Assembly (NCBI RefSeq): GCF_010119545.1
Contig: NZ_JAAEAA010000003.1
Location: forward strand, 1-64,000
Length of the DNA stretch: 64,000 nt
From: Pontibacter fetidus
GTDB lineage: Bacteria > Bacteroidota > Bacteroidia > Cytophagales > Hymenobacteraceae
Direction of reading: 5' to 3'
Position 1 is the stretch's first letter, and each line of letters opens with the position of its first letter. Under the pieces are notes generated by a model that saw only the letters and a list, made by a program, of their open reading frames with translations, was not told the DNA's origin and ran no database searches. Positions 1-64,000 of this stretch are shown here, in pieces. The position numbers and the translations under genes were made by a program.

Positions 1-24
1 CTGCGTATTTGATAATAAATGCAT

Positions 25-82
25 AAAGCCTCCTTTTCTAAAGTGACCTGATACTACTGTCACTTACGAAAAGAAGGCTTTT
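25..82. terminator. Long imperfect hairpin, probable two-way terminator
   Basis: AAAGCCTCCTTTTC pairs with GAAAAGAAGGCTTT across an inner GTCACTT/AAGTGAC stem. Both outer edges are A/T-rich (TTTTACTTTTT on the right). It lies just downstream of the small minus-strand gene ending at 141, so it probably ends that transcript and one entering from the left. Confidence 0.6.
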
Positions 83-140
83 ACTTTTTAGAAATCCCTA
101 ACCTAAAATTCGGGATGACTCATGTTTGTATAGAGGAAGA

Positions 141-320
141 TTATACCTCCTTCTTTCTCTTAAAGTAAATAAATAGTACGATAAAAGTAGCTAGAATTAC
201 TAGTATAAGTTTTATTAACTCATATGGTTTTTGGTTGGAAAAATCATATGAGAAGAGCTCTATAGTTATTGTTGTAAGTAATAACAAAGAAAGCAGTACA
301 TAAGGAAATCTTATTTTCAT
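141..320 (-). CDS. Small two-helix membrane protein (59 aa), candidate immunity-type partner
   Basis: An intact 59-codon frame from ATG at 320 to TAA at 141. It encodes a basic start (MKIRF), a hydrophobic helix at about residues 6-23, a short polar loop (FSYDFSNQKPYE), a second helix at about 35-53, and a basic tail (FKRKKEV). By charge both ends should lie inside. It starts 15 bp after the stop of the lipoprotein gene at 336-998, so the two are probably co-transcribed. I do not recognise the family. Small two-helix peptides directly behind a secreted protein are often immunity proteins, but that is inference. It could also be an unrelated accessory membrane peptide. Confidence 0.6.
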   Translation of the reverse strand: MKIRFPYVLLSLLLLTTITIELFSYDFSNQKPYELIKLILVILATFIVLFIYFKRKKEV

Positions 321-335
321 ATAATTTAGTAAATT

Positions 336-998
336 CTACCACCATGACATACAATCACCAAATTCGTAAGTCGCAATTGCTGCTCCTACCCATCCTAAAT
401 ATCTTGAAGCTACTTTTTTAAGTACTGATTTTACAGCACTTCTGCTCATATTATTAATACCTTTAGTCATTAATTCGCCAATTGCAGTAATACCTACTGC
501 TTGTAAGGCACAATCATAAACTTCACTCTGAACGCCCTCTACAATAATCCCATCAACTGGAGCATAAGCAAGCTCATGATAGTTTCCTGTTAGAAGACTT
601 GTTTCTGTACTAACATCGATCATTTCAACACCATAATCAGCTTGGTCTTCTATTTGAGCAATTGCTAGTCCAGCTTCAGCAATTCCTGGATTATCTAGTG
701 ACCCAAACTCATATATTATTTCTTCTTCAGATATCCCGTATGATTTTATAAGTTCTATACTACTTAATCTCAAGCCTTCCAAATCTGATTCATCGGCATT
801 ATTCAAATCTAAGCTGTTAGTTGAAACTGAACGATTACTAGATTTAGTAACTGCATTTTCTTGAAATTTGATTGCCTCATTTTTAAGATTCTCTATTAAA
901 GCAGAGTTATCAAAAGGAGCAATTTCCTCTTCGTTATCGCATGAAGTTAAATTTACAACTACAGCAAGAGATAAAAGTAATTTTAAAGTTTTTTTCAT
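336..998 (-). CDS. Lipoprotein with small-residue-rich two-cysteine C-terminus
   Basis: About 220 aa. The start at 998 gives a textbook lipoprotein signal: MKK, hydrophobic core, lipobox LTSC with Cys20, then acidic DNEEE. An upstream in-frame ATG at 1052 would bury the signal and is less likely. The middle is acidic and Ser/Asn-rich with no domain I recognise. The last 60 residues differ: AVGITAIGELMTKG, then a basic amphipathic stretch SAVKSVLKKVASRYLGW, then VGAAIATYEFGDCMSWW, bounded by Cys163 and Cys216. That composition (Gly/Ala-rich hydrophobic helices, a Cys pair, terminal Trp) resembles class II bacteriocin cores. Function is unknown. Confidence 0.75.
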   Translation of the reverse strand: MKKTLKLLLSLAVVVNLTSCDNEEEIAPFDNSALIENLKNEAIKFQENAVTKSSNRSVSTNSLDLNNADESDLEGLRLSSIELIKSYGISEEEIIYEFGSLDNPGIAEAGLAIAQIEDQADYGVEMIDVSTETSLLTGNYHELAYAPVDGIIVEGVQSEVYDCALQAVGITAIGELMTKGINNMSRSAVKSVLKKVASRYLGWVGAAIATYEFGDCMSWW

Positions 999-1204
999 TT
1001 GTTTTAGTTTTATATTAAACATATTCAATATTAAATATAAAATAACACACACATTTAGGAAGATATATAAAAGAAAGTAACATCTATTGAAACCTTATTA
1101 TACAGCTTAAAGCAATTTTTACACGGTTTTATTTATATTTTATCTATATTTTATCTATACTTTTGAAGTTAATTATGACATATAGTAACATTCCGGGAAA
1201 CAGA

Positions 1205-1233
1205 AAAGCCGCAGACATTACACCTGCGGCTTT
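1205..1233 (-). terminator. Hairpin terminator
   Basis: A perfect 10-bp stem, AAAGCCGCAG/CTGCGGCTTT, 13 bp beyond the stop of the barrel gene at 1246. Read on the minus strand it is followed by a short T-containing tract. Confidence 0.65.
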
Positions 1234-1245
1234 AGATTTAAGAAA

Positions 1246-1923
1246 CTACTTCTCTCGTTTTAAATTAAAATTATAGTTTAGGCCTAATGCTAAAGAGCCT
1301 TGATAAGGATACTGGTCTCGTGGCTGCAGGTCTTTGTTAAAGTTACGGCTTATTAGGTAATAGTTTAAATATGTATCAAAGCGCTTACTTATAGGGTAGG
1401 CTATTCCAAAACCTGCTGTTATAAAAGTGTTGATACCAGATGCTTCGGCGCTATAAGTAATTGTTTTAATTCCATCCTGCGTTTTAGATTTTTCAGCATA
1501 GGTCGTACTATACATAGGTGTAAGCGTAGCTGTACCGTAAAACTGTAATTTCTTTAATGGATAGAACAGCACATAATCCGCTGTAATCGGTATACCTACA
1601 CCTTTCGTTTTAGAGATGTCATCGTAATAAATCAGTTTGTCTTCGGATTCTACGTAAACAGATCCAAAATTCCGGTTGTCGGTGCCATACCACGCTCCTA
1701 CTTGCATCCGTAGTTTTTCATTAGGCTTAAAACCGAAGTAAATAGAAGTATAAGGTTGAATATTGGCACCTTTAGGTTCTTCGCTATACTTTAAATCAAA
1801 TCCTATGGCAAGTCCGTTTATGCCAACATAAAGTTTTTTCTCTAACGTAGAATCAAGATTGGGCTGAGCAACGGCGGCTAATGAACTGAGTGAAAGGGTA
1901 AGTGACAGAAATAGTGCTTTCAT
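1246..1923 (-). CDS. Outer-membrane beta-barrel family protein (paralogue 1)
   Basis: 225 aa. Signal peptide MKALFLSLTLSLSSLAAVAQ is followed by alternating hydrophobic/polar strands with frequent aromatic residues. It ends in a strand, SLALGLNYNFNLKREK, typical of an outer-membrane barrel closing strand plus a basic tail. It is the only full-length member of three tandem paralogues here; the next two lie upstream on the same strand. The motif KLQFYGTATLTPMY recurs as RLQFYGSASFTPLY in the split copy. No enzyme motif is visible. A porin-like or structural barrel role is the most that can be said. Confidence 0.75.
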   Translation of the reverse strand: MKALFLSLTLSLSSLAAVAQPNLDSTLEKKLYVGINGLAIGFDLKYSEEPKGANIQPYTSIYFGFKPNEKLRMQVGAWYGTDNRNFGSVYVESEDKLIYYDDISKTKGVGIPITADYVLFYPLKKLQFYGTATLTPMYSTTYAEKSKTQDGIKTITYSAEASGINTFITAGFGIAYPISKRFDTYLNYYLISRNFNKDLQPRDQYPYQGSLALGLNYNFNLKREK

Positions 1924-1960
1924 AAAATTTGGCTAAAAATTGAGAAGTATAGGGAAAAAG

Positions 1961-1990
1961 AACAGCAGGCTTTAAACCTGCTGCTCTTTT
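1961..1990 (-). terminator. Hairpin terminator
   Basis: AGCAGG/CCTGCT stem extended by flanking AAAGA/TCTTTT, between the first and second barrel genes. It separates the transcripts of the tandem paralogues. Confidence 0.5.
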
Positions 1991-2008
1991 AGCAATTGAA
2001 TACAGTTA

Positions 2009-2584
2009 TTATCTGCGCGGCATCCCAATTCTATACTTGATACCTAAAGTAGCGTTGGCAACATTAGCGGCTCCTCCCTGCTTGTTTGGTTTCAGGTAGT
2101 ATATTCCCCGGAAGTCTGTAGAGAAAGCTATAGGTAATTTGCCCAAGCCTATTTCTGTTCCTACTATAAATCCTGCACCTACCTGTGTCGATGGTTTGGG
2201 GTCTTCACTAAAGATAGTGCCATAGCCTTCTTTTGTAATATGTAGCAGACCGGTACCGCCACCATAATAAAGTAAAAAATGGTTAGAGTTAAATAATTTA
2301 TTGTGCCGTTCGTACATCAAAGCTAATTGATAGGCGTTATCATTAAAAATCACCTTTGAAACACTTGCTTCTAATGCACTCTGCCTGCCAATAAAGTATT
2401 TAGCATTTATCCCCATATCAAACTCACCAACTAAGTTTAATAACCTTACACCTACAGCAAGTTTATAAGGTGGTGCTGCGGCAAACTCCATTTGCTTCTG
2501 AATATCAATTGAATCAGGATTGACTTGAGCAACGGCAGCAAAAGAAGAAACTAAAAGGATGAAGGATAGGAATAGTGCTTTCAT
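2009..2584 (-). CDS. Outer-membrane beta-barrel family protein (paralogue 2)
   Basis: 191 aa with a signal peptide nearly identical to that of paralogue 1 (MKALFLSFILLVSSFAAVAQ). The mature part has barrel-like strands: LAVGVRLLNLVGEFDMGINAK, then FLLYYGGGTGLLHIT, FIVGTEIGLGKLPIAFS, and a last strand ATLGIKYRIG. Its ATG overlaps the last bases of the split barrel gene upstream, so translation may be coupled. It is shorter than paralogue 1. Function unknown beyond an envelope barrel. Confidence 0.7.
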   Translation of the reverse strand: MKALFLSFILLVSSFAAVAQVNPDSIDIQKQMEFAAAPPYKLAVGVRLLNLVGEFDMGINAKYFIGRQSALEASVSKVIFNDNAYQLALMYERHNKLFNSNHFLLYYGGGTGLLHITKEGYGTIFSEDPKPSTQVGAGFIVGTEIGLGKLPIAFSTDFRGIYYLKPNKQGGAANVANATLGIKYRIGMPRR

Positions 2585-3350
2585 AGCTGTTCAATCTGGT
2601 TAGACTTCAGAACTTCTTGCTTCTCCCGTTTCCAAGTGAAGTTATAGTTTAGGCCGATGCTTTTAGCGCCATTTTTAAGCGAAATAGTTGAATACTTACG
2701 TTCAAAGTTATAATAGGCAAAATCACTTTCTGCATAAGCGCTCCACTTGGCGCTAAACCTATAACGCATTGTGATTCCGGCAGATGCGACTGCTGTAAAG
2801 CTTGAAGTATTTCTGTTATAAAGCTCTGTCTTCATAGAGGATCCACCTTAAGGCTCTCGGTTGCCCGGGCTTTTATATGCCTGTATAAAGGTGTAAAAGA
2901 GGCACTTCCATAGAATTGCAATCGTTTACCCGGATTGAATGGAGTCCACTTAAAAGTAAATGGAATAGCCACCGCACTGAGGTGCTGGTAGGTTTCTTTC
3001 ATATAAATACTGTCAGCCTTAATGTGCCTTGATACTCCAGCCTGCTGGGCTTCATTCATACCATACCCTATCCCGATCTGCAAATTTGCTCTATCGCTTA
3101 GTCTTTGGATATAACTCAAATGGATAAATGGAACATCTAATGCTGGCATTCGATATTCCGGTGTACCTACTGCATCATAAGGTAATACACTTAATCTAAT
3201 ATCAATTGCTGACTTTCCAGATTGGATTTCTTTTTCAGAAGAAGCCTGCTGGGCTCTTGCTGCAGAGATAATTCCTATAAAGATGATAGCTACTAAAAGA
3301 GTAATTCGTCTGAATAAGAATAAAGGGAAACATATATAATCATTTAACAT
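2581..3350 (-). pseudogene. Outer-membrane barrel protein split by a frameshift (paralogue 3)
   Basis: Two frames that together equal one paralogue of the 1246-1923 protein. The first, 2832-3350, carries the signal segment (LLVAIIFIGIISAARAQ) and strands up to RLQFYGSASFTPLYRHIKA, then stops at TGA at 2832. The second, 2581-2835, begins at an ATG overlapping that stop (ATGA) and supplies the missing C-terminal strands through SIGLNYNFTWKREK, matching GLNYNFNLKREK of paralogue 1. Joined, the length is like paralogue 1. A -1 shift near 2832-2838 would restore one protein. This may be a real mutation, a stop-restart arrangement or a base-call error; the sequence alone does not decide. Confidence 0.7.
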
Positions 3351-3453
3351 AATTGAATTTAAATAAGTAAAGTTCTTGAGAACTGAATAATAAACTAAAC
3401 CTCCTTCTTAATTTTATAATAATAGGGATCATTAAATACCAATCCAGAAATAA

Positions 3454-3492
3454 TACCTCAATACCTTGACTTACTATCTAGGTATTGAGGTA
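3454..3492. terminator. 13-bp perfect hairpin
   Basis: TACCTCAATACCT pairs with AGGTATTGAGGTA across 13 nt. It lies directly after the restored end (3501) of the DLNxGAGG lipoprotein gene, which fits a terminator for that minus-strand gene. No long T-run follows. Confidence 0.45.
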
Positions 3493-3500
3493 ATGAAATA

Positions 3501-4438
3501 TTATCTAATCTTTTTATAAATGAAGTATATGTAGTCGCCTCCAGCACCTTCATTTAGGTCTTTAGGCACTTTAATCCAAGGGTAGGGGTGGTTCTATTGT
3601 ACTACTATTACCGTAAATTACACCTACTTCTATTATAACAGGTAGTGTTGGGTTATAGGGATCTTCTTCTGCGCCTTTCTGCTGATAAGCATATATATAT
3701 TTACCGCTAGCGCCATCATTTAAATCTGGAATGTGAAATCCTAAAGCATCTTTTACTTCAATCCCAGGTAAGTTAGTATCATAGAACTTGGGTGTCGTAC
3801 CAACTGTTTGCAATACAACTTCAATGCCTCGTACAGGCACATTTTTACCCATAGAGTATGTATCTACCCAGTTTGAAGAACCTTGAACTTTCGTATTATC
3901 CCTGGTAAAACATAGATAAATGTATTTACCACCAGCTCCCCTATTAAGATCTACTGGGATTTTATAATACCCGGGCAAGTCCGTTGGTTCAATAGAGGAG
4001 GAACTCCCTTTAATCACTTTCAAATCATAAATTGCACCAACTCCACCTAACGACTCCGAGGTTACAAATGTAGATGCTGGTAAACCACCTGTGCCACCAC
4101 AGTCGTCACAAGGATCCATATAGTTCGCTCTGATAGTCCCGGCAGCATCATACTTCGGTCTTGTGGGGCGTTCTCTTCCATCTTCATAGCCAGTTACCTG
4201 CACATCTTTGCTTACATACTGGCCGGTTTTATCAGACTTATACTTGACATCCTTGTTCTCTTTTTCTTTGCCGCTTTTAATGGTTTGGCCTTTGGTAGCG
4301 GTTAATGCTTCAGGCTTTACCGCTTCGTCTGCTTTGTCGCAACTCCACAAAAAAGTGCTTGCAGCTATAAAAAGAACTACAAATAGCTTAAGCCAAACTG
4401 GCTTAAAATTGGGGGGGGGTAAAAGTTTTGATTTTCAT
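3501..4438 (-). pseudogene. MABP-like (DLNxGAGG repeat) lipoprotein, frameshifted at both ends
   Basis: The open frame covers only 3571-4350, but the full gene extends both ways in other frames. At the 5' side, ATG at 4438 enters a run of nine C (4411-4419). With ten C the frame gives MKIKTFTPPP, a hydrophobic core (LKLFVVLFIAAS) and lipobox LWSC, joining the open frame exactly. At the 3' side the frame ends in LPLD*. One C fewer in CCACCCCTACCC (about 3585-3596) continues as YPWIKVPKDLNEGAGGDYIY to TAA at 3501. This completes a third copy of a motif already present twice (DLNRGAGGKYIYL, DLNDGASGKYIYA). The motif resembles MABP beta-prism repeats, which I recall as membrane-binding modules. 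A spacer CDDCGGTGG is also present. It may be phase-variable, decayed or misread at homopolymers. Confidence 0.65.
4411..4419. repeat. Homopolymeric G9/C9 tract in the leader of a lipoprotein gene
   Basis: Nine consecutive G on the plus strand, six codons after the ATG at 4438. Ten (or seven) would put the signal peptide in frame with the body. Tracts of this length slip during replication. Confidence 0.85.
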
Positions 4439-4634
4439 AAAAGTTGGATTAGGTTAGAAATATGGTCAAACCTAAATATTAAAATCCAACTATAAAAGAC
4501 TATCTTACTATGGTTTGTAACATCTGTTTTAAAAACACGAAATGCCATGAACTTCGCGCAAACCAAATTTTACATCCAGATTTGGTTAAAAAAATGTCTA
4601 TTTTAGAGCCATTCGTAACATTGGCCCCATAAAA

Positions 4635-4661
4635 AAGCCGCAAGTATTTTACCTGCGGCTT
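4635..4661 (-). terminator. purM terminator
   Basis: AAGCCGCA/TGCGGCTT stem, 28 bp after the purM stop. Read on the minus strand it is followed by TTTTTT. Confidence 0.8.
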
Positions 4662-4688
4662 CTCTTAAATTTATAGCTGCGGCTATAG

Positions 4689-5858
4689 TTACCCTTCGTA
4701 ATAAAACTCGCCGTGGGCGCTTCTTATAGTTAACTCGTTGGTTTTGCTGGCTTCCACGCGACCAATTATCTGCGCATCCACATTAAAAGATTTAGATATC
4801 GCGATAAGCTCCTGTGCGTATTGCTCCGGCAGGTAAATTTCCAGGCGGTGGCCCATGTTAAACACCTTGTACATCTCTTTCCAGTCGGTGTGGCTTTGCT
4901 CTTGTATAATCCGGAACAGGGGCGGCGTCGGGAACAGGTTATCTTTTATGATGTGTACCTTATCGGTAAAGTGCAGTACTTTGGTCTGGGCGCCGCCGCT
5001 GCAATGCACCATGCCGTGTATGTGCTGACGGTGTTCCTGCAATATGGCTTTAACTATAGGCGCATAGGTACGCGTCGGCGATAAAACCAGCTTACCTATT
5101 TCCATACCTGTTTCTTTGTCTACATCGGTCAGGCGCTTGTTACCAGAGTAAACCAGGTCTTTTGGCAGTTCAGGGTCAAAGCTCTCAGGGTACGAGTTTG
5201 CCAGGTAACTATGGAACACATCGTGGCGGGCCGAGGTAAGGCCGTTGCTGCCCATGCCGCCGTTATACTCCGTTTCGTATGTAGCCTGGCCAAAAGATGC
5301 AAACCCAACTATAACATCGCCGGGCTGTATGGTGTGGTTACTGATCACTTCGTCGCGGCGCATGCGGGCAGTAACGGTGCTGTCAACTATAATGGTGCGT
5401 ACCAGGTCGCCTACGTCAGCAGTTTCGCCACCGGTGCTGTAAATACCAATTCCGTTATCGCGCAGCATTTCCAATACTTCTTCGGTGCCGTTTATAATAG
5501 CTGCAATTACGTCGCCGGGTATCAGGTGCTTGTTACGGCCTATAGTTGAGGATAGCAGGATGTTATCGGTAGCGCCCACGCAAAGCAAATCGTCGGTATT
5601 CATGATAACGGCATCCTGGGCAATTCCTTTCCAGACGCTCAGGTCGCCGGTTTCTTTCCAGTACAGGTATGCCAGCGATGATTTGGTACCAGCTCCGTCG
5701 GCGTGCATAATATTGCAGTAGTCGGGGTCGCCGGTCAGTATATCCGGAATGATCTTGCAGAAAGCTTTCGGGAAAATGCCTTTGTCGATGTTCTTGATGG
5801 CATTGTGCACATCTTCTTTGGAAGCTGACACGCCGCGGCGCAAATATCTGTTTTCCAT
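4689..5858 (-). CDS. purM: Phosphoribosylformylglycinamidine cyclo-ligase (AIR synthase)
   Basis: 389 aa. Catalyses the ATP-dependent closure of FGAM to 5-aminoimidazole ribotide, the fifth step of de novo purine synthesis, in the cytosol. Seen: the N-terminal segment with ADGAGTKSSLAYLYW (AIRS core, glycine-rich loop), TDDLLCVGA, the STGGETADVGDLVRTIIVD signature, and the C-terminal AIRS domain with HCSGGAQTKVLHF and a late NMGHRLEIYLP. It is somewhat longer than the E. coli enzyme (about 345 aa), as in the Bacteroidota form. It stands alone, with its own terminator downstream and a promoter-like TAAATTTG upstream. Not in an operon with other pur genes here. Confidence 0.93.
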   Translation of the reverse strand: MENRYLRRGVSASKEDVHNAIKNIDKGIFPKAFCKIIPDILTGDPDYCNIMHADGAGTKSSLAYLYWKETGDLSVWKGIAQDAVIMNTDDLLCVGATDNILLSSTIGRNKHLIPGDVIAAIINGTEEVLEMLRDNGIGIYSTGGETADVGDLVRTIIVDSTVTARMRRDEVISNHTIQPGDVIVGFASFGQATYETEYNGGMGSNGLTSARHDVFHSYLANSYPESFDPELPKDLVYSGNKRLTDVDKETGMEIGKLVLSPTRTYAPIVKAILQEHRQHIHGMVHCSGGAQTKVLHFTDKVHIIKDNLFPTPPLFRIIQEQSHTDWKEMYKVFNMGHRLEIYLPEQYAQELIAISKSFNVDAQIIGRVEASKTNELTIRSAHGEFYYEG

Positions 5859-5878
5859 AGTTCGGGATGATTTGCTTA

Positions 5879-5886
5879 CAAATTTA
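5879..5886 (-). promoter_or_regulatory. Bacteroidota -7 box upstream of purM
   Basis: TAAATTTG on the minus strand matches TAnnTTTG and ends 21 bp before the purM ATG. No convincing TTTG -33 box at the usual spacing, so the call is moderate. Confidence 0.4.
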
Positions 5887-6866
5887 ACAAAGCAGCCGGG
5901 ATTGTAGCAGCAGTTTGTAAATTAAAAGAGCAGCGCAAGTATAAACTATAGTTATAAAGTTATGCCTCCTTATAAATACAGGACTTTCGGGCACAGGCGT
6001 TATCTTCCAAGTCTTGCTCTTAAGTAGTTGTCAAAATCTGGATTAGGTTAGGATAAGCAGTATTAGAGTTCAGACCTTGTAGCGTCCGGAGGTCCTACGA
6101 GCGTCTTTGCCACAAAGCTGTTTAGACGCTCCGAGGTTTTGCAAACGCTCCGAGGTCGTTTCTGCCTTTGCTATAGTTACGGCTATAATTTTATAGTTTC
6201 TGTTTTACCTCACCCCGGCCCTCTCCTTTTAAAGAAGGGCCCTACCCAAAACAGGAGAGGAAATTTTTACCTACTCTTTCATTTGTTATCCTGAAAGGAT
6301 CTTGTGGGAAGGGAGATTAAGCCTTTGCTATTACACACCCCCTGCCCCTCTCTAGAGGGGAATTTCTGCCTCAGCCATAGTTTGCAGTTTAGTTCTATAG
6401 TTTCTGTTTGTCATCCCCCTGCCCCCTTCAAAGGGGGACTTTCTGCTTTTGCTATGGTTAAGGTTATAGTTCTATAATTACAGTCCAAGATCGGACAGGT
6501 CGCGACCTGTCCCTACGGAACTATAACCAAGATAAAAGTCGAAGCTTATGCTTTCAAAGTATAGACAAACTATAACTATCGAAATGATCTCAGTCTTTGG
6601 GTTGAGCGCCTTGTAAATATCTGGTGCCGTTAGGGATCGCGAGGAACGAGCGAAGGAGATTTGCACAGCGCGATGCCTGAAGACGGGGCCTCCCGGCCCA
6701 AGAGGGCACCAAAGTCAACTATAAAACGATAGGAAAGTAGAGCTCCCAGGATTGGAAGTAACTATGCTAGGATAGCTGGGTGTGAGTAAGTATAGACTCC
6801 AACTATAAGCTGCGATAGATTTCTCCTTGCGTCGAAATGACAATGAGGATTATACTTAAACTAAAA
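5887..6866. repeat. About 1 kb non-coding, repeat-rich spacer
   Basis: No credible gene. It is a mosaic of repeat modules: CTCACCCC..GGCCCTCTCC with its GGAGAGG partner (6208-6262), REP-like units (GTTATCCTGAAAGGATCTTGTGG near 6290, AGATTTCTCC..GTCGAAATGAC at 6817-6841), several CTATAGTT palindromes, and the 265-bp repeat at 6493-6757. The same modules reappear in inverted orientation at 57.5-58.05 kb. The only open frame (6478-6666) lies inside the repeat and looks spurious. Confidence 0.75.
6493..6757 (+). repeat. Interspersed intergenic repeat, copy A
   Basis: Begins with a perfect 20-bp palindrome (GGACAGGTCG and its complement) and contains CAGTCTTTGGGTTGAGCGCC, GAGGAACGAG, GCGCGATGCC, GACGGGGCCTCCCGGCC, AACGATAGG and AGCTCCCAGG. 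The same blocks, in the same order, occur on the opposite strand at 57691-57956. No coding potential is shared. Confidence 0.8.
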
Positions 6867-6894
6867 AGCGGCTGAAGTATAAACTCCAGCCGCT
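6867..6894 (-). terminator. Terminator of the PorE-like gene
   Basis: Perfect 8-bp stem AGCGGCTG/CAGCCGCT with a 12-nt loop. On the minus strand it is followed by TTTTTAG. Confidence 0.75.
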
Positions 6895-6917
6895 CTTTAT
6901 CTGTAGCGCTACACTGA

Positions 6918-8867
6918 TTACTCTTTTATACGCACCACTTTAAATTCGGTACGGCGGTTACGCTGGTGCTCTGCATCTGTTTTAGCGTTCTTTACTACCA
7001 GGCGGCTTTCGCCATAGCCTTTGGCTGTAATGCGACTTCTATCTATACCTTTCGAGATGATATATTCCACAGCCGATTCGGCACGGCGTTGCGACAGGTC
7101 CTGGTTATATACATCGCTACCACGTACGTCGGTATGCGAGCTCAGCTCTATCGAGATGTTAGGATTATCATTCAGCACTTCTACCAGTTTATCCAACTCA
7201 ACAGCAGCATCCGGCCTGATATCGGCTTTATCGAAGTCGTAGAAGATGTTTTCCAGCACGATCGGCTTCTCTTTCACGATCTCGTTAAGCACCAATGTTG
7301 CTGTCAGGCGGATATCGTTTATATCTTCCAGCAACTTATCCTGTGACGGAATTTTGCCTATAGTTGAAATGCGGTAACGTGCCGTAAAGAAGCCGGGCTT
7401 TTCAGAAACCAGCGAGTAAGTAGAAGCAGTATCCAGGGCAAAAGAGAATTTGCCTTCGGCATCGGAATTCGTTTCTTTTATCTTCTGGCCTTTTTCATTC
7501 TGAAGTATAACCAACTGGTTCGGAGCTATAGTTTGCTGTTTTGCTTTGTCGCGACGCAGGTATACGGTACCATCTACATAAAAATTAACCTGCTTGCGCT
7601 GCGATTTTACCAAACTATACAGGTCATCTCCCCCTTTGCCACCTTCGCGGTTAGATGAGAAGAAACCTCGTATCGGGCTCTGGAAATAGATGCTGAAATC
7701 GTCGCCAGCAGAGTTTACGGGCGTTCCCATGTTTACAGGTTTGCCGTTTTCTACTCTGAACAAATCCAGGTTACCTAAGCCTGGCAAACCATCTGAGGCA
7801 ATGTATAAGGTGCCATCCGGTGCTACATGCACAAAGCTTTCGTTGCCTGGTGTGTTAATATCCGGACCCAGGTTTTCAGGAGCTCCAAAACGACCATTAT
7901 CATCAATTTCCACTTTATAAATGTCATTACCACCTAAACCGCCTTTTCTATCGGAAGAGAAGTATAAGGTTTTGCCATCTGGCGAGAAAGCCGGAGACGA
8001 ATCCCAGGCGCGGGCATCGTTTATAGTTAGCAGTTTAGGTTCGGTCCAGGCATTGGAGCGGAAGTATGTCACAAACAGGTCTACGTTCCGGCGGCCTTTC
8101 TTAGACCCTTCGTTGCCACGTGCAAAAACCATGGTGCGGCCATCGTTGGCAAAAGTAGCCAGGGCATCGTGCATGTTCTCCAGGTTCACGTTATCATACT
8201 TGCGTACTTCGCCGGCTTTTTCAGCAATAGAGTCTGTAAGCGCGGTAGTATAAATATCTATAAAGCCTTCGCCGTTGCCCATATATGCTTTGCCCGAACC
8301 ACGTGTAGAGGAAAACACCAGTTCGTTGTTCAGGATATAAGGGCCAAATTCAGAAGCTTCGGAGTTCAGGGCCTGCAGGTTCTGTACTTCGTATGCCTGC
8401 CGGCCGCGCATGATGTCACTTAACTGTCCAAAGTTCTCTACCTCGCGGGCAGCAAGTCCTTTTAACCTGGAGTTGGTGCCTATATTGGCGTAGTCCTGTA
8501 GTTGGTTAAGGGCCTCTTCGTACTTGCCGTTTGCCTTAAGCGCCATACCATGGTAGTAAAACGCTTCTTCTTTACGGTAGCCGCCATCCAGCGCAGCTTT
8601 ATAAAACGGCTCTGCCTCTGCTAACCTGTTAGACAAGCGGTAAGACTCGGCAATTTTATAGTTTGTTTCGCCGGGGTTCTTAGAACTTTTCAGTGCCTGT
8701 GTATAATACTCAATAGCCTTGTCATACTGCTCCATCTCGAATCGCTTATCGCCTTTGGCAAGCTGTTGCGATGCCCCACATGCACTCAGTAATAAAGCAA
8801 TCAAGGCCAGGAAACTAACGTGCTTCAGGCTTCGGATTAATTGGTTAGCGTATGGCATCTGGTGCAT
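6918..8867 (-). CDS. PorE-like TPR / beta-propeller / carboxypeptidase-regulatory / OmpA lipoprotein
   Basis: 649 aa. Lipobox LLLSAC near residue 30. TPR repeats follow (about 35-130: FEMEQYDKAIEYYTQALK, AEAEPFYKAALDGGYR). Then PD40-type propeller blades (SPAFSPDGKTLYFSSDRKGGLGGNDIY, FFSSNREGGKGGDDLY), a carboxypeptidase-regulatory-like beta domain (about 430-510), and a C-terminal OmpA domain with LSSHTDVRGSDVYNQDLSQRRAESA and GYGESR for peptidoglycan binding. This order is that of PorE, the type IX secretion lipoprotein that anchors the complex to peptidoglycan. Many Bacteroidota carry several paralogues with this layout, so a role in T9SS is inference. No por genes adjoin it. Confidence 0.8.
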   Translation of the reverse strand: MHQMPYANQLIRSLKHVSFLALIALLLSACGASQQLAKGDKRFEMEQYDKAIEYYTQALKSSKNPGETNYKIAESYRLSNRLAEAEPFYKAALDGGYRKEEAFYYHGMALKANGKYEEALNQLQDYANIGTNSRLKGLAAREVENFGQLSDIMRGRQAYEVQNLQALNSEASEFGPYILNNELVFSSTRGSGKAYMGNGEGFIDIYTTALTDSIAEKAGEVRKYDNVNLENMHDALATFANDGRTMVFARGNEGSKKGRRNVDLFVTYFRSNAWTEPKLLTINDARAWDSSPAFSPDGKTLYFSSDRKGGLGGNDIYKVEIDDNGRFGAPENLGPDINTPGNESFVHVAPDGTLYIASDGLPGLGNLDLFRVENGKPVNMGTPVNSAGDDFSIYFQSPIRGFFSSNREGGKGGDDLYSLVKSQRKQVNFYVDGTVYLRRDKAKQQTIAPNQLVILQNEKGQKIKETNSDAEGKFSFALDTASTYSLVSEKPGFFTARYRISTIGKIPSQDKLLEDINDIRLTATLVLNEIVKEKPIVLENIFYDFDKADIRPDAAVELDKLVEVLNDNPNISIELSSHTDVRGSDVYNQDLSQRRAESAVEYIISKGIDRSRITAKGYGESRLVVKNAKTDAEHQRNRRTEFKVVRIKE

Positions 8868-8891
8868 GTATGTTATATGTTGGGCAGATTT

Positions 8892-9374
8892 CTAAAAGTA
8901 ACGCGAAAGCCAGCTTTGCTGTGCCGGACGTGGCCATGCAGCCTGCAGCTCTCCATAGTTGGTAACTAGCGTATCAAAGTATAAGGTATCTTTACTTATA
9001 TCGCCGGCAACCACTTTATTTTTAAGCTCACTCATAGGTACCAACTCCACTTCTCCTTCTCTCAAAAAAGCCAGCTGTGTGCGGTCGAAGAACGAAATAT
9101 TAAACCGCTGCTCCAGTTCGCGCACAAAATTTACCGACTTATCGATAGAGCAACCGCTGGCTGCTGTCGCATTTTCGTTGTTGGCCAGTACCAGAAAGCG
9201 GTCGTGCAATAGCTCTGCAGATGCCTGTAAATTGGTACCGTGGCTGCTCCAGTCTGTTGCAAACTGCTCCAGTAAAGGCTTTATTTCTGCTTGTTCTGCC
9301 TCATTAAGAGGCCTGTTTGCCTGATAGATCCAGACACGGGCTTGTTGCGGCAGTTCATCAAACGGAATATACAT
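8892..9374 (-). CDS. Conserved Bacteroidota protein of unknown function
   Basis: 160 aa, soluble, no signal or membrane helix. Recognisable features are PFDELPQQARVWIYQANRPL at the start and NENATAASGCSIDKSVNFVRELE in the middle, with a conserved-looking Cys. Relatives are often labelled ABC transporter ATPase, but no Walker motifs are present and the label is not supported. It starts 143 bp from the Fe-S gene upstream and ends 25 bp before the PorE-like gene, so it may share a transcript with the latter. Confidence 0.7.
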   Translation of the reverse strand: MYIPFDELPQQARVWIYQANRPLNEAEQAEIKPLLEQFATDWSSHGTNLQASAELLHDRFLVLANNENATAASGCSIDKSVNFVRELEQRFNISFFDRTQLAFLREGEVELVPMSELKNKVVAGDISKDTLYFDTLVTNYGELQAAWPRPAQQSWLSRYF

Positions 9375-9517
9375 TTTTATAAATGGTTGAATTGTTGGTT
9401 GTTAAATTGTTAACATTCTGAATTGTTGAAGGTTAAACGGCTTAATGGATATAAACTATAGTTAATAGCGCCTGTTTATACTTTTATCAGGAATTAAACA
9501 ATTTAACAATGCAGCAA

Positions 9518-10333
9518 TTATTTAGTTAATCCTTCAGCTTGTGCGATCAGTTCAGCGATGTCGAACACTTTTACGTTTTGTTCCTGCTCCTTGTTCTTTA
9601 CGCCGTCGTTCATCATCACCATACAGAACGGGCAGGCTGTTGCAATCACGCCTTCTGTTCCTAAAGTGGCTAATGCTTCTTCGGTTCTTTCGATGTTGAT
9701 CTCTTTACGGCCTGGTTCTGCTTCTTTAAACATCTGGGCACCACCGGCACCGCAACATAACCCATTGGCACGGCTACGTTTCATCTCCACCAGGTCGGCA
9801 TCCAGAGCAGCCAGCACATCGCGCGGCGCTTCGTAAATATCGTTGGCACGGCCCAGGTAACATGAATCATGGTAGGTAATACGCTTACCTTTAAACTCGC
9901 CTCCACCCTGTATTTTTACCCTGCCTTCGTTTATAAGCTGCTGCAGGAAAGTAGAGTGGTGAATTACCTCATAGTTGCCGCCCAGGTCAGGGTACTCGTT
10001 TTTAATGGTGTTAAAGCAATGCGGGCACGCTGTAACTATAGTTTTAATGTTATAGCCATTCAGTACTTCTATGTTAGTAAGCGCCTGCATCTGGAACAGG
10101 AACTCGTTACCGGCACGCTTGGCAGGGTCGCCGGTGCAGCTTTCTTCAGTACCCAACACCGCATACTTTACACCCACATGCTCCAGTATCTGTACAAACG
10201 CGCGGGTCACTCTTTTATAACGATCATCAAAAGAGCCGGCACAGCCAACCCAAAACAGTACTTCCGGTTCCTGGCCATTTGCAGCCATTTCGGCCATGGT
10301 AGGTACTTTTATTAACTTCTTATTTTCTTCCAT
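9518..10333 (-). CDS. CCG-domain Fe-S protein (HdrB/LutA-like)
   Basis: About 271 aa. Start chosen at ATG 10333 (MEENKKLIKV); the longer frame to 10375 adds an unlikely tail. Two cysteine-rich CCG domains are visible: FWVGCAGSFDDRYKR with TACPHCFNTIKNEYP, and YHDSCYLGRANDIYEAPR with RANGLCCGAGG and ATACPFCMVMM. These motifs bind Fe-S clusters in heterodisulfide reductase subunit B, glycolate oxidase GlcF and LutA. It is followed upstream in the operon by a membrane Fe-S partner (10438-11811), so the pair likely forms an electron-transfer module at the inner membrane. The electron donor and acceptor cannot be told from sequence. Confidence 0.88.
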   Translation of the reverse strand: MEENKKLIKVPTMAEMAANGQEPEVLFWVGCAGSFDDRYKRVTRAFVQILEHVGVKYAVLGTEESCTGDPAKRAGNEFLFQMQALTNIEVLNGYNIKTIVTACPHCFNTIKNEYPDLGGNYEVIHHSTFLQQLINEGRVKIQGGGEFKGKRITYHDSCYLGRANDIYEAPRDVLAALDADLVEMKRSRANGLCCGAGGAQMFKEAEPGRKEINIERTEEALATLGTEGVIATACPFCMVMMNDGVKNKEQEQNVKVFDIAELIAQAEGLTK

Positions 10334-10437
10334 CTGTGTATTTAAAATGACAAAGGACAATCTGACAAAAGACAAAGGACTTACTTTTCAGCTCCTTCAT
10401 GCAATGACTTATGTTCTTTATCTCAAAAATCTATAGT

Positions 10438-11811
10438 TTAATTTTTGCTTGGCAGGTATAGTTCGTCGGCCCAGTTAAAGCGGTCGGATGCCGGGAATGC
10501 CCACGGTGCGCCGTTGTTCTCGATGTTGGTGAACATGGCGTTCAGCGATGCCGGCGCAGCCGATTCTTCCAGCACCAGGTAGCGGCGCAGGTCCATGATC
10601 GTAGAAAGCTGATCGATATTTACCGGGCATGACTCTACGCAGGCGTTGCAGGTAGTACAGGCCCAAAGTTCTTCCGGAGTGATATAACCTCTTAATAGAG
10701 TCTTCTCGTCGGTCGTTTCCACACGCTCCACACCCATTTCCTTGTAATGGTTTGGATTAAAGATGGCTGGGTGTTCGCCTTTTTCTTCCATGCGGTCGCG
10801 GGTATCCATGATGATCTTACGCGGCGACAGTAACTTGCCTGTAATGTTGGCTGGGCATACCGACGTACAGCGTCCACACTCCGTGCAAGTATAAGAATCC
10901 ATCAACTGCTTCCAGCTTAGGTCTTCTACATCTTTTGCACCAAAGCGCTGCATAACCGGGTTGCCTTCTGCATCAACTTCAGGAGCCGGTGGCTGGTAGC
11001 TTGGGTCCAGCATAGCTTTAATTTCGTGCGTTATGGCCGGGTTGGTCATGAACTTGCCTTTTGGTGCCAGCTTAGAGAAGTACACGTTCGGGAAAGCCAT
11101 GATGATGTGGAAGTGCTTGGAACTAGGCAGGTAGTTCATGAAGGCAAGTATACCGATGATGTGGATCCACCAGCCTACGTTAGCTATAGTTGCCAGCGTG
11201 CCCGCATCGGAGCCAAATGCATTTATAAACATGCTGCTTACCGGGAAAGCACCCGCCAGTTCATGCCCTTTCAGTTCAGCTAATTTCAGATCAGAGATAT
11301 TGAAAGCGAAAAGCGCAAACATCAGCACGATCTCCGTGATCAGGATAACGTTGGCATCCATTTTAGGCCAGGCACGCATCTCGACACCGGTTGCAAGACG
11401 AGGCACTTTGGTAACGTTACGGCGCCATAAGAACATAGCACAGGCAATAATTACCAGCGCTGCCAGTATCTCGTTCACAGCCATCAGGGCATCATAAACA
11501 GGTCCCATAAAGCCCAGCACGCGGTGCGTACCAAAAATACCGTCTATCATGATCTCCAGTACTTCGATGTTGATCACCAGGAAGCCCACATACACAAACA
11601 AGTGAAGTATAGCCGGCAACATGCGCTTAAACATTTTCTGTTGGCCAAAAGCAACCAGCAATGTTTTATTGATACGCTCCGGCGGGTTGTCCTCTAATTC
11701 CAGGTCGCGGCCCAGTTGTATGTTTTTTCGGATTTTGCGGATCTGCCATACAAACAGGCCAATGCCTATGGCTGCCACAATCAGGAAGATAATGTTTGAA
11801 ATTCCTATCAC
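10438..11811 (-). CDS. Membrane-bound 4Fe-4S electron-transfer protein (HdrE/HdrC-like fusion)
   Basis: 457 aa. Several N-terminal membrane helices (ISNIIFLIVAAIGIGLFVW; LHLFVYVGFLVINIEVL; AALVIIACAMFLW; a later pair near 160 and 215) resemble the NarI/HdrE cytochrome b fold. A C-terminal ferredoxin domain has CTECGRCTSVCPANITGK and CTTCNACVESCPVNIDQL, two 4Fe-4S sites. It lies directly upstream of the CCG protein at 9518-10333. The pair is analogous to HdrDE or the lactate/glycolate oxidase electron-transfer subunits, accepting or giving electrons to the quinone pool. Substrate unknown. Confidence 0.88.
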   Translation of the reverse strand: MIGISNIIFLIVAAIGIGLFVWQIRKIRKNIQLGRDLELEDNPPERINKTLLVAFGQQKMFKRMLPAILHLFVYVGFLVINIEVLEIMIDGIFGTHRVLGFMGPVYDALMAVNEILAALVIIACAMFLWRRNVTKVPRLATGVEMRAWPKMDANVILITEIVLMFALFAFNISDLKLAELKGHELAGAFPVSSMFINAFGSDAGTLATIANVGWWIHIIGILAFMNYLPSSKHFHIIMAFPNVYFSKLAPKGKFMTNPAITHEIKAMLDPSYQPPAPEVDAEGNPVMQRFGAKDVEDLSWKQLMDSYTCTECGRCTSVCPANITGKLLSPRKIIMDTRDRMEEKGEHPAIFNPNHYKEMGVERVETTDEKTLLRGYITPEELWACTTCNACVESCPVNIDQLSTIMDLRRYLVLEESAAPASLNAMFTNIENNGAPWAFPASDRFNWADELYLPSKN

Positions 11812-11913
11812 GGTAAATTATTCGTTATACATACCAATTTATAGATAAAGATAGTAGTTTAATAAGAACAAACGCATATATAGGCCTTTTTTAAAATTTT
11901 TTTAGCCGGAATG

Positions 11914-11944
11914 TTTGCTACTTAAAAGTTAGTTGCTACTTTTG
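11914..11944 (+). promoter_or_regulatory. Promoter of tRNA-Phe (left copy)
   Basis: TTTG at 11914-11917, 19-bp spacer, TACTTTTG at 11937-11944. This is an exact match to the Bacteroidota housekeeping promoter TTTG-N19-TAnnTTTG and sits 35 bp before the tRNA. The right tRNA copy has no comparable promoter. Confidence 0.75.
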
Positions 11945-11979
11945 CATACCCTTACGGAAAAGGGTGACACAACAGAGCT

Positions 11980-12052
11980 GGTGATGTAGCTCAGTTGGTA
12001 GAGCAAAGGACTGAAAATCCTTGTGTCGTTGGTTCGATTCCAATCATCACCA
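11980..12052 (+). tRNA. tRNA-Phe(GAA), left copy
   Basis: 73 nt. Acceptor GGTGATG/CATCACC, D arm GCTC..GAGC, anticodon arm AAGGA-CTGAAAA-TCCTT with anticodon GAA, T arm GTTGG-TTCGATT-CCAAT, discriminator A. CCA is not encoded. This copy has the canonical promoter, so it is probably the expressed one. Confidence 0.97.
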
Positions 12053-12056
12053 CAGC

Positions 12057-12088
12057 AAAACCCTTGTCAGAAACGGCAAGGGTTTTTT
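12057..12088 (+). terminator. tRNA-Phe terminator (left copy)
   Basis: AAAACCCTTG/CAAGGGTTTT stem followed by a six-T run, 5 bp after the tRNA. Part of the duplicated 125 bp. Confidence 0.9.
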
Positions 12089-12202
12089 GTTTTATAGGCT
12101 TTACGCTCTATTCTGCGCCTTTTACCCTTCTTGTAGATATACAGATAAGACTTTAATAAATGTACGCAAATCAACAGGGTAAAGGTGCTTTAGTCTGTTT
12201 AC

Positions 12203-12221
12203 TGTCTCATCTACTGTCTCA
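12203..12221 (+). repeat. Tandem TGTCTCA pair inside the left end
   Basis: TGTCTCA at 12203-12209 and 12215-12221, start-to-start 12 bp, within ACTGTCTCATCTACTGTCTCAT. The same pair with the same spacing lies at 31280-31298. They probably act as arm-type integrase sites. Confidence 0.6.
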
Positions 12222-12323
12222 TGTATTACCACTATCAAGCAGATCAACAGTCAAAAAGGAGCATATTAAAAACCACTACGACTAACTTAATTAGGGACCT
12301 ACAACTAATGGTAAAGCAAGCAC

Positions 12324-13862
12324 CTATAAAGGTAATAACCCCATTTTTTCCCTATCCAATAGACCAGCACTCTCGATAATATTATCTGGTTCTAAATAGC
12401 TTATCGCTAATTGAGGTTTAACCTTTATATATCTCTCGAGTTCTTCTTCCATCACATTTCTTACATAGCCTTCATTGCCTCTTGTTGTAAGTATGCTATC
12501 ATGTATCGTAAAGATTGGGAGATCAGATCGTTCTCTGCTTATTCGAGTGCTGATCTTATCCAATATAAGCCATGATTCAACAGACTGAAGCAGTCTTGCC
12601 AGCCTGCCTTTGTCGCCTTTTTTCAGAAGCTTGAAGAGTTCATAAACATTAGGAAATACTCGCTTAAACTCTTGCTTCAATTCACCCCCTTCCTGACCTA
12701 GAAAGTTATTACCAGTGAATAACACTGTGAATACTACTGCTTTTATCTCCTTCCTGTAAACATATATATGTGCTGTCTTACGAATAAACTTATAGGCTAA
12801 GTATTCATAAAATGAGCCTTTAGACATCTCCAACTCGTATTTTGCAACATCCTGAAGATCAGCAGTATATACGTATTTAGAAAACATAATGAGAGAAGAA
12901 AGTTGAGAAGAAGAGGTGGAAGGTTGTTTGATTTTGCCTTGTGCTTTCTCTACTATATTCTTACTTATTTTAGATGCCTTAGTACCTGAAAGCTCTTGGA
13001 AAACCCTTGGAGCAACTGTACTGATATTAAACTTTCTTGTATTCCTTTTTGCATTGCTTAGCTGCGTATCTACATGTCCTTGGTAAAAGGCTGGATTGAA
13101 CAGCACCAAACTCAAGTAAGGCTGAGAACTTGTAATATCAACTGAAACCAAGGGCTGTCCTTTATAAGTAAGAAAATGACGCAGCTCGCTCTTCATGTTG
13201 GTCAAGTTTGTGTGCAGCCTCTGGATATTGCCATCTACTTTCATGTGGAACCTACCATTCTCTATACTAACTACATTCTGAAGCATGGCCAGGTAACGCA
13301 TTGACTTGGTACTTTTACCTGTTGCTTCTTCTTGCTTCATTAGTTGCTGAATATAGGCTCGTGCCTCTGCACCATCTATTTGAAGGTCCCTATTAAACCA
13401 CAATACCAGATTAGGATAAAGCTTTTTGGTTTGATTCCACTGCTGTCTTCTCTCTTTCTCGATTCTTCTGTTAAGAACCTTATCATTTGATATAACTTCA
13501 GTTAATGAAGTATTCAACCTATACTTTTCTCTGAACCTATATTGTCTGCTCTTATGATCAACAGTGCTATAGGTCTTATCAATTTCTATTAGCCTTGCAT
13601 CATCGTCTAGCGAAAGACAATGGAGACCTGAAGCATAGTCAAGATATTGGGTATAGTTCTTTGCAATCTTAGCTAACTCCACGCTCGACAAGGGCACCCA
13701 ACCATCATCATTTTTCGCAATGTCTTTATTATGCGCTGGCACAGAGATTAGCAGACTTAACATAAAAGCTAACTTACCTTTGCTGAAGTTCTCTATCTTA
13801 CTTGTAGAGTACTTCTTAATATGTTCATCAAGATTTAAATCAATAGGAAGGTTTATAATCAT
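12324..13862 (-). CDS. Divergent family-A-like (PolA/T7 RNAP fold) polymerase
   Basis: 512 aa, not a member of a family I can name. Motifs of a family-A palm occur in the right order. RLHTNLTNMKSELRHFL (215-231) precedes motif A, VSVDITSSQPYL (Asp242). Motif B is R370-x3-K374-x3-F378-x3-F382-TG, the R..K..F..[YF] helix of PolA and T7 RNA polymerase. Motif C is FTIHDS (His454-Asp455-Ser456). PolA enzymes usually have HDE here; single-subunit RNA polymerases have HDS. There is no 5'-nuclease or proofreading domain; the N-terminal 200 residues are basic and unassigned. It lies alone inside the left end of the element, where a replication gene is often found. It could make DNA or RNA; the sequence does not settle which. 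Confidence 0.6.
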   Translation of the reverse strand: MIINLPIDLNLDEHIKKYSTSKIENFSKGKLAFMLSLLISVPAHNKDIAKNDDGWVPLSSVELAKIAKNYTQYLDYASGLHCLSLDDDARLIEIDKTYSTVDHKSRQYRFREKYRLNTSLTEVISNDKVLNRRIEKERRQQWNQTKKLYPNLVLWFNRDLQIDGAEARAYIQQLMKQEEATGKSTKSMRYLAMLQNVVSIENGRFHMKVDGNIQRLHTNLTNMKSELRHFLTYKGQPLVSVDITSSQPYLSLVLFNPAFYQGHVDTQLSNAKRNTRKFNISTVAPRVFQELSGTKASKISKNIVEKAQGKIKQPSTSSSQLSSLIMFSKYVYTADLQDVAKYELEMSKGSFYEYLAYKFIRKTAHIYVYRKEIKAVVFTVLFTGNNFLGQEGGELKQEFKRVFPNVYELFKLLKKGDKGRLARLLQSVESWLILDKISTRISRERSDLPIFTIHDSILTTRGNEGYVRNVMEEELERYIKVKPQLAISYLEPDNIIESAGLLDREKMGLLPL

Positions 13863-14063
13863 TAATTCATGTTTTAGAAGTACGCAGAGCGCAGCTTATT
13901 GTAGAAGGGAGATAAGTTAATACTTATTTACTAGCGATAGCTTCTTCTTACTTATGTATGTGGTTTTAAGAGTGTATGAGTAAAACTGCAACACTATCTG
14001 AAAGCACAGTAATTTACTATTAACGAGTCTACCTTAATCTTTACACATTGTATTAATATAGCT

Positions 14064-14783
14064 TTAATTGATGGTAAGCAACTCTTCATACTTTGCACCA
14101 TTACACCTAAAGCAAATACCTGACTGCACATGGCTGAACTCAGGAAAGACACCAGCACCATGGCACCTCGAGCAGTTAGTATATTCCCCTATTTTATTTC
14201 CCCATCTATCAAGTACAGGCACTTTGCTATTCTTATGCAGTTCTTCATGGCAGTACCAGCAAAGGGTTGTCAACGCACCATCTGGATACTCCCAAGGCAT
14301 TGCACCTACCTGGTAGTACTTATGATGGACTTGCAAGCCCTTCACGTTTTTCCACTCTGTATAGGTATTCTTTTTATAGGTCTCAAAGGCCTGAATAAAC
14401 CTTGCATTCTCTTTTCCCAATCGATCTTCTAGATAAGCTATCTCAAAATCCTGATCAGTGTAAGTCTTACGTGCTATTAGGTGAGCAATCTCAATCCCAT
14501 CTCCCCTACCTGATGGTAACACCAGCATTAATGAGCCCCTTTCTGGACGCTTATTACCTTGTACAGGGATGAAAACCCTATAAGGAGTATGCTCTAATGA
14601 AGACACAATAAAAGCTACTATCCACTCAGAGTTAACATTGCAGCGAGACACCTTGCATAAAACAGCTTTATCGAACAAATTACTGTTGCCACAACTTACA
14701 CATGTATTATTATCTCTACCTACTATAGATTTGCGCTTCTCCTTCCATTCAGGAGCTTCTAGTAGTTTAGCGTATATAGACAT
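14064..14783 (-). CDS. HNH-type endonuclease-like zinc protein (paralogue 1)
   Basis: 239 aa. An N-terminal CxxC (Cys28, Cys31: NTCVSCGNSNLF), then LQVHHKYYQVGAMPW and a LTTLCWYCHEELH segment make an HNH/beta-beta-alpha-metal site with the HH, a downstream C..C and a final His. A separate C-terminal zinc finger, NCSRCHGAGVFPEF..CFRCNGA, is DnaJ-like (CxxCxGxG). The HNH core suggests a DNA-cutting role, but the central Asn of classical HNH sites is not obvious, so activity is uncertain. A close paralogue sits 47 bp upstream in the same direction; the two are probably co-transcribed. Confidence 0.65.
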   Translation of the reverse strand: MSIYAKLLEAPEWKEKRKSIVGRDNNTCVSCGNSNLFDKAVLCKVSRCNVNSEWIVAFIVSSLEHTPYRVFIPVQGNKRPERGSLMLVLPSGRGDGIEIAHLIARKTYTDQDFEIAYLEDRLGKENARFIQAFETYKKNTYTEWKNVKGLQVHHKYYQVGAMPWEYPDGALTTLCWYCHEELHKNSKVPVLDRWGNKIGEYTNCSRCHGAGVFPEFSHVQSGICFRCNGAKYEELLTIN

Positions 14784-14830
14784 TCTTTCCTATTGACAAT
14801 GATAAATAAGATTTAAATCAATTCTGATTC

Positions 14831-15544
14831 TTAGACAACAAGCTCTTTATACCTAGCGCCATCACATTGGAAACAGATTCCTCCTTGTATATGACTAAAC
14901 TCTGGGAAATGCCCTACTCCATTACACCTGGAGCAATTGGTATATTCTCCAATTTCATTATCATACTCATCTAACACAGGCACCTTGCTGTTTTGGTGTA
15001 ATTCGTTATGACAACACCAGCATAACGTTGTAAGGGCATCATTTGGATATTCCCATGGCTTTAAGCCAACCTTGTAGTATTTATGATGGACTTCTAATCC
15101 CCCAATAATCTCCCACGACCTATAAGTCTCTGCTCTATATTCATTAAATGCAGTGATATATTCACTATGGGTCTTCCCTAAATCCTGCCTAAGGTGGAAA
15201 AGATTCCAGTCTTCTTTTGATGCCTTTCTAAATGCTACAACATAATTACTAGTTGCACCCAAGTTATTGGATCTGGATGATACGAGCAAAGGAGTAAAAT
15301 AACTTATTGGATCCAGGTACTTTCTCAGCATATATGCTTCTCCCTCATTGTCTGACTTGAAATCTTTATAGGTAACCAAGAGAGAGTCTTTTAACCCACG
15401 AATATGATAAATACGAGCAAATGAGCTCTGTTCGAACAGCTTGGTGTTATCACATATAGTGCATGAATTCCTATCCCTTATTACGATATAATTGCGCTTG
15501 CTCTTCCATTCAGGTGATAGCAATAGCTGTGCATATTCAGTCAT
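14831..15544 (-). CDS. HNH-type endonuclease-like zinc protein (paralogue 2)
   Basis: 237 aa from ATG 15544. This start gives MTEYAQLLLSPEWKSKRNYIV, aligning with MSIYAKLLEAPEWKEKRKSIV of paralogue 1; the longer frame to 15613 has no counterpart. It has the same layout: SCTICDNTKLF, LEVHHKYYKVGLKPWEYPND, LTTLCWCCHNELHQNSKVPVLD, and the C-terminal finger CSRCNGVGHFPEF..CFQCDGA. The middle (about 40-120) differs strongly from paralogue 1 while both zinc regions are conserved. That pattern fits a variable recognition segment between constant catalytic and zinc modules, by inference. Confidence 0.65.
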   Translation of the reverse strand: MTEYAQLLLSPEWKSKRNYIVIRDRNSCTICDNTKLFEQSSFARIYHIRGLKDSLLVTYKDFKSDNEGEAYMLRKYLDPISYFTPLLVSSRSNNLGATSNYVVAFRKASKEDWNLFHLRQDLGKTHSEYITAFNEYRAETYRSWEIIGGLEVHHKYYKVGLKPWEYPNDALTTLCWCCHNELHQNSKVPVLDEYDNEIGEYTNCSRCNGVGHFPEFSHIQGGICFQCDGARYKELVV

Positions 15545-15695
15545 CTTATCCTTTGATATTCCATACAATATATAATTTTTATATTTTTTTTGCCCCACCC
15601 CCCTTCGCAACATATAATATAAGCCTGCCCCCTAGCCTAACCTTGCGATTGGCACTGGGTCTCTCGCTGTTAGAACTTATAAATTATAACTACTT

Positions 15696-16037
15696 ATGGT
15701 AACAATTGTAGATTGGAAAAAGCGTAATGCTGAGGATGGCAGAGAATTTAATGCGTTAATACTGCAGGGTGACATTGAACTGATTCAGTCCAAGGAATCA
15801 GGAAGATTCTACGCAACTGCCAAGAAGTGCTCTATATCCTGCACGTTCAACGATGTAATCTGTGGTACTCTTATTGGAAAGACATTACCAGGTCAAATTG
15901 AGAAGATGCAGGTAGATCCATATGACTATCACATTCCTGGTACTGATGAGATCATCAGCCTAGCCCACACCTACTATTATGATCCTGTAGAAAGAACCAT
16001 GGAGCAGGAAGTGTTTGGCATGAAGGCAGCAGCTTAG
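15696..16037 (+). CDS. Hypothetical protein
   Basis: 113 aa, soluble, no signal peptide. It contains two Cys in CSISCTFNDVIC and a run GRFYATAKKC that resembles a small OB- or zinc-like beta protein; I do not recognise the family. It opens the plus-strand side of the element, divergent from the HNH pair, and is closed by a strong hairpin terminator at 16047. Intact and well formed, so probably expressed. Confidence 0.6.
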   Translation: MVTIVDWKKRNAEDGREFNALILQGDIELIQSKESGRFYATAKKCSISCTFNDVICGTLIGKTLPGQIEKMQVDPYDYHIPGTDEIISLAHTYYYDPVERTMEQEVFGMKAAA

Positions 16038-16046
16038 CGCCATAAC

Positions 16047-16075
16047 AGAGGTAGCCATTACGAGCTACCTCTTTT
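16047..16075 (+). terminator. Hairpin terminator
   Basis: AGAGGTAGC/GCTACCTCT perfect 9-bp stem with an 8-nt loop, followed by TTTTG, 10 bp after the stop at 16037. Confidence 0.8.
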
Positions 16076-16104
16076 GTTTATCCCCTTACAATTACTCAAG
16101 TAAC

Positions 16105-16380
16105 ATGATTACAAAACTTCTGCTTAGCCCAGAGCCTAGCAGGTTCGATGATAGCTGCTTGTTCTTATCCAAGTTTAAACTTCAGAGAATTTACTGTCCT
16201 TTCGATGTAGAATGTATTAAACCCATCAGAGGCATAAGTACAGGCCAGATAAGGCAGGTAGATAAAATACTAAGTTGGGGATCAGGCCTTATCCTTTACT
16301 TTATAGGAGGCAAGCTATATCCCCACCAATTCTTTCGACTTAAGCCACCATATCACTTTGTGCTAACTAGATTCAAATAG
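16105..16380 (+). CDS. Hypothetical protein
   Basis: 91 aa. No recognised domain, signal or membrane helix. It is basic and aromatic near the end (GGKLYPHQFFRLKPPYHFVLTRFK). It has its own space between the terminator at 16047 and the structured leader at 16478. Coding is likely from the clean ATG frame, but there is no family support. Confidence 0.45.
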   Translation: MITKLLLSPEPSRFDDSCLFLSKFKLQRIYCPFDVECIKPIRGISTGQIRQVDKILSWGSGLILYFIGGKLYPHQFFRLKPPYHFVLTRFK

Positions 16381-16477
16381 AATTAAGGAGTTATGCTGAA
16401 TTTCTTAGGCATTGTTCTGTGAGATAGTTTCTCCTGCTAACTAAAAAACTACTGAAAGAACGTAGCCACGACCATTC

Positions 16478-16533
16478 GCTGCAGCAAGATGGGAAGGGGT
16501 AGCAGCCATGCTTGGCTTCTATCCCATTGCAGC
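16478..16533 (+). promoter_or_regulatory. Structured leader before the DUF3871 gene
   Basis: GCTGCA (16478-16483) plus ATGGGA (16489-16494) can pair with TCCCAT (16522-16527) plus TGCAGC (16528-16533), with a 5-nt bulge. An inner AGCC/GGCT hairpin is at 16504-16517. It ends 38 bp before the chosen ATG, so it could be a leader RNA structure or an overlapping operator. Confidence 0.35.
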
Positions 16534-16571
16534 ATCGCAATCATTATAAAACAACCACAAACTTAATTAAC

Positions 16572-17576
16572 ATGAGACATTCACTTATTAGGGTTACATC
16601 CCAACCAGAGCCTAGGCTTACAGTAAGCAGCAACAGCGAGACAGAAGCAACTACTTCTGTCTCTTCTGCTTTTATAGAAGCTAACACAGTATCAATTGTT
16701 TTGTCTGAGTTGCAACAAGATCATATTATCCCTGTTTATGTGAAGGATAATGAGCCACTAATCAGCCAGGCTGACTTCATTCAGGCGACTCAGGAAGCTG
16801 CCTCCATCATCTTTAGAGGGGAGCAGATTCTGTCTCCTCAGATCAGGTGCAGTCACCCTATCAAGGGTAGAATTCCAGAGGCTAAGGACAAGCCTGCAAA
16901 CCAACTACTGGAATGGGAGAGAACGCTATACTATGAGCGCATGATGTTTCTGCTCGAGATCCCATCTATCGTGAATACAGTAGACAACAACCAACTTACC
17001 TTGACTATTGGTGGGGTAAAGGCCTATAACCTAGACAACCTCTACAACAAAAAGGGGGCTGCTGAGCACTTCAAGGTGTTTGTTGGTTTTAACAATTTGG
17101 TGTGTACTAACCTGTGCGTAAGAACAGATGGTTATCTCGCTGATCTCAAAGTAAGCCACATAGATCAACTGTATGCATGTATTCAACAGCTCCTAAGTAC
17201 TTATGATCAGCACCAGTACTTGAAACAGATGCAAACTTTGACAGAATATTCTATCACAGAACAGCAGTTCGCACAGCTGCTTGGACGTTGCAGGATGTAC
17301 TTGCACATGCCAACTGAGGAAAAGAAGCAAATCCCTCCATTGTTATATGGTGATTCCCAACTGACTACTGTCTGCAAAGATTATTATAGAGACACCAACT
17401 TGTGTAAAAAGGAAGATGGTAATATCAGCCTGTGGAAGTTCTACAACCTTTTAACTGGAGCTAATAAGTCAACTTATATCGACCAGTTCCTTGATCGCTC
17501 TGTTAATGCGTTAGACTTTACGTCTCAAATACAAGGAGCTATACAAGGGCAATCCAGTAGCTGGTACATAGGCTAG
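16572..17576 (+). CDS. DUF3871 family protein
   Basis: About 334 aa from ATG 16572; the frame is open back to a TTG at 16512 but that stretch is unlike protein. The sequence matches what I recall of DUF3871, a Bacteroidota family found on mobile elements: FIEANTVSIVLSELQQDHIIPVYVKDNE, ISQADFI, SHPIKGRIPEAKDKPANQLL, YYERMMFLLEIPS, LTIGGVKAYNLDNLY, FKVFVGFNNLVCTNLCVRTDGY. The fold is thought related to phage/plasmid DUF932 proteins. Role unknown; its presence marks conjugative and integrative elements. It ends 15 bp before a two-way terminator shared with the OLD nuclease gene. Confidence 0.8.
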   Translation: MRHSLIRVTSQPEPRLTVSSNSETEATTSVSSAFIEANTVSIVLSELQQDHIIPVYVKDNEPLISQADFIQATQEAASIIFRGEQILSPQIRCSHPIKGRIPEAKDKPANQLLEWERTLYYERMMFLLEIPSIVNTVDNNQLTLTIGGVKAYNLDNLYNKKGAAEHFKVFVGFNNLVCTNLCVRTDGYLADLKVSHIDQLYACIQQLLSTYDQHQYLKQMQTLTEYSITEQQFAQLLGRCRMYLHMPTEEKKQIPPLLYGDSQLTTVCKDYYRDTNLCKKEDGNISLWKFYNLLTGANKSTYIDQFLDRSVNALDFTSQIQGAIQGQSSSWYIG

Positions 17577-17590
17577 CCTACTGTTAACAC

Positions 17591-17625
17591 ATGAGTAGGT
17601 AGACTTACAACTGCTACCTACTCAT
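17591..17625. terminator. Two-way terminator between convergent genes
   Basis: Perfect 12-bp stem ATGAGTAGGTAG/CTACCTACTCAT, loop 11 nt, between DUF3871 (+) and the OLD nuclease (-). Confidence 0.85.
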
Positions 17626-17631
17626 CCTTTC

Positions 17632-19629
17632 TTACTGGCCTTCAATTGTAATATCCAACTCATTGAGCATGGATACTACTTCATCAGGCATTCTCCCTAC
17701 TCTAGCAGGTGAGATAGTATCAAATGCTAAACTTAGCTGAGGACATACCTCTTGCATGCTAGTTATATATCTGCATAATAACATCCCAGTTTCAGACTTA
17801 CCTGGGAAATTCATTTTGCTAACACTATCAGTTTGGGCTGAGCGATATAGGTTTGAAAGCTTCTTATGTAATTTATTATCTGCATTGGTATTCTCAGAAG
17901 GTATGCTTTCGATTAAAGCTCTTATATCTTCAGCTGACACTCTAATTTCATTAGATTCAGTTGATTCTGAAAGCAAGTCATTTATAAGATTTGCCCAAAC
18001 TTCTGGAGCTATCGAATCCTCTAAATCCTGTCTCCCAAGATAATATTTAACAGCATCAGGCATTGTTCTATCTTTTACAGCTTTCTGGTCACGATCAAAA
18101 ATGTATACAATAGAATCTGTATTCTTCTTAAATCCATCCATCAAACTTGTAAACAGCCTTTGGTTCGTTGCTTCATTACCTGAACCTTTCATATTAATCA
18201 CTTGAATATTATCCTGAAGAAGGGTTCTTCCTGTATGAAGACGATAGAGTGCAGGGAATAAGTTATATTCTGTTTGACCTTCTACAACTAAGAACTTATC
18301 GTGAAATAGAAAATCACTATTACGTAACTTTAAGCTATCATAAACATCTTCAACATCTTCGCATGTATTAGTTTGAGTATAACCATTAAACAATACTGTT
18401 TTTTTGATTTCACTCAGGTTAGTCTTATCTACAAAGATTGTAGAGTGAGTGGATAAAATCACCTGAACTCCTCCTGATGTTGCGTCTCTCAGAAGATCAA
18501 AGAATTCACGCTGAGCACCTGGGTAAAGATGAGTTTCAGGCTCATCAAAGGCCCAAATATATTCTTTTTTACTATCTAGGCGCTCTGCAAGCCTTCTTGC
18601 CTGAGCCCTTAATAACCCATACCAAATTTGTCTTTTAACGCCTTCCCCTTGGGATTCTATATGGATAAGCCCTTCAGAAGTACTCTTTTCTACTAAAATG
18701 TCTGTTACACTAGGTTTGATTACTGGTGGAGATAACTTAGCAGTTATGTCTATTAACGATGGTACTACAGTAGTTAACTCTTCTAACAAGTTTTCCCTAA
18801 GTTCTTGATTTATTTCATTTTCAAGATCTTGTGCAATTTGAGCTACAGATTCACGCACTTCTTGGAAAGCTGTATTTATTTTAGATGTTAACAAATCATC
18901 TGCTTGTTTTTTGATATCCTCTAAAGAGCAACGCCAATCAAGGTATCTAAACTCTGGAAATGCAGGACGATCTTCTCTTTTGAAGCCATATAAAGACCAG
19001 CCCTGTAGTAATCCAGCTGAGTGATTTACATAAACAGCTTTTATACGTTCATATTTTGATGGCCTTCCTTCTCCATTAACATTATCAATGTCTTCATCCC
19101 TGATGCCTAATTGACTATTTAGGGTTCTAAGTCTTGCTTCAGTCAACGCCCAAAGGTCTTCTTCGCTCTGACGTTCTTTGCATAACACGTATGTACTATG
19201 AGTACCTGTTTCACAAGAAAAGCTCCTTAGCATCCATATACTATCGTCTTCTGAGAACTGTCTGCAGATACGAAGCTGTTCAGAGTAAGCTTGGTAGCTT
19301 AGTTCAGTATCGTCAGCTTCAAGCTTGAATTTACCTAGAATGATTGTTTCTTGCTCTGAGTAAGCTAAACTAGGTAGTCCATTCTCTCTCAACAACTCAT
19401 CAAACTGAGCTATAGCTAGCGCAGAATTAGATAGATCTCTCTGACTACTCAAATCAGATCCATATTTATAGCTAGGATTTTGATCTAGTAGTAAACCAAT
19501 TGCCTTAAGCACAGTCGACTTTCCACAGTCATTAGCACCTATAAATACATTAGGTTTATTAGAATTGAAACTTACATTTACTAGCTGGCAGCTGCGATAA
19601 TTAACGATAAGAAGTTGAGCTAAATACAT
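17632..19629 (-). CDS. OLD-family ATP-dependent nuclease (AAA ATPase + TOPRIM)
   Basis: 665 aa. N-terminal SMC/ABC-like ATPase: Walker A GANDCGKST at 31-39, signature-like SQGEGVKRQ near 326-334, Walker B YIWAFDEPETHLYP with Asp362-Glu363, and H-loop STH near 395. C-terminal TOPRIM: FLVVEGQTEYNLF with Glu450 and IVYIFDRDQKAV with Asp512/Asp514, the metal-binding acidic residues. This is the layout of phage P2 Old and Gabija GajA. No UvrD-like GajB helicase is next to it, so it resembles class 1 solitary OLD nucleases. Likely role: ATP-regulated DNA cutting against phage or invading DNA, by inference. Confidence 0.88.
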   Translation of the reverse strand: MYLAQLLIVNYRSCQLVNVSFNSNKPNVFIGANDCGKSTVLKAIGLLLDQNPSYKYGSDLSSQRDLSNSALAIAQFDELLRENGLPSLAYSEQETIILGKFKLEADDTELSYQAYSEQLRICRQFSEDDSIWMLRSFSCETGTHSTYVLCKERQSEEDLWALTEARLRTLNSQLGIRDEDIDNVNGEGRPSKYERIKAVYVNHSAGLLQGWSLYGFKREDRPAFPEFRYLDWRCSLEDIKKQADDLLTSKINTAFQEVRESVAQIAQDLENEINQELRENLLEELTTVVPSLIDITAKLSPPVIKPSVTDILVEKSTSEGLIHIESQGEGVKRQIWYGLLRAQARRLAERLDSKKEYIWAFDEPETHLYPGAQREFFDLLRDATSGGVQVILSTHSTIFVDKTNLSEIKKTVLFNGYTQTNTCEDVEDVYDSLKLRNSDFLFHDKFLVVEGQTEYNLFPALYRLHTGRTLLQDNIQVINMKGSGNEATNQRLFTSLMDGFKKNTDSIVYIFDRDQKAVKDRTMPDAVKYYLGRQDLEDSIAPEVWANLINDLLSESTESNEIRVSAEDIRALIESIPSENTNADNKLHKKLSNLYRSAQTDSVSKMNFPGKSETGMLLCRYITSMQEVCPQLSLAFDTISPARVGRMPDEVVSMLNELDITIEGQ

Positions 19630-19786
19630 GACGTTATAAGTGACTATAGATTGTTTTCATACTAAATGAATAGCAGACAGAATACTTCCTGTAAATCTAA
19701 AGTTTACACCTTAATTCATATATATTGCTTATACTATATTTCTGCACAACTTATCAACACTCTTGAAATCTTAACTACAATAATAA

Positions 19787-20638
19787 TTACCTTGTTGGCC
19801 CTCTATCAGTCTGTCTTTCAATAACCACTTGTATATCTTCGTCGACATTGGAAAGAAGATTATATCCTGTTGCTGTCTCTATTGCATCTACTGTGGTACG
19901 ATAAGCTCCCCAGTCAGAACTAATGGAGCTATTGTTGGGTGTATCCACTGCAATCACCCTAGTTGTTGTAGTAATCCTGCTCAGATCATTCACACCTTCA
20001 GGAAGTATAACCAGCACTTTCCAGATGCGATTAGGTACTGTCACCCTTCCCTGATCTATGGTCTGCGCCAACCCATTGCTGCCTGTGCCACCACTTCCAT
20101 AGTTTCCCATCATCACATACACCTCCATGCCATCATTTACTAAATCACGAGTGTAATCTTCCAGATTAGCCCATGTCTGGCGATTATGGTTAGGGGCCTG
20201 TGGAATCATGTTCGTCATTAAGAATGTGGCAGAGTTATCTTCCACAGTTTTGGTTCTGTCTGCAGAAGGCGTGTTGTGACCACGATCAAAGCCACTGCCT
20301 GTATAACTGGTGGCAGCTACCTTGTACCAAGCTGAAGGCAGACTCTGGTCAGCTCTGAAATCGTCCTGTCTGTCTGTTGTACCCAACCAGTCTTTGCTCA
20401 CATACCAACTTACCCAGTTAGGCGTTCCCCTGTCGCGACTGTAAGACAGCGCATATTGTGGTCTTTCTATTAAATAGTTGTTGAAGTTACCTTCATCACT
20501 CGTCGCACTACTTGGATTGCCTAGCAGCAAATGCTCTCCATCAAGAACTGTTGACTGCTGTGGCGCTACTTCTGTCTCCTTACAACTTACCAGGAACAGG
20601 ACTATGAATACTTGGTAGAGAAGATTTCTTTTTGTCAT
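19787..20638 (-). CDS. Lipoprotein DNA/RNA non-specific endonuclease
   Basis: 283 aa. Signal peptide with lipobox LVSC (Cys19), so it is probably anchored in the envelope or at the surface. The catalytic domain is of the NUC/EndoG (beta-beta-alpha metal) type: SGFDRGHNTPSADRT with the general-base His121, and TNMIPQAPNHNRQTWANLE with the metal-binding Asn152. Such enzymes cut DNA and RNA without sequence choice; outside the cell they may degrade incoming or extracellular DNA for nutrients or protection. It is a single gene between the OLD nuclease and the divergent SRAP gene. Confidence 0.9.
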   Translation of the reverse strand: MTKRNLLYQVFIVLFLVSCKETEVAPQQSTVLDGEHLLLGNPSSATSDEGNFNNYLIERPQYALSYSRDRGTPNWVSWYVSKDWLGTTDRQDDFRADQSLPSAWYKVAATSYTGSGFDRGHNTPSADRTKTVEDNSATFLMTNMIPQAPNHNRQTWANLEDYTRDLVNDGMEVYVMMGNYGSGGTGSNGLAQTIDQGRVTVPNRIWKVLVILPEGVNDLSRITTTTRVIAVDTPNNSSISSDWGAYRTTVDAIETATGYNLLSNVDEDIQVVIERQTDRGPTR

Positions 20639-20762
20639 GATATGCTGATTAAGATTATATCAGTCTATAGACGTAGCAGAGTTGATCTTGTTTATGCTTC
20701 GCATATTATGACTCATTGTGCTTTTAAGCTCGTAGAAGGATTGTAACAACCAGTTCAGCACC

Positions 20763-21422
20763 ATGTGTGGTAGATATTCAGTTATTCCTAAGGCAAAGGG
20801 TAAATCGCGTGTTTCCAAACTTCTCAAAAACCACATACAGGAGGCGAATTATAACGCTGCACCATCCCAAAGCCTACCTGTGGTTACTAATGACCATCCA
20901 GATGAAGTGCAGTACTTCTCCTGGGGCCTGCAGCCCTTCTGGGCGAAGGATGCAAGAGCAGTGAAGCGCTCTATCAATGCTAGGGCAGAAACGCTGACAG
21001 AGAAGCCATCTTTCAGGAATCTGCTGAAGTCAAAACGTTGTCTGGTTCCTGCTGATGGTTTTTACGAATGGCAAGTAACAGAACATGGCAAGGTACCTTA
21101 CAGAATCCTGCTGAAGAGCGAAGAGCTGTTCTCCTTTGCAGGGCTTTGGGATGAATGGCTGGATAAAAGTACTGGTGAGGTATTGCATACTTATACCATC
21201 ATTACGACTGAAGCTAATGAGCTTGTAATGCCAATTCATGAACGAATGCCTGTGATATTGTCGCCAGAGACTGAGAAACTATGGCTGGATGAACATGAGA
21301 CGCAGGATGAATTACTATCATTGTTGGAGCCATACAAAGCTGATGAGATGAAAGCTTATCAAGTTTCTCCCTTAGTCAACTCCCCACTGAATAACACATC
21401 TGAAGTAATTAATTCGCTTTAA
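20763..21422 (+). CDS. SRAP domain protein (YedK/HMCES type)
   Basis: 219 aa, full length for the family. It starts MCGRYS, leaving Cys2 as N-terminal nucleophile after Met removal. The other active-site residues are visible: Asn72 in SINARAET, Glu102 in GFYEWQ, His159 in MPIHERMPVIL. Known family function: it forms a thiazolidine crosslink with abasic sites in single-stranded DNA, shielding them from error-prone processing. It lies 1.7 kb from umuDC on the same element, which fits the known tendency of SRAP genes to sit with SOS-type genes. Promoter lies in the 124-bp gap shared with the divergent nuclease gene. Confidence 0.93.
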   Translation: MCGRYSVIPKAKGKSRVSKLLKNHIQEANYNAAPSQSLPVVTNDHPDEVQYFSWGLQPFWAKDARAVKRSINARAETLTEKPSFRNLLKSKRCLVPADGFYEWQVTEHGKVPYRILLKSEELFSFAGLWDEWLDKSTGEVLHTYTIITTEANELVMPIHERMPVILSPETEKLWLDEHETQDELLSLLEPYKADEMKAYQVSPLVNSPLNNTSEVINSL

Positions 21423-21446
21423 CAGAAGTCTTAATAAGTAACTTGT

Positions 21447-22331
21447 TTAACGAGCATTCTGACCTTCATCCATGTCACTAATTATATCACCATGTGTGAT
21501 TAGATCTGGATCATTTAGATCAGGAGCTGGTAAAGAGCCTATTTGAATTTCTCCAGGGCGATTAAGAGCTGCATAATGCAAGTTAATGTTTACTACTTTT
21601 GAGTAAGGTATTACCATTAGCGCCCCTGGCACTTTATACTTCCTTTGTGACTGTGCCTGCACCAAGACTTCTTCGCCTGCATCATTCTTGCCATTTACCT
21701 CTTCAGTCAGAGGTCTTCTAAATACATGGCTTAAGGTCAGGCTATCCAGCTCAGCATTATTATTAAGGCTATAGTCCTGAAGTATACCTGAATAAATAAT
21801 CGAACCATCTGCAGTATCTACCAGCATATCTACTACTCTCATATCTATTCGTGTAATAGGAGGCCTCTGTACATCAGGAAACCTTGTGATTTCTCCAGAG
21901 AATATGTAGTGCCACTTGTTGTTAAAACGAAAGTATGCAAGGTTAATATCTAACGATCCAAACCTGATGATTACGCGTCCTATTAACCCTAATAAATATG
22001 CTACAGCCCAAAGCACAATGTGATAAATTGCTATTGGGACAAAAAACGTTGAAAGATTAGAAAAGCTTTCCTTGATTCTATCTGGGTTACTGCTACTAAA
22101 TAGCAGATTGCCAAGCAATGGGAAATCCACCTGATAATCAGTCCAATTCTGAACTATTACTAAGTAAAGCGCGTGAAGCACAACGCTTGGTAAGATTGCA
22201 CTAATTAATTCATTGACTGGATTGCTTGGTAGTATCCTTTTAGTGAATGGAGCAGAAAAAAAGCCCCTAGACATTATCAATCCAGGAGCTATGATGAGTA
22301 CGATTAGTATCGAAGCAACAGCGAAATTCAA
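21447..22331 (-). CDS. Membrane protein with cytosolic beta-rich tail (possibly DUF6338-like)
   Basis: 294 aa. Three hydrophobic helices: 3-20 (FAVASILIVLIIAPGLIM), 41-62 (SAILPSVVLHALYLVIV) and about 92-116 (FVPIAIYHIVLWAVAYLLGLIG). A soluble domain follows with NNKWHYIFSGE, ADGSIIYSGILQDY and a late MVIPYSKVVNINLHY. The overall layout recalls DUF6338 membrane proteins, which I have seen near defence loci, but I cannot confirm this. It follows the 76-aa protein at 22338 by 6 bp, so the two form one unit. It is convergent with SRAP. Confidence 0.65.
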   Translation of the reverse strand: MNFAVASILIVLIIAPGLIMSRGFFSAPFTKRILPSNPVNELISAILPSVVLHALYLVIVQNWTDYQVDFPLLGNLLFSSSNPDRIKESFSNLSTFFVPIAIYHIVLWAVAYLLGLIGRVIIRFGSLDINLAYFRFNNKWHYIFSGEITRFPDVQRPPITRIDMRVVDMLVDTADGSIIYSGILQDYSLNNNAELDSLTLSHVFRRPLTEEVNGKNDAGEEVLVQAQSQRKYKVPGALMVIPYSKVVNINLHYAALNRPGEIQIGSLPAPDLNDPDLITHGDIISDMDEGQNAR

Positions 22332-22337
22332 GAGCTA

Positions 22338-22568
22338 TTAAGTATGTGTCAACTCGTATTTTGATTCACCTAATAAAGTACCAGAGGATGATTTTCTGAA
22401 TCCTTTACTACTTTCCTTTCTCTTAAGAACTTCTTCAACAATAGTATAACCAGCCTCCCAATCGTTAGCAAGTACTTCTTTCCCCCTTTTACTTAAAGGA
22501 GCAGAGAAAGTAAAGCCTAGCTTTAGATGCTTTAATATATTCATAACTACGTTCATTAGCCTATCCAT
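22338..22568 (-). CDS. Small protein, partner of the membrane protein
   Basis: 76 aa, basic, no membrane helix. It opens with an amphipathic segment (MNVVMNILKHLKLGFTF) and ends in a Ser/Lys-rich tail. SAPLSKRGKEVLANDWEAGYTIVEEVLKR could form a helix-turn-helix-like or coiled pair. It is translated just upstream of the membrane protein (6-bp gap). Family and function unknown. Confidence 0.5.
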   Translation of the reverse strand: MDRLMNVVMNILKHLKLGFTFSAPLSKRGKEVLANDWEAGYTIVEEVLKRKESSKGFRKSSSGTLLGESKYELTHT

Positions 22569-23077
22569 ATTATAACAACCTCCTCTCTTAGAGTTTAGTT
22601 TCTCATTGCGAGCACTAGGTTACCCTTCTTTATAATCTCTACACTTAGTTATGCCTTTACGCAGAGTAGTAGTTGTAGTTGTTGTTACTAGTATGTCCAA
22701 TATTACGACATTGTCTGAACATTGCAAACGATCTATGTTACTATTTTAGTTTAGCTCTCTTGCTACCCCTAACATTCTTATCAGCATGTCTCTCTTTAAT
22801 ACCTGTACTCTAATCCCCTACTATCCTTCCTATTTACCCTCGTCTCATCAATAGTAGTTTAAGACATTACAAATGTGGTAGCAGTATCTTATTGTTTAAA
22901 CTAATATATGATTAGTAGTAACTTCAATACATAATTCTCTGAGTTACAAAGTTTCACATCAAAACATCAATCCTATACTAAATTCCATCTCAAATAAACG
23001 CCAAAATAATTAGCATTAATCATCACTTTACACGTATTTGCTAACTATATTAGTTTTTAGATATAATGTAAACTGTT
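22569..23077. other. 509-bp gap between divergent units
   Basis: No gene-like frame is seen. It must hold promoters for umuDC (+) and for the membrane pair (-). One small inverted repeat, ACTAAT-ATATG-ATTAGT at 22900-22916, could be an operator. A TATAAT at 23062 is too close to the umuD ATG to be its promoter with confidence. Otherwise AT-rich with no recognisable structure. Confidence 0.4.
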
Positions 23078-23542
23078 ATGTGCACTGCCAAGGTTATACC
23101 TATTTCCTCTCATGCGCTAGAGCTGTTTGATTTTGATTTCCTCGATCATGTTCAATTGCCTTTATATGCTTCTTATGTTTCAGCAGGCTTCCCATCCCCT
23201 GCAGACGACTACTTAGAAGATAAGATTGACCTAAGCAAGTACCTCGTACAGAACCCAACTTCCACTTTTATGATGCGCGTAAAAGGTAGTTCTATGCAGG
23301 ATGCGAATATTAACGATGGTGACATTCTGGTAATTGACAGATCCCTTAAAGCAGCAGATGGTCTGCCTGTCGTCTGCTTTCTGGATGGCGAGTTCACAGT
23401 TAAGACCTTCAGAAAGATTGAAGGCAGAGCGTTTCTGTACCCTGCTAACCCTGCCTATCAGCCAATAGAAGTAACTGAAGAAATGGATATGCGTGTGTGG
23501 GGTGTTGTAGTATGGGTATTGCATAAGCCTGTAAAGTTATGA
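23078..23542 (+). CDS. umuD: UmuD-like autocleaving protein
   Basis: 154 aa. S24/LexA-type peptidase: cleavage site Ala36-Gly37 in YVSAGFPSP, nucleophile Ser72 in [11 protein letters not shown], general-base Lys109 in GEFTVKTF. RecA-stimulated self-cleavage gives UmuD', which with UmuC forms DNA polymerase V for bypass of lesions. Its stop overlaps the umuC ATG (ATGA), so translation is coupled. No LexA-type SOS box can be picked out by eye upstream. Confidence 0.92.
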
Positions 23543-24810
23543 CGACCTTGTTTGGCTTGTGCGACTGCAATAACTTCTATGCAAGCTGCGAGCGAGTCTT
23601 TGACCCTAGCCTGAATGGGAAACCAGTAGTGGTACTGAGCAACAACGATGGCTGCGTGATCGCCAGAAGCAATGAAGCTAAAGCGTTAGGCATTCAGATG
23701 GGCGATCCCTTCTTTAAGATCAGAAACCTAGTCGAACACAAGCATCTACACGCCTTCTCATCCAATTACGTGCTGTATGGGGATATGTCAGACAGAGTAA
23801 TGCAGACCCTATCGCTGTTCACGCCTAACGTAGAAGTATACTCTATTGATGAGTGCTTCCTGGACCTGGGTAACTTTTATGATGTGAACCTATTTAATTA
23901 TGCGTGGGAGATCAAGCGAACAGTAACGCGATGGACTGGCATCCCTGTCAGCTTAGGTATAGCCCCAACCAAAGCCTTGGCAAAGGTCGCGAACAAGCTT
24001 GCCAAGAAGTCTGCTAAAGCGAATGGTGTGTTGGTTTTGACAGAGCCCTACCACATTGAGAAAGCATTAGAGGCAACTAAGATCGAGGATGTCTGGGGCG
24101 TGGGGAGGCAGTATGCGAAGTTCCTTAAAAACCACCACATCAATACTGCCCTGGACTTTACTAACGCTTCTGAGAACTGGATCAGAAAGCACATGACAGT
24201 GGTAGGTGTGAGGCTGCATAAAGAGCTGCGTGGTGAGTCATGCTTGGAGCTTGATGAGGTAGCACCACCCAAGAAAGGCATCTGTACCTCCAGAAGCTTT
24301 GGCAAGAAGCTTACAACATTCGAAGATATACTGGAAGCTACAGCCAGCTATGCAGCTAAGTGTGCCAAGAAGCTTAGAAACCAGAAGAGCTGCGCTAAAC
24401 TTGTAACTGTGTTTGTACAGACCAACCCCTTCTCTGAGAACGACAGACAATACTACAACAGCAAGACCATTTGCATGCCAGTAGCCACTAATTCAGACAT
24501 AGAGCTGATTCACTATGCTACATTGTCGCTTAAAGCGATTTTTAAACCACACTACTGGTACAAGAAGAGTGGGGTGATCGTGACTGAGATTGTACCTGAA
24601 ACCCAGATTCAGTTTGACCTGCTTGACACAGTAGACAGGGATAAGCACAACAGCTTGATGAAGGTAATGGATGGGCTGACTGACAGGTTTGGAAGAAGCA
24701 AAGTACATGTAGCAGCTCAGGGAATAAGCAAGAGTTGGCTGCTGAAGTCTGATTACAAATCACCATGTTATACCACAAGACTTGAGGATATGCCTACTGT
24801 GTTCATATAG
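23539..24810 (+). CDS. umuC: Y-family DNA polymerase V subunit UmuC
   Basis: 423 aa, full length. Catalytic segments: [19 protein letters not shown] with the first metal-binding Asp, [20 protein letters not shown], and [10 protein letters not shown] with the second Asp-Glu. Then a helix-hairpin-helix region ([19 protein letters not shown]) and the little-finger domain; the C-terminal tail (about 370-423) matches the UmuC extension. Makes error-prone translesion synthesis with UmuD'. On this element it can raise mutation or protect newly entered DNA. Uniform with its neighbours in base use. Confidence 0.95.
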
Positions 24811-24942
24811 ATACTTAGAATTCCTTAAGCCTTAATCATTCTAGCTTAATTTTGACTACTAAAGCATTTTCGTTAGCATTAATTATGCTAAATTGAGGCT
24901 TTTCTAATTGATATATTATTATATAACTATTACATTTTAAAG

Positions 24943-26097
24943 GTGGATTTATTTTCTGAAGTTGAAGAGTTAGTGCAAGGCTATGAAGCCTTGAGAAATA
25001 TCAATTGGAACTTTCAAGATTCAATATCTGATACAATACATTCTATACACCCCTATCCTGCAAAATTTATTTCAGATATCCCAAGAGCAGTTCTGAGAGC
25101 TCTTCCTATTCCAAAAGACACGATTGTTTTAGATCCTTTTTGTGGTAGTGGTGTCACCTTAGTTGAGGCACAAAGGGCAGGGATAGAGTCTGTTGGTGTA
25201 GACCTTAATCCAATAGCTTGTTTGCTCTCGAGAGTAAAGGTAAATATTCTAGACAGAGGCTTCCTCAAATCTGCAGAAAGTGTAATTAGTAATTGCCTTG
25301 CTTATGAGGGAGCAATTGAAATACCACTTATCCCTAACTTAGATCATTGGTTTAGAGGGGATGTTCAGGAAGCAATAACACTTATTATAAGAGAGATTAA
25401 TAGCATAGAGAATCACAATATCCAAGATGCCTTAAGGTTTTGTCTATCAAGCATTATTGTAAAGGTTTCTAATCAAGAGAGTGATACAAGATATGCTGCT
25501 ATAGAGAAGAATTATAGAAAAGCTGATGTTTTTGACCTGTTTAGTAAAGCAGCTAAAAAGCTTGCGAAAGTAAAAAATGAATCACGATCTATAGTAGCCT
25601 CCTCCATCTTAAATAAGAGTTCGTTGACATTGAATGCTAATGACTTTAATAAGAAGATTGGACTTGTCATTACATCACCTCCTTATCCAAATGCCTATGA
25701 ATATTGGCTCTATCACAAGTATAGAATGTGGTGGTTAGGTTATGACCCTATCGATGTAAAAGAGCAGGAGATTGGAGCAAGAGCACATTATTTCAAGAAG
25801 AATCATCAAACAGAGCATGACTTTATCAGGCAAATGAATGAATTGTTCTCATCTCTACAGGAGAACATGATAGATGGGGGCTATGCAGTATTTGTGATAG
25901 GGCGTTCTAAAATACATGGTAGAATAATTGAAAACCATAAGATAGTTAAAGAAGCAGGGGAGAATAATGGTTTCGAAGAAGTTTTAACAACAACTAGAGT
26001 TATTAAAGCCAGTAGAAAGTCTTTTAATCTTTCCCATGCTAGGATTAAAGAAGAGTATATTGTTGTACTTAAAAAGCGTGGAACTAATGGCAAATAA
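24943..26097 (+). CDS. DNA methyltransferase 1 of a BfiI-like restriction-modification system
   Basis: 384 aa, GTG start at 24943. AdoMet-binding motif I DPFCGSGVTLVEA near residue 65 follows IHPYPAKF, a common lead-in of this group. The catalytic motif IV is TSPPYPNAYEYW near 246. SPPY points to amino-methylation, most often N4-cytosine. It is followed by a second methyltransferase (overlap 11 bp) and a PLD-type endonuclease. Two methyltransferases with one nuclease are usual for a type IIS system with an asymmetric site, each enzyme protecting one strand. Target sequence cannot be read from the protein. Confidence 0.88.
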   Translation: MDLFSEVEELVQGYEALRNINWNFQDSISDTIHSIHPYPAKFISDIPRAVLRALPIPKDTIVLDPFCGSGVTLVEAQRAGIESVGVDLNPIACLLSRVKVNILDRGFLKSAESVISNCLAYEGAIEIPLIPNLDHWFRGDVQEAITLIIREINSIENHNIQDALRFCLSSIIVKVSNQESDTRYAAIEKNYRKADVFDLFSKAAKKLAKVKNESRSIVASSILNKSSLTLNANDFNKKIGLVITSPPYPNAYEYWLYHKYRMWWLGYDPIDVKEQEIGARAHYFKKNHQTEHDFIRQMNELFSSLQENMIDGGYAVFVIGRSKIHGRIIENHKIVKEAGENNGFEEVLTTTRVIKASRKSFNLSHARIKEEYIVVLKKRGTNGK

Positions 26098-27595
26098 TGA
26101 AGTAAATCTCTTCTGGCACAAGTATAAGTTCTTTCCTTACGAGAAGAAATTAGCCATAAGAGAAATTCAGACGTTACTCGTTCCAGAGAGAATAGATGAA
26201 TATCCTGAAAGAGTAACAGTTACTGCACCTCAAAATAGAAATAACTTAGAAAAGCTAGTATACTTTTCTCATACCCAAACGAATGGAGCCTTAATTGAAA
26301 CAGAGCAATTCCAATACGAGAATGGAGCAAGAGCTAATATTAGATTAAAGAAGCAAAATACGAGATATTCTGCTCATGGCTTACACGAGTATAAAGGCAA
26401 ATTCAACCCTCAAGTCGTAAGATCTCTATATAATATCTTTGGCATACAAGAGGGTAGCTTGGTGCTTGATCCTTTTTGTGGTAGTGGCACATCACTAGTT
26501 GAAGCTGCTCACCAAAACATTAGAGCAGTTGGTACAGACATTAATCCTTTAGCAGCTTTCATTGCGAATACAAAACTAAATAGTCTTCAGATTAATATTG
26601 CTGAGTTAAGAGAAGCAAAAGAGCAGCTATTTAGGAACTACACTACCATAAGAGAGGGATATGAATTACCTGAGCACGATGTTAGGTTAACTTATTTAAA
26701 TGATTGGTTCCCATACAATATACTTCTAGATATAGAGGCTTTCAGGTTATCAACTAATGACTTGCCAGAGGCACAACGTAATGTGTTTCTAGTAATTGCG
26801 AGTAATTTACTAAGAGATTATTCTTTGCAAGAGCCTGGTGACTTGAGAATAAGACGAAGGAGAACTCCTCTTCCAGAAACTCCTTTTAAAGAGGCTCTTT
26901 TAACTGCAGTTGAAGGTAGTATAGTTAATTTAGAATCGTTTCAGGTTCAATTTGGCGTCTTAGAAACTGAAAATCATGCACTTAACTTGGACATTCGAAA
27001 TGCTATCCCTAATGAGAATATAAGAGGTGGATTTGATTTCGCAATCACAAGCCCTCCTTATGCTACAGCTCTACCCTATATTGATACTCAAAGACTAAGT
27101 TTAGTATGGCTGGATATGATTTCTGCCAGGGAAATTAAGAATCTAGAAAGCGATTTGATTGGGAGTAGAGAATTTAAGCTTAAAGCTGAAGAGAAAGCTT
27201 GGTCTGAGAACTTAGCAACAAATACATTGGATTTGCCAGAAGAAATATATAATTTTTGTTTCAGATTATATTCAATGTTAACCCCTACAGATGGCTTTAG
27301 GAAGAAAGCATTGCCTTCACTTTTATACAGATACTTCAAGGATATGTCCTTAGCCTTTACTTCTGTACATAATCTTTTGAATGATGGAGGGCATTTCGCA
27401 CTGATAGTTGGCCACAATCATACTAAGATAGGTGGTGTTAGAACAGATATAGATACTCCTTACTTTTTGGGAATCCTTGGAGAAAGTCTTGGCTTTCAAA
27501 TCCATGAGATTACACCATTAGAGGCATACCAACGATATGGTTTAAATGCTTCTAATGCAGTTGAAAAAGAATCACTCATAGTTTTTACAAAATAG
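26087..27595 (+). CDS. DNA methyltransferase 2 of a BfiI-like restriction-modification system
   Basis: 502 aa from ATG 26087 (MANNEVNLFWHKY); the frame is open from 26036 but that start would lie deep in the preceding gene. It overlaps methyltransferase 1 by 11 bp, so translation is coupled. Motif I is LDPFCGSGTSLVEAAH and catalytic motif IV is TSPPYATALPYI, matching the group of methyltransferase 1. The region before motif I (YSAHGLHEYKGKFNPQ) and between motifs I and IV is longer than in enzyme 1 and presumably carries target recognition. Probably methylates the opposite strand of the asymmetric site. Confidence 0.88.
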   Translation: MANNEVNLFWHKYKFFPYEKKLAIREIQTLLVPERIDEYPERVTVTAPQNRNNLEKLVYFSHTQTNGALIETEQFQYENGARANIRLKKQNTRYSAHGLHEYKGKFNPQVVRSLYNIFGIQEGSLVLDPFCGSGTSLVEAAHQNIRAVGTDINPLAAFIANTKLNSLQINIAELREAKEQLFRNYTTIREGYELPEHDVRLTYLNDWFPYNILLDIEAFRLSTNDLPEAQRNVFLVIASNLLRDYSLQEPGDLRIRRRRTPLPETPFKEALLTAVEGSIVNLESFQVQFGVLETENHALNLDIRNAIPNENIRGGFDFAITSPPYATALPYIDTQRLSLVWLDMISAREIKNLESDLIGSREFKLKAEEKAWSENLATNTLDLPEEIYNFCFRLYSMLTPTDGFRKKALPSLLYRYFKDMSLAFTSVHNLLNDGGHFALIVGHNHTKIGGVRTDIDTPYFLGILGESLGFQIHEITPLEAYQRYGLNASNAVEKESLIVFTK

Positions 27596-27601
27596 CTAAA
27601 A

Positions 27602-28675
27602 ATGCAGTTCACCCTTCATCCTAATGTTTATAATACTAGCCCTAGTTCTAAAGGGCTTTTACACATGCTTGAACAAGTTTGGGTTAGAGATAGGGAGCCT
27701 GGAGATGGTACAAATTATATCATCTCTGGCTTCTCAAACTACAATGGAGGGGTAAGATTCTATGAAATATTCAAGCAGCATATAGACAATGGGGGCCAGT
27801 GTATTGCAATATTGGGAGGCAGCACCTCTCAAAGGCTTTCAAGTATCCAAGTAGTTGAGCAACTACTTGAGGTAGGCTGCAAAGTTTATCTGATTAACAG
27901 AAAGAGGATTCTACATGCAAAGTGCTATGGCTTTAGTACTAACAATGAACAAGGAGTAGTTATATCTTCTGGCAACTTCACAGGCCCTGGAATGTCACAA
28001 AATATTGAGGCATCAATGTTAGTAAAAGGCAGCCATGTGCAAGAATTAAACTTCTCTTGGAACGACTTAATCAATAACATGTTGAGTCAAAACTGGAGTA
28101 TTTACGAACCAACCTTAGCAGATAGAACTCATCCTGCTTGGCAGCTGCTATATGATGAAATAGGTACAAGTGTAAGATTAGAAGATGCGCAGGAAGTAAC
28201 AATGCTATTAACCTTAAGCCATGCTGATACTGCTCGCATACAGGCTGCCCCTGGCACTACAGCAGGAAAAGGAACACAGTATTTCTGGTTAAGTAAAGAT
28301 TCCTATGACTTCTTTCCTGCATTAACGATAAGAAATGAACGAGGGCATAAGGCAACCTACTCTGCATTAATCAACATGAATTATGTTGACTTAGGTATAG
28401 TTGATAATGAATGTAGAGTAACATTTGAGGCAGAGAATAATTTAGACTTTAGGTTAGGTACTGGTAAGTTAAGATACTCTAGGATTGCTCGTTCAGGTGA
28501 CCTTGCAGCGATTACAAGAATTAGTGAGTTTGATTATGAGCTAAGGGTTCTACCAATTGGATCGAACGCTTATACTGAGTTACTCCCTTATGCTGTCAAC
28601 TTTATAGGGCATCAAGGGAAAAGATATGGCTATATCTCAAATGAAGACTTTAGCAATATTTTAACTAATTCATAG
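27602..28675 (+). CDS. BfiI-like phospholipase D-family restriction endonuclease
   Basis: 357 aa; R.BfiI, as I recall, has 358. The N-terminal PLD nuclease has ILHAKCYGF with His105 and Lys107, ISSGNFTG with Asn125, and NIEASM with Glu136. As I recall these are the BfiI active-site positions, and they coincide in numbering. Single-HKD enzymes of this kind dimerise to make one active site and cut without metal ions. The C-terminal half (about 200-357) would be the B3-like DNA-binding domain. It ends the M-M-R operon, 6 bp after methyltransferase 2. Whether it recognises the BfiI site is not known. Confidence 0.87.
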   Translation: MQFTLHPNVYNTSPSSKGLLHMLEQVWVRDREPGDGTNYIISGFSNYNGGVRFYEIFKQHIDNGGQCIAILGGSTSQRLSSIQVVEQLLEVGCKVYLINRKRILHAKCYGFSTNNEQGVVISSGNFTGPGMSQNIEASMLVKGSHVQELNFSWNDLINNMLSQNWSIYEPTLADRTHPAWQLLYDEIGTSVRLEDAQEVTMLLTLSHADTARIQAAPGTTAGKGTQYFWLSKDSYDFFPALTIRNERGHKATYSALINMNYVDLGIVDNECRVTFEAENNLDFRLGTGKLRYSRIARSGDLAAITRISEFDYELRVLPIGSNAYTELLPYAVNFIGHQGKRYGYISNEDFSNILTNS

Positions 28676-28795
28676 CTTCTAAACCATTTTAGATTAATTA
28701 CCCCAGAGTAGCTCCTGTTGCATACACTACACTTTATATTGTAAACATGCACATAAATTAGAGTTGTAATGTGCTCTTGAGCTGGTTAATATTTA

Positions 28796-29023
28796 TTAAA
28801 ACCCCTCAGAAAAGAATTCCTGTAAAGTCATTTTATGAATGGCTAGCACCCTCAGTAGGGTTCGCATAGTCAAATTAGCTTCCCCCTTCTCCAGTCGCCA
28901 GTATTGCATCCTACCTAGCTCATGGTCCAATGCAAAGGATTCGTAGCTACTGTAGCCCTTCTCGATTCGAATTGCTTTCAGCCTATCGCCTATAGCTTTC
29001 AGTATCTCTTCTTCGCTCTTCAT
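28796..29023 (-). CDS. XRE-family regulator
   Basis: 75 aa, one helix-turn-helix domain: IGDRLKAIRIEKGYSSYESFALDHELGRMQYWRLEKGEANLTMRTLLRVLAIHKMTLQEFF. Size and form fit a controller (C) protein of a restriction system or a small phage-type repressor. It is convergent with the endonuclease gene and divergent from the exported pair. The palindromic site at 29074-29089 lies 50 bp upstream of its start, so it likely regulates itself and the 29137 gene. Confidence 0.85.
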   Translation of the reverse strand: MKSEEEILKAIGDRLKAIRIEKGYSSYESFALDHELGRMQYWRLEKGEANLTMRTLLRVLAIHKMTLQEFFSEGF

Positions 29024-29058
29024 AGGGCGAAAGTTGAGAGTTATCCAGCTTTAGTATT

Positions 29059-29089
29059 ACACCATACATTTTAACACCATATATGGTGT
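29059..29089. promoter_or_regulatory. Candidate operator of the XRE regulator
   Basis: A perfect 16-bp palindrome, ACACCATATATGGTGT (29074-29089), with an extra half-site ACACCAT at 29059-29065, in the gap between the divergent XRE gene and exported-protein gene. Three half-sites in this position fit a repressor operator. Confidence 0.6.
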
Positions 29090-29136
29090 ATAATACATGT
29101 TTAATATTTACTTTTAATTCAACTAATATACCAATC

Positions 29137-29550
29137 ATGATTAAAAGGATAACCTTTACACTCATTCTGACACTTACACTTCTAGCATCAGCTCAAAGTC
29201 AAAACCTCATAGGCTATACCAAAGAAGAAGTGAAAGCTTATGTTGCAGAAAACGAACCCAATTATACCTTAACTGGAGACAGAGAAGGAGTTGGTCTAAT
29301 TTACAAAGTGGATAATGAACCTCATCAGGGCTGCATTTTCCTCATAGAGGAGAACGATTTGTGCTACTCACTTCAAGTTGCCTTCCCCTACAATAAGCTA
29401 AATTCAGTAATCAATGATCTGAATTCAAATTATGTCAAGCTGAGCTCATATGAATGGCTTGAACATTCTGAATCAATGATATACAAACTTAATCTCATTC
29501 GAGAAAGCTCATTCTTCATTATCCAGCGATCAATACACAAAATAAAGTAG
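29137..29550 (+). CDS. Small exported protein (unknown)
   Basis: 137 aa from ATG 29137, which gives a clear signal peptide (MIKRITFTLILTLTLLASAQS). The frame is open back to 29083, but that start would overlap the operator. The mature part is acidic, with IGYTKEEVKAYVAENEPNYTL and two Cys (GCIFLIEENDLCYSL). It resembles short periplasmic proteins of Bacteroidota without a named family. It is followed 3 bp later by another small exported protein, so the two are co-expressed. Confidence 0.6.
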   Translation: MIKRITFTLILTLTLLASAQSQNLIGYTKEEVKAYVAENEPNYTLTGDREGVGLIYKVDNEPHQGCIFLIEENDLCYSLQVAFPYNKLNSVINDLNSNYVKLSSYEWLEHSESMIYKLNLIRESSFFIIQRSIHKIK

Positions 29551-29553
29551 CCC

Positions 29554-30024
29554 ATGAAAATCAACAGATTATTACTGATCATTGTATTGTTAACATTTAG
29601 TACTATAGTAAAAGCACAAAGCGTAAGTGAAACACTAAAGTACATAAATGAGAAGCTCAATCAGACCACTGATGTAATGCAACAGGGGCAGAAGTTTAAG
29701 TGGATTGTTTCTAGTGATGGTAAGCTTACACGCACTCTATACCATCGTAATGGCTCAGTAGTCTATACTAATACAATTTATTTAAAAGAGCTATGTGTAA
29801 AGCCAGAATGTATAAGGGAAGACACAATGGATCCTATTAGTCAGGGAGACAAGCCTAAAATAGTGTATACCTTCGCAACACCCAATAGCTCAAATGCAAA
29901 GCCATTCAGGATATTCATGGACGACAATGCAGATAGCTATAAGGTAAAGAATGCAGTTATACATCTTGTTAAGCTAGCTCAAAACAACAAGAGTTATAAG
30001 CAGAAAGACCCCTTCGATTATTAA
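29554..30024 (+). CDS. Small exported protein (unknown)
   Basis: 156 aa. Signal peptide MKINRLLLIIVLLTFSTIVKAQS. The mature part has a helical lead (SETLKYINEKLNQTTDV), a beta-rich middle (FKWIVSSDGKLTRTLYHRNGSVVYTNTIY), a Cys pair in LCVKPECIRE, and AVIHLVKLAQNN near the end. No family recognised. Second gene of the pair under the XRE operator. Confidence 0.6.
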   Translation: MKINRLLLIIVLLTFSTIVKAQSVSETLKYINEKLNQTTDVMQQGQKFKWIVSSDGKLTRTLYHRNGSVVYTNTIYLKELCVKPECIREDTMDPISQGDKPKIVYTFATPNSSNAKPFRIFMDDNADSYKVKNAVIHLVKLAQNNKSYKQKDPFDY

Positions 30025-30116
30025 CAGACAGAACTATTCATCTATAGATGTATGTGATTTCAAAAGAACCTAAAACCTCTTTATCGTGCCTTTGAGTCAA
30101 TATGCCAAAGTAAACA

Positions 30117-31256
30117 TTATAGTTCCAGTAGCTCAGGCATGACAGAATGATCAATCTGAATCATACCAAGGCTTCGTAGATAGGTCAAGCTAGTAGTTAG
30201 GCTAGTGTGGCCTAGGAGTTGTTGCAGCAGCTTCAGATTTTGTGTTCTGCCAAACACATTCACAGAGGCAGCATGGCGAAAGCTATAAAGGGTCTGGTTG
30301 ACATTAATTAATCTTTTCAGCAGCATCTTATTCTTTGCCCTCGACCACATCGTGTTAAAATAAGATTCATTGTAAGGTACGCCTGTTCCAGAAACAATAT
30401 AATTGTCTGGCTGCAGCTGGTCTACTCCTCTTCTCTGGAGTTCTTCCCTTACATATACTGGCACAGGCATGGTTCTGATTCTGCCACTCTTGTTTTCGCT
30501 GCCCTCTAATGTAAGCTGAGAAAGCGTTTTATTAAAGTGCCTTCGCTGCAGCAATCTGATCTCCTGATGAGGGCGCAGCAGCACGCCATACATCAGCAAA
30601 GCGCATAGAAACAGATTAGGGTAGTGCTCCTGGAGAAAAGGCAGTACTTTGGAAAGCTGATCAGGAGTATAAGCCTGATGTAGGACAGCCTTAGCCTTTC
30701 GCTTAGAGGTAGCTAGCACAGGATTGGACTGGCAGTATCCCTGTTTAACCAGTTTGGAGAACACAGCAGCCAACGTCCTGCGTTTGTTCTGGTAATAGGT
30801 TCCTGAAGAGGAAAACTGCTGCAGGAAGCGTTCTATATCTGCTGAGGTGACTTGGCTGGTTAGTATGTGCTGTTTGCCCTCTGCCTCTATAAACTCTTTA
30901 AACTTCTCCTTCACACTTGTTATATCACGTTTATAGGTCCTGCTATAGGCACTAGTCTCCACTTCCTTAACTATTCGCGCCAATAGCTCTACTAAAGACA
31001 AATGCACAGGTTTAGGGAGTGGCTGAGATTGTTTGGCTTCTGGTGTCCATCCTTTGAGCAAAGTGCGTGTATACTCCCTCAGAAGCCGCTTAAGTAGGCG
31101 CCCCCTTTCTGTGTGGGTTTTCGAAGTGTTGGGAAAGCAGCTTATATTGATGGCCTTCCCATTATAATAGCGACAGCGCCTGCCATTAAAGTAGAAGCTG
31201 ATAAAGCCACGCTGCGTTAAATCAGTTGGGTTGTAAATCTGTGGGTCAGTGAACAT
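30117..31256 (-). CDS. int: Tyrosine-type site-specific integrase
   Basis: 379 aa. N-terminal arm-binding region, SAM-like core-binding domain (about 85-175), catalytic domain after 190. Catalytic residues: Arg228 in GVLLRPHQEIR, Lys256 in SENKSGRI, Arg327-His328 in LYSFRHAA, His350 in LLGHTSLTTSLTYL, nucleophile Tyr359. The residue two before Arg327-equivalent His is Tyr324 in place of the usual His (YSFR instead of HxLR), a variant seen in some recombinases. It reads away from the right tRNA copy, 73 bp from it. It presumably inserts the element at tRNA-Phe. Confidence 0.93.
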   Translation of the reverse strand: MFTDPQIYNPTDLTQRGFISFYFNGRRCRYYNGKAINISCFPNTSKTHTERGRLLKRLLREYTRTLLKGWTPEAKQSQPLPKPVHLSLVELLARIVKEVETSAYSRTYKRDITSVKEKFKEFIEAEGKQHILTSQVTSADIERFLQQFSSSGTYYQNKRRTLAAVFSKLVKQGYCQSNPVLATSKRKAKAVLHQAYTPDQLSKVLPFLQEHYPNLFLCALLMYGVLLRPHQEIRLLQRRHFNKTLSQLTLEGSENKSGRIRTMPVPVYVREELQRRGVDQLQPDNYIVSGTGVPYNESYFNTMWSRAKNKMLLKRLINVNQTLYSFRHAASVNVFGRTQNLKLLQQLLGHTSLTTSLTYLRSLGMIQIDHSVMPELLEL

Positions 31257-31279
31257 AAGACAATAAACTTTAAGGTTAC

Positions 31280-31298
31280 TGTCTCATCTGTTGTCTCA
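31280..31298 (+). repeat. Tandem TGTCTCA pair inside the right end
   Basis: TGTCTCA at 31280-31286 and 31292-31298, spaced 12 bp like the left pair and in the same orientation. They lie between the integrase start and the right tRNA copy. Possible arm-type integrase sites, possibly also controlling int. Confidence 0.6.
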
Positions 31299-31328
31299 CA
31301 GTGGGAAATATAGGCTAAAAAGTGCCCT

Positions 31329-31401
31329 GGTGATGTAGCTCAGTTGGTAGAGCAAAGGACTGAAAATCCTTGTGTCGTTGGTTCGATTCCAATCATCACC
31401 A
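31329..31401 (+). tRNA. tRNA-Phe(GAA), right copy
   Basis: Identical to 11980-12052, intact cloverleaf with anticodon GAA. The upstream sequence is that of the element end and has no clear TAnnTTTG promoter, so expression is doubtful unless it is read from outside. Confidence 0.95.
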
Positions 31402-31405
31402 CAGC

Positions 31406-31437
31406 AAAACCCTTGTCAGAAACGGCAAGGGTTTTTT
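31406..31437 (+). terminator. tRNA-Phe terminator (right copy)
   Basis: Identical to 12057-12088: AAAACCCTTG/CAAGGGTTTT stem with a six-T run. Confidence 0.88.
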
Positions 31438-31578
31438 GTTTTATAGGCTTTTCAGTTTTATAGTTACCTAACTATAGTTTGCCTTATCCTACTCTATATC
31501 TTTTTGCTTATATTGTTTCTGCATCTATACTATAGATTAAAGTTATTTGATGCGTTTATACTTTGATCACCTATACTT

Positions 31579-31785
31579 ATGGATACGATCTTCTGGATTT
31601 GCGTGCAATTGATGGTGATGGGTGCGAAGCTATTAGGAATAAGTTACCAGCAGCTGAATGTGATTCTGTTTGTTATACTTCACCCGGCGCTAACTATAGT
31701 TTTCTGGTACCAGTACAGGCGCTACAAACGAAAGTATAAACTGGCCATTACCAATTCAGACCAAATTATAGTTAATAACAATTAG
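31579..31785 (+). CDS. Small membrane protein (unknown)
   Basis: 68 aa with two hydrophobic helices (IFWICVQLMVMGAKLLGI; LNVILFVILHPALTIVFW) followed by a basic YRRYKRKYK stretch and a polar Asn-rich tail. Small proteins of this form (a lead FW..Q, a mid HPALT) occur in Bacteroidota, but I cannot name a family. It overlaps the end of the convergent DnaJ gene by 14 bp. Confidence 0.55.
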   Translation: MDTIFWICVQLMVMGAKLLGISYQQLNVILFVILHPALTIVFWYQYRRYKRKYKLAITNSDQIIVNNN

Positions 31786-32866
31786 CCCTTAGCTCCAGCA
31801 ACGCAGCCGAATAGCCCAGGTCATAAGCATTGCCAAAATAGATACACGCCGAATCGGGCTCCTGCAATTCCAGTTTTGTTCTCCCCATCAGGTAATGCAC
31901 TCTTCCGTTGTCATTATCTATGGCCAGGGCGCGGCGATAATCATGCTCCGATAGTTTCCAGGCTTCTATTTTATAATACCCGAATCCGCGGTAGGTTAAG
32001 GCTGCAATTCTTTTGTCTTTGGCTGTGCCGTAACGCAGGTAGGTTGATAAGTCGCTAAGGGCTGGTTTATACTTTTGTAAATAGAATAACCGCACCTCGC
32101 CGCGGGCCAGGTAAGCATCCCAAAGTTTTTCGTTTAAAAGTATAGCTTTGCTTAGGTCGGCTTCGGCTTGCTGGTAACTCGATAAATGCTGCTTACTAAC
32201 ACCCCGCATAAAGTATACTTCCGCCGATGGTTTTTCTTCCAGGGCTATAGCTTGATTAAAGTCTTGCAGAGCAGCTTCGTAATCCTCAAATACAGTTAAC
32301 TCCAGTCGGCCTCTCTCTTTGTAAGCTGCGGTGTGTTTTGGCTTAAACTGAATGGCATCCGACAGCATCCGGTGCGCACTACTGTATTTACCATCTGCTA
32401 TATAAGTTAAAGCTGTTTTATACTTATCTTCCCCTGATATGTGGTCCATTACCACCTTTAATAACAGACTGAACAAAAGTATACCGCCTACAAAGGAAAT
32501 AGTGATGTACAGGTCTTTGCGTGAGAACCTGCGCTCTTCAGTGCGGATGTTATGGTAATAGCGTTCCGAAACCGGGGCAGGTTCGCGGGTCTGGCGGTAG
32601 CGTTGGTTATAGTAGGGCTGGTATTGCTGCACCACGCGTTGCCGCTCGCGCAGGTATTGCAGTTTAAGGTCGTAGCGGGCACGCTTGCCCGGGTTCGATA
32701 AGGTTTGATAGGCCGTATTTACCAGCTTGAACTTATCTTCGGCTGCTCTATTTCCGGGGTTTTTATCCGGGTGGTACTTTATGGCCAGTTTTTTATACGC
32801 CTGCTTTACCTCTTGCTGCGTGGCAGCCGGGCTAATGCCAAGTACAGTATAAAAATTCTGCTCCAA
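31772..32866 (-). CDS. Membrane-anchored J-domain protein with TPR repeats
   Basis: 364 aa. N-terminal J domain with FYTVLGISPAATQQEVKQAY and the HPD tripeptide in IKYHPDKNPGN, which activates Hsp70 (DnaK). A membrane helix follows at about 120-145 (LYITISFVGGILLFSLLLKVVM). Then about four TPRs (ALTYIADGKYSSAHRMLSDAI; AALQDFNQAIAL; AEADLSKAILL; VHYLMGRTKLEL). It lacks the zinc finger of true DnaJ. It probably brings DnaK to the membrane or to envelope clients. Single gene. Confidence 0.88.
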   Translation of the reverse strand: MEQNFYTVLGISPAATQQEVKQAYKKLAIKYHPDKNPGNRAAEDKFKLVNTAYQTLSNPGKRARYDLKLQYLRERQRVVQQYQPYYNQRYRQTREPAPVSERYYHNIRTEERRFSRKDLYITISFVGGILLFSLLLKVVMDHISGEDKYKTALTYIADGKYSSAHRMLSDAIQFKPKHTAAYKERGRLELTVFEDYEAALQDFNQAIALEEKPSAEVYFMRGVSKQHLSSYQQAEADLSKAILLNEKLWDAYLARGEVRLFYLQKYKPALSDLSTYLRYGTAKDKRIAALTYRGFGYYKIEAWKLSEHDYRRALAIDNDNGRVHYLMGRTKLELQEPDSACIYFGNAYDLGYSAALLELRANCY

Positions 32867-33019
32867 CGTGTAAATGTGTTATAAAACTAAACCAGCCCCA
32901 AAGGTAATTAAAACACTTTTTGGCCATTAGTGTATATTAGGTACCAATGTAATTATACTTTACGTAAATATTTGAATACACCTGCGTATACAGGGTAAGC
33001 AATTAACAAGCTAAAAACT

Positions 33020-33400
33020 ATGGCGATGCAAGATAACGGCACAAAAGAAAAAAGCACGCATATTGTCGAGAACCTGATGGGGTACATCGACACGCGTATC
33101 GATATTATACGATTAGAAATTCAGGAAAAGCTAAAGGCCTCGTTTGTAGGTATAACCCACGGTGTGCTACTCGGTCTGGTAGGCTTTATGTGCCTCATAT
33201 TTGTTAACATTTTTCTGGGCCTGCTGCTAAACCATCTCCTCGACAGCACGTTTTGGGGGTTCGGCATCATTGCCTTAGTTTATGTGGTGCTATTAGTTAT
33301 ACTTGTAGTTGGGTTAGATAAAAAAATGTTCCAGGGCATGGCCGACAAAACGTTCGACAATACAATTTACAAAACAGATAAAAGAGAAAAAACTATATGA
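33020..33400 (+). CDS. Phage holin superfamily III / YqjE-like membrane protein (DUF1469)
   Basis: 126 aa. An amphipathic N-terminus (LMGYIDTRIDIIRLEIQEKL) is followed by two membrane helices (about 45-70 and 78-103). This matches the actinobacterial holin-X/YqjE group, which in the chromosome is not phage-derived. Its stop overlaps the start of the next gene (ATGA). Role in the envelope unknown. Confidence 0.75.
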   Translation: MAMQDNGTKEKSTHIVENLMGYIDTRIDIIRLEIQEKLKASFVGITHGVLLGLVGFMCLIFVNIFLGLLLNHLLDSTFWGFGIIALVYVVLLVILVVGLDKKMFQGMADKTFDNTIYKTDKREKTI

Positions 33401-33984
33401 GTGACCTTAACAATCCTTTGTTCGACAGCCAGCGGGAGTTTCTGGAGCGTCAGAAAGAAGAGTATAAACATGCGCTGATGGGCGACGTGGAGCAGATAAA
33501 AACCCAGGGCCAGGAAATAGGCAAAAAAGTAGCGATAGCAGGTGGCGTAGTGCTGGCCGGTTACTTGCTGAAGCGTGCATTTACGAGCGATAAAAAAAAA
33601 GCCCCAAAAGTAGCTAAAACTAAAAAGGGCAAAGCTGCTCATGCAGCAACCGGCACTATACCTGTATCGCACCCGATCCCGGATTATGATCCTATTTTGC
33701 ATACCCCTGTTACCGATTTCGTAGCTGAACAACAAGAGCCGGCCAAAAAGGGAAAAAAACCAAAGCAAAAATCCGGACCAGGCATGGTGCAAAGCTTTTT
33801 GCGATCTGACCTTGCCCGCACGATGGCCATGGAAGGCGTAGCGCTACTGGTTGCCTATATTGCTAAAAAGGGTGCTGACCAAATGCAAAATCAATCTAAA
33901 AATAACGATATTGCAGCAAAAGCTGTTCCGGCTACCGAAGCAGACCCTATAGTACAAAGCGCCTCAGAAAAGCATGCCATTTAA
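33397..33984 (+). CDS. Hypothetical Lys/Ala-rich membrane-associated protein
   Basis: 195 aa. A charged helix (REFLERQKEEYKHALMGDVEQIKTQ), one membrane helix (VAIAGGVVLAGYLLKRAF), a Lys/Pro-rich spacer, then a second helix-like segment (MAMEGVALLVAYIAKKGADQM). Coupled to the holin-like gene upstream by a 4-bp overlap and to the GGGPS gene downstream by 11 bp. No named family; probably works with the YqjE-like protein. Confidence 0.6.
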   Translation: MSDLNNPLFDSQREFLERQKEEYKHALMGDVEQIKTQGQEIGKKVAIAGGVVLAGYLLKRAFTSDKKKAPKVAKTKKGKAAHAATGTIPVSHPIPDYDPILHTPVTDFVAEQQEPAKKGKKPKQKSGPGMVQSFLRSDLARTMAMEGVALLVAYIAKKGADQMQNQSKNNDIAAKAVPATEADPIVQSASEKHAI

Positions 33985-34741
33985 CATTCTTCGCGAAACA
34001 CAGCAGACCAGACGCACCGGCAGAAAACATTTTGCCGTATTGCTAGACCCCGATAACCTGGACGAAGCAAGCTGTCTGCAACTGCTGCACTTAAGCGAAG
34101 CAAGCCACGTCGATTTCTTTTTTGTTGGTGGCAGCCTGATTACTACCGAAAACCAGGCAACTATAGTTCAATTGATAAAACAGCATAGCCGCATTCCGGT
34201 TATACTTTTCCCGAGCAACAGTCTGCACATCGATAAACAAGCCGATGGCATCCTGTTGCTTTCTTTAATTTCGGGCCGCAACCCTGATTTCCTGATTGGC
34301 CAGCACGTACTTTCAGCTCCAATTCTTAAAGCCAGCAACCTGCACGTTTACCCAACCGGCTACATGCTTGTAGACTGCGGCCGCCAGACCACGGCAAGTT
34401 ACATGAGTGGTACCACACCTATCCCTTATGACAAACCAACTATAGCCAGCTGCACTGCCATGGCCGGCGAACTGCTTGGGCTAAAGTATATGTATTTAGA
34501 TGGTGGCAGCGGTGCGGCCAAGCCAGTGAGTGCGGAAATGATAACAGCCGTTTGCGAAGCCGTAGACGTGCCGGTTATAGTTGGTGGCGGCATTAACACT
34601 GCCGAAAAAGCAAAAGCAGCTTTGGAGGCAGGTGCCGATGTACTAGTGGTAGGTAACCATATAGAAAAAAACCCCGGCTTTCTGGCCGAGGTTTCTTCAG
34701 TAGTCAATTCTTATAATCTTACCTTAGATGTTCATCGCTGA
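33974..34741 (+). CDS. Geranylgeranylglyceryl phosphate synthase family protein (PcrB/GGGPS)
   Basis: 255 aa TIM barrel. Seen: HFAVLLDPDNLD near residue 19, FFFVGGSLIT, LFPSNSLHI, LSLISGRNPDFLIGQHV, a PTGYMLVD lead-in, YMYLDGGSGAAKPVS and VGGGINTAEKAKAALEAGADVLVVG, which form the prenyl-diphosphate and sn-glycerol-1-phosphate sites. Bacteroidota members make geranylgeranylglyceryl or similar ether-lipid phosphates. Third gene of a short operon. Contains one AACTATAGTT (34159-34168) read as Thr-Ile-Val. Its tail overlaps the convergent AraC gene by 18 bp. Confidence 0.9.
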   Translation: MPFNILRETQQTRRTGRKHFAVLLDPDNLDEASCLQLLHLSEASHVDFFFVGGSLITTENQATIVQLIKQHSRIPVILFPSNSLHIDKQADGILLLSLISGRNPDFLIGQHVLSAPILKASNLHVYPTGYMLVDCGRQTTASYMSGTTPIPYDKPTIASCTAMAGELLGLKYMYLDGGSGAAKPVSAEMITAVCEAVDVPVIVGGGINTAEKAKAALEAGADVLVVGNHIEKNPGFLAEVSSVVNSYNLTLDVHR

Positions 34742-35647
34742 TTCGCGACGACGCATCTTACCGGCAGGAATACCGAACATCATCTTAAAGCGACGGCAGA
34801 AGTAAGCGGTATCTTTGTAACCAACTTCTTTACCAATTTCGCGGATGCTCTTCTTAGTAGTTCTTAACAGGAACACGGCACGCTCCATACGCTGGTACTC
34901 GATGTAATCCTGAGGGTTTATACCGGTCAGCATTTTAAAATACTGGCCTACATAATCCTCTGATACGTTCGCAACGTTTGAAAGCACTTTGTTCGAAAGA
35001 TCGCCACCAATGTTCTCCTTAATGTAGTTGAACAGGTCTATCAGGCGCGGATCTTTAAAGTAGGTGCTGTTGGTTGCCAGCTGCTCCACAAACATTCTGT
35101 TACGAAGAATGTGGCGCACAACTTCTACAACAATGTTCTCAGTATAGATATTGATCAGACGCTCTCTGCCTGGCAGGTCCTGCATGCTCTCTTCTACCAC
35201 TTTTATCACCAGGTTGGCCAGTTTGTTGTTTCCTGAGATCAGGAAAGCAGGCACATCTAGGGATGCAAAGAAGTTTACAGAGTCAAACACCTTCGCCTCG
35301 AACGAAACAAAGCTGTGGCTTTCTTCCGCATCTCCAATCAGGTCAAGATCGCTGTTATTCTTAAAGAATTTCTCTTTATTCGTGATCAGGTCATCGTTAG
35401 AGATTACTTTGCCTTCACTAGAGCCATATCTAACACGTGTGCTACGGCCTCCCGGAATAAACAGCAGTTCCCCCTCTTCTACCGCTTGCTCCTCATCGCC
35501 GAAGGATATACTGCCTTTATGAAGCAGTATTAGGTTGTTGCCAACATCGTAGTAATTGCGAACCGTAAACGGCTGCTGCAATACCAGATTCTTAGCCTTA
35601 ATGAACCGCACCCCAAGCGATTCAATAATTTTATTGTAATCTTCCAT
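34724..35647 (-). CDS. AraC-family transcriptional regulator
   Basis: 307 aa. N-terminal cupin-like sensor region (about 10-85, LLHKGSISFGDEEQAVEEGELLFIPGGRST). A middle region of unknown type (95-200) follows. C-terminal AraC double HTH: LIDLFNYIKENIGGDLSNKVLSNVANVSEDYVGQYFKMLTGINPQDY and the second helix pair VFLLRTTKKSIREIGKEVGYKDTAYFCRRFKMMFGIPAGKMR. Length fits the family. Target genes unknown; close neighbours on its strand are the acyl-CoA dehydrogenase, 160 bp upstream. No ligand evident. Confidence 0.9.
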   Translation of the reverse strand: MEDYNKIIESLGVRFIKAKNLVLQQPFTVRNYYDVGNNLILLHKGSISFGDEEQAVEEGELLFIPGGRSTRVRYGSSEGKVISNDDLITNKEKFFKNNSDLDLIGDAEESHSFVSFEAKVFDSVNFFASLDVPAFLISGNNKLANLVIKVVEESMQDLPGRERLINIYTENIVVEVVRHILRNRMFVEQLATNSTYFKDPRLIDLFNYIKENIGGDLSNKVLSNVANVSEDYVGQYFKMLTGINPQDYIEYQRMERAVFLLRTTKKSIREIGKEVGYKDTAYFCRRFKMMFGIPAGKMRRRESAMNI

Positions 35648-35807
35648 TGTGTAACCAACTAACTTTTTATACTATAAACCCGTTAATTATGGCTTAAAGC
35701 TAAGACTAATCTTTATAAAATTCAAATTAAATTTTAAAATTAAATTTTAATTCGGAAAATCCTATAGATAGCCTAAGCTGCACAGAAACACATTTTTACA
35801 GAGAATT

Positions 35808-36947
35808 CTACTTAAGCAGTTCTCTTGATATTACTATTTTCTGTATCTCTGAAGTACCTTCGTATATCTGTGTAATTTTTGCATCGCGCATCAGACGCTC
35901 TACATGGTACTCTTTCACGAAACCGTATCCGCCGTGTACCTGCACTGCTTCTATAGTTGTATCCATTGCTACTTTTGATGCAAATAATTTTGCCATAGCG
36001 CCAGACTTACCATAGTCAGCATGTGTGTCTTTGTCGTAAGCAGCCTGCAGGCAAAGCAGACGTGCCGCTTCAATGTTGGTAGCCATATCAGCCAGCTTAA
36101 ACTGTATTGCCTGGTGCTTCGCGATCTCTACACCAAATGCCTTACGCTCTTTAGAATACTTAACCGCCAGCTCATACGCGCCAGATGCTATACCCAGCGC
36201 CTGCGAAGCGATACCGATACGACCACCAGACAGCGTAGACATAGCGAACTTAAAGCCGAAGCCATCTTCACCGATGCGATTTTCTTTTGGCACCTTCACG
36301 TCCGTAAACATCAAAGAGTGTGTGTCAGAGCCACGGATACCCAGTTTATTTTCTTTCGGTCCGATCTCGAAGCCAGGCATGCCACGCTCAACTATAAGCG
36401 CGTTAATACCACGGTGACCTTTGGCTACATCTGTCTGAGCGATAACCAGGTAAACAGAAGCTGTGCTACCATTCGTAATCCAGTTCTTAGTACCGTTTAG
36501 CAGGTAATGGTCGCCCATATCTATAGCGGTAGTGCGCTGCGATGTAGCATCAGAACCAGCTTCCGGCTCCGATAAACAGAACGCACCAATAATCTCACCA
36601 GTAGCCAGGCGGGTCAGGTATTTCTGCTTTTGCTCTTCTGATCCGTATTTCTCAAGGCCCCAGCAAACAAGCGAGTTGTTAACCGACATTACAACAGAAG
36701 CAGAAGCGTCTATTTTAGAGATCTCTTCCATCGCCAGCACATAAGAGATGGTATCCATACCGCCACCGCCGTACTTCGGGTCCACCATCATCCCCAAAAA
36801 GCCAAGCTCACCCATTTTTTTGATCTGCTCTGCCGGGAATTTTTGGTGCTCATCACGCTCAATTACACCAGGCAATAGTTCTGTCTGTGCAAATTCGCGG
36901 GCAGCTTCCTGTACTGCCAGGTGTTCTTCTGTTAACTGAAAGTTCAT
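35808..36947 (-). CDS. Acyl-CoA dehydrogenase
   Basis: 379 aa, full length. N-terminal helical domain (MNFQLTEEHLAVQEAAREFAQTELLP), FAD-binding beta domain (GAFCLSEPEAGSDATSQRTTA; WITNGSTASVYLV), C-terminal domain with the base-region signature VHGGYGFVKEYHVERLMRDAKITQIYEGTSEIQKIVISREL. The catalytic Glu of short-chain enzymes lies in IYEGTSEI. Oxidises acyl-CoA to enoyl-CoA, passing electrons to ETF; chain length cannot be told, although the form is closest to short/medium-chain butyryl-CoA type. Single gene with a TAGTTTTG -7 box upstream. Confidence 0.93.
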   Translation of the reverse strand: MNFQLTEEHLAVQEAAREFAQTELLPGVIERDEHQKFPAEQIKKMGELGFLGMMVDPKYGGGGMDTISYVLAMEEISKIDASASVVMSVNNSLVCWGLEKYGSEEQKQKYLTRLATGEIIGAFCLSEPEAGSDATSQRTTAIDMGDHYLLNGTKNWITNGSTASVYLVIAQTDVAKGHRGINALIVERGMPGFEIGPKENKLGIRGSDTHSLMFTDVKVPKENRIGEDGFGFKFAMSTLSGGRIGIASQALGIASGAYELAVKYSKERKAFGVEIAKHQAIQFKLADMATNIEAARLLCLQAAYDKDTHADYGKSGAMAKLFASKVAMDTTIEAVQVHGGYGFVKEYHVERLMRDAKITQIYEGTSEIQKIVISRELLK

Positions 36948-36991
36948 ATTATGTATATAATAACTATTGTAGAACGAAAACTTTTCAGGTA

Positions 36992-36999
36992 CAAAACTA
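36992..36999 (-). promoter_or_regulatory. Candidate -7 box of the acyl-CoA dehydrogenase gene
   Basis: TAGTTTTG on the minus strand matches TAnnTTTG, 44 bp before the ATG at 36947. No clear -33 TTTG. Confidence 0.35.
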
Positions 37000-37102
37000 T
37001 AAAATACAACAATATAATTTTAACCGGACTACTAATAAATGTTTATTGTTCCGCAATCGGTCAGTATTAAAAGCTTTAACAGTAAGTATAGAGGGAAATA
37101 AA

Positions 37103-37135
37103 AACGCCACCCGCAGAATGGAAGAGGGTGGCGTT
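37103..37135 (-). terminator. Terminator after the zinc peptidase gene
   Basis: AACGCCACCC/GGGTGGCGTT perfect 10-bp stem, 25 bp past the stop at 37161. On the minus strand it is followed by TTTTATTTCC. Confidence 0.85.
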
Positions 37136-37160
37136 ATACTTATACGAGACAAATTATAAT

Positions 37161-37841
37161 TTAGTCGCGACGCCCCATTAATAAGGAGCCGTAGTATAAT
37201 AACGTGGCCAGTGAGCCAAGCGCAGCTACCACATAGGTTAAGGCGGCCCATTTAAGTGCATCTTTAGCCATACCATATTCCTGCTGGGTTACAATTCCAT
37301 TTGAACTGATCCAGGCCAGGGCGCGCTTACTGGCATCGAACTCTACCGGCAGGGTTATAAAACTGAATAGCGTAGTTAAGCCAAACAGCGCTACACCTAT
37401 AGCTAATGGCACCGGCGTAGACTGCAGCATTAAAATACCGATCAGCAGAATCCATTGCATGTAGCGCGAAGCTATACTTAGCGCCGGCACCATGGCTGAA
37501 CGGAACTTCAGGAAACTATAGGCTTTGGCGTGCTGTACCGCGTGGCCACATTCGTGGGCTGCTACTGCTGCTGCTGCCGCACTGCGAGCCTCATACACAT
37601 ACTCGCTAAGGTTTACTGTTTTATCCGTTGGGTTGTAGTGGTCTGTTAATCTACCTGCCACCGATATTACGCGCACGTCTGTAATGCCATTGTCGGCTAG
37701 CATTTGCTCTGCTATTTCGCGTCCGGTCATGCCGGAACTTAGCGGCAGTTGAGAGTATTGCTTAAACTTGCTTTTTAACCGCCAGCTCACAAGCCAGCTT
37801 GCAAGCATAATCGCGATCATTATTATCCATATACTAGGCAT
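37161..37841 (-). CDS. Membrane zinc metallopeptidase (YugP-like, DUF2268/Zn_peptidase_2)
   Basis: 226 aa. N-terminal helix (IWIIMIAIMLASWLVSW), then LNLSEYVYE-type lead and the zinc motif HECGHAVQHAKAY (HExxH-like, HECGH). Later membrane helices (ALSIASRYMQWILLIGILML; LAIGVALFGLTTLFSFITLPV) and EFDASKRALAWI follow, as in YugP. A protease of the inner membrane with unknown substrate. It follows rfaE2 by 5 bp, so it is the last gene of the operon that begins at panC or panD. Confidence 0.85.
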   Translation of the reverse strand: MPSIWIIMIAIMLASWLVSWRLKSKFKQYSQLPLSSGMTGREIAEQMLADNGITDVRVISVAGRLTDHYNPTDKTVNLSEYVYEARSAAAAAVAAHECGHAVQHAKAYSFLKFRSAMVPALSIASRYMQWILLIGILMLQSTPVPLAIGVALFGLTTLFSFITLPVEFDASKRALAWISSNGIVTQQEYGMAKDALKWAALTYVVAALGSLATLLYYGSLLMGRRD

Positions 37842-37846
37842 AGTCG

Positions 37847-38341
37847 TTATCTATTTTCGTTTAACTGGTTCTCTATTTTCTTTACGATGTTTGTAGTGGA
37901 ATAACCGGTAACCAGCGGAACTGTTTTCACTTCGCCACCGGCTTTCAATACTTCTTCGTGACCTACAATTTGCTCCACGGCATAATCGTCACCTTTTACA
38001 AGTACGTCCGGTTTTACGGCTTTAATTAGTTCCAGCGGGGTATCGCTGTCAAACAACACTACAGCGTCCACAAACAAAAGCGATGCCATTACCCGTGCAC
38101 GTGACATTTCGTCCTGAAGCGGGCGGTTTGGCCCTTTTATACTGCTGATAGAATGGTCGGTATTAAGCCCAAGCACCAGTTTATCGCCAAGTTGTCGTGC
38201 TTTTTCCAGGTAGTCTACATGGCCAAGGTGCAGCAGGTCGAAACAGCCGTTTGTGAAAACGATCTTCTGCCCTTGCTTGCGCCACACCTGTAGTTGCTCT
38301 AAAAGTTGCGGTAAAGTATAGATCTTATCGGTTGAGTTCAT
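37847..38341 (-). CDS. rfaE2: D-glycero-beta-D-manno-heptose 1-phosphate adenylyltransferase
   Basis: 164 aa. Nucleotidyltransferase fold with TNGCFDLLHLGHVDYLEKA (HxGH signature at residues 37-40), LVLGLNTDHSISSIKGPNRPL, and VLVKGDDYAVEQIVGHEEVLKAGG. Adds AMP to heptose 1-phosphate in ADP-heptose synthesis for LPS core. In many Bacteroidota the two HldE activities are separate genes; this is the stand-alone adenylyltransferase. Its start overlaps the membrane flippase-like gene by 17 bp. Confidence 0.92.
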   Translation of the reverse strand: MNSTDKIYTLPQLLEQLQVWRKQGQKIVFTNGCFDLLHLGHVDYLEKARQLGDKLVLGLNTDHSISSIKGPNRPLQDEMSRARVMASLLFVDAVVLFDSDTPLELIKAVKPDVLVKGDDYAVEQIVGHEEVLKAGGEVKTVPLVTGYSTTNIVKKIENQLNENR

Positions 38342-39371
38342 GGTTTGCTATAGTTCTGGTTTCAGGAAGTGCTGCATCTGCCGACGGCTTACGCAACATA
38401 CCTGCTATAAAACTAAGCACTCCCATGATAACGACCAAAAGGGTTTGAGAAGTATGTGCCAGCAGCGCATAGGCCATTCCGGCTTCTTTAGGCACTCCGT
38501 AAAGTAATAACGCAGCTTGTACCAGCAAATGATATACGCCTACCCCGCCTTGTACCGGAGCCGCCATACCTAAACTGCCAACCACCAACACAGAAAGCGC
38601 TGCACCATAACCTAGGTTGTTTGTTGCCGGAAGCGCATAAAAAACAACCAGGCTCATGCCGTAGTACATTAGCCATACAAAAACAGTATGACCCCAGAAA
38701 GCGGCCTGGTTATCGAGTTTGGTGATGCTAAACACACCCTGTAGCATGCCTTTTACAAACTGCATTGCCTTCTGGAAAAAGGCATTCTCGCGCAGTAGGC
38801 TAAGGTAACGCAAGCCAATAGCTACAATAACTATAGCTGATACCAGAAACAGGCCTGCTACCCAGTAAAGCGAGTTTATAGTTTGCTCCAGGTTGCTATA
38901 CTTGCTTGAAAGCAGTTCCCATAAAAAGTCTTTTATCTGGTTGAATTCGATCAGTAGCGTAAGGCTTACAGCTACCAGCAGCATGATCATATCCACGAAC
39001 CGCTCGGCTATTACAGTACCAAAGCCTTTGTTTACCGGCAAGCCATCAGAGCGGCGGAGCATGGTACAACGGACTACCTCGCCCATACGGGGCAATACCA
39101 GATTGGCCAGGTAACCTACCATCATGGCATTATAGGTATTGGCCAACGAGGGGTTGTAACCGGTAGGTTTTATCTGCATCTGCCAGCGGTAGGCACGACT
39201 CAGGTAAGCCACCACTCCCATTACCAGCGACAGGGCAACCCATCCATAGTTGGCATTCTGTAGTTCTGTCCACATTTTCTCGAAGTCGAGCTCCTTTAAG
39301 GCATACCACATTAAAAATGCAGATACACCAAGCAGCAGGATGTACTTGAGAAAAGAGAGCAGCTTCTTCAT
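38325..39371 (-). CDS. Lysylphosphatidylglycerol synthase TM-region family protein (UPF0104)
   Basis: 348 aa, about eight membrane helices (KYILLLGVSAFLMWYA; YGWVALSLVMGVVAYLSRAYRW; LVAVSLTLLI; WVAGLFLVSAIVIVAIGL; others near 240-330). The family signature is NAMMVGYLANLVLPRMGEVVRCTML and a later GSLGMAAPVQGGVGVYHLLV. It lacks the MprF aminoacyl-transferase domain. Relatives are thought to move lipids or lipid-linked sugars across the membrane. Placed next to rfaE2, it may serve envelope glycolipid assembly; that is inference. Confidence 0.85.
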   Translation of the reverse strand: MKKLLSFLKYILLLGVSAFLMWYALKELDFEKMWTELQNANYGWVALSLVMGVVAYLSRAYRWQMQIKPTGYNPSLANTYNAMMVGYLANLVLPRMGEVVRCTMLRRSDGLPVNKGFGTVIAERFVDMIMLLVAVSLTLLIEFNQIKDFLWELLSSKYSNLEQTINSLYWVAGLFLVSAIVIVAIGLRYLSLLRENAFFQKAMQFVKGMLQGVFSITKLDNQAAFWGHTVFVWLMYYGMSLVVFYALPATNNLGYGAALSVLVVGSLGMAAPVQGGVGVYHLLVQAALLLYGVPKEAGMAYALLAHTSQTLLVVIMGVLSFIAGMLRKPSADAALPETRTIANHELNR

Positions 39372-39380
39372 GCAGCGGTA

Positions 39381-39728
39381 TTAAACCAGGCGGTTATGCT
39401 GATCCGGGAAAACAAGGGTTGGCTTGTGTGCTTTCGCATCTGCAAACGAGATGCTGCAGTAAGAGATTACAATAACAATATCGCCTACCTGCACTTTACG
39501 TGCAGCAGGGCCATTTAAGCAAACAGTACCGGTTCCGCGTTCGCCCTTAATTACGTAAGTCTCGAAACGCTCGCCGTTGTTTATGTTTACGATGGTAACT
39601 TTTTCATTCTCCACCACATTGGCGGCGTCCATCAGGTCTTCATCAATGGTGATGCTGCCAACATAGTGCAGCTCGGCCTGGGTTACCTTACAACGGTGGA
39701 TCTTGGATTTTAAAACCTCAATATACAT
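39381..39728 (-). CDS. panD: Aspartate 1-decarboxylase
   Basis: 115 aa, full length. [28 protein letters not shown] carries the Gly24-Ser25 self-cleavage site that makes the pyruvoyl cofactor; [29 protein letters not shown] is the second half of the active site. Makes beta-alanine for pantothenate and CoA. It lies between panC upstream (88 bp) and the UPF0104 gene downstream (9 bp), so the pantothenate genes are grouped. Confidence 0.95.
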
Positions 39729-39815
39729 GGTTTGTAACTAAATAAAGCGCAAAGTTAGGCAATAGGCAGCAGATATACTATGAAACTATAGTCACACTAC
39801 CTTGTCTCAAACAAT

Positions 39816-40670
39816 TTATACTTCGCTTAAATTCACTACCAGGTTATCGATCAGGCGTACCGGACCTACCTGTGCTGCAATACATAAAGCTACTTCCTGC
39901 ACATCAGCTATAGTTTCCAGGGGCTGTAAGGTAAGCGGGTCGGCTATTTCAAAATACTCCAGTTCTACTTCAGGCTTATCTCTTAGGTATTCGGCTACAG
40001 CTTCTTTTATAGTTGGCAAAGGTGTATGTGCCAGTTGTTTTCTGGCCAGCTCAAGGGCCTCGTGCAAGCTAACCGCAATTTTACGCTGGTCCGCGTTCAG
40101 GCGTTTGTTTCTCGACGACATGGCCAATCCATCAGCTTCACGCACAGTTGGGTAGCAAACTAATTCTATATTAAAACCAAGCCCAAGTATAAGCTGCCGA
40201 ACTATAGCTACCTGCTGCAAATCTTTTTGTCCGAAATAGGCTTTATGCGGCTGCACCATGTTAAACAACTTACCAACTATAGTTGCTACGCCGCTAAAGT
40301 GCCCCGGCCTGAACTCGCCTTCCATTACCGTCTCCAGTTTTCCGAAACTAAACTGCAACATAGTGTGTTGTGGATATATAGCTTCGGGAGTTGGCGCAAA
40401 AACATAATCGCATCCGGTAGTTTGCAGCAGTTCTACATCGGCGTCTAATGTGCGCGGGTATAGTTTGTAGTCGTCAGGGTTATTGAACTGAGTCGGGTTT
40501 ACAAAAATGCTGCAAACCGTAATTTCGTTATCTTTTGCCGATGCGCGCAGTAGCTGCAGGTGGCCTTCGTGCAGGGCACCCATGGTTGGTACAAAGCCAA
40601 TGCTTTTGCCACTACAGCGCAGCGCCTGCATTGTCTCGCGAAGCTCGTTTACCTGCGTAATTACTTGCAT
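39816..40670 (-). CDS. panC: Pantothenate synthetase
   Basis: 284 aa. FVPTMGALHEGHLQLLRASAKDN holds the HxGH ATP motif; IFVNPTQFNNPDDYKLYPRTLDAD and KAYFGQKDLQQVAIVRQL follow; SSRNKRLNADQR carries the KMSKS-like loop. Joins pantoate and beta-alanine with ATP to give pantothenate. Contains an AACTATAGTT (40275-40284) read as Thr-Ile-Val. It starts the panC-panD-UPF0104-rfaE2-peptidase cluster and is divergent from the glycogen synthase gene. Confidence 0.95.
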   Translation of the reverse strand: MQVITQVNELRETMQALRCSGKSIGFVPTMGALHEGHLQLLRASAKDNEITVCSIFVNPTQFNNPDDYKLYPRTLDADVELLQTTGCDYVFAPTPEAIYPQHTMLQFSFGKLETVMEGEFRPGHFSGVATIVGKLFNMVQPHKAYFGQKDLQQVAIVRQLILGLGFNIELVCYPTVREADGLAMSSRNKRLNADQRKIAVSLHEALELARKQLAHTPLPTIKEAVAEYLRDKPEVELEYFEIADPLTLQPLETIADVQEVALCIAAQVGPVRLIDNLVVNLSEV

Positions 40671-40730
40671 ATGTTGTGTTTCAGGGTTAAAACTGTAAAA
40701 GCCGGCAAAAGTAAGTCACAGCAGATAAAA

Positions 40731-40761
40731 TTGAAAATTAGAATAAAAAATACTAATTTTG
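40731..40761 (+). promoter_or_regulatory. Promoter of the glycogen synthase gene
   Basis: TTG at 40731-40733, 20-bp spacer, TAATTTTG at 40754-40761, matching the Bacteroidota consensus; 43 bp before the ATG. Confidence 0.65.
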
Positions 40762-40804
40762 CACGTCCCAATACTGTTGCCTTTTAATTTTTAATTACAA
40801 ACTC

Positions 40805-41614
40805 ATGTCAAAATTGCGAATTCTGTACGCCGCCACCGAGATCCTTCCCTTCCTTCAGACCACAAAAGTAGCAGAGTTTCTGAACACACTGCCACAGGCG
40901 ATGCAAGAAAGAGGCATGGAGATCCGCATCTTTGTACCAAGGTTCGGTATCATTAACGAGCGCAAGAACCGTTTACATGAGGTTGTTCGTCTTTCAGGCA
41001 TCAACATCGCTGTTGGCGACGACGAGAAACCACTGGTAATCAAAGTGGCTTCAATCCCGAATGCTAAATTACAGGTATATTTTATCGACAACGAAGACTA
41101 TTTTCACAGAAAGTCCGTTTTTGTTGACAAGAACAACAAGTTTCACCAGGATAACGACGAGCGTGCTATCTTCTTCTGCAAGGGCGTGCTGGAAACCGTT
41201 AAGAAACTTGGCTGGGCTCCGGACATTGTGCATTGCAACGACTGGATGACCGGTTTGATACCAATGTACCTGAAAACAACTTATAAAAAAGATCCGATCT
41301 TTAAAGACTCTAAGTCGATGTTTACGGTGTATAACCACAACTATACACACAAGTTTGCAGACGACCTGGCTGAGAAAGTAAAGATGTTGGATATTGATGA
41401 CAGTATGCTGGGCCACCTGAAGTCTGCTGATATCGACAGCTTCCTGAAAATAGGTATGGAATATGCCGACTCAGTTATCAAAACAAACGAAGATTTCAGC
41501 GACAACATCAATGCCCTGTTCAGCGATTTTACTGCCAAGAACATCAGCACTGTTAGCGCCGACGACACCCTTTTAGATTCATACTATAATCTGTATAATG
41601 AACTTAGCCGTTAG
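40805..41614 (+). CDS. Glycogen/starch synthase catalytic N-terminal domain protein
   Basis: 269 aa. The GT5 N-terminal Rossmann domain only: RILYAATEILPFLQTTKVAEFLNTLPQAM (the KxGGL region is changed to KVAEFL), VYFIDNEDYFHRK, DIVHCNDWMTGLIPMYLK, FTVYNHNYTHKF. The C-terminal GT1-like half is missing; the gene overlaps the next by 17 bp, so it ends here by design. Short one-domain forms are common in Bacteroidota and are annotated as glycogen synthase, but catalysis without the second domain is doubtful. Its true job may be different, perhaps sensing. Confidence 0.75.
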   Translation: MSKLRILYAATEILPFLQTTKVAEFLNTLPQAMQERGMEIRIFVPRFGIINERKNRLHEVVRLSGINIAVGDDEKPLVIKVASIPNAKLQVYFIDNEDYFHRKSVFVDKNNKFHQDNDERAIFFCKGVLETVKKLGWAPDIVHCNDWMTGLIPMYLKTTYKKDPIFKDSKSMFTVYNHNYTHKFADDLAEKVKMLDIDDSMLGHLKSADIDSFLKIGMEYADSVIKTNEDFSDNINALFSDFTAKNISTVSADDTLLDSYYNLYNELSR

Positions 41615-42977
41615 AAGATTTACCCTTTTCTTCTTTTCCCTTGCTACACTTGCATCCTGCGAAGACCCATCTGACATAGGCTTAGACCTACAAGATGAAA
41701 ACCAGATCGGAGCTTTTTATACCGATACGCTAACTGTAAATTCAGGCACGGTACTGCATTCAGACTCTGTGCTTGCCTTTAGGCAACTGCCACTTTCTAT
41801 TGGTGGTTACCAGGATGCAACGCTGGGAAATGTTAAGGCAACTGCATTTACAGAATTAGGATTGTCGGGCGAAAGTGTATCTTTTGGTACAACTCCGGTA
41901 GCTGACTCTTTGGTACTGAGCCTGGACTATTCAACAGATATTTATGGTGCTAAAGGAATTGCTCCCCTTACATTAAGTGTACACCGCCTTACAGAGAACT
42001 TCCAGGATAAAGCATCTTACTTTACAAACTCGTCTCTGAGCTATGATGGTGATGCACTGGGTAGCGTAACTTTCCAGCCAAAAGTTTTTGTAAACGATAC
42101 AACAAAAGCGGAGACAACCAAACCTGCAAGAATACGTCTTGACCTGGCGCTTGCCAACGAATTGCTTGAGCAGTCCGGCAAAGACCCGTTAAAAGATCAG
42201 GCTAAGTTTGTACAGTTCTTTAAAGGCATAGCTATAGTTCCGCAAGCTGACCCGCGCGTATTGATCGCTTTAAATACCAGTTCCAGCAAAACAAAGCTTA
42301 CGCTTTACTATAAAAACGGTACCGAAAAAAAGGAGCAGAACTTTTTTATGGGCGGAACCAGCATTCGTAACTTCACCAAAATTGAAGCAAACCGCACCGG
42401 AACAGCACTGGCAGGCCTGTCAAAATACGAATTACTTAAATCTTCAGAAACCGGAGACGAGATGTATGTGCAGGCGGGCACACAATTGCTTGCCAAGCTT
42501 AGTATACCTCACTTAACCAAAATGAAGGAAAAGTATGGTAACATCGTAATTAACAGGGCAGAACTTGTAGTACCTGTTAAAAATAACTCCTTCGAAACGC
42601 TTACAGCACCCGAGTATCTGGGCATTTACGAAACCAACAACTCTAACCGCATACTTTACACCAACAAGGGCATCCCGAAAACGGTACCAGTTGACAACCC
42701 AAATGCATTAGATTCTTATGCCTTCCCGACTGCGTTAGCTCTGGTAAAAAAAGAAGACACAAAAGAGGCAAACTATAGAGTAAATGTAACGGCTTATGTG
42801 CAGGCAATTATAGATGGCAAAAAGCCAAACAGCAGCTTACTGATTACACCTGCAAAGTTCCAGCCTGGCACGAGTGGTAATTCGCTAAGCAACGAAAGTG
42901 TGCCTAAAAGGGCTATCCTTGTTAATACTGCCGATAGAGGTGTGAAGCTGCGTATTTACTTCTCAAAACTGGATTAA
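41598..42977 (+). CDS. DUF4270 lipoprotein
   Basis: 459 aa. Signal with lipobox LASC (MNLAVRRFTLFFFSLATLASCEDPSDIGLDL). The lead after the lipid Cys, DPSDIGLDLQDENQIGAFYTD, and the many beta-strands with periodic DSLVLSLDY and INRAELVVPV are hallmarks of DUF4270, a Bacteroidota outer-membrane lipoprotein family. Function not known; it may be a surface beta-sandwich adhesin or carbohydrate-binding protein. Translationally coupled to the glycogen synthase-like gene by a 17-bp overlap, as often seen in Cytophagales, suggesting a joint role. Confidence 0.85.
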   Translation: MNLAVRRFTLFFFSLATLASCEDPSDIGLDLQDENQIGAFYTDTLTVNSGTVLHSDSVLAFRQLPLSIGGYQDATLGNVKATAFTELGLSGESVSFGTTPVADSLVLSLDYSTDIYGAKGIAPLTLSVHRLTENFQDKASYFTNSSLSYDGDALGSVTFQPKVFVNDTTKAETTKPARIRLDLALANELLEQSGKDPLKDQAKFVQFFKGIAIVPQADPRVLIALNTSSSKTKLTLYYKNGTEKKEQNFFMGGTSIRNFTKIEANRTGTALAGLSKYELLKSSETGDEMYVQAGTQLLAKLSIPHLTKMKEKYGNIVINRAELVVPVKNNSFETLTAPEYLGIYETNNSNRILYTNKGIPKTVPVDNPNALDSYAFPTALALVKKEDTKEANYRVNVTAYVQAIIDGKKPNSSLLITPAKFQPGTSGNSLSNESVPKRAILVNTADRGVKLRIYFSKLD

Positions 42978-42998
42978 ATTATATTATAAAATATTTTT

Positions 42999-43026
42999 AA
43001 TAGGTACCTTTGCGGGTACCTATTAT
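42999..43026. promoter_or_regulatory. Palindrome containing the glmS -7 box
   Basis: Perfect 11-bp arms TAATAGGTACC/GGTACCTATTA with a 6-nt loop TTTGCG. The -7 element TACCTTTG (43006-43013) sits inside the hairpin, 33 bp before the glmS ATG. It could be a regulatory operator or double as the end of the upstream DUF4270 transcript. Confidence 0.5.
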
Positions 43027-43046
43027 AGTTTATATACAACAGACTT

Positions 43047-44882
43047 ATGTGCGGAATTGTAGCATACGTAGGGCATAGAGAAGCTTGCCCAATAATTATT
43101 AAAGGCCTTAAGCGCCTGGAATACAGAGGATACGATAGTGCTGGTATAGCCCTGATGAATGGTGAGCTGAACGTTTACAAGAAAAAGGGTAAAGTTAGCG
43201 AACTGGAAGGGTTTATTGCTGACAAAAATGTACATGGCAATATTGGCATGGGCCATACGCGCTGGGCAACCCACGGTGAGCCAAATGATGTAAATGCACA
43301 CCCGCATTACTCTACATCAGGCAAAATCGCCATTATTCATAACGGTATTATAGAGAACTATGCAGCCCTGAAAACGCTGTTACTTGAGAAAGGCCATACG
43401 TTCCAGTCTGACACCGACTCTGAGGTTTTCATTAACCTGATCGAAGATATCCGCACGACAACAAACTGCACATTGGTAGAAGCAGTACGTTTAGCTTTAC
43501 ATGAAGTAGTAGGTGCTTACGCTATAGTTGTTTTATCAAAAGATGATCCGAACCACATGGTGGCAGCCCGTAAAGGTAGCCCGCTGGTAGTTGGTGTTGG
43601 CGAAGGCGAGTACTTCTTTGCTTCTGATGCTACTCCGATCATTGAGTATACCAACGATGTGATTTACCTGAACGACTATGAAATTGCCGTAGTTAAAGAT
43701 GGTAAGTTAGATATCCGTACAAAAGAGGATGTGCAGCAAACACCTTATATTCAACGTCTGGAGCTTGCCTTGGAGTCGATTGAGAAAGGTGGTTACGAGC
43801 ACTTTATGCTGAAAGAAATATTTGAGCAGCCTCGCTCTATATTGGACAGCATGCGTGGCCGTATGATCGCGGAGAATAACCATTTAATGATGGGCGGTAT
43901 CCGTGAGTACGAAAATAAATTCGCAAATGCCCAGCGTATACTTATAGTTGCCTGCGGTACATCATGGCATGCCGGCTTGGTAGCAGAATACCTGATCGAA
44001 GATCTGGCCCGCATACCGGTTGAAGTAGAATATGCTTCAGAGTTCCGTTATCGTAACCCGATCGTAAACGAAAACGACATTGTAATTGCTATTTCACAGT
44101 CTGGTGAGACGGCTGATACGTTGGCAGCTATAGAACTTGCGAAATCTAAAGGTGCTACTATTTTCGGTATCTGTAACGTGGTAGGTTCATCTATTGCACG
44201 TGCTACTGATGCTGGCGCTTATACGCACGCTGGTCCTGAAATTGGTGTGGCTTCTACTAAAGCGTTTACAGCACAGGTTACTGTACTTACGCTTATTGCC
44301 ATGATCATCGGTAGCAAGCGCGGAACTATAGAAACCAGCAAACTACACCAACTGATCGCTGAACTGGAGCAGATACCTGCAAAAGTAGAAGAAACACTTA
44401 AGCTGGATAAGCAGATCGAAGAAATTTCAGCTATCTATAAAGATGCTACTAACTTCCTGTACTTAGGTCGTGGGTATAACTTCCCGGTTGCCCTGGAAGG
44501 CGCGCTTAAACTGAAAGAGATCTCTTACATACATGCCGAAGGTTACCCAGCCGCAGAAATGAAGCACGGGCCGATAGCGCTAATAGATGAGCAGATGCCA
44601 GTTGTAGTTATCGCTACAAAAGACAGCTCTTACGAGAAGATCGTATCGAATGTGCAGGAAGTAAAGGCGCGTAAAGGAAAAGTGATTGCTGTAGTTACCG
44701 AAGGCGACACAACTATACCTGCCATGGCTGACCACGTGATCGAGATACCAGAGACAAGCGAGCACCTGATGCCACTATTATCTGTCGTTCCGCTTCAGTT
44801 GTTATCTTACCACATTGCAGTAATGCGCGGTTGCAACGTAGACCAGCCTCGTAACCTTGCAAAATCAGTAACAGTAGAGTAA
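43047..44882 (+). CDS. glmS: Glutamine-fructose-6-phosphate aminotransferase (isomerizing)
   Basis: 611 aa. N-terminal glutaminase with nucleophile Cys2 (MCGIVAYVG), GHTRWATHGEPNDVNAHPH, IHNGIIENY, DTDSEVF; then two SIS domains, with ISQSGETADTLAA and CGTSWHAGLVAEYL, SIARATDAG and ends GCNVDQPRNLAKSVTVE. Makes glucosamine-6-phosphate, the first step to UDP-GlcNAc for peptidoglycan and LPS. No glmS riboswitch-like leader is seen: the ATG is only 33 bp after the -7 box. A long hairpin at 44902 ends it. Confidence 0.97.
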   Translation: MCGIVAYVGHREACPIIIKGLKRLEYRGYDSAGIALMNGELNVYKKKGKVSELEGFIADKNVHGNIGMGHTRWATHGEPNDVNAHPHYSTSGKIAIIHNGIIENYAALKTLLLEKGHTFQSDTDSEVFINLIEDIRTTTNCTLVEAVRLALHEVVGAYAIVVLSKDDPNHMVAARKGSPLVVGVGEGEYFFASDATPIIEYTNDVIYLNDYEIAVVKDGKLDIRTKEDVQQTPYIQRLELALESIEKGGYEHFMLKEIFEQPRSILDSMRGRMIAENNHLMMGGIREYENKFANAQRILIVACGTSWHAGLVAEYLIEDLARIPVEVEYASEFRYRNPIVNENDIVIAISQSGETADTLAAIELAKSKGATIFGICNVVGSSIARATDAGAYTHAGPEIGVASTKAFTAQVTVLTLIAMIIGSKRGTIETSKLHQLIAELEQIPAKVEETLKLDKQIEEISAIYKDATNFLYLGRGYNFPVALEGALKLKEISYIHAEGYPAAEMKHGPIALIDEQMPVVVIATKDSSYEKIVSNVQEVKARKGKVIAVVTEGDTTIPAMADHVIEIPETSEHLMPLLSVVPLQLLSYHIAVMRGCNVDQPRNLAKSVTVE

Positions 44883-44901
44883 TTACTACTAACTATAAAA
44901 C

Positions 44902-44933
44902 AAAAAAGGAGACCCGAACAGGTCTCCTTTTTT
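44902..44933. terminator. Two-way terminator (glmS / 3-hydroxyacyl-CoA dehydrogenase-like)
   Basis: Perfect 13-bp stem AAAAAAGGAGACC/GGTCTCCTTTTTT with a 6-nt loop between convergent genes. Confidence 0.9.
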
Positions 44934-44950
44934 ATGCTTGCAGCTATAGT

Positions 44951-45634
44951 TTATACTTCGAACTTCTGGCCTGTTAGGTATTTTGTTTTAAGCAAAGGGC
45001 AGACTTTGTAGCGTTCTTCTTTTGTGTCTTCGTAAACGGCCTGCAGCAAATTATACACATTAGCTATCCCTATCAGGTTAGCCCACTCAAAAGGACCTTT
45101 CGGGTAATTGGTACCCAGCTTCATCCCCAGATCAATGTCATTTATACCTGCAGTTCTTTCCTGCAAAGTATAGCAGGCTTCGTTAATGATCATGCAAAGT
45201 ATACGCGGCGTAACCATGCCCACGCGGTCAGCAACAATTAGGTAATCTGTTCCCAGTACACTACATACCTCTTTCAGTTTTGCTTCGCAGCCATCATGTA
45301 GCAGGCTTACTTCCAGCACCGGGCGGTTAAAAAGCGAAGGCAATCCGTTAAAGCCAATTAAAGTACAGGGTCTATCCGCATTTGCTTCTTTCACCAGCGC
45401 CGCTAATTGCATGGTTGCTGCATTACAGAAAACTACTTGTTCGGGGGCGTAATAGCTCAAACGTTCCGGTTGCTCATGCAGCAGAAAATCAAACACTACA
45501 TCAGAAGGCTCCAGTTGCTCATCAATTATATTATGGCTCTGCAGGAACGTGTAACGTACGCCGTTATCAGTTTCCGGAAATTTCTGCCTAAACTCTGCGG
45601 CCATTTCGGGGCCAGCCAAAACAAGTATGTGCAT
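44951..45634 (-). CDS. 3-hydroxyacyl-CoA dehydrogenase C-terminal domain protein
   Basis: 227 aa. The C-terminal half is 3HCDH-like: VADRVGMVTPRILCMIINEACYTLQE and DIDLGMKLGTNYPKGPFEWANLIGI with the substrate-helix signature. The N-terminal half lacks the GxGxxG NAD motif; only MHILVLAGPEMAAEFRQKF remains, so it may not bind NAD normally. It is shorter than FadB-type dehydrogenases (about 280 aa). Possibly a regulatory or divergent homologue. Single gene convergent with glmS. Confidence 0.75.
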   Translation of the reverse strand: MHILVLAGPEMAAEFRQKFPETDNGVRYTFLQSHNIIDEQLEPSDVVFDFLLHEQPERLSYYAPEQVVFCNAATMQLAALVKEANADRPCTLIGFNGLPSLFNRPVLEVSLLHDGCEAKLKEVCSVLGTDYLIVADRVGMVTPRILCMIINEACYTLQERTAGINDIDLGMKLGTNYPKGPFEWANLIGIANVYNLLQAVYEDTKEERYKVCPLLKTKYLTGQKFEV

Positions 45635-45681
45635 AATTCTGTACTTTTGATGGTAAAGATAAACATTTAAACTTATTCAGA

Positions 45682-46062
45682 ATGGCACATACTATAGTTA
45701 ACGCACAGAATGCTCCTGCCCCGATCGGGCCTTACAGCCAGGCAACTATGGCCAACGGCGTACTTTATGTTTCGGGTCAGATACCGCTAAACCAACAGAC
45801 CAGCGAACTGGTGACTGGCAGGATCGAGGACGAAACGCACATGGTGATGAAGAACCTGCAGTTTATACTTTCAGAAGCTGGCATGGATTTCAGCAACGTA
45901 GTAAAATGCAGCATTTTTGTAAAAGACCTGAACAACTTTGGTAAGATAAACGAAACCTATGGCAGCTACTTTACCAGCAACCCTCCTGCCCGCGAAACTG
46001 TAGAAGTTAGCCGCCTGCCAAAAGACGTGAATGTGGAGATTTCCTGTATTGCAGTGAAGTAA
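45682..46062 (+). CDS. ridA: RidA family reactive intermediate/imine deaminase
   Basis: 126 aa, full length. NAPAPIGPYSQATMANGVLYVSGQIPL, then LQFILSEAGMDFSNVVKCSIFVKDL, the key Arg in ARETVEVSRLP and the Glu in VEISCIAVK mark a RidA (YjgF) trimer. Hydrolyses 2-aminoacrylate and related imines made by PLP enzymes. Divergent from the 44951 gene, with its own two-way terminator downstream. Confidence 0.93.
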   Translation: MAHTIVNAQNAPAPIGPYSQATMANGVLYVSGQIPLNQQTSELVTGRIEDETHMVMKNLQFILSEAGMDFSNVVKCSIFVKDLNNFGKINETYGSYFTSNPPARETVEVSRLPKDVNVEISCIAVK

Positions 46063-46070
46063 TTACTAAC

Positions 46071-46119
46071 TACAAACAAAAACGCCTTCAAGTTATTTTG
46101 GGAGGCGTTTTTGTTTGTA
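46071..46119. terminator. Two-way terminator (ridA / lipoprotein)
   Basis: Perfect 17-bp stem TACAAACAAAAACGCCT with its complement, 15-nt loop, between convergent genes. Confidence 0.9.
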
Positions 46120-46127
46120 GCTTATTT

Positions 46128-46496
46128 CTAGTTAAGCGGCTCCGGATCGTCTTTCAGGTATAGCTTTATATAAACTGAATCGCCTTTGGATATAGTAAGC
46201 TTATCCAAGCCAGTTTCCAGCTTAGAAATATATTTTGCCCTGATTTTAAAGTCGCCCGGCTGAACAGTTATAGTTGTATCAGCTAGTTTGTTTGCGGGAT
46301 CAATAACTACATTGTTGATGTAATAGAATGCAGGTGTTCTTTCCTGTTTATCCTCAAAGTGATAAGTGCCTATGGTTATATAACTTCCGCCGCCTTTCGA
46401 CTTCAGTCTAATAATCTCAAAGCTATCGCCAAGGCTTTGGATTTTACTGCTTGAACAGGCAAATAGAAATAAAGCGAGCAGGAAATAACGATACAT
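46128..46496 (-). CDS. Small lipoprotein (unknown)
   Basis: 122 aa. Lipobox LFACSSS near residue 14 after MYRYFLLALFLF. The rest is beta-rich: SKGGGSYITIGTYHF, PAFYYINNVVIDPA, TTITVQPGDFKIRAKYISK, GDSVYIKLYLKDDPEPLN, like a small carboxypeptidase-regulatory-type or PEGA-like beta domain. Placed 20 bp after a similar small exported protein on the same strand, so probably one transcript. Function unknown. Confidence 0.6.
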   Translation of the reverse strand: MYRYFLLALFLFACSSSKIQSLGDSFEIIRLKSKGGGSYITIGTYHFEDKQERTPAFYYINNVVIDPANKLADTTITVQPGDFKIRAKYISKLETGLDKLTISKGDSVYIKLYLKDDPEPLN

Positions 46497-46516
46497 ATAG
46501 AGTAACTATAGTTGTA

Positions 46517-46891
46517 TTAATTCAGGTAAGAGAAGGTCAAATCGACCTTTAAGCTACCTTCGATAGCCTTATATGGTTTGTACCTCAATTCGTAATCAGG
46601 ACTATACCAGTCACTGTTATAAATGACTTTATTAACCTTCCCGGCCAGCAACTTTACATTACCAATCATAGCGGTATCATTTATACTTCCGCGCACTACT
46701 ATTTTCAGGTTATGCACATACTCATCAGCCCTAAGCGGGGCAATTACTTTATAGTTGTGCGGACTGCTGATCTGATCTATAACTATAGTTTCAGTTTCAC
46801 TTCCTCCAATAGAAAGGAAGGTCATAGCTGCAAATCCGATTAAACCGGTTAGTAGAGCTATCGCAATCCAGATTATATTACGGGCTCTCAT
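46517..46891 (-). CDS. Small membrane-anchored protein (unknown)
   Basis: 124 aa. One N-terminal helix (IIWIAIALLTGLIGFAAMTFL) as anchor, then a beta-rich outside domain (TETIVIDQISSPHNYKVIAPL; NLKIVVRGSINDTAMIGNVKLLAG; GSLKVDLTFSYLN). It resembles the downstream lipoprotein in size and type. An AACTATAGTT lies inside at 46781. No family recognised. Confidence 0.55.
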   Translation of the reverse strand: MRARNIIWIAIALLTGLIGFAAMTFLSIGGSETETIVIDQISSPHNYKVIAPLRADEYVHNLKIVVRGSINDTAMIGNVKLLAGKVNKVIYNSDWYSPDYELRYKPYKAIEGSLKVDLTFSYLN

Positions 46892-46949
46892 ATAAGTATA
46901 AAAATATAAATTTTTACCACTTTACCATAAAATTGCCAAACTTTTAATT

Positions 46950-47969
46950 CTAAATATTTGCTCCCTGTTCTTTCTCCGTTTCTTCTGGTGGAACTATAGG
47001 CTCTTCTTCGCCACCATACACTTCCCGTTCGTGTTTACCGGGTTCTGCGTTTACAGCTGAGTTGCCTACTTCAATTTCCTGCCTTATAACACGCACTGCG
47101 TAAGTAGCCGGGTAAATATTATGCCCGTATTTGCGGGAGTACACAAACGTGAAAACCGCCCCGAAAAAAATGATCTGGGAAGTAAAGAAAACCCAGGTTA
47201 AAATGATCACGACAGAACCAGCTGCCCCATATACCGAAGCTACATCATTCTTGCCCAGGTAAAACCCGATAATCCCTCTGAAAATCGAAAATAGCAGTGC
47301 TGTAACTATAGCTCCCACCCACACATCACGCCATTTGATCCTGGCATCCGGAAGAAACCTGTAAATGCAGCCAAACAGGAAGGACATCATCACCAGACTC
47401 GACATAAAATTAGCCAGGTGCAGTACATACACGATCCAACCTGAGAAACGAGCCGTCAGGAAATCGCCGATGATAACCAGCACAGTGTTCGCCAGTAACG
47501 ATAGTAAAAGGATGATCGCAATAACCAGGATCATCCCGAAAGAAAGAAACCGGTCGAGCAAGAGTTTAAGGTAGCCACGTTTAGGCTTGGGCTTTACATA
47601 CCATATTTCGTTCAGGGAATCCTGCAGGGAGACAAACAAGCCGGTTGCGGCAATAAACAACGCCACGCCGCCAACTATAGCCGCCAGGTTCAGGTTAGTG
47701 AAAGCATTTACATTTTCCACCATCTTCTGCACGGCATACGCCCCTTCCGAACCTATCAGTTCTTTTATTCTATAGTATATCTCCCCCGATACGGCCTGCT
47801 CTTCCAGGAAATAGCCACTGGCACTAATGATGATGATGAGCATTGGCGGCAGCGCAAAAATGGTATAGTATGCCAATGCCGCTCCCTTCTGAAAAGAGTT
47901 GTTATCCAGGAACTCCAGCCAAGTTTCCTCGAGCAGGAGCCAGATCATAAGAAGTCGGGAGCGTACCAT
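46950..47969 (-). CDS. YihY/BrkB family membrane protein
   Basis: 339 aa, about six helices. Family marks: WLEFLDNNSFQKGAALAYYTIFALPPMLIIIISASGYF, the central FIAATGLFVSLQDSLNEIW, and the late WRDVWVGAIVTALLFSIFRGIIGFYLGKNDVASVYGAAGSVVIILTWVFFTSQIIFFGAVFTFVY. Ends in a long acidic tail. The family was once called RNase BN or serum-resistance BrkB; the true function is unknown, perhaps lipid or polymer transport. Single gene. Confidence 0.9.
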   Translation of the reverse strand: MVRSRLLMIWLLLEETWLEFLDNNSFQKGAALAYYTIFALPPMLIIIISASGYFLEEQAVSGEIYYRIKELIGSEGAYAVQKMVENVNAFTNLNLAAIVGGVALFIAATGLFVSLQDSLNEIWYVKPKPKRGYLKLLLDRFLSFGMILVIAIILLLSLLANTVLVIIGDFLTARFSGWIVYVLHLANFMSSLVMMSFLFGCIYRFLPDARIKWRDVWVGAIVTALLFSIFRGIIGFYLGKNDVASVYGAAGSVVIILTWVFFTSQIIFFGAVFTFVYSRKYGHNIYPATYAVRVIRQEIEVGNSAVNAEPGKHEREVYGGEEEPIVPPEETEKEQGANI

Positions 47970-48145
47970 CCGGGCCGGTTTTAGCTATGCGTACTTACGC
48001 TGATACGCAAATACCTGATATTGTTTGTACTTGCGCTTTATGTATAAAGGATAACATGAAACGAAGCTGCCGTTTATACTTACGATTACGTACTTTATTT
48101 TGTAAATTGCGCCCGAATTAGACGATTACCAGAAGACGACCATAC

Positions 48146-49690
48146 ATGGAAAGAGAAGTTAGAGTACGCTTTGCACCAAGCCCAACCGGGGCGCTTCATA
48201 TAGGCGGTGTTCGCACGGCCCTTTACAATTACCTGCTGGCCCGCAAAACCGGTGGTAAAATGATACTTAGAATAGAAGATACAGACCAGAATCGTTTTGT
48301 GCCAGGTGCCGAAGATTACATACGCCGGTCGCTGGAGTGGTGTGGAATTGAGCTGGATGAAAGCCCATGGAATGGTGGCCCGTATGCGCCTTACCGCCAG
48401 TCGGAACGCAAGCCAATGTATATGCAGTATGCCCTACAGTTGGTGAACGACGGCCACGCCTACTATGCTTTTGATACTGCCGAAGAACTGGAAGCGATGC
48501 GTGAGCGACTGAAAGCTGCCAAAGTAGCTACGCCACAGTACAACGCCATTACGCGTGCCACTATGCGCAACTCGCTTACCATGCCTGAGGATGAAGTGAA
48601 AAAGCTTCTGGAGTCTGGTGCACCGTATGTGATCCGTTTAAAAGTACCGCGTAAAGAAGAGATTCGCCTGAAAGATATGATCCGTGGCTGGGTTATGGTA
48701 CACTCTTCTTCTATAGATGATAAAGTATTGATGAAGTCGGATGGTATGCCAACCTACCACCTGGCTAATATTGTGGATGACCACCTGATGAAGATCACGC
48801 ACGTGATACGCGGGGAAGAGTGGTTACCGTCTGCGCCGTTGCACGTGTTGCTTTACCGCTACTTAGGTTGGGAAGATACCATGCCTGAGTTTGCCCACTT
48901 ACCATTGTTACTTAAACCAGACGGAAACGGAAAACTTAGCAAGCGCGACGGCGATAAGCTGGGCTTCCCGGTATTCCCGCTGCACTGGCAGGATCCGTTT
49001 ACAGGTGAGATTTCTTCTGGTTACCGCGAGGCTGGTTATTTACCGGATGCCTTTGTTAACTTCCTTGCTTTCCTGGGCTGGAACCCGGGCACGCAGCAGG
49101 AGATCTTCTCGATGCAAGAACTGGCAAACGAGTTTACAGTAGAGCGTATCGGTAAGTCTGGTACACGTTTCGATATTCAGAAAGCCCGTTGGTTTAACGA
49201 ACAATACCTGCGCGCCAAACCAGACAGCGAACTGGCAGGTTACCTGCTAACTGCGCTGGAAGAGCATAACATTGATTGCACACACGAGAAAGCCGCCAAA
49301 GTTGCCGGACTAATGAAAGAGCGTGTGAGCTTCCCGCAGGATTTTTGGAAAGAGGCCGCTTATTTCTTTGTTGCCCCTGAAGAATATAACGAGAAGGTAG
49401 CTTCTAAAAAGTGGAATGCCCAGTCGGTTGCTGTGTTTGAGCAGTTTAAGAACGAATTGCCAACTATAGCGGACTTTAATGCTGATTCGGTAAAAGAGCT
49501 GCTGACAACTATACTGGAACGTAACGGTATGAAGATAGGCCAGGTAATGCAGGCGCTTCGCCTTGCTGTAACCGGCGCCGAAGCTGGCCCGGACCTGATG
49601 CAGATCATCGAGATAATTGGTCGTGAGGAAACTATAGCCCGCATCGAAACGGCTATTGCCAAGCTTAGCCAGTACGCTACTGCCGAGTAA
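48146..49690 (+). CDS. gltX: Glutamate-tRNA ligase
   Basis: 514 aa. Class I signature FAPSPTGALHIGGVRTALYNYLLAR (HIGH form HIGG), FRIEDTDQ-like ILRIEDTDQNRF, GMPTYHLANIVDDHLMKITHVIRGEEWLPS, and KMSKS-form KLSKRDG. C-terminal anticodon-binding domain through residue 510. Charges tRNA-Glu; whether it also charges tRNA-Gln cannot be told here. Followed by a hairpin terminator. Confidence 0.96.
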   Translation: MEREVRVRFAPSPTGALHIGGVRTALYNYLLARKTGGKMILRIEDTDQNRFVPGAEDYIRRSLEWCGIELDESPWNGGPYAPYRQSERKPMYMQYALQLVNDGHAYYAFDTAEELEAMRERLKAAKVATPQYNAITRATMRNSLTMPEDEVKKLLESGAPYVIRLKVPRKEEIRLKDMIRGWVMVHSSSIDDKVLMKSDGMPTYHLANIVDDHLMKITHVIRGEEWLPSAPLHVLLYRYLGWEDTMPEFAHLPLLLKPDGNGKLSKRDGDKLGFPVFPLHWQDPFTGEISSGYREAGYLPDAFVNFLAFLGWNPGTQQEIFSMQELANEFTVERIGKSGTRFDIQKARWFNEQYLRAKPDSELAGYLLTALEEHNIDCTHEKAAKVAGLMKERVSFPQDFWKEAAYFFVAPEEYNEKVASKKWNAQSVAVFEQFKNELPTIADFNADSVKELLTTILERNGMKIGQVMQALRLAVTGAEAGPDLMQIIEIIGREETIARIETAIAKLSQYATAE

Positions 49691-49711
49691 GCAACTATAG
49701 CTTTAAACAAG

Positions 49712-49745
49712 AAGGCTGATCCGTTAACCGGGTCAGCCTTTTTTA
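49712..49745 (+). terminator. gltX terminator
   Basis: AAGGCTGA/TCAGCCTT stem extended by CC/GG, then TTTTTTATT. Confidence 0.9.
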
Positions 49746-49830
49746 TTGCTGCAAACTATAGCTGGCCACACCAACCGTAACTATTTGCCTTTTTCTACTT
49801 ATAACATCAGGGAATATAAACTATAAGATC

Positions 49831-50178
49831 ATGGCTAGAAATAAGAAACCCGATAAGAGTAAAAAGAAATCCAAAGTGCATAAAGACCTTGAGGGATTTG
49901 AAATAAAGGTAAACGAACACGGAGAGATCATCTCTAACTATAGTATTGACAGAATAAACGAGTTCCTGAACAAAAATGTGGATGACAAAAAACTCGTAAA
50001 ACGCGACGCTGCAGAAAAAGCCAAACGCGAAGAAGAAGAGTATCATGTAGAAGAGGGCGAAGAAGTAGAAGAAACCGACGAGGACTTTGTACGAGGCACC
50101 AGTTCTGTATCGGATGACGAAGATGACCTGCCTGTTAAACCAAAGCGGAAAGCCGACGAGGATGAGGAAGAAGATTAA
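49831..50178 (+). CDS. Highly charged small protein (unknown)
   Basis: 115 aa. Basic start (MARNKKPDKSKKKSKVHKDLEGFEIKVNEHGEI), then a middle DRINEFLNKNVDDKKLVKRDAAE, then a very acidic tail (EEEEYHVEEGEEVEETDEDFV, ending DEDEEED). No membrane helix. Small Bacteroidota proteins of this kind exist; function unknown. The gene contains one near-perfect CTATAG palindrome in NYS. Confidence 0.65.
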   Translation: MARNKKPDKSKKKSKVHKDLEGFEIKVNEHGEIISNYSIDRINEFLNKNVDDKKLVKRDAAEKAKREEEEYHVEEGEEVEETDEDFVRGTSSVSDDEDDLPVKPKRKADEDEEED

Positions 50179-50287
50179 CTATAGTTTATAGTTCTTTCCC
50201 TAACCAAAAGAGCAAGTTTAACTATAGTTGCCGGTCAATTTCTGCTAATTTATTATCTTGCTGTACTATAACTAATCAGGATAAACT

Positions 50288-51055
50288 ATGAGAAATTCAC
50301 ACGAAATTGACTACAAGATTTTTGGCAACGACATACAGGTGCTGGAGATTGAACTGGACCCGCAGGAAACAGTAATTGCCGAAGCCGGCGCCATGGTGTA
50401 CATGGAGGAAGGCATCGATTTCCAGACCAAAATGGGCGATGGGTCCAGCCCAAGCCAGGGATTTTTAGGAAAACTGGTATCGGCAGGTAGCCGCCTTATT
50501 ACTGGCGAATCGCTGTTTATGACGCACTTTACCCACATGGGGCATGGCAAAAGCCGTGTGGCCTTCTCCGCACCTTACCCGGGCACTATCCTTCCGGTTG
50601 ACCTGACAACTATCCGTAACCGCACGCTTATCACGCAGAAAGACGCTTTCCTGGCAGCTGCACTAGGCACAAAACTGAGCATCCATTTTAACCAGCGTTT
50701 AGGAGCAGGTTTCTTTGGCGGCGAAGGCTTTATTCTGCAAAAGATGCAGGGCGATGGCATGGCCTTTATACACGCCGGCGGAACTATAGTTGAGAAGCAG
50801 CTGAATAACGAAACCCTGAGAGTAGATACAGGCTGCGTAGTGGCTTTTGAAGAAGGGATAGACTTTAGCGTGCAGCGCGCCGGCGGACTGAAATCGATGA
50901 TATTTGGTGGTGAAGGTCTGTTTTTAGCTACATTGCGTGGCACCGGCCGTGTTTGGCTGCAGTCTATGCCGGTTAAGAAACTGATTCAGGCACTGATGCC
51001 ACAAGGCGAAAACGCCCGCAAAGAAGGCAGTATTTTAAGTAGCTTTTTGGAGTAA
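50288..51055 (+). CDS. AIM24/TIGR00266 family protein
   Basis: 255 aa. Jelly-roll repeats with the family marks [135 protein letters not shown]. Soluble; distant relative of mitochondrial AIM24. The reaction or role is not known. Contains AACTATAGTT at 50782 as Thr-Ile-Val. Confidence 0.88.
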
Positions 51056-51101
51056 GTTCATAGTGTGCTTTATACCTTACCCATAAACTACCTCAAACTT
51101 T

Positions 51102-51440
51102 ATGAACCGGATAACTAAAATCATAGTTGGAGCCTTTATTGGTCTTTTCTTAATTGCATCTACTATAATTGTTGTTATATCTGTTAAGGTAAAAGATGCA
51201 GGTGCTTATAAGGCTTCTCAAAAATATATTGAGACAAATCCAGATGTCCTTAAAGAAACCGGAGAAATAAAGGGCTATAGTTTTTTTACTTCTGGATCAA
51301 TTGAGCATAACTCTAAAGGTGGCGTTGCTTATTTTAGCTATACAGTTGAAGGAAGCAAAAGCGATTTACCTATTCATATTGTTCTCAAAACAGACTCTCT
51401 GGATAATTGGAACGTAATTGATTTTACAATGCTTGAATAA
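51102..51440 (+). CDS. Coa1/Tim21-like membrane protein
   Basis: 112 aa. One N-terminal helix (IIVGAFIGLFLIASTIIVVISV), then KDAGAYKASQKYIETNPDVLKETGEIKGYSFFTSGSIEHNSKGG and a beta-strand pair (VAYFSYTVEGSKSDLPIHIVLKTDSL, WNVIDFTMLE). This is the layout of the cytochrome oxidase assembly factor 1 (Coa1)/Tim21 fold found in many bacteria. The role is inferred from fold only. Confidence 0.65.
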   Translation: MNRITKIIVGAFIGLFLIASTIIVVISVKVKDAGAYKASQKYIETNPDVLKETGEIKGYSFFTSGSIEHNSKGGVAYFSYTVEGSKSDLPIHIVLKTDSLDNWNVIDFTMLE

Positions 51441-51681
51441 GCTCTAAAACAAGAATGTCTGGTAATTATAAACTTTAAAACTATAATTTATAATTGCACT
51501 CGCTCGCCTCTGGCGAGTGTGAGCTACTGGTGGCGTCCCGCCACTTATTCCTTACACATATTTTAAATCGGCCAGAGTCCGCTGTTAACCCACACTCGCG
51601 GGACGCGAGCGAGAGAACTGAAAAGTAAACTATAGTTTAAAGATCCGGCTAAAGCTATACTTGCGGCATTAAAGGAACTAT
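51441..51681. repeat. Non-coding spacer with GC-rich inverted repeat
   Basis: CTCGCTCGC (51499-51507) is complementary to GCGAGCGAG (51605-51613). Between them is a smaller CTCGC..GGCGAG and a GTGGCG..CGCCAC hairpin. No gene frame. It also has an AACTATAGTT at 51628-51637. Looks like a REP-type element. Confidence 0.55.
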
Positions 51682-51727
51682 AAAACAAAATGTCCGGTAA
51701 GTTTATACTTACCGGACATTTTGTTTT
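51682..51727. terminator. 21-bp perfect hairpin, two-way terminator
   Basis: AAAACAAAATGTCCGGTAAGT and its full complement, 4-nt loop TTAT. Flanking A/T runs in both directions. Between the Coa1-like gene (+) and the GH3 gene (-). Confidence 0.9.
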
Positions 51728-51754
51728 ATTAACTCAGAAATCAAGACTCAGAAC

Positions 51755-53275
51755 TCACCCAAGATTATTTACCTGCATAATCTCTTCCAGGTATTCGCGG
51801 GAGTTGCTCAGGCGTGGTACTTTGTTTTGTCCGCCTAGTTTGCCTTTATCGCGGAGCCAGTTCATAAAAGTACCTTGTGGAGCAGCATGTACAATCGGGC
51901 CTTGCAGGGCAATATCGTTCTGGCGCTTAGCATCGTAATCAGAGTTTACTTCGCGCAGGGTTTCGTCGAGGAGATACGTGAATTGCTTCAGGTTATCCGG
52001 TGCTTTCTCAAATTCTATCAGCCATTCGTGTCCACCGCGCTTGCCGCTTCCCATATACACAGGCGCAGCAGTAAAGTTGGTGATGATAGCTCCTGTCGCT
52101 TCGCAGGCTTTGGTAATGGCGGCTTCGGCATTCTCAACTATAACTTCTTCTCCGAAGGCATTTATAAAGTGCTTGGTACGGCCTGATATCTTGATGCGGT
52201 AAGGACTGAGGCTGGTAAAACGGATTGTATCGCCGATTTTATAGCGCCATAGGCCGGCATTGGTAGAGATAACTATAGCGTAGTTCTTTCCTAATTCAAC
52301 CTGGTCCAGTGTCATCGTTTTGGGGTTTTCTTCCTCAAACTGGTCCATTGGTATAAACTCGTAGTATACGCCATAGTCCAGCATCAGCAGCATCTCATCT
52401 TCTGTTCCGGCCTGGTCCTGTATCCCGAAAAACCCTTCCGAAGCATTGTATACTTCCAGGTAATTCATTTTATCAGATGGGATAATCTCTTTAAATAACT
52501 GACGGTACGGGCCAAAGGCAACAGCTCCATGCGTAAAGAGCTCCAGGTTAGGCCATACTTCCAGGATATTATTTTTGCCGGTAACTTCCAGAATACGTTT
52601 TAAAAGTACGTAGGTCCAGGTGGGTACGCCGCTCATGCTGGTCACATTTTCGGGCACGGTTACCTCCACCATCTTCTCTATTTTCTCTTCCCACTTATCC
52701 ATCAGGGCTATTTTAAGCGGAGGCGTACGAATGGCCTCGGCCCAGATAGGCAGGTTCTGCATGATAACTGCAGAAACGTCGCCGCAATTTATCTTGGAGT
52801 TTATTTCGCTTGGGCGATGACTGCCACCTATACTCAGTCCTTTACCGGTAAACAGCTTGGTTTCAGGGTACAGGTTCACATAGATAGACAACATATCCTT
52901 CCCGCCCTTGTAGTGACAATCTTCCAGCGACTCCGGGCTTACAGGTATAAATTTGCTGCGGGCATTGGTAGTACCAGATGATTTAGCAAACCACTCAACT
53001 TTACTTGGCCACAGCAGGTTTTGCTCCCCCATCATTACGCGCTCAATGTACGGGTATAGTTCCTCGTAGGTAGTAACCGGCACACGCTCCTGAAACTCAC
53101 GCACCGACAGCTCATCGCTATAGCCATACTTTTTACCCCATTCTGTCCCTTTTGCGGTATTGATCAGGTTCTGAAACAGCTCGTTCTGTACCTCATGCGG
53201 GTACTTCCGAAACAGATCAATGTCATGGATCCGCTTCTTCATTACCCAGGTAACTATAGAGTTAATTATTTCCAA
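51755..53275 (-). CDS. GH3 auxin-responsive promoter family protein (acyl-adenylating)
   Basis: 506 aa. GH3 fold: VKWFAKSSGTTNARSKFIPVSPESL (ATP P-loop form SSGTTN), then LEVYNASEGFFGIQD with YNASEG, LWRYKIGDTIRFTSLSPYRIKISGRTKHFINAFGEEVI in the C-terminal part. The plant enzymes join amino acids to jasmonate or auxin; bacterial copies are common in Bacteroidota and probably join some carboxylic acid to an amine. Substrate unknown. Uniform with the surrounding core genes. Confidence 0.9.
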   Translation of the reverse strand: MEIINSIVTWVMKKRIHDIDLFRKYPHEVQNELFQNLINTAKGTEWGKKYGYSDELSVREFQERVPVTTYEELYPYIERVMMGEQNLLWPSKVEWFAKSSGTTNARSKFIPVSPESLEDCHYKGGKDMLSIYVNLYPETKLFTGKGLSIGGSHRPSEINSKINCGDVSAVIMQNLPIWAEAIRTPPLKIALMDKWEEKIEKMVEVTVPENVTSMSGVPTWTYVLLKRILEVTGKNNILEVWPNLELFTHGAVAFGPYRQLFKEIIPSDKMNYLEVYNASEGFFGIQDQAGTEDEMLLMLDYGVYYEFIPMDQFEEENPKTMTLDQVELGKNYAIVISTNAGLWRYKIGDTIRFTSLSPYRIKISGRTKHFINAFGEEVIVENAEAAITKACEATGAIITNFTAAPVYMGSGKRGGHEWLIEFEKAPDNLKQFTYLLDETLREVNSDYDAKRQNDIALQGPIVHAAPQGTFMNWLRDKGKLGGQNKVPRLSNSREYLEEIMQVNNLG

Positions 53276-53302
53276 GTTAATTGGTGGCTAAATTGTTGAT
53301 GG

Positions 53303-53683
53303 TTAAATTGTTAAATTGTTATTTGTCCACTTAACAAGGCTATTGATTGCTATTGGTAGCTTTTTCAATTCGCCAAGGATATGGTTGTACTGCTCTTCAT
53401 TAATCAACTTACGTGCTCTTGCCTTCTAGGTCCAGTTAAATGACTCGTACATGGACCCTTGCGCATAACGGTAAAACTTAATTTTATCTTTCTTACCGTA
53501 TCTACCGAAACCCTCAGCAATATTAGCTGATACGCTATCTATCGCTGTTATATACTGCTCTCCTACTGTATTCTGCGCAAAACGGCTCCAGTTCATTACA
53601 TTATCCCAGATATAGTTGCTCAGAGCATAGCTTATTCTGTAGGCTTCTATGTCATTTAATTTGAGATATCTTTTCTCTTCCAT
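53303..53683 (-). pseudogene. Four-helix-bundle protein (23S rRNA IVP family) with in-frame TAG
   Basis: The start (MEEKRYLKLNDIEAYRISYALSNYIWDNVMNW) and QYITAIDSVSANIAEGFGRYGKKDKIKFYRYAQGSMYESFNW match the four-helix-bundle proteins common in Bacteroidota, including the conserved NIAEGFGR. Translation stops at TAG (53426-53428) after codon 85. The frame resumes at once as KARARKLINEEQYNHILGELKKLPIAINSLVKW to TAA at 53303, restoring the usual length (about 126 aa) and fourth helix. So one base change has broken the gene. Between GH3 and lptB. Function of the family is unknown. Confidence 0.8.
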
Positions 53684-53726
53684 TTATCTCTTATCAAACA
53701 ACAATTTAACCATTTAACAATTAAAC

Positions 53727-54458
53727 CTAAATCTTACGCTTAAGCTCAAAGTGCTTACCTAAGTATACACGGCGTACCTGTTCGTCGGCGGCCAGTTCTT
53801 CAGCAGTTCCTGACTTCAGAATTTTACCTTCGAAAAGAAGATAGGCCCGGTCAGTGATAGAAAGGGTCTCGTTTACGTTGTGGTCTGTGATAAGGATACC
53901 GATGTTTTTGCTCTTCAGCTTGGCAACTATACTTTGTATCTCTTCCACGGCAATGGGGTCTACACCGGCAAAAGGCTCATCCAGCAACACAAAGCTGGGG
54001 TCTACGGCAAGGGCACGGGCAATTTCGGTACGGCGGCGCTCACCACCGGATAGTACTACACCTTTGTTTTTGCGCACGTGGGTCAGCGAGAATTCCTCCA
54101 ACAGCTCTTCTACCTTCTGGCGTTGCTCCTCCTTGGTTTTATTAGTCATCTCTAGCACCGCCATAATGTTTTCTTCCACGGTCAGCTGCCTGAAAACAGA
54201 TGCTTCCTGGGCCAGGTAACCAACCCCACGCTTGGCACGCTGGTACATAGGCATAGCTGTAATGTCTTCAGTGTCCAGAAATATTTTACCGGAATTAGGC
54301 TTTACCAACCCCACAATCATATAGAAAGAGGTTGTTTTACCGGCTCCGTTTGGTCCGAGCAACCCTACTATTTCTCCCTGGTTCACTTCTACGCTCACGT
54401 CGTTTACTACATGGCGCGATTTATATTTCTTAAATAAGTGCTCAGCTCTAAGTATCAT
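53727..54458 (-). CDS. lptB: LPS export ABC transporter ATP-binding protein
   Basis: 243 aa. Walker [21 protein letters not shown]-loop [18 protein letters not shown], signature [17 protein letters not shown], Walker [22 protein letters not shown]-loop [12 protein letters not shown]. This matches LptB, which with LptFG drives LPS from the inner membrane to the LptC/A bridge. lptC itself lies about 9.4 kb away at the right edge of the window. Single gene here. Confidence 0.93.
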
Positions 54459-54650
54459 CTGGCTAAGTTACGGATTATCATATCATACTGCAATGCTGCA
54501 ACTTTTAGCTATCGTAATGGTGTTGCAGAGGCTAGCTCCTGCTTTTGTACAATTTAACTTTTATAACAATCTTTATAAAAGTTACTGTATCAGCTTGTAT
54601 GTCAGCAGTTAGTTATTTAAATTAAAATACTTTTAGCCAAATGCCTTTTT

Positions 54651-55472
54651 ATGACGCTTTCTTTACTCCTATCATTAAGCAAACATGCTGCGCTTACCGG
54701 CTTGCTTTGGGTTTCATCCCTGGCAAGTTATAATACTGCTGTTGCAGAAAATATTGTTTCTGAAACTATAGATAACGGTGGCGAAACTAATACTACCAAC
54801 AACGCTACACTCAAAGGTATTGATGTATCGAGGTGGCAAAAAGAAGTAGATTGGCTGCAGGTAAAAGATGCGGGTGTAACGTTTGCCTTCGTAAAAGCTA
54901 CCCAGGGCGATTTCAGGTTAGATCCTTTTTTTGCGCGTAACTGGGAAGAAACTAAACGCCATGGCATAAAGCGTGGTGCGTATCATTTCTTTAAGCCCGA
55001 GGCTCCGATACAGGACCAGATCAATTTGTTTACCAGCACTGTAACTTTAGCTCCCGGCGACCTGCCCCCTGTGCTGGATGTTGAGATTGCTGACCCAAAG
55101 ATGAGCGGCGAGCAGCTACGTGCCAATATTAAAACCTGGCTCGAAGCTGTTACCAAGCATTACGGCGCCAAGCCTATCATCTATACCAGCCAGAACTACT
55201 ATCGCCGCTGGTTACAGGGTCATTTTACAGAATATCATTTCTGGATTGCGCGTTACAGCCCTGTGCAACCGGAAGTGCACCACACCGATAGCTGGATGTT
55301 CTGGCAGTACACTGACCGTGGTTCGGTATCTGGTATAAACTCGGCAGTAGATATTAACTTTTTTGCCGGCGACATGGATAAATTATCGGAGCTTTGCCTG
55401 CCGGAGGTAACGATAGCAAGTGAGCAGGTTAGCCCGTTACAGCAGCTAAAGCATAGATTTCCACAGCCATAA
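54651..55472 (+). CDS. Secreted GH25 muramidase (lysozyme)
   Basis: 273 aa. Signal/anchor (LSLLLSLSKHAALTGLLWVSSLASY), then the GH25 domain: LKGIDVSRWQKEVDWLQVKDAGVTFAFVKATQGDFRLDPFF, KRGAYHFFKPEAPIQDQINLF, PPVLDVEIAD (catalytic Asp/Glu of the DxE motif), KPIIYTSQNYYRRWL, FWIARYSPVQPEVHHTDSWMFWQYTDRGSVSGINSAVDINFF. Cuts the beta-1,4 link between MurNAc and GlcNAc in peptidoglycan. Not phage-linked here; probably for cell-wall turnover or feeding. Confidence 0.93.
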   Translation: MTLSLLLSLSKHAALTGLLWVSSLASYNTAVAENIVSETIDNGGETNTTNNATLKGIDVSRWQKEVDWLQVKDAGVTFAFVKATQGDFRLDPFFARNWEETKRHGIKRGAYHFFKPEAPIQDQINLFTSTVTLAPGDLPPVLDVEIADPKMSGEQLRANIKTWLEAVTKHYGAKPIIYTSQNYYRRWLQGHFTEYHFWIARYSPVQPEVHHTDSWMFWQYTDRGSVSGINSAVDINFFAGDMDKLSELCLPEVTIASEQVSPLQQLKHRFPQP

Positions 55473-55495
55473 CTAGAGCAACTATAGCATTTCAG

Positions 55496-55526
55496 AAGCA
55501 GCCTTTACCCCAAGTACAGGCTGCTT
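55496..55526. terminator. Two-way terminator (GH25 / recJ)
   Basis: Perfect 9-bp stem AAGCAGCCT/AGGCTGCTT, followed by TTTTTTATTT on the plus strand, between convergent genes. Confidence 0.85.
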
Positions 55527-55529
55527 TTT

Positions 55530-57236
55530 TTATTTAAAGCGGATATCTTTGATAGAAAGCTGGGTGGTGATGTTGCCCCTATAGTTGTTCTCTTCTATGG
55601 TATAGCAAACATCAAACGGAATACCTTTGGAGATGTGGTGGTAATAATCGCCGAAACCAAAAGCAATGGCATCGAAGGAAGTATAGCCATCCTGGGTCAG
55701 GCGAAGTTTTAGGTGTGTATCGCCCACTACGCGCAGGTTACCAGTATCGTACACACACTCCGATACAAACACAGGGCGCATGTTACCTGGCCCAAACGGC
55801 TCCATCTGTTTTATGATCCCAAAAAAGTTACGGGTTATCTGGCTGAAATTGATCAGCGTGTCTATTTCGATCTGGGGGGTTTGCTGCTCTTCGGTGATAG
55901 CATTCGATACAAAGTGCTCAAAGCGCTCTCTAAAGGCCGGAATATTCTCTATTGGTAAAGTTAAGCCTGCTGCATACATGTGCCCACCATACTGATCTAA
56001 CAAATCAGAGCAGCTCTCTATGGCGCTATGCACATTAAAGCCATGCACCGAGCGCGCCGAGCCCGAAGCTTTACCGTTGGAATGGGTAAGTATAATGGTT
56101 GGCCTATAGTATTTCTCGATGCAACGTGAGGCCACAATCCCGATCACGCCTTTATGCCAGTTCTCTTTGTATAAAACAGTTGACTTTGCATTCCGCAGAA
56201 AATCATCCTCCTCTATCATCTGAAGGGCTTCTTTGGTAATGTTGCTGTCTTTGCTTCGCCGCTCCTTGTTAGACTCGTTAATGATATCGGCCATTTTAAA
56301 GGCTTCATCTTTTGTCTGGGCCAACAGCATGCGCACCGAGTTCTTGGCATCGCCCATACGCCCTGCGGCATTTATACGCGGCGAAAACCCGAAAACTATA
56401 CTTGTGATATCCATTTCGCCGGTTATTGCTGCAAGCTCTTTTAAGGCATCCAGACCAGGGCGGGTTGGTTGTGGCCCGTTCAGTAATTGTAACCCGAAGT
56501 AAGCCAATATCCTGTTTTCACCGGTAATAGGTACTATATCGGCAGCTATACTTACAACTACTAAATCAAGGAAGTTAAAAAGCTCTTCCAGCTCTACGCC
56601 GTTTTGCAAACAGAAAGCTTGCAGCAGTTTAAAACCAACTCCGCACCCCGACAGCTCTTTGTAAGGATATGGGCAATCTATTTGTTTTGGGTCCAGTACG
56701 GCTACTGCCTGTGGTATATCGTTGTCAGGCAAGTGGTGATCGCAGATAATAAAATCAATTCCGAAGCTAGCTGCATAGGCCACTTTATCCGCAGATTTAA
56801 TTCCACAGTCCAGGCTAATGATCAACCCGAAACCATGTTCTGCGGCGTACTCTATTCCTGCCGTCGAAACGCCGTAGCCTTCTTTATATCTGTCCGGGAT
56901 GTAAAATTCTATCTGGTGAGTATAGTGGCGCAGAAAACCATACATCAACGCTACCGAAGTGGTGCCATCTACATCGTAATCACCATAAACCAGTATTTTT
57001 TCGGAACGGTGCAGGGCTTCTGTCAGGCGGTTAACGGCACGGTGCATGTCCTTCATCAGGAACGGGTCGTGCAGGTCGGCAATGGATGGGCGGAAAAAAG
57101 CTTTTGCTTCCTCAAACGTACAGATGTCGCGCTGACAAAGTATACCTGCAATTGTGGGGCTCACCTTCAGGCTCTCGGCCAGGTTCTTAACGATCTCTTC
57201 GGATGCTTGCTGCTTGTATACCCACCTTTTCTCCAT
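55530..57236 (-). CDS. recJ: Single-stranded-DNA-specific exonuclease RecJ
   Basis: 568 aa. DHH family: motif I ILVYGDYDVDGTTSVALMYGFL, motif III DHH in FIICDHHLPDND, motif IV ADIVPITGENRILAYFGL; the DHHA1 part with GFSPRINAAGRMGDA, KGVIGIVASRCIEKYYRPTIILTHSNGKASGSARSVHGFNVH and GGHMYAAGLTL; then an OB-fold C-terminus ending FDVCYTIEENNYRGNITTQLSIKDIRFK. 5'-to-3' ssDNA exonuclease in recombination and mismatch repair. Intact. Confidence 0.95.
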   Translation of the reverse strand: MEKRWVYKQQASEEIVKNLAESLKVSPTIAGILCQRDICTFEEAKAFFRPSIADLHDPFLMKDMHRAVNRLTEALHRSEKILVYGDYDVDGTTSVALMYGFLRHYTHQIEFYIPDRYKEGYGVSTAGIEYAAEHGFGLIISLDCGIKSADKVAYAASFGIDFIICDHHLPDNDIPQAVAVLDPKQIDCPYPYKELSGCGVGFKLLQAFCLQNGVELEELFNFLDLVVVSIAADIVPITGENRILAYFGLQLLNGPQPTRPGLDALKELAAITGEMDITSIVFGFSPRINAAGRMGDAKNSVRMLLAQTKDEAFKMADIINESNKERRSKDSNITKEALQMIEEDDFLRNAKSTVLYKENWHKGVIGIVASRCIEKYYRPTIILTHSNGKASGSARSVHGFNVHSAIESCSDLLDQYGGHMYAAGLTLPIENIPAFRERFEHFVSNAITEEQQTPQIEIDTLINFSQITRNFFGIIKQMEPFGPGNMRPVFVSECVYDTGNLRVVGDTHLKLRLTQDGYTSFDAIAFGFGDYYHHISKGIPFDVCYTIEENNYRGNITTQLSIKDIRFK

Positions 57237-57371
57237 AATGCTTCTCGGCCTTGCTATCAGTTCAGGCGTAAAGGTAACTAATTTAAACAGGTTTTAGTTT
57301 TTGCCACACCAACACTTTGAATAGGTTAGCCCGAAATTCTATACATTTGTATCAGTACAACAGCCATTGTA

Positions 57372-57482
57372 GTGAAACGATTCAGAGATTTATTTCATAA
57401 GTATAAAGACTATTCTCTTGACCTGGTCATGTATGGGTTCTTCCTTCTTTTTATACTTATTCTTTTTATTTTCTTTAGTTAA
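57372..57482 (+). CDS. Tiny membrane protein (36 aa)
   Basis: GTG start at 57372, TAA at 57480-57482. Sequence: a basic start, then FRDLFHKYKDYSLDLVMYG and one strong hydrophobic helix FFLLFILILFIFFS. I recall very similar short proteins (KYKDYxLDLVMYG plus a helix) in other Bacteroidota, so it is probably a real conserved small gene. It is divergent from recJ. Function unknown. Confidence 0.55.
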   Translation: MKRFRDLFHKYKDYSLDLVMYGFFLLFILILFIFFS

Positions 57483-58074
57483 GAATTGCCAGACCTTGCA
57501 ATATGTACAGCTTCTGCTAACGTCTATTGCTATAGTACCTCTTTGTCATCCCGAGAACAGCCGAGGAATCTTATGTGTCCTATAGCTAAAGTCTAGAGTT
57601 CTTACTTTGTCATTTCGAGCGTAGTCGAGAAATCTATCTCAGCATATAGTTCCTGTTTTCTGAAACTTTAACCAAGCCATCCTTTCAAATCTCCTTCATT
57701 CCTGGGAGCTTTACTGACCTATCGTTTCAATTATACTTTGGCTCCCTCACGGCCGGGAGGCCCCGTCTTTGGGCATCGCGCTGCTGCCTTCTTGCTATCC
57801 TCGTTCCTCGGATTGCCTGCGGCACCGCAACAAGTCAAAGGCGCTCAACCCAAAGACTGATATCTTTCTACTATTCACCACTAACTATAGTTTGAACTTG
57901 CTTGCTTCGAAATTGATCGTGGTAATAATTTCGTAGGGACAGGTCGCGACCTGTCCGCTTCAAAGGCTGTAACTATAGAACTATAGCATCAACTATAACA
58001 AAGGTAGAAACTCCCTCTCCTGTTAGGAGAGGGCTGGGGTGAGGTAAAACAATAACTATAAAACTATAGCTTCA
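57483..58074. repeat. Repeat-rich non-coding spacer
   Basis: No gene. It holds REP-like units (GTCATCCCGAG..GAGGAATCT near 57545-57571 and GTCATTTCGAG..GAGAAATCT near 57609-57635), the 265-bp repeat copy B, and the module CCCTCTCC..GGAGAGGGCTGGGGTGAGG near 58011-58046. These are the same modules as at 5.9-6.9 kb, in reverse order and strand. Confidence 0.75.
57691..57956 (-). repeat. Interspersed intergenic repeat, copy B
   Basis: Inverted relative to copy A (6493-6757). On the minus strand it starts with the same 20-bp palindrome and then shares CAGTCTTTGGGTTGAGCGCC, GAGGAACGAG, GCGCGATGCC, AAGACGGGGCCTCCCGGCC, AACGATAGG and AGCTCCCAGG. Between the shared blocks the sequence has drifted. 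Confidence 0.8.
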
Positions 58075-59889
58075 TTAATTAACGGCATCTCCTCGCAATT
58101 TCCGGAAACGTTTACGGGCTTCGGCTACGAAAATGCTACCCTGGTGCTTTGCCAAAAGGTCGTTGTATAATTGTTGTGCTTTGGTGGTGTCTTTCAGGTT
58201 CTCTTCGTAAATGTAGGCCATCTTAAACAGGGCATCGTCGCTTAAAATGTCGTATTGCAGATTACCAACTATGTGCTGCAAACTGGCAACTGCTTCCGTA
58301 AAATTACCCATCCGCTCCTGTATGCTGGCTTTCTGAAAGTATATCTCATCTGTTAAACTATGGCCGGGATATTTTTTCAGCATGGCATCTAAACTGGTGA
58401 GGGCTTGCTGCAGCTTATTCTGGAACACAAGCAATTCTATGGCAGCATATTCTTCCATAGCTGTTGTAGAGGTGTCCAAGCCGGTATTGTCGGTTATGAG
58501 CAGGCTAAGATCCATGGCATCGTTGGCAATTTCGCGGCTGGTGGCCAGTTTCAGGATGTCCAGGTGGGCTTGTGCCAGTTCAAAATCTCCTTTAAAGTAA
58601 CTGAGCCTGGCATTGCGCAACTTAGCATCGTAGCCTATCGGGGTATCTTTATGCGATTTCTCTACTTGTGCATAGAGCAGCGTTGCTTCCCATGGTTCTC
58701 CTTTAAGCAAATAGATGTCTCCTAAGGTTAGTTTACTCTCGGCTACCAGGTTGGCGTTGGCTCGCGGCATGGCAATGGCTTCCTGCAACAGTTCTATGGC
58801 TTTATCTTTATCATCCAGGTGAAAAGCATATAGGTTAGCCATGTGTTGCAACACTTCTACGGTAGCGGCGTTACGACCAACTTCTGTCAGCAGGGCATCA
58901 TAGTCTGCAATCAGGGCACGTATCTTTTCTTTATCAACCGGAAACGTATTTTGCACCTGCTCTTCGCGGGCATTTATCAGGCGCTGCCGTGCTACCAAAT
59001 AATATGGCCCCGACGGGTACTCTGTAACAATGTACTCAAATGCTTCGATAGCGCTTTTATAGTCTTTGTTTTTGGCACTTATCATTCCGAGCTCCATTAC
59101 CCGGGCTCCCCCGCTGCGGGTGCGTTTGTCTACAGCCCGCGCCTGCATCAGTGCTCCATAAAAGTCCAGTCGCTGCACATATAACCAGATCAGCAGTTCG
59201 TTGTAGGATACTTTATCCGGGTATTGCTGCACGCGCATAATCAGCTCTTTCTCAAGCGCATCCAAGGCTTTATCATCCCGAAGACTGTTCTGTAGCATGT
59301 TTTGCACATAGCCTATCTCCCCTTCATTCTCCTGCAGCAGGTTCAGCACTTCGGGTATCAGGGCCGTATTTTTTTGGCGATAAGTATAAAGGGCTATCAG
59401 GGCGCGGTTATTTTCGATCGGGTTTTTGGTAAGCTCACGGCTACGCAGATAGGCTTTTTCGGCATAATCGTATAGTTCGTTCTGGATAAAAGCACTGGCC
59501 ACACCTATAGTTGCTTCCGCAGGCATTTGCTGAATGATCTTATTAAACTGCTTTTCTGCGGCTGCTTTGTTTCCCTCGGCCTGGTAAACAATTCCTAAAT
59601 CTACTTCAAAGTTATAGTTGCCCGGGTTTTGTTTTATACTTCGCTTTACCAGCTTTTCGGCATCTTTATAGTTTCGGAGAGCAAGCAGCGTTTTCAGGTA
59701 ATCGGGGTAAGTAAGCGAGAACAGGCGTTTGTCGTTTATCAGCTTTTCGTAAAGTGCTTCGGCTTTCTGGTATTCTCCTTTACTGAAATATTCGCGGGCA
59801 AGCTCTAACTCCTGCGTTTGTGCCTGTGCTATAGTTGTAACTATAGTTAAGCAGAGTATCAGCAGGTATATTTTTTTGAATGGGGCCAT
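58075..59889 (-). CDS. Exported tetratricopeptide-repeat protein
   Basis: About 604 aa from ATG 59889, which gives MAPFKKIYLLILCLTIVTTIAQAQ, a good signal peptide; the longer frame to 59994 would hide it. TPR repeats through the whole length: AREYFSKGEYQKAEALYEKLI, FEVDLGIVYQAEGNKAAAEKQFNKII, DYKSAIEAFEYIVTEYPSG, AELLQEAI-type, ALTSLDAMLKKYPGHS, NFTEAVASLQHIVGN, AQQLYNDLLAKHQGS. Periplasmic scaffold of unknown complex. Single gene upstream-adjacent to the PpiD-type gene in the same direction. Confidence 0.85.
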   Translation of the reverse strand: MAPFKKIYLLILCLTIVTTIAQAQTQELELAREYFSKGEYQKAEALYEKLINDKRLFSLTYPDYLKTLLALRNYKDAEKLVKRSIKQNPGNYNFEVDLGIVYQAEGNKAAAEKQFNKIIQQMPAEATIGVASAFIQNELYDYAEKAYLRSRELTKNPIENNRALIALYTYRQKNTALIPEVLNLLQENEGEIGYVQNMLQNSLRDDKALDALEKELIMRVQQYPDKVSYNELLIWLYVQRLDFYGALMQARAVDKRTRSGGARVMELGMISAKNKDYKSAIEAFEYIVTEYPSGPYYLVARQRLINAREEQVQNTFPVDKEKIRALIADYDALLTEVGRNAATVEVLQHMANLYAFHLDDKDKAIELLQEAIAMPRANANLVAESKLTLGDIYLLKGEPWEATLLYAQVEKSHKDTPIGYDAKLRNARLSYFKGDFELAQAHLDILKLATSREIANDAMDLSLLITDNTGLDTSTTAMEEYAAIELLVFQNKLQQALTSLDAMLKKYPGHSLTDEIYFQKASIQERMGNFTEAVASLQHIVGNLQYDILSDDALFKMAYIYEENLKDTTKAQQLYNDLLAKHQGSIFVAEARKRFRKLRGDAVN

Positions 59890-60105
59890 GGGTTTACCTA
59901 AAACGAGAATCTGCCTGAATTTGATATAGAAGCTTTTTGTGTTTCTATTACTGAAGTTAACTATAGTTGATACCACGCCCGCTCTCAGGAACACATTTCA
60001 AAAGCAAGTATAACCGCGACTGGAAAATGCTGCACAGGTTTATAGTTACCTACAGGCATCTACAACTATAAGTTATCATTTATAAACATGCAATCCTATA
60101 AAAAC

Positions 60106-60137
60106 AAAAGAGCCACTCTGTGGGGAGTGGCTCTTTT
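60106..60137 (-). terminator. Terminator of the PpiD-type gene
   Basis: Perfect 13-bp stem AAAAGAGCCACTC/GAGTGGCTCTTTT, 20 bp after the stop at 60157. Confidence 0.88.
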
Positions 60138-60156
60138 TATACTTCTGTACCGGGGC

Positions 60157-62265
60157 TTAGAAGAACTTAACGCGGTTATCTGTAATGTTCGATTTTTCTT
60201 TGATGGCTTCGAATGCCTGACCTTCAGTGTTTGCAGCACGCTGGTTAACCAATTGCAGCTTCACACCCGATAGGTCTTTTACTTCAGGCGCTTTTGTAAT
60301 GTTGTTTAGCTCCACTACAATTACACCACCGTTACCTTCAAACGGAGCAGTACGGCTACCTGGCTTAAGGCCAAAAGTTTTACCAACTGCAACCGGCTCC
60401 AGGCCAATGCCAGGTATAGTTCCGGCAGCAAATGTTACATCATCAGCAGTTCTTACCATTGCATCCGGGCCATAAGCCGCAGCCATCTGGTCTACGTTGC
60501 CTTTTGTTTTCTGTATCTTCTCGATGATCTGTTTTGCTTTCAGTTCGTTACGAACAGCGGCTGTCAGCTCATCTTTGATATCCTCTACTTTGGCATAACC
60601 TTTTTCGCGCTTGCCTGTAAGTACGGCTACCACAAACTGGTCTTCTATCTCAAATACCGGAGATACATCGCCTATTTCAGTGTCTTTAGCATATGTCCAG
60701 CGTACAAGCTCACGTGCATTGTTTAGGGCACCGGCAATAATGTTGTTCTTACCGATCTCTTTTACTTCCTGCTTCACAAGCGCTTTGTTCTTAGCAACGT
60801 TCGCCTGGAACTCCTCTAAGCTACCGCTTGTACCAGAAAGCTCATCGGCCACGGCATAAGCTGCATCACGGGTAGACTCGCTTGGCTCGATGGCACGCTC
60901 TATAGCAGCAATTTTGTAAGAGCGGCTGGTTTTAGGAGCAGTAATTTTTACAATGTGGTAACCATATTCTGTTTCTACCAGCTCAGGCAATAAACCTGCT
61001 GAGGTAGCACCAAATACAGCTTTCTCAAAAGCAGGCACCATCTGGCCCGACTGGAACCAACCTAAATCACCACCTACAGAGGCAGTACCATCTGTACCGT
61101 GCTGCGCAGCCATCTGGGCAAAATCAGCACCTTTCTGTATCTGACTTAAGATGTCGGCAGCTTTAGCTTTAGCAGCAGCTTTTGCTTCCGGCGTATCGTT
61201 TTCAGGCTTTATCAGGATGTGGCTTGCTTTAGCAGCGCTCTTACCACCATCTTTAATATCAATTACCTTGTAAAGTGAGTAGCTCTCAGCAGTAGTATAA
61301 GGTCCGTATACTTTACCTTCTTCCAGGGTTACGTTACGAAGCTTCTCAGGCAGTTCGCCCGGTGTTAGGTAAGTACCGTTAAATGGCGTGTCAGAATTGG
61401 CATTAACAAAAGCAGAGTCGTTAGTAGCTGTTGCAAATTGCTTTGCGGCATTTGCCATCTCTTCTTCATACGACTTGTTATCTTCCTGCGAGGCCGTTAC
61501 CGGTATGCTTACATACTCTATGTTACGGCCATCCTCTACTTTATAAAGCTCTTTGTTGCGCTCATAAAAATCCTTCAGCTGTGCATCTGTTACTGAAACC
61601 GAAGAGTCAGAAATTGTGAAGTAAGGCACATACAATACTTTTACAGAAGCCATGGCATTCTGCGCGTTAAAGTAGTTTTTGGCTTCGGCTGTAGTTACGT
61701 AAACCGACTTGCTAAGCAGGTTGCTATACTTAGTACGGATACGGTCCGTTAATACGCCCTGCTCAAAGTTAGCCCACATTGGTCTGGCTTCAGGCCCCAT
61801 CTGGTCCATGTTCTGCAGGTACTGGATAACCTGCGCACGGTCAAACTCACCGGTCTGTGGGTTAGTGAATGCCTGCTTTACAGCCGGGTGTATGTTATTA
61901 CCCTGCACCATATCAGCCATCTCTTCATCTGATACTTCAATGCCAAGGCGCTCGTATTCTTTCTCTAAGGCAATTTTAAAGATCAGCTGGTTCCAGGCCT
62001 GCTCACGCATCATGGCAAGTTCGCCTTCGTTTGCGGCCCTACCTGACTGATTTTCGTAATTGGTCTTCATTTGCTGAAATACCTCATCAAACTCCTGGTA
62101 TTCAATTGTTTCACCAGCTATTTCACCAATCTCGTTGGCGTCGTTTCCAAGAAGCCTTGAGTTTGGCCCAAGCAGGTCGCCGCCCACTACAAATATGCCA
62201 AGCCCGATGGCAATGGCGCCTACCGCCCAACCAGACTTCTCTCTAATCTTGTTAATTAATGCCAT
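60157..62265 (-). CDS. Membrane-anchored periplasmic peptidyl-prolyl isomerase (PpiD/SurA type)
   Basis: 702 aa. N-terminal anchor helix (GWAVGAIAIGLGIFVVGGDLL), a SurA-N like helical region (about 40-230), a PPIC rotamase domain at about 350-450 (KASHILIKPENDTPEAKAAAKAKA; GADFAQMAAQHGTDGTASVGGDLGWFQSGQMVPAFEKAVFG; VETEYGYHIVKI), and a second degenerate one. The size and layout are those of PpiD, a chaperone for outer-membrane and secreted proteins at the inner membrane. Typical neighbours in Cytophagales are the CorC/HlyC protein and lptC, as here. Confidence 0.92.
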   Translation of the reverse strand: MALINKIREKSGWAVGAIAIGLGIFVVGGDLLGPNSRLLGNDANEIGEIAGETIEYQEFDEVFQQMKTNYENQSGRAANEGELAMMREQAWNQLIFKIALEKEYERLGIEVSDEEMADMVQGNNIHPAVKQAFTNPQTGEFDRAQVIQYLQNMDQMGPEARPMWANFEQGVLTDRIRTKYSNLLSKSVYVTTAEAKNYFNAQNAMASVKVLYVPYFTISDSSVSVTDAQLKDFYERNKELYKVEDGRNIEYVSIPVTASQEDNKSYEEEMANAAKQFATATNDSAFVNANSDTPFNGTYLTPGELPEKLRNVTLEEGKVYGPYTTAESYSLYKVIDIKDGGKSAAKASHILIKPENDTPEAKAAAKAKAADILSQIQKGADFAQMAAQHGTDGTASVGGDLGWFQSGQMVPAFEKAVFGATSAGLLPELVETEYGYHIVKITAPKTSRSYKIAAIERAIEPSESTRDAAYAVADELSGTSGSLEEFQANVAKNKALVKQEVKEIGKNNIIAGALNNARELVRWTYAKDTEIGDVSPVFEIEDQFVVAVLTGKREKGYAKVEDIKDELTAAVRNELKAKQIIEKIQKTKGNVDQMAAAYGPDAMVRTADDVTFAAGTIPGIGLEPVAVGKTFGLKPGSRTAPFEGNGGVIVVELNNITKAPEVKDLSGVKLQLVNQRAANTEGQAFEAIKEKSNITDNRVKFF

Positions 62266-62342
62266 TATCTATTTAACTTATAAAAAGGATTGTGCAAAAT
62301 AAGGTTAATCGCGCTAAAATTCAAAATTTTATGCAATTCTGT

Positions 62343-63641
62343 TTACTGTTTCGGTTCTGCCTGATAATCTGGAGTTTTTACCAGACGTACTGTGTTAATC
62401 CGGTTCTCATCCATAGATAATACAGTAATCCGGAACGGAGGCCGGGACACCACATCGCCGGGGGATGGAATTTCGCCTACCTCCGAAAATATAAAGCCTC
62501 CCAGGGTCTCGTAATCGCCTTCCGGCAGGCCCAGTTCATACTTGTCGTTCAGGTAATCAATTTCCAGACGGGCGCTCAGCACATAAATGCCTTTTTCCGG
62601 GTATACCTGCTCCAGCGAATCATCCATGTCATATTCGTCCTCAATCTCCCCGAAAATCTCTTCTATCACATCTTCAACCGTAACTATGCCGGCTGTTCCG
62701 CCAAACTCATCCAGTATCACGGCCACGCTCCGGTGCTCTGATACAAAGCGTACAAAAAGCTCGCTGGCCAGCATAGTTTCCGGCACCAGGCTTACGGGCG
62801 CAAGTATATCGGCAATATGAGCTGGCTGCTTAAACATATCTAACTGGTGGCAATAGCCTATTATGTTGTCGATGTTATCGCGGTAAACCAGTATTTTGGA
62901 GTGGCCTGTTTCTATAAAAGTCTTACGCAGCAGTTCTACCGAATCGTCCACTTCTACGGCTTCAATTTCGGTACGGGGCACCATGCACTCGCGCACTTTT
63001 ACCTTTTTAAACTCCAGTGCATTATGGAAAATCTCGGAGTCTACTTCGGGTGCGTTTTGCTGCTCAGGGTGGTACAGGCGGTTTTTGATATAGGCGTTCA
63101 GGTCGGTAAACCCAAAAACTGGCTTCTGGTCCGGAAATTCTATCTTAAAAAGCTTTTCAGCTACTACTTTGCTTAGGCTAACTATAAGATAAACGACCGG
63201 GTACAACAGGTAATAAAACACAAGTATAGGCAACGCCAGTACCTGCAGCATGCGGTTGGGGTTGATAACAAAAAGGCTGCGAGGTAAAAATTCTGCAGTT
63301 AAAAGCACCACTACCGATGCCACCATTACCTGAATCACAACTATAAGCAGGTCGAACTGCAGCTGCTCCGGAAAGATTTGGGACAGCAAGGTATGGATGA
63401 GCCCGGCAATGGCAAACCCATAAAGCACAAGTGCCAGCGTGTTACCGATAAGGGCCGTGCCCATTAGCCGCGAAGGGTGCTGCAGCAAATGCCAGAGTAT
63501 TCGCCCGGATAAGACGCCATTCTTTTCGCTTAGCTCTATCTGCAGCTTATTAGCCGACATAAACGCGATCTCGATGCCTGAAAAGAAAGCAGACAACAGC
63601 AGCCCGATTACTAAAAGTATGATCTGATTGGGTTCTATCAT
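62343..63641 (-). CDS. CNNM/CorC-HlyC family membrane protein
   Basis: 432 aa. DUF21 domain with four helices (IILLVIGLLLSAFFSGIEIAFMSAN; LVLYGFAIAGLIHTLL; LLIVVIQVMVASVVVLLTAEFLPRSL; YYLLYPVVYLIVSLSKVV); two CBS domains (VRECMVPRTEIEAVEVDDSVELLRKTFIETGHSKILVY; VPETMLASELFVRFVSEHRSVAVILDEFGGTAGIVTVEDVIEEIFGEIEDEYD); and the CorC_HlyC end (EKGIYVLSARLEIDYLNDKYELGLPEGDYETLGGFIFSEVGEIPSPGD). Relatives move Mg2+ or Co2+; the gliding protein GldE is of this type. Which role applies is not shown. Confidence 0.9.
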   Translation of the reverse strand: MIEPNQIILLVIGLLLSAFFSGIEIAFMSANKLQIELSEKNGVLSGRILWHLLQHPSRLMGTALIGNTLALVLYGFAIAGLIHTLLSQIFPEQLQFDLLIVVIQVMVASVVVLLTAEFLPRSLFVINPNRMLQVLALPILVFYYLLYPVVYLIVSLSKVVAEKLFKIEFPDQKPVFGFTDLNAYIKNRLYHPEQQNAPEVDSEIFHNALEFKKVKVRECMVPRTEIEAVEVDDSVELLRKTFIETGHSKILVYRDNIDNIIGYCHQLDMFKQPAHIADILAPVSLVPETMLASELFVRFVSEHRSVAVILDEFGGTAGIVTVEDVIEEIFGEIEDEYDMDDSLEQVYPEKGIYVLSARLEIDYLNDKYELGLPEGDYETLGGFIFSEVGEIPSPGDVVSRPPFRITVLSMDENRINTVRLVKTPDYQAEPKQ

Positions 63642-63659
63642 TTTATATCAATCCTGGCT

Positions 63660-63833
63660 TCAGGACTTCAGATTCTTTTTGCGATGCCTGTAAACTATAA
63701 AAAGCACCAGCGCGATCATGAATATCCAGTAGTTTCCGGCAATATCCTTATCTTCTATACTGCGGTGTATGCCTATAACAATGGTCACGAAAGCCAGTGA
63801 TAATAAAATGGTATTCAAAAGTTTTTGGTTCAT
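63660..63833 (-). CDS. Small membrane protein between lptC and the CorC-like gene
   Basis: 57 aa: one or two helices, LNTILLSLAFVTIVIGIHRS and AGNYWIFMIALVLFIVYRH, with a basic end RKKNLKS. Its ATG overlaps the lptC stop (TAATG), so it is coupled to lptC. It starts MNQKLL. Small proteins in this place (lptC - small - hemolysin-like) are found in Cytophagales; function unknown. Confidence 0.7.
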   Translation of the reverse strand: MNQKLLNTILLSLAFVTIVIGIHRSIEDKDIAGNYWIFMIALVLFIVYRHRKKNLKS

Positions 63834-64000
63834 TACTCTTCCAGGTCAAATGCACCTGTTATTTTCTGTATGGTATAGTTCTCGAAATTCTGGTCGGAGC
63901 GCAGGCCTTGCCCGGTAACCACGCGGTTAGGGGTCGTGATCTTTACAAACTTATCGGTATAGATCTTGCGGCGGCGCCTGTCCCAGTATAGTTCCTCGGT
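63833..64000 (-). CDS. lptC: LPS export periplasmic protein LptC (C-terminal part, cut by window edge)
   Basis: The last 55 codons, TAA at 63833. Reads TEELYWDRRRRKIYTDKFVKITT, then GQGLRSDQNFENYTIQKITGAF, ending DLEE. This is the LptC beta-jelly roll end (TEEL.WD..., IYT..FV.I.T, G.G..S...). LptC takes LPS from LptBFG and passes it to LptA. Start lies outside the window; the gene reads leftwards into the small membrane gene. Confidence 0.85.
   Translation of the reverse strand, partial: TEELYWDRRRRKIYTDKFVKITTPNRVVTGQGLRSDQNFENYTIQKITGAFDLEE

Follow-up and report, generated by a model that had tools for sequence, protein, structure and literature searches.

The element and its genes

The window, as the whole 64,000-nt stretch of the Pontibacter fetidus genome analysed here is called (contig NZ_JAAEAA010000003.1, positions 1 to 64,000), carries an integrated mobile element close to one end of which lies a real and intact open reading frame for a 512-aa polymerase, hereafter POL (Table 1). 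The element ends are identical 125-nt direct repeats, each with a complete tRNA-Phe gene, and in all three relatives examined (L120, L121 and L122) the site is empty, with the flanks joining at a single tRNA-Phe gene. The G+C content of the element is 39.2%, compared to 42.7% and 45.0% in its flanks. This is an integrative element with a tRNA attachment site, for which a recombinase, attachment-site direct repeats, a tRNA target and an empty site are all present; the mobile-element context first proposed for POL in the initial annotation is thus confirmed by the repeats, the tRNA-Phe genes and the relatives. Near both ends there is a candidate integrase arm-type site, a paired motif with two matches in the window at up to one mismatch (0.01 expected) that also occurs at both ends of another tRNA-Phe element, L069. 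A scan for the single unit of this motif gave a result at chance level (4 found versus 3.5 expected, one mismatch allowed). By sequence clustering, the integrase groups with the recombinase that neighbours POL in L069, and in the window it is encoded at the element end opposite POL.

Table 1. Features of the Pontibacter fetidus element (positions in the window)
Feature	Position	Strand	Details
Integrated mobile element	11978-31451		Repeat-to-repeat spacing 19,349 bp
Left att repeat	11978-12102	+	Complete tRNA-Phe gene, 11980-12053
Candidate integrase arm-type site, left	12202-12220	+	CTGTCTC-N5-CTGTCTC
POL, family-A-fold polymerase	12324-13862	-	N-terminal domain ~1-136 (13862-13455), polymerase core ~137-498
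His454-Asp455-Ser456 codons	12495-12503	-	Motif C
Asp242 codon	13137-13139	-	Motif A
HNH-type nuclease-like protein, 239 aa	14064-14783	-	Cargo/accessory; phrog_119 HNH endonuclease 1.5e-8
Paralogue of the preceding gene, 260 aa	14831-15613	-	phrog_119 8.2e-9; clusters with 14064-14783
113-aa protein	15696-16037	+	Cluster c37; also beside POL in Pontibacter burrus locus L055
DUF3871 protein	16512-17576	+	PF12987 1.1e-116
OLD-like ATPase-TOPRIM protein	17632-19629	-	Cargo, defence-like; PF13175, PF20469; PADLOC Old 4.2e-36
DNA/RNA non-specific endonuclease	19787-20638	-	Cargo; PF01223 4.3e-51
SRAP-domain protein	20763-21422	+	Cargo; PF02586 2.3e-71
S24 peptidase (UmuD-like) and Y-family polymerase (UmuC-like) pair	23078-24810	+	Cargo; PF00717 3.8e-29, PF00817 2.2e-39
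Two DNA methyltransferases and BfiI-like restriction enzyme	24943-28675	+	Cargo; PF01555, PF18243 1.6e-86; PADLOC MTase_II, REase_II
Small protein, helix-turn-helix regulator-like by eye	28796-29023	-	Cluster c16
Tyrosine recombinase (integrase), 379 aa	30117-31256	-	PF00589 5.9e-8
Candidate integrase arm-type site, right	31279-31297	+	One mismatch
Right att repeat	31327-31451	+	Second complete tRNA-Phe gene, 31329-31402

Some of the genes between POL and the integrase recur at other POL loci. The DUF3871 protein belongs to a cluster (c2) found at six other POL loci as well, among them L049, the viral-contig copy of L074, while members of the cluster of the small regulator-like protein, which itself has no Pfam match, sit upstream of POL in L068 and L055. 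Among 17 ORFs of the window element scanned with Pfam (at least two further ORFs, 16105-16380 and 29083-29550, lie outside the scan), there were no relaxase or conjugation genes and no replication-initiator or primase families.

Conserved residues and predicted fold of POL

The initial annotation had described the POL ORF and its motifs correctly but without its strand, which is minus: RLHTNLTN (215-222), LR (227-228), Asp242 within VDITSSQPYL, the motif B residues R370, K374, F378 and F382 followed by TG, and the motif C HDS (454-456) are all in the positions claimed. In alignment A1 (27 rows from a whole-protein search, with 26 of the 29 loci L003-L031 used and L004, L010 and L022 dropped as split or partial), nine residues are invariant (R215, D242, Q247, Y352, K374, Q426, E429, H454 and D455), whereas R228 is found in 25 rows, Arg at position 370 in 19 and Phe at 378 in 17. 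Position 382 is always aromatic (Phe in 22 rows, Tyr in 5), position 456 is Ser in 24 rows, Asn in two and Ala in one, and the sugar-gate position, five residues after the motif A Asp (D+5), is Gln in every row, followed by Pro in 25. Since A1 was not selected for any motif, this conservation indicates that the residue pattern is not due to chance. A second alignment, A5, contains 54 rows and uses 53 of the 65 loci L035-L099, excluding duplicates (L040, L044, L049) and fragments (L050, L051, L052, L083, L085, L086, L088, L091, L098). Ser456 is present in all 54, a count that is biased because many loci were retrieved by a pattern containing HDS. The contig loci were gathered with profiles of closer subsets (A2-A4); as a single query, the window POL has no match in the genome contigs or viral contigs.

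An AlphaFold model of POL (pLDDT 88.5, pTM 0.88) contains the palm and fingers of a family-A core, and the outcome that would have spoken against a polymerase, a fold lacking the palm, did not arise. The best PDB structure match has a Z score of 14.3 and an rmsd of 3.4 over 261 residues, and a Z score of 8 or more was obtained for 222 of the 998 PDB chains compared. The 50 entries listed in the VIA structure comparison are family-A DNA polymerases, and the PDB structure matches span only residues ~137-498. In the model, strand 236-243 holds D242, and D455 falls between strands 451-453 and 456-460, an order like that of the palm. No nuclease domain was found, in line with the initial annotation. 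The N-terminal secondary structure follows the winged-helix order (helix-strand-helix-helix-strand-strand); when modelled alone from the single sequence, residues 1-144 came out unfolded (pLDDT 37.7).

The family-A motif B spacing (R-x3-K-x3-F-x3-Y/F) and the Asp residues of motifs A and C are present in POL, while the family-A Glu at D+5 and the Glu after the motif C Asp are both missing in all 27 rows of A1. Comparisons at the sequence level yielded little. The window POL has no match worth naming in Pfam, NCBIfam, PHROGs or PADLOC (Pfam matches at E 0.1 were weak and were dismissed as chance), and PDB sequence searches returned nothing significant. Even with E up to 10 the window POL does not match PF00476 in Pfam, and the 25 families listed for 27 POL family members do not include it. 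Profile comparisons of the POL family were also not significant against 30 Bacteroidota PolA proteins (hhalign P 0.028) or T7/SP6 RNA polymerases (P 0.015), so kinship with family A rests on the predicted fold, the order of the motifs and a link to the phage protein divPolA2.

This last link also means that the view that no family of this form had been described is not borne out, as divPolA2 is a distant homologue. The divPolA2 report presents it as a compact protein (~430 aa) with a family-A palm, its own N-terminal domain and no exonuclease (PMC11348598), encoded in variable neighbourhoods by tailed phages including Barba phages, Vibrio phage 1.063.O and others (Virol J 2024, PMC11348598). 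The POL family aligns with nine divPolA2-type proteins over 191 columns of the polymerase core (hhalign 97.7%, E 1.5e-12), and six of these nine carry HDS; two of them, AUR84708 and the Barba18A protein, belong to phages that PMC11348598 mentions by name, and the other seven were included by similarity. The divPolA2 representative AUR84708 matches phrog_4756 at 1.8e-91, and the same PHROG is matched by 15 of the 27 POL family members at E up to 1 (best 4.6e-8), although the window POL matches no PHROG family, phrog_4756 included, at E up to 10. In a midpoint-rooted tree, the nine divPolA2-type rows are split from 79 POL family rows by a branch with 100/100 support. The N-terminal domains of the two groups gave no significant profile match to each other.

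Distribution and gene neighbourhood

Sampling of the bacterial family turned up POL homologues in 74 of 200 genomes, and sampling of the phylum in 16 of 395. Environmental strains such as Pontibacter burrus and Dysgonomonas hofstadii are among the carriers of related elements. The profile search and survey of gene neighbours suggested in the initial annotation revealed that a recombinase is common nearby, occurring within 2.5 kb of POL at 24 of 44 genome-contig loci (tyrosine recombinase at 18, serine recombinase at six; the count leaves out L091, for which the selected ORFs do not include POL) and at 21 of the 35 loci with 2.5 kb on both sides. Recombinases made up 24 of 239 ORFs near POL but only 8 of 424 farther away (Fisher p 5e-6). 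Of the 18 loci whose tyrosine recombinase is this close to POL, 15 have a tRNA gene no more than 400 bp from the recombinase, and at seven of the 44 loci a gene of an excisionase-like cluster lies no more than 1.1 kb from POL (the L057 member matches HTH_17 at 3.9e-11). At the other 20 loci no recombinase was found within 2.5 kb; the profiles may miss some, as they did the annotated recombinase of plasmid NZ_CP060788, and five of these 20 loci share a 249-aa gene family upstream of POL. In general, POL tends to sit at the recombinase end, and the other genes vary between elements.

Bracketing repeats of at least 20 nt were identified at 8 of 28 loci tested and at none of the remaining 20, defining elements of 5.3 to 15.1 kb. 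Three are small (L071, 5,315 bp; L065, 6,006 bp; L082, 6,985 bp) and five larger (L072, 8,776 bp, which is less sure; L070, 11,199 bp; L069, 11,492 bp; L062, 11,727 bp; L074, 15,134 bp). The smallest contain little beyond the integrase, POL and a few other genes. Replication-initiator, primase and relaxase families were absent from 37 cargo ORFs of five elements (E up to 0.001; L069:18441-18671, L070:15055-15921 and L072:14090-14428 lie outside the Pfam scan) and from 8 of the 10 cargo ORFs of the three smallest (the 94-aa ORF of L071 and the 150-aa ORF of L082 lie outside it). The cargo of the bounded elements also includes AAA-ATPase families, and a 783-aa protein between integrase and POL in L070, with a relative in L074, has a weak helicase match (0.0028, below cut-off).

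Genes with possible roles in replication accompany POL at several loci. A DnaQ-like exonuclease gene (RNase_T 8.4e-26) directly 3' of POL overlaps it in L058 and has cluster mates in L059 and L083, and a PF00476 polymerase gene overlaps POL by 4 nt in L036, L038, L040 and L149. A clamp-like protein is encoded 2.5 kb from POL in L045 (PF00712 5e-4, below cut-off), and RNase-H-like genes occur in L046 (9.9e-8, one gene in between) and, overlapping POL, in L069 (0.0036, weak and below cut-off). The idea that a second family-A polymerase always stands beside POL in huge phages was rejected, as PF00476 was found in one of five huge-phage records searched and had no match in the other four. Across the 10 records searched, several of them fragments, PF00476 was found in three and DnaG_N in one; a replacement of DnaG by POL is conceivable on this count. 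The one plasmid match, Hymenobacter qilianensis NZ_CP060788, carries its own Rep_3 initiator and ParA; POL is therefore not the only replication gene of this plasmid, and the notion that it is the sole replication gene everywhere was likewise rejected.

Role of POL

The recombinase close by, the repeat-bounded elements and the lack of initiator, primase and relaxase families among the ORFs scanned make POL look like a backbone gene, most likely the replication enzyme of the element. The reading preferred here, with a probability of roughly one half, makes POL the enzyme that replicates a family of Bacteroidota mobile elements integrating at tRNA genes. The integrase, with an excisionase where present, would cut the element out as a circle, on which the order along one strand would be POL (minus strand), attP and the integrase gene. 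The N-terminal domain, to judge from its secondary structure, may bind DNA, perhaps at the origin, and the polymerase core would then extend a primer and copy the circle with the help of the host helicase and clamp. POL most probably adds dNTPs, and the Ser of HDS may be a tolerated change at the less critical of two motif C residues.

A rather unlikely alternative is that POL makes RNA, either as a primase or as a small RNA polymerase, to initiate replication or to transcribe genes of the element, while a host or phage DNA polymerase carries out elongation. The initial annotation had recognised an RNA-polymerase form of motif C, and HDS is indeed as in the T7 RNA polymerase sequence. In that enzyme a Tyr in the O helix (Tyr639) selects ribose, and the observation that Phe382 takes its place in POL also holds. 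The gate and O-helix positions compared here were assigned by sequence register rather than superposition. With this Phe and with a bulky gate Gln in all 27 rows of A1 instead of Gly, the hint of RNA synthesis from Ser456 is weak; the gate Gln, near in size to the DNA-polymerase Glu but not to the T7 RNA polymerase Gly, favours the use of dNTPs together with the Phe. By these residues, DNA synthesis appears likelier than RNA synthesis. The PF00476 polymerase that POL overlaps in some phages retains the gate Glu, as would suit a pairing of primer-maker and elongator, but it has Gly as the third motif C residue, which is therefore not diagnostic. Similarly, gate and motif C co-vary among the nine divPolA2-type proteins (Glu with FDE or HDD in three, His or Trp with HDS in six), yet the three with gate Glu form one clade, and the two sites may therefore have changed together just once. 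POLRMT is among the Foldseek matches (rank 11, E 6e-4), although the 50 VIA entries listed are all DNA polymerases, in a list from which absence excludes nothing. The RNase-H-like genes of L046 and, weakly, L069 would fit RNA synthesis, while the DnaQ-like exonuclease gene after POL in some loci and the RLHTxLTN...LR..F block ahead of motif A, PolA-like by eye, argue against it. A bolder combination of both activities is doubtful as well: a distinct class of small Bacteroidota elements would have as its whole core an integrase plus a family-A initiator-primase-replicase, with an origin-recognising domain and a polymerase able to start chains, and in some phages the same kind of enzyme would act as primer-maker beside a PF00476-type polymerase.

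It is also conceivable, if improbable, that the elements and phages replicate by other means and that POL is an accessory polymerase which repairs DNA, fills gaps or performs translesion synthesis. Since barbaviruses have a PolB, the authors of the divPolA2 study suggest that their enzyme works in repair or makes RNA (PMC11348598). The Rep_3 initiator of the Hymenobacter plasmid and the S24/UmuC-like and SRAP genes in the window element are compatible with an accessory role. However, elements of 5.3-7.0 kb keep POL near the integrase and have no other replication gene in the ORFs scanned, whereas a gene with an accessory role should tend to disappear or change its place. Some polymerase-like enzymes act in defence, and a restriction-modification set and an OLD-like ATPase are encoded in the window element; nevertheless, a defence or counter-defence enzyme carried as cargo is a very improbable identity for POL, which PADLOC does not match and which keeps towards the recombinase end amid genes that differ from element to element.

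If POL is the replication enzyme, this would explain the upkeep and amplification of a common type of tRNA-integrated Bacteroidota element by a polymerase left unnamed by Pfam, NCBIfam and PADLOC scans. Additionally, because gate residue and motif C vary across the POL group and its divPolA2 cousins, the two offer a ready-made set for studying how, within the superfamily that includes PolA, T7 RNA polymerase and mitochondrial POLRMT, a DNA polymerase becomes an RNA polymerase or a primase.

Comparison with known systems

With PolA, T7 DNA polymerase and Pol theta (PF00476), POL has in common the core fold, motif order, motif B spacing and catalytic Asp residues, but in POL the gate Glu is replaced by Gln and the motif C Glu by Ser, the exonuclease is absent and the N-terminal domain is different. 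With T7-type RNA polymerases it shares the HDS motif C and a related palm, whereas its gate is Gln rather than Gly, Phe stands at the Tyr639 position and it has 512 rather than 883 aa. Outside the family-A enzymes, the PICMI satellites offer a likeness at the level of genes. As reported, they carry int, an AlpA/HTH_17 gene and a primase whose deletion lowers circular copy number (PMC10803314), and their search model uses a DUF3987/DUF5906 primase (Nat Commun 2024, PMC10803314). Both are small integrated islands with an integrase, an HTH_17/AlpA-type gene (at some POL loci) and one nucleotide-polymerising replication gene, which is a primase in PICMI and a family-A-fold polymerase in POL elements; Pfam identified no DUF3987/DUF5906 primase among the 17 window-element ORFs.

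The closest described relative is divPolA2. In a literature search that left subscription papers mostly outside, divPolA appeared only in PMC11348598 and its preprint, and no paper was plainly about these POL elements. Both proteins are compact, share a homologous core and lack an exonuclease, and HDS is common to POL and most of the nine divPolA2-type proteins. They differ in the gate, which is Gln in the POL family and Glu, His or Trp in the divPolA2 type, and in their carriers: POL occurs in tRNA-integrated elements and large phages, often beside a recombinase, and divPolA2, according to its report, in tailed phages. What is new is a Bacteroidota and huge-phage clade with a gate Gln, a partnership with recombinases and, in some phages, a pairing with a PF00476-type polymerase.

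Polymerase fold and active site

The initial annotation had read the compact protein on this element (POL) as a polymerase. Each residue it named was found in place, and structure prediction with PDB comparison gave a family-A core. The AlphaFold2 model, built from 54 rows, reached a pLDDT of 88.5 and a pTM of 0.88; the 50 PDB entries listed by a second aligner are family-A DNA polymerases, the best with Z 14.3 and an rmsd of 3.4 across 261 residues, the matches spanning about 137-498 of the model. Foldseek placed PolA-type enzymes at the top (E 1.2e-4), with mitochondrial RNA polymerase in eleventh place (6e-4). The two best matches in a viral structure library were compact proteins with TM 0.80 and 0.71 by target length; the second carries the name 'Putative DNA polymerase I'. 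In the model, D242 falls within strand 236-243, and strands 451-453 and 456-460 flank D455, a predicted placement as in a palm. The N-terminal ~136 residues fall outside the PDB matches listed; from the order of their modelled elements (helix 28-44, strand 56-58, helices 60-66 and 70-78, strands 92-95 and 106-110) we infer a putative winged helix.

In a 27-row family alignment that was not selected by motif, every row has R215, D242, Q247, Y352, K374, Q426, E429, H454 and D455, and 24 rows have Ser456. The RNA-polymerase-like HDS form of motif C was confirmed, its third residue differing from that of PolA. The gate (D+5 after motif A, placed by sequence register) is Gln in 27/27 rows, against Glu in PolA and Gly in T7 RNAP (AFDGSCSG); the last motif B position is Phe in 22 rows and Tyr in five. 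With these residues, the sugar-selecting positions look closer to those of DNA polymerases, and the likeness to an RNA polymerase is confined to motif C. The ordinary PolA encoded elsewhere in the host genome has HDE. In nine proteins of the divPolA2 type, a distant phage PolA variant (L189, L191-L198), gate and third motif C residue vary jointly, with a Glu gate accompanying FDE or HDD in three and a His or Trp gate accompanying HDS in six; since the three Glu-gate proteins form one clade, this may be a single change. A PF00476 polymerase overlapping POL in some phages combines HDG with a Glu gate; taken by itself, the last residue of motif C is therefore not diagnostic.

Relatives and distribution

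POL sequence searches of Pfam, PHROGs, NCBIfam, PADLOC and PDB returned no match of note. The view that no described family has this form was nevertheless not supported, since divPolA2 is a described and homologous kind. The PHROGs family phrog_4756, which matches a divPolA2 representative at 1.8e-91, also matches 15 of the 27 POL-family rows (best 4.6e-8), and profile comparison gave a probability of 97.7% over 191 columns. Together with an 88-row tree, in which a 100/100 branch splits the nine divPolA2-type proteins from 79 others and POL pairs (100/96) with a P. burrus protein of 37% identity (L055, NZ_JAAGWD010000008.1), these comparisons indicate at sequence level that the POL family is a relative of a described kind.

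Of 200 genomes sampled across the bacterial family, 74 contain homologues (own genome counted, E up to 0.01), and of 395 sampled across the phylum, 16 match a 54-row profile (own genome counted, E up to 1e-6). They were found in 1/72,556 plasmid records and 6/50,697 phage records, all six being uncultured phages of 595-735 kb. The 45 loci from the genome scan are almost all from Bacteroidota, the others being three Planctomycetes MAG contigs and one contig (L071) in a Rhizobium-labelled MAG. Two forms exist: a long one, as in the window, in which an insert separates motif A from the GxFYExL helix, and a short one of ~400-500 aa without it.

The mobile element

Residence on a mobile element was confirmed by att repeats, a tyrosine recombinase and a single tRNA-Phe gene at the site in three relatives (G119, G055, G097), where left and right flanks join; rightward beyond the junction, their sequence diverges for a few hundred bases and then matches again. 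The 19,349-bp element (G+C 39.2% versus 42.7% and 45.0% in the flanks) has POL at its left end and the recombinase at its right. Inside both ends lies the paired motif CTGTCTC-N5-CTGTCTC (2 found versus 0.01 expected), as likewise in the L069 element, whose recombinase clusters with that of the window and whose target is also tRNA-Phe (99-nt repeat). The window repeats hold the whole tRNA-Phe gene plus what by eye is a terminator-like hairpin. The element thus seems to bring a complete copy of the tRNA gene instead of the 3' end only. Two complete tRNA-Asn genes occur likewise in L071.

The other genes of the element appear to be cargo. They encode HNH-type proteins, a DUF3871 protein, an OLD-like ATPase, a nuclease, an SRAP protein, S24/UmuC proteins, a BfiI-like restriction enzyme and two methyltransferases. 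DUF3871 lies near POL in seven loci including the window (one a duplicate), several times beside a 90-130 aa protein, and possibly belongs to the same element type.

Features of the window element and of related loci
Feature	Position or size	Remarks
att direct repeats	11978-12102 and 31327-31451	identical, 125 nt; complete tRNA-Phe gene in each
POL reading frame	12324-13862	minus strand; 512 aa, intact
Two paralogous HNH-like proteins	14064-15613	Cys-rich ends; directly upstream of POL, same strand
DUF3871 (cluster c2)	16512-17576	
OLD-like ATPase with TOPRIM domain	17632-19629	resembles several PADLOC defence models
BfiI-like restriction enzyme and two methyltransferases	24943-28675	methyltransferase frames overlap 26036-26097
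POL with overlapping family-A polymerase	L036 9998-12468; L149 8004-10450; also L038, L040	second polymerase 428-429 aa; PF00476 about 1e-20; downstream of POL
Bounded elements	L071 5,315 bp; L065 6,006 bp; L082 6,985 bp	
Bounded element	L072 8,776 bp	20-nt repeat; less sure
Bounded elements	L070 11,199 bp; L069 11,492 bp; L062 11,727 bp; L074 15,134 bp	

Role of the polymerase

We propose, at roughly even odds (about 0.5), that POL is a replicase or initiator of the element, which would act on the circle after excision; there POL and the recombinase gene would be successive on one strand, with attP between them. POL looks like a backbone gene. Of the 239 ORFs lying at most 2.5 kb from it, 24 encode recombinases, against 8 of the 424 more distant ORFs (Fisher p 5e-6). 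Counted by locus, 24/44 have a recombinase in that range (tyrosine type in 18, serine type in 6); among the 35 loci with sufficient flank, 21 do. Excisionase-like genes occur at most 1.1 kb from POL in 7/44 loci (HTH_17 in L057). Bracketing repeats of at least 20 nt were found in eight of 28 loci tested and not in the other 20, in some cases because the available stretch is short. Besides integrase and POL, the three smallest elements carry two to five ORFs, of which several encode secreted or membrane proteins (Pfam or by eye). A scan of 37 cargo ORFs from five elements (three ORFs lay outside the scan) gave no family of replication initiators, primases or relaxases, and neither did a scan of eight of the ten cargo ORFs in the three smallest.

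At other loci, the partners of POL are proteins of replication type. In L058, L059 and L083 the gene immediately after POL encodes a DnaQ-like exonuclease, with an overlap in L058 (L083 and L058 from the same MAG). The PF00476 polymerase overlaps POL by 4 nt in four loci (L040 and L036 proteins identical; L149 a 595-kb phage); this pairing recurs in phages and suggests that the two polymerases divide the labour. L073 and L075 also have a PolA gene near POL, on the other strand. Against a replicase stand the POL-bearing plasmid with its own Rep_3, phages carrying other polymerases besides POL, and POL loci without a nearby recombinase.

Other arrangements were also observed. A single 112-kb viral contig carries two POL copies (L045, L046): a clamp-like protein is encoded 2.5 kb upstream of one, and a single gene separates the other from an RNase-H-like gene. 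In L094 and L095, POL lies between a large serine recombinase and a ParB/DNA-methylase fusion (L095) or its relative (L094), which is an alternative mobility module. In five Flavobacterium-type loci (L060, L061, L063, L064, L066), with no recombinase found nearby, a 249-aa protein family lies directly upstream of POL; it is split into two ORFs in L063, has additional copies in L060 and L063, and gave no Pfam match for the one member scanned.

Comparison with known systems

divPolA2 has been described as a compact PolA variant of phages that lacks an exonuclease and has its own N-terminal domain; a role in repair or as an RNA polymerase was suggested for it (PMC11348598). For the proposed role of POL as replicase or initiator, the nearest working parallel is PICMI, phage satellites whose core comprises an integrase, an AlpA/HTH_17 gene and a primase, and whose circle numbers fall on primase deletion (PMC10803314).
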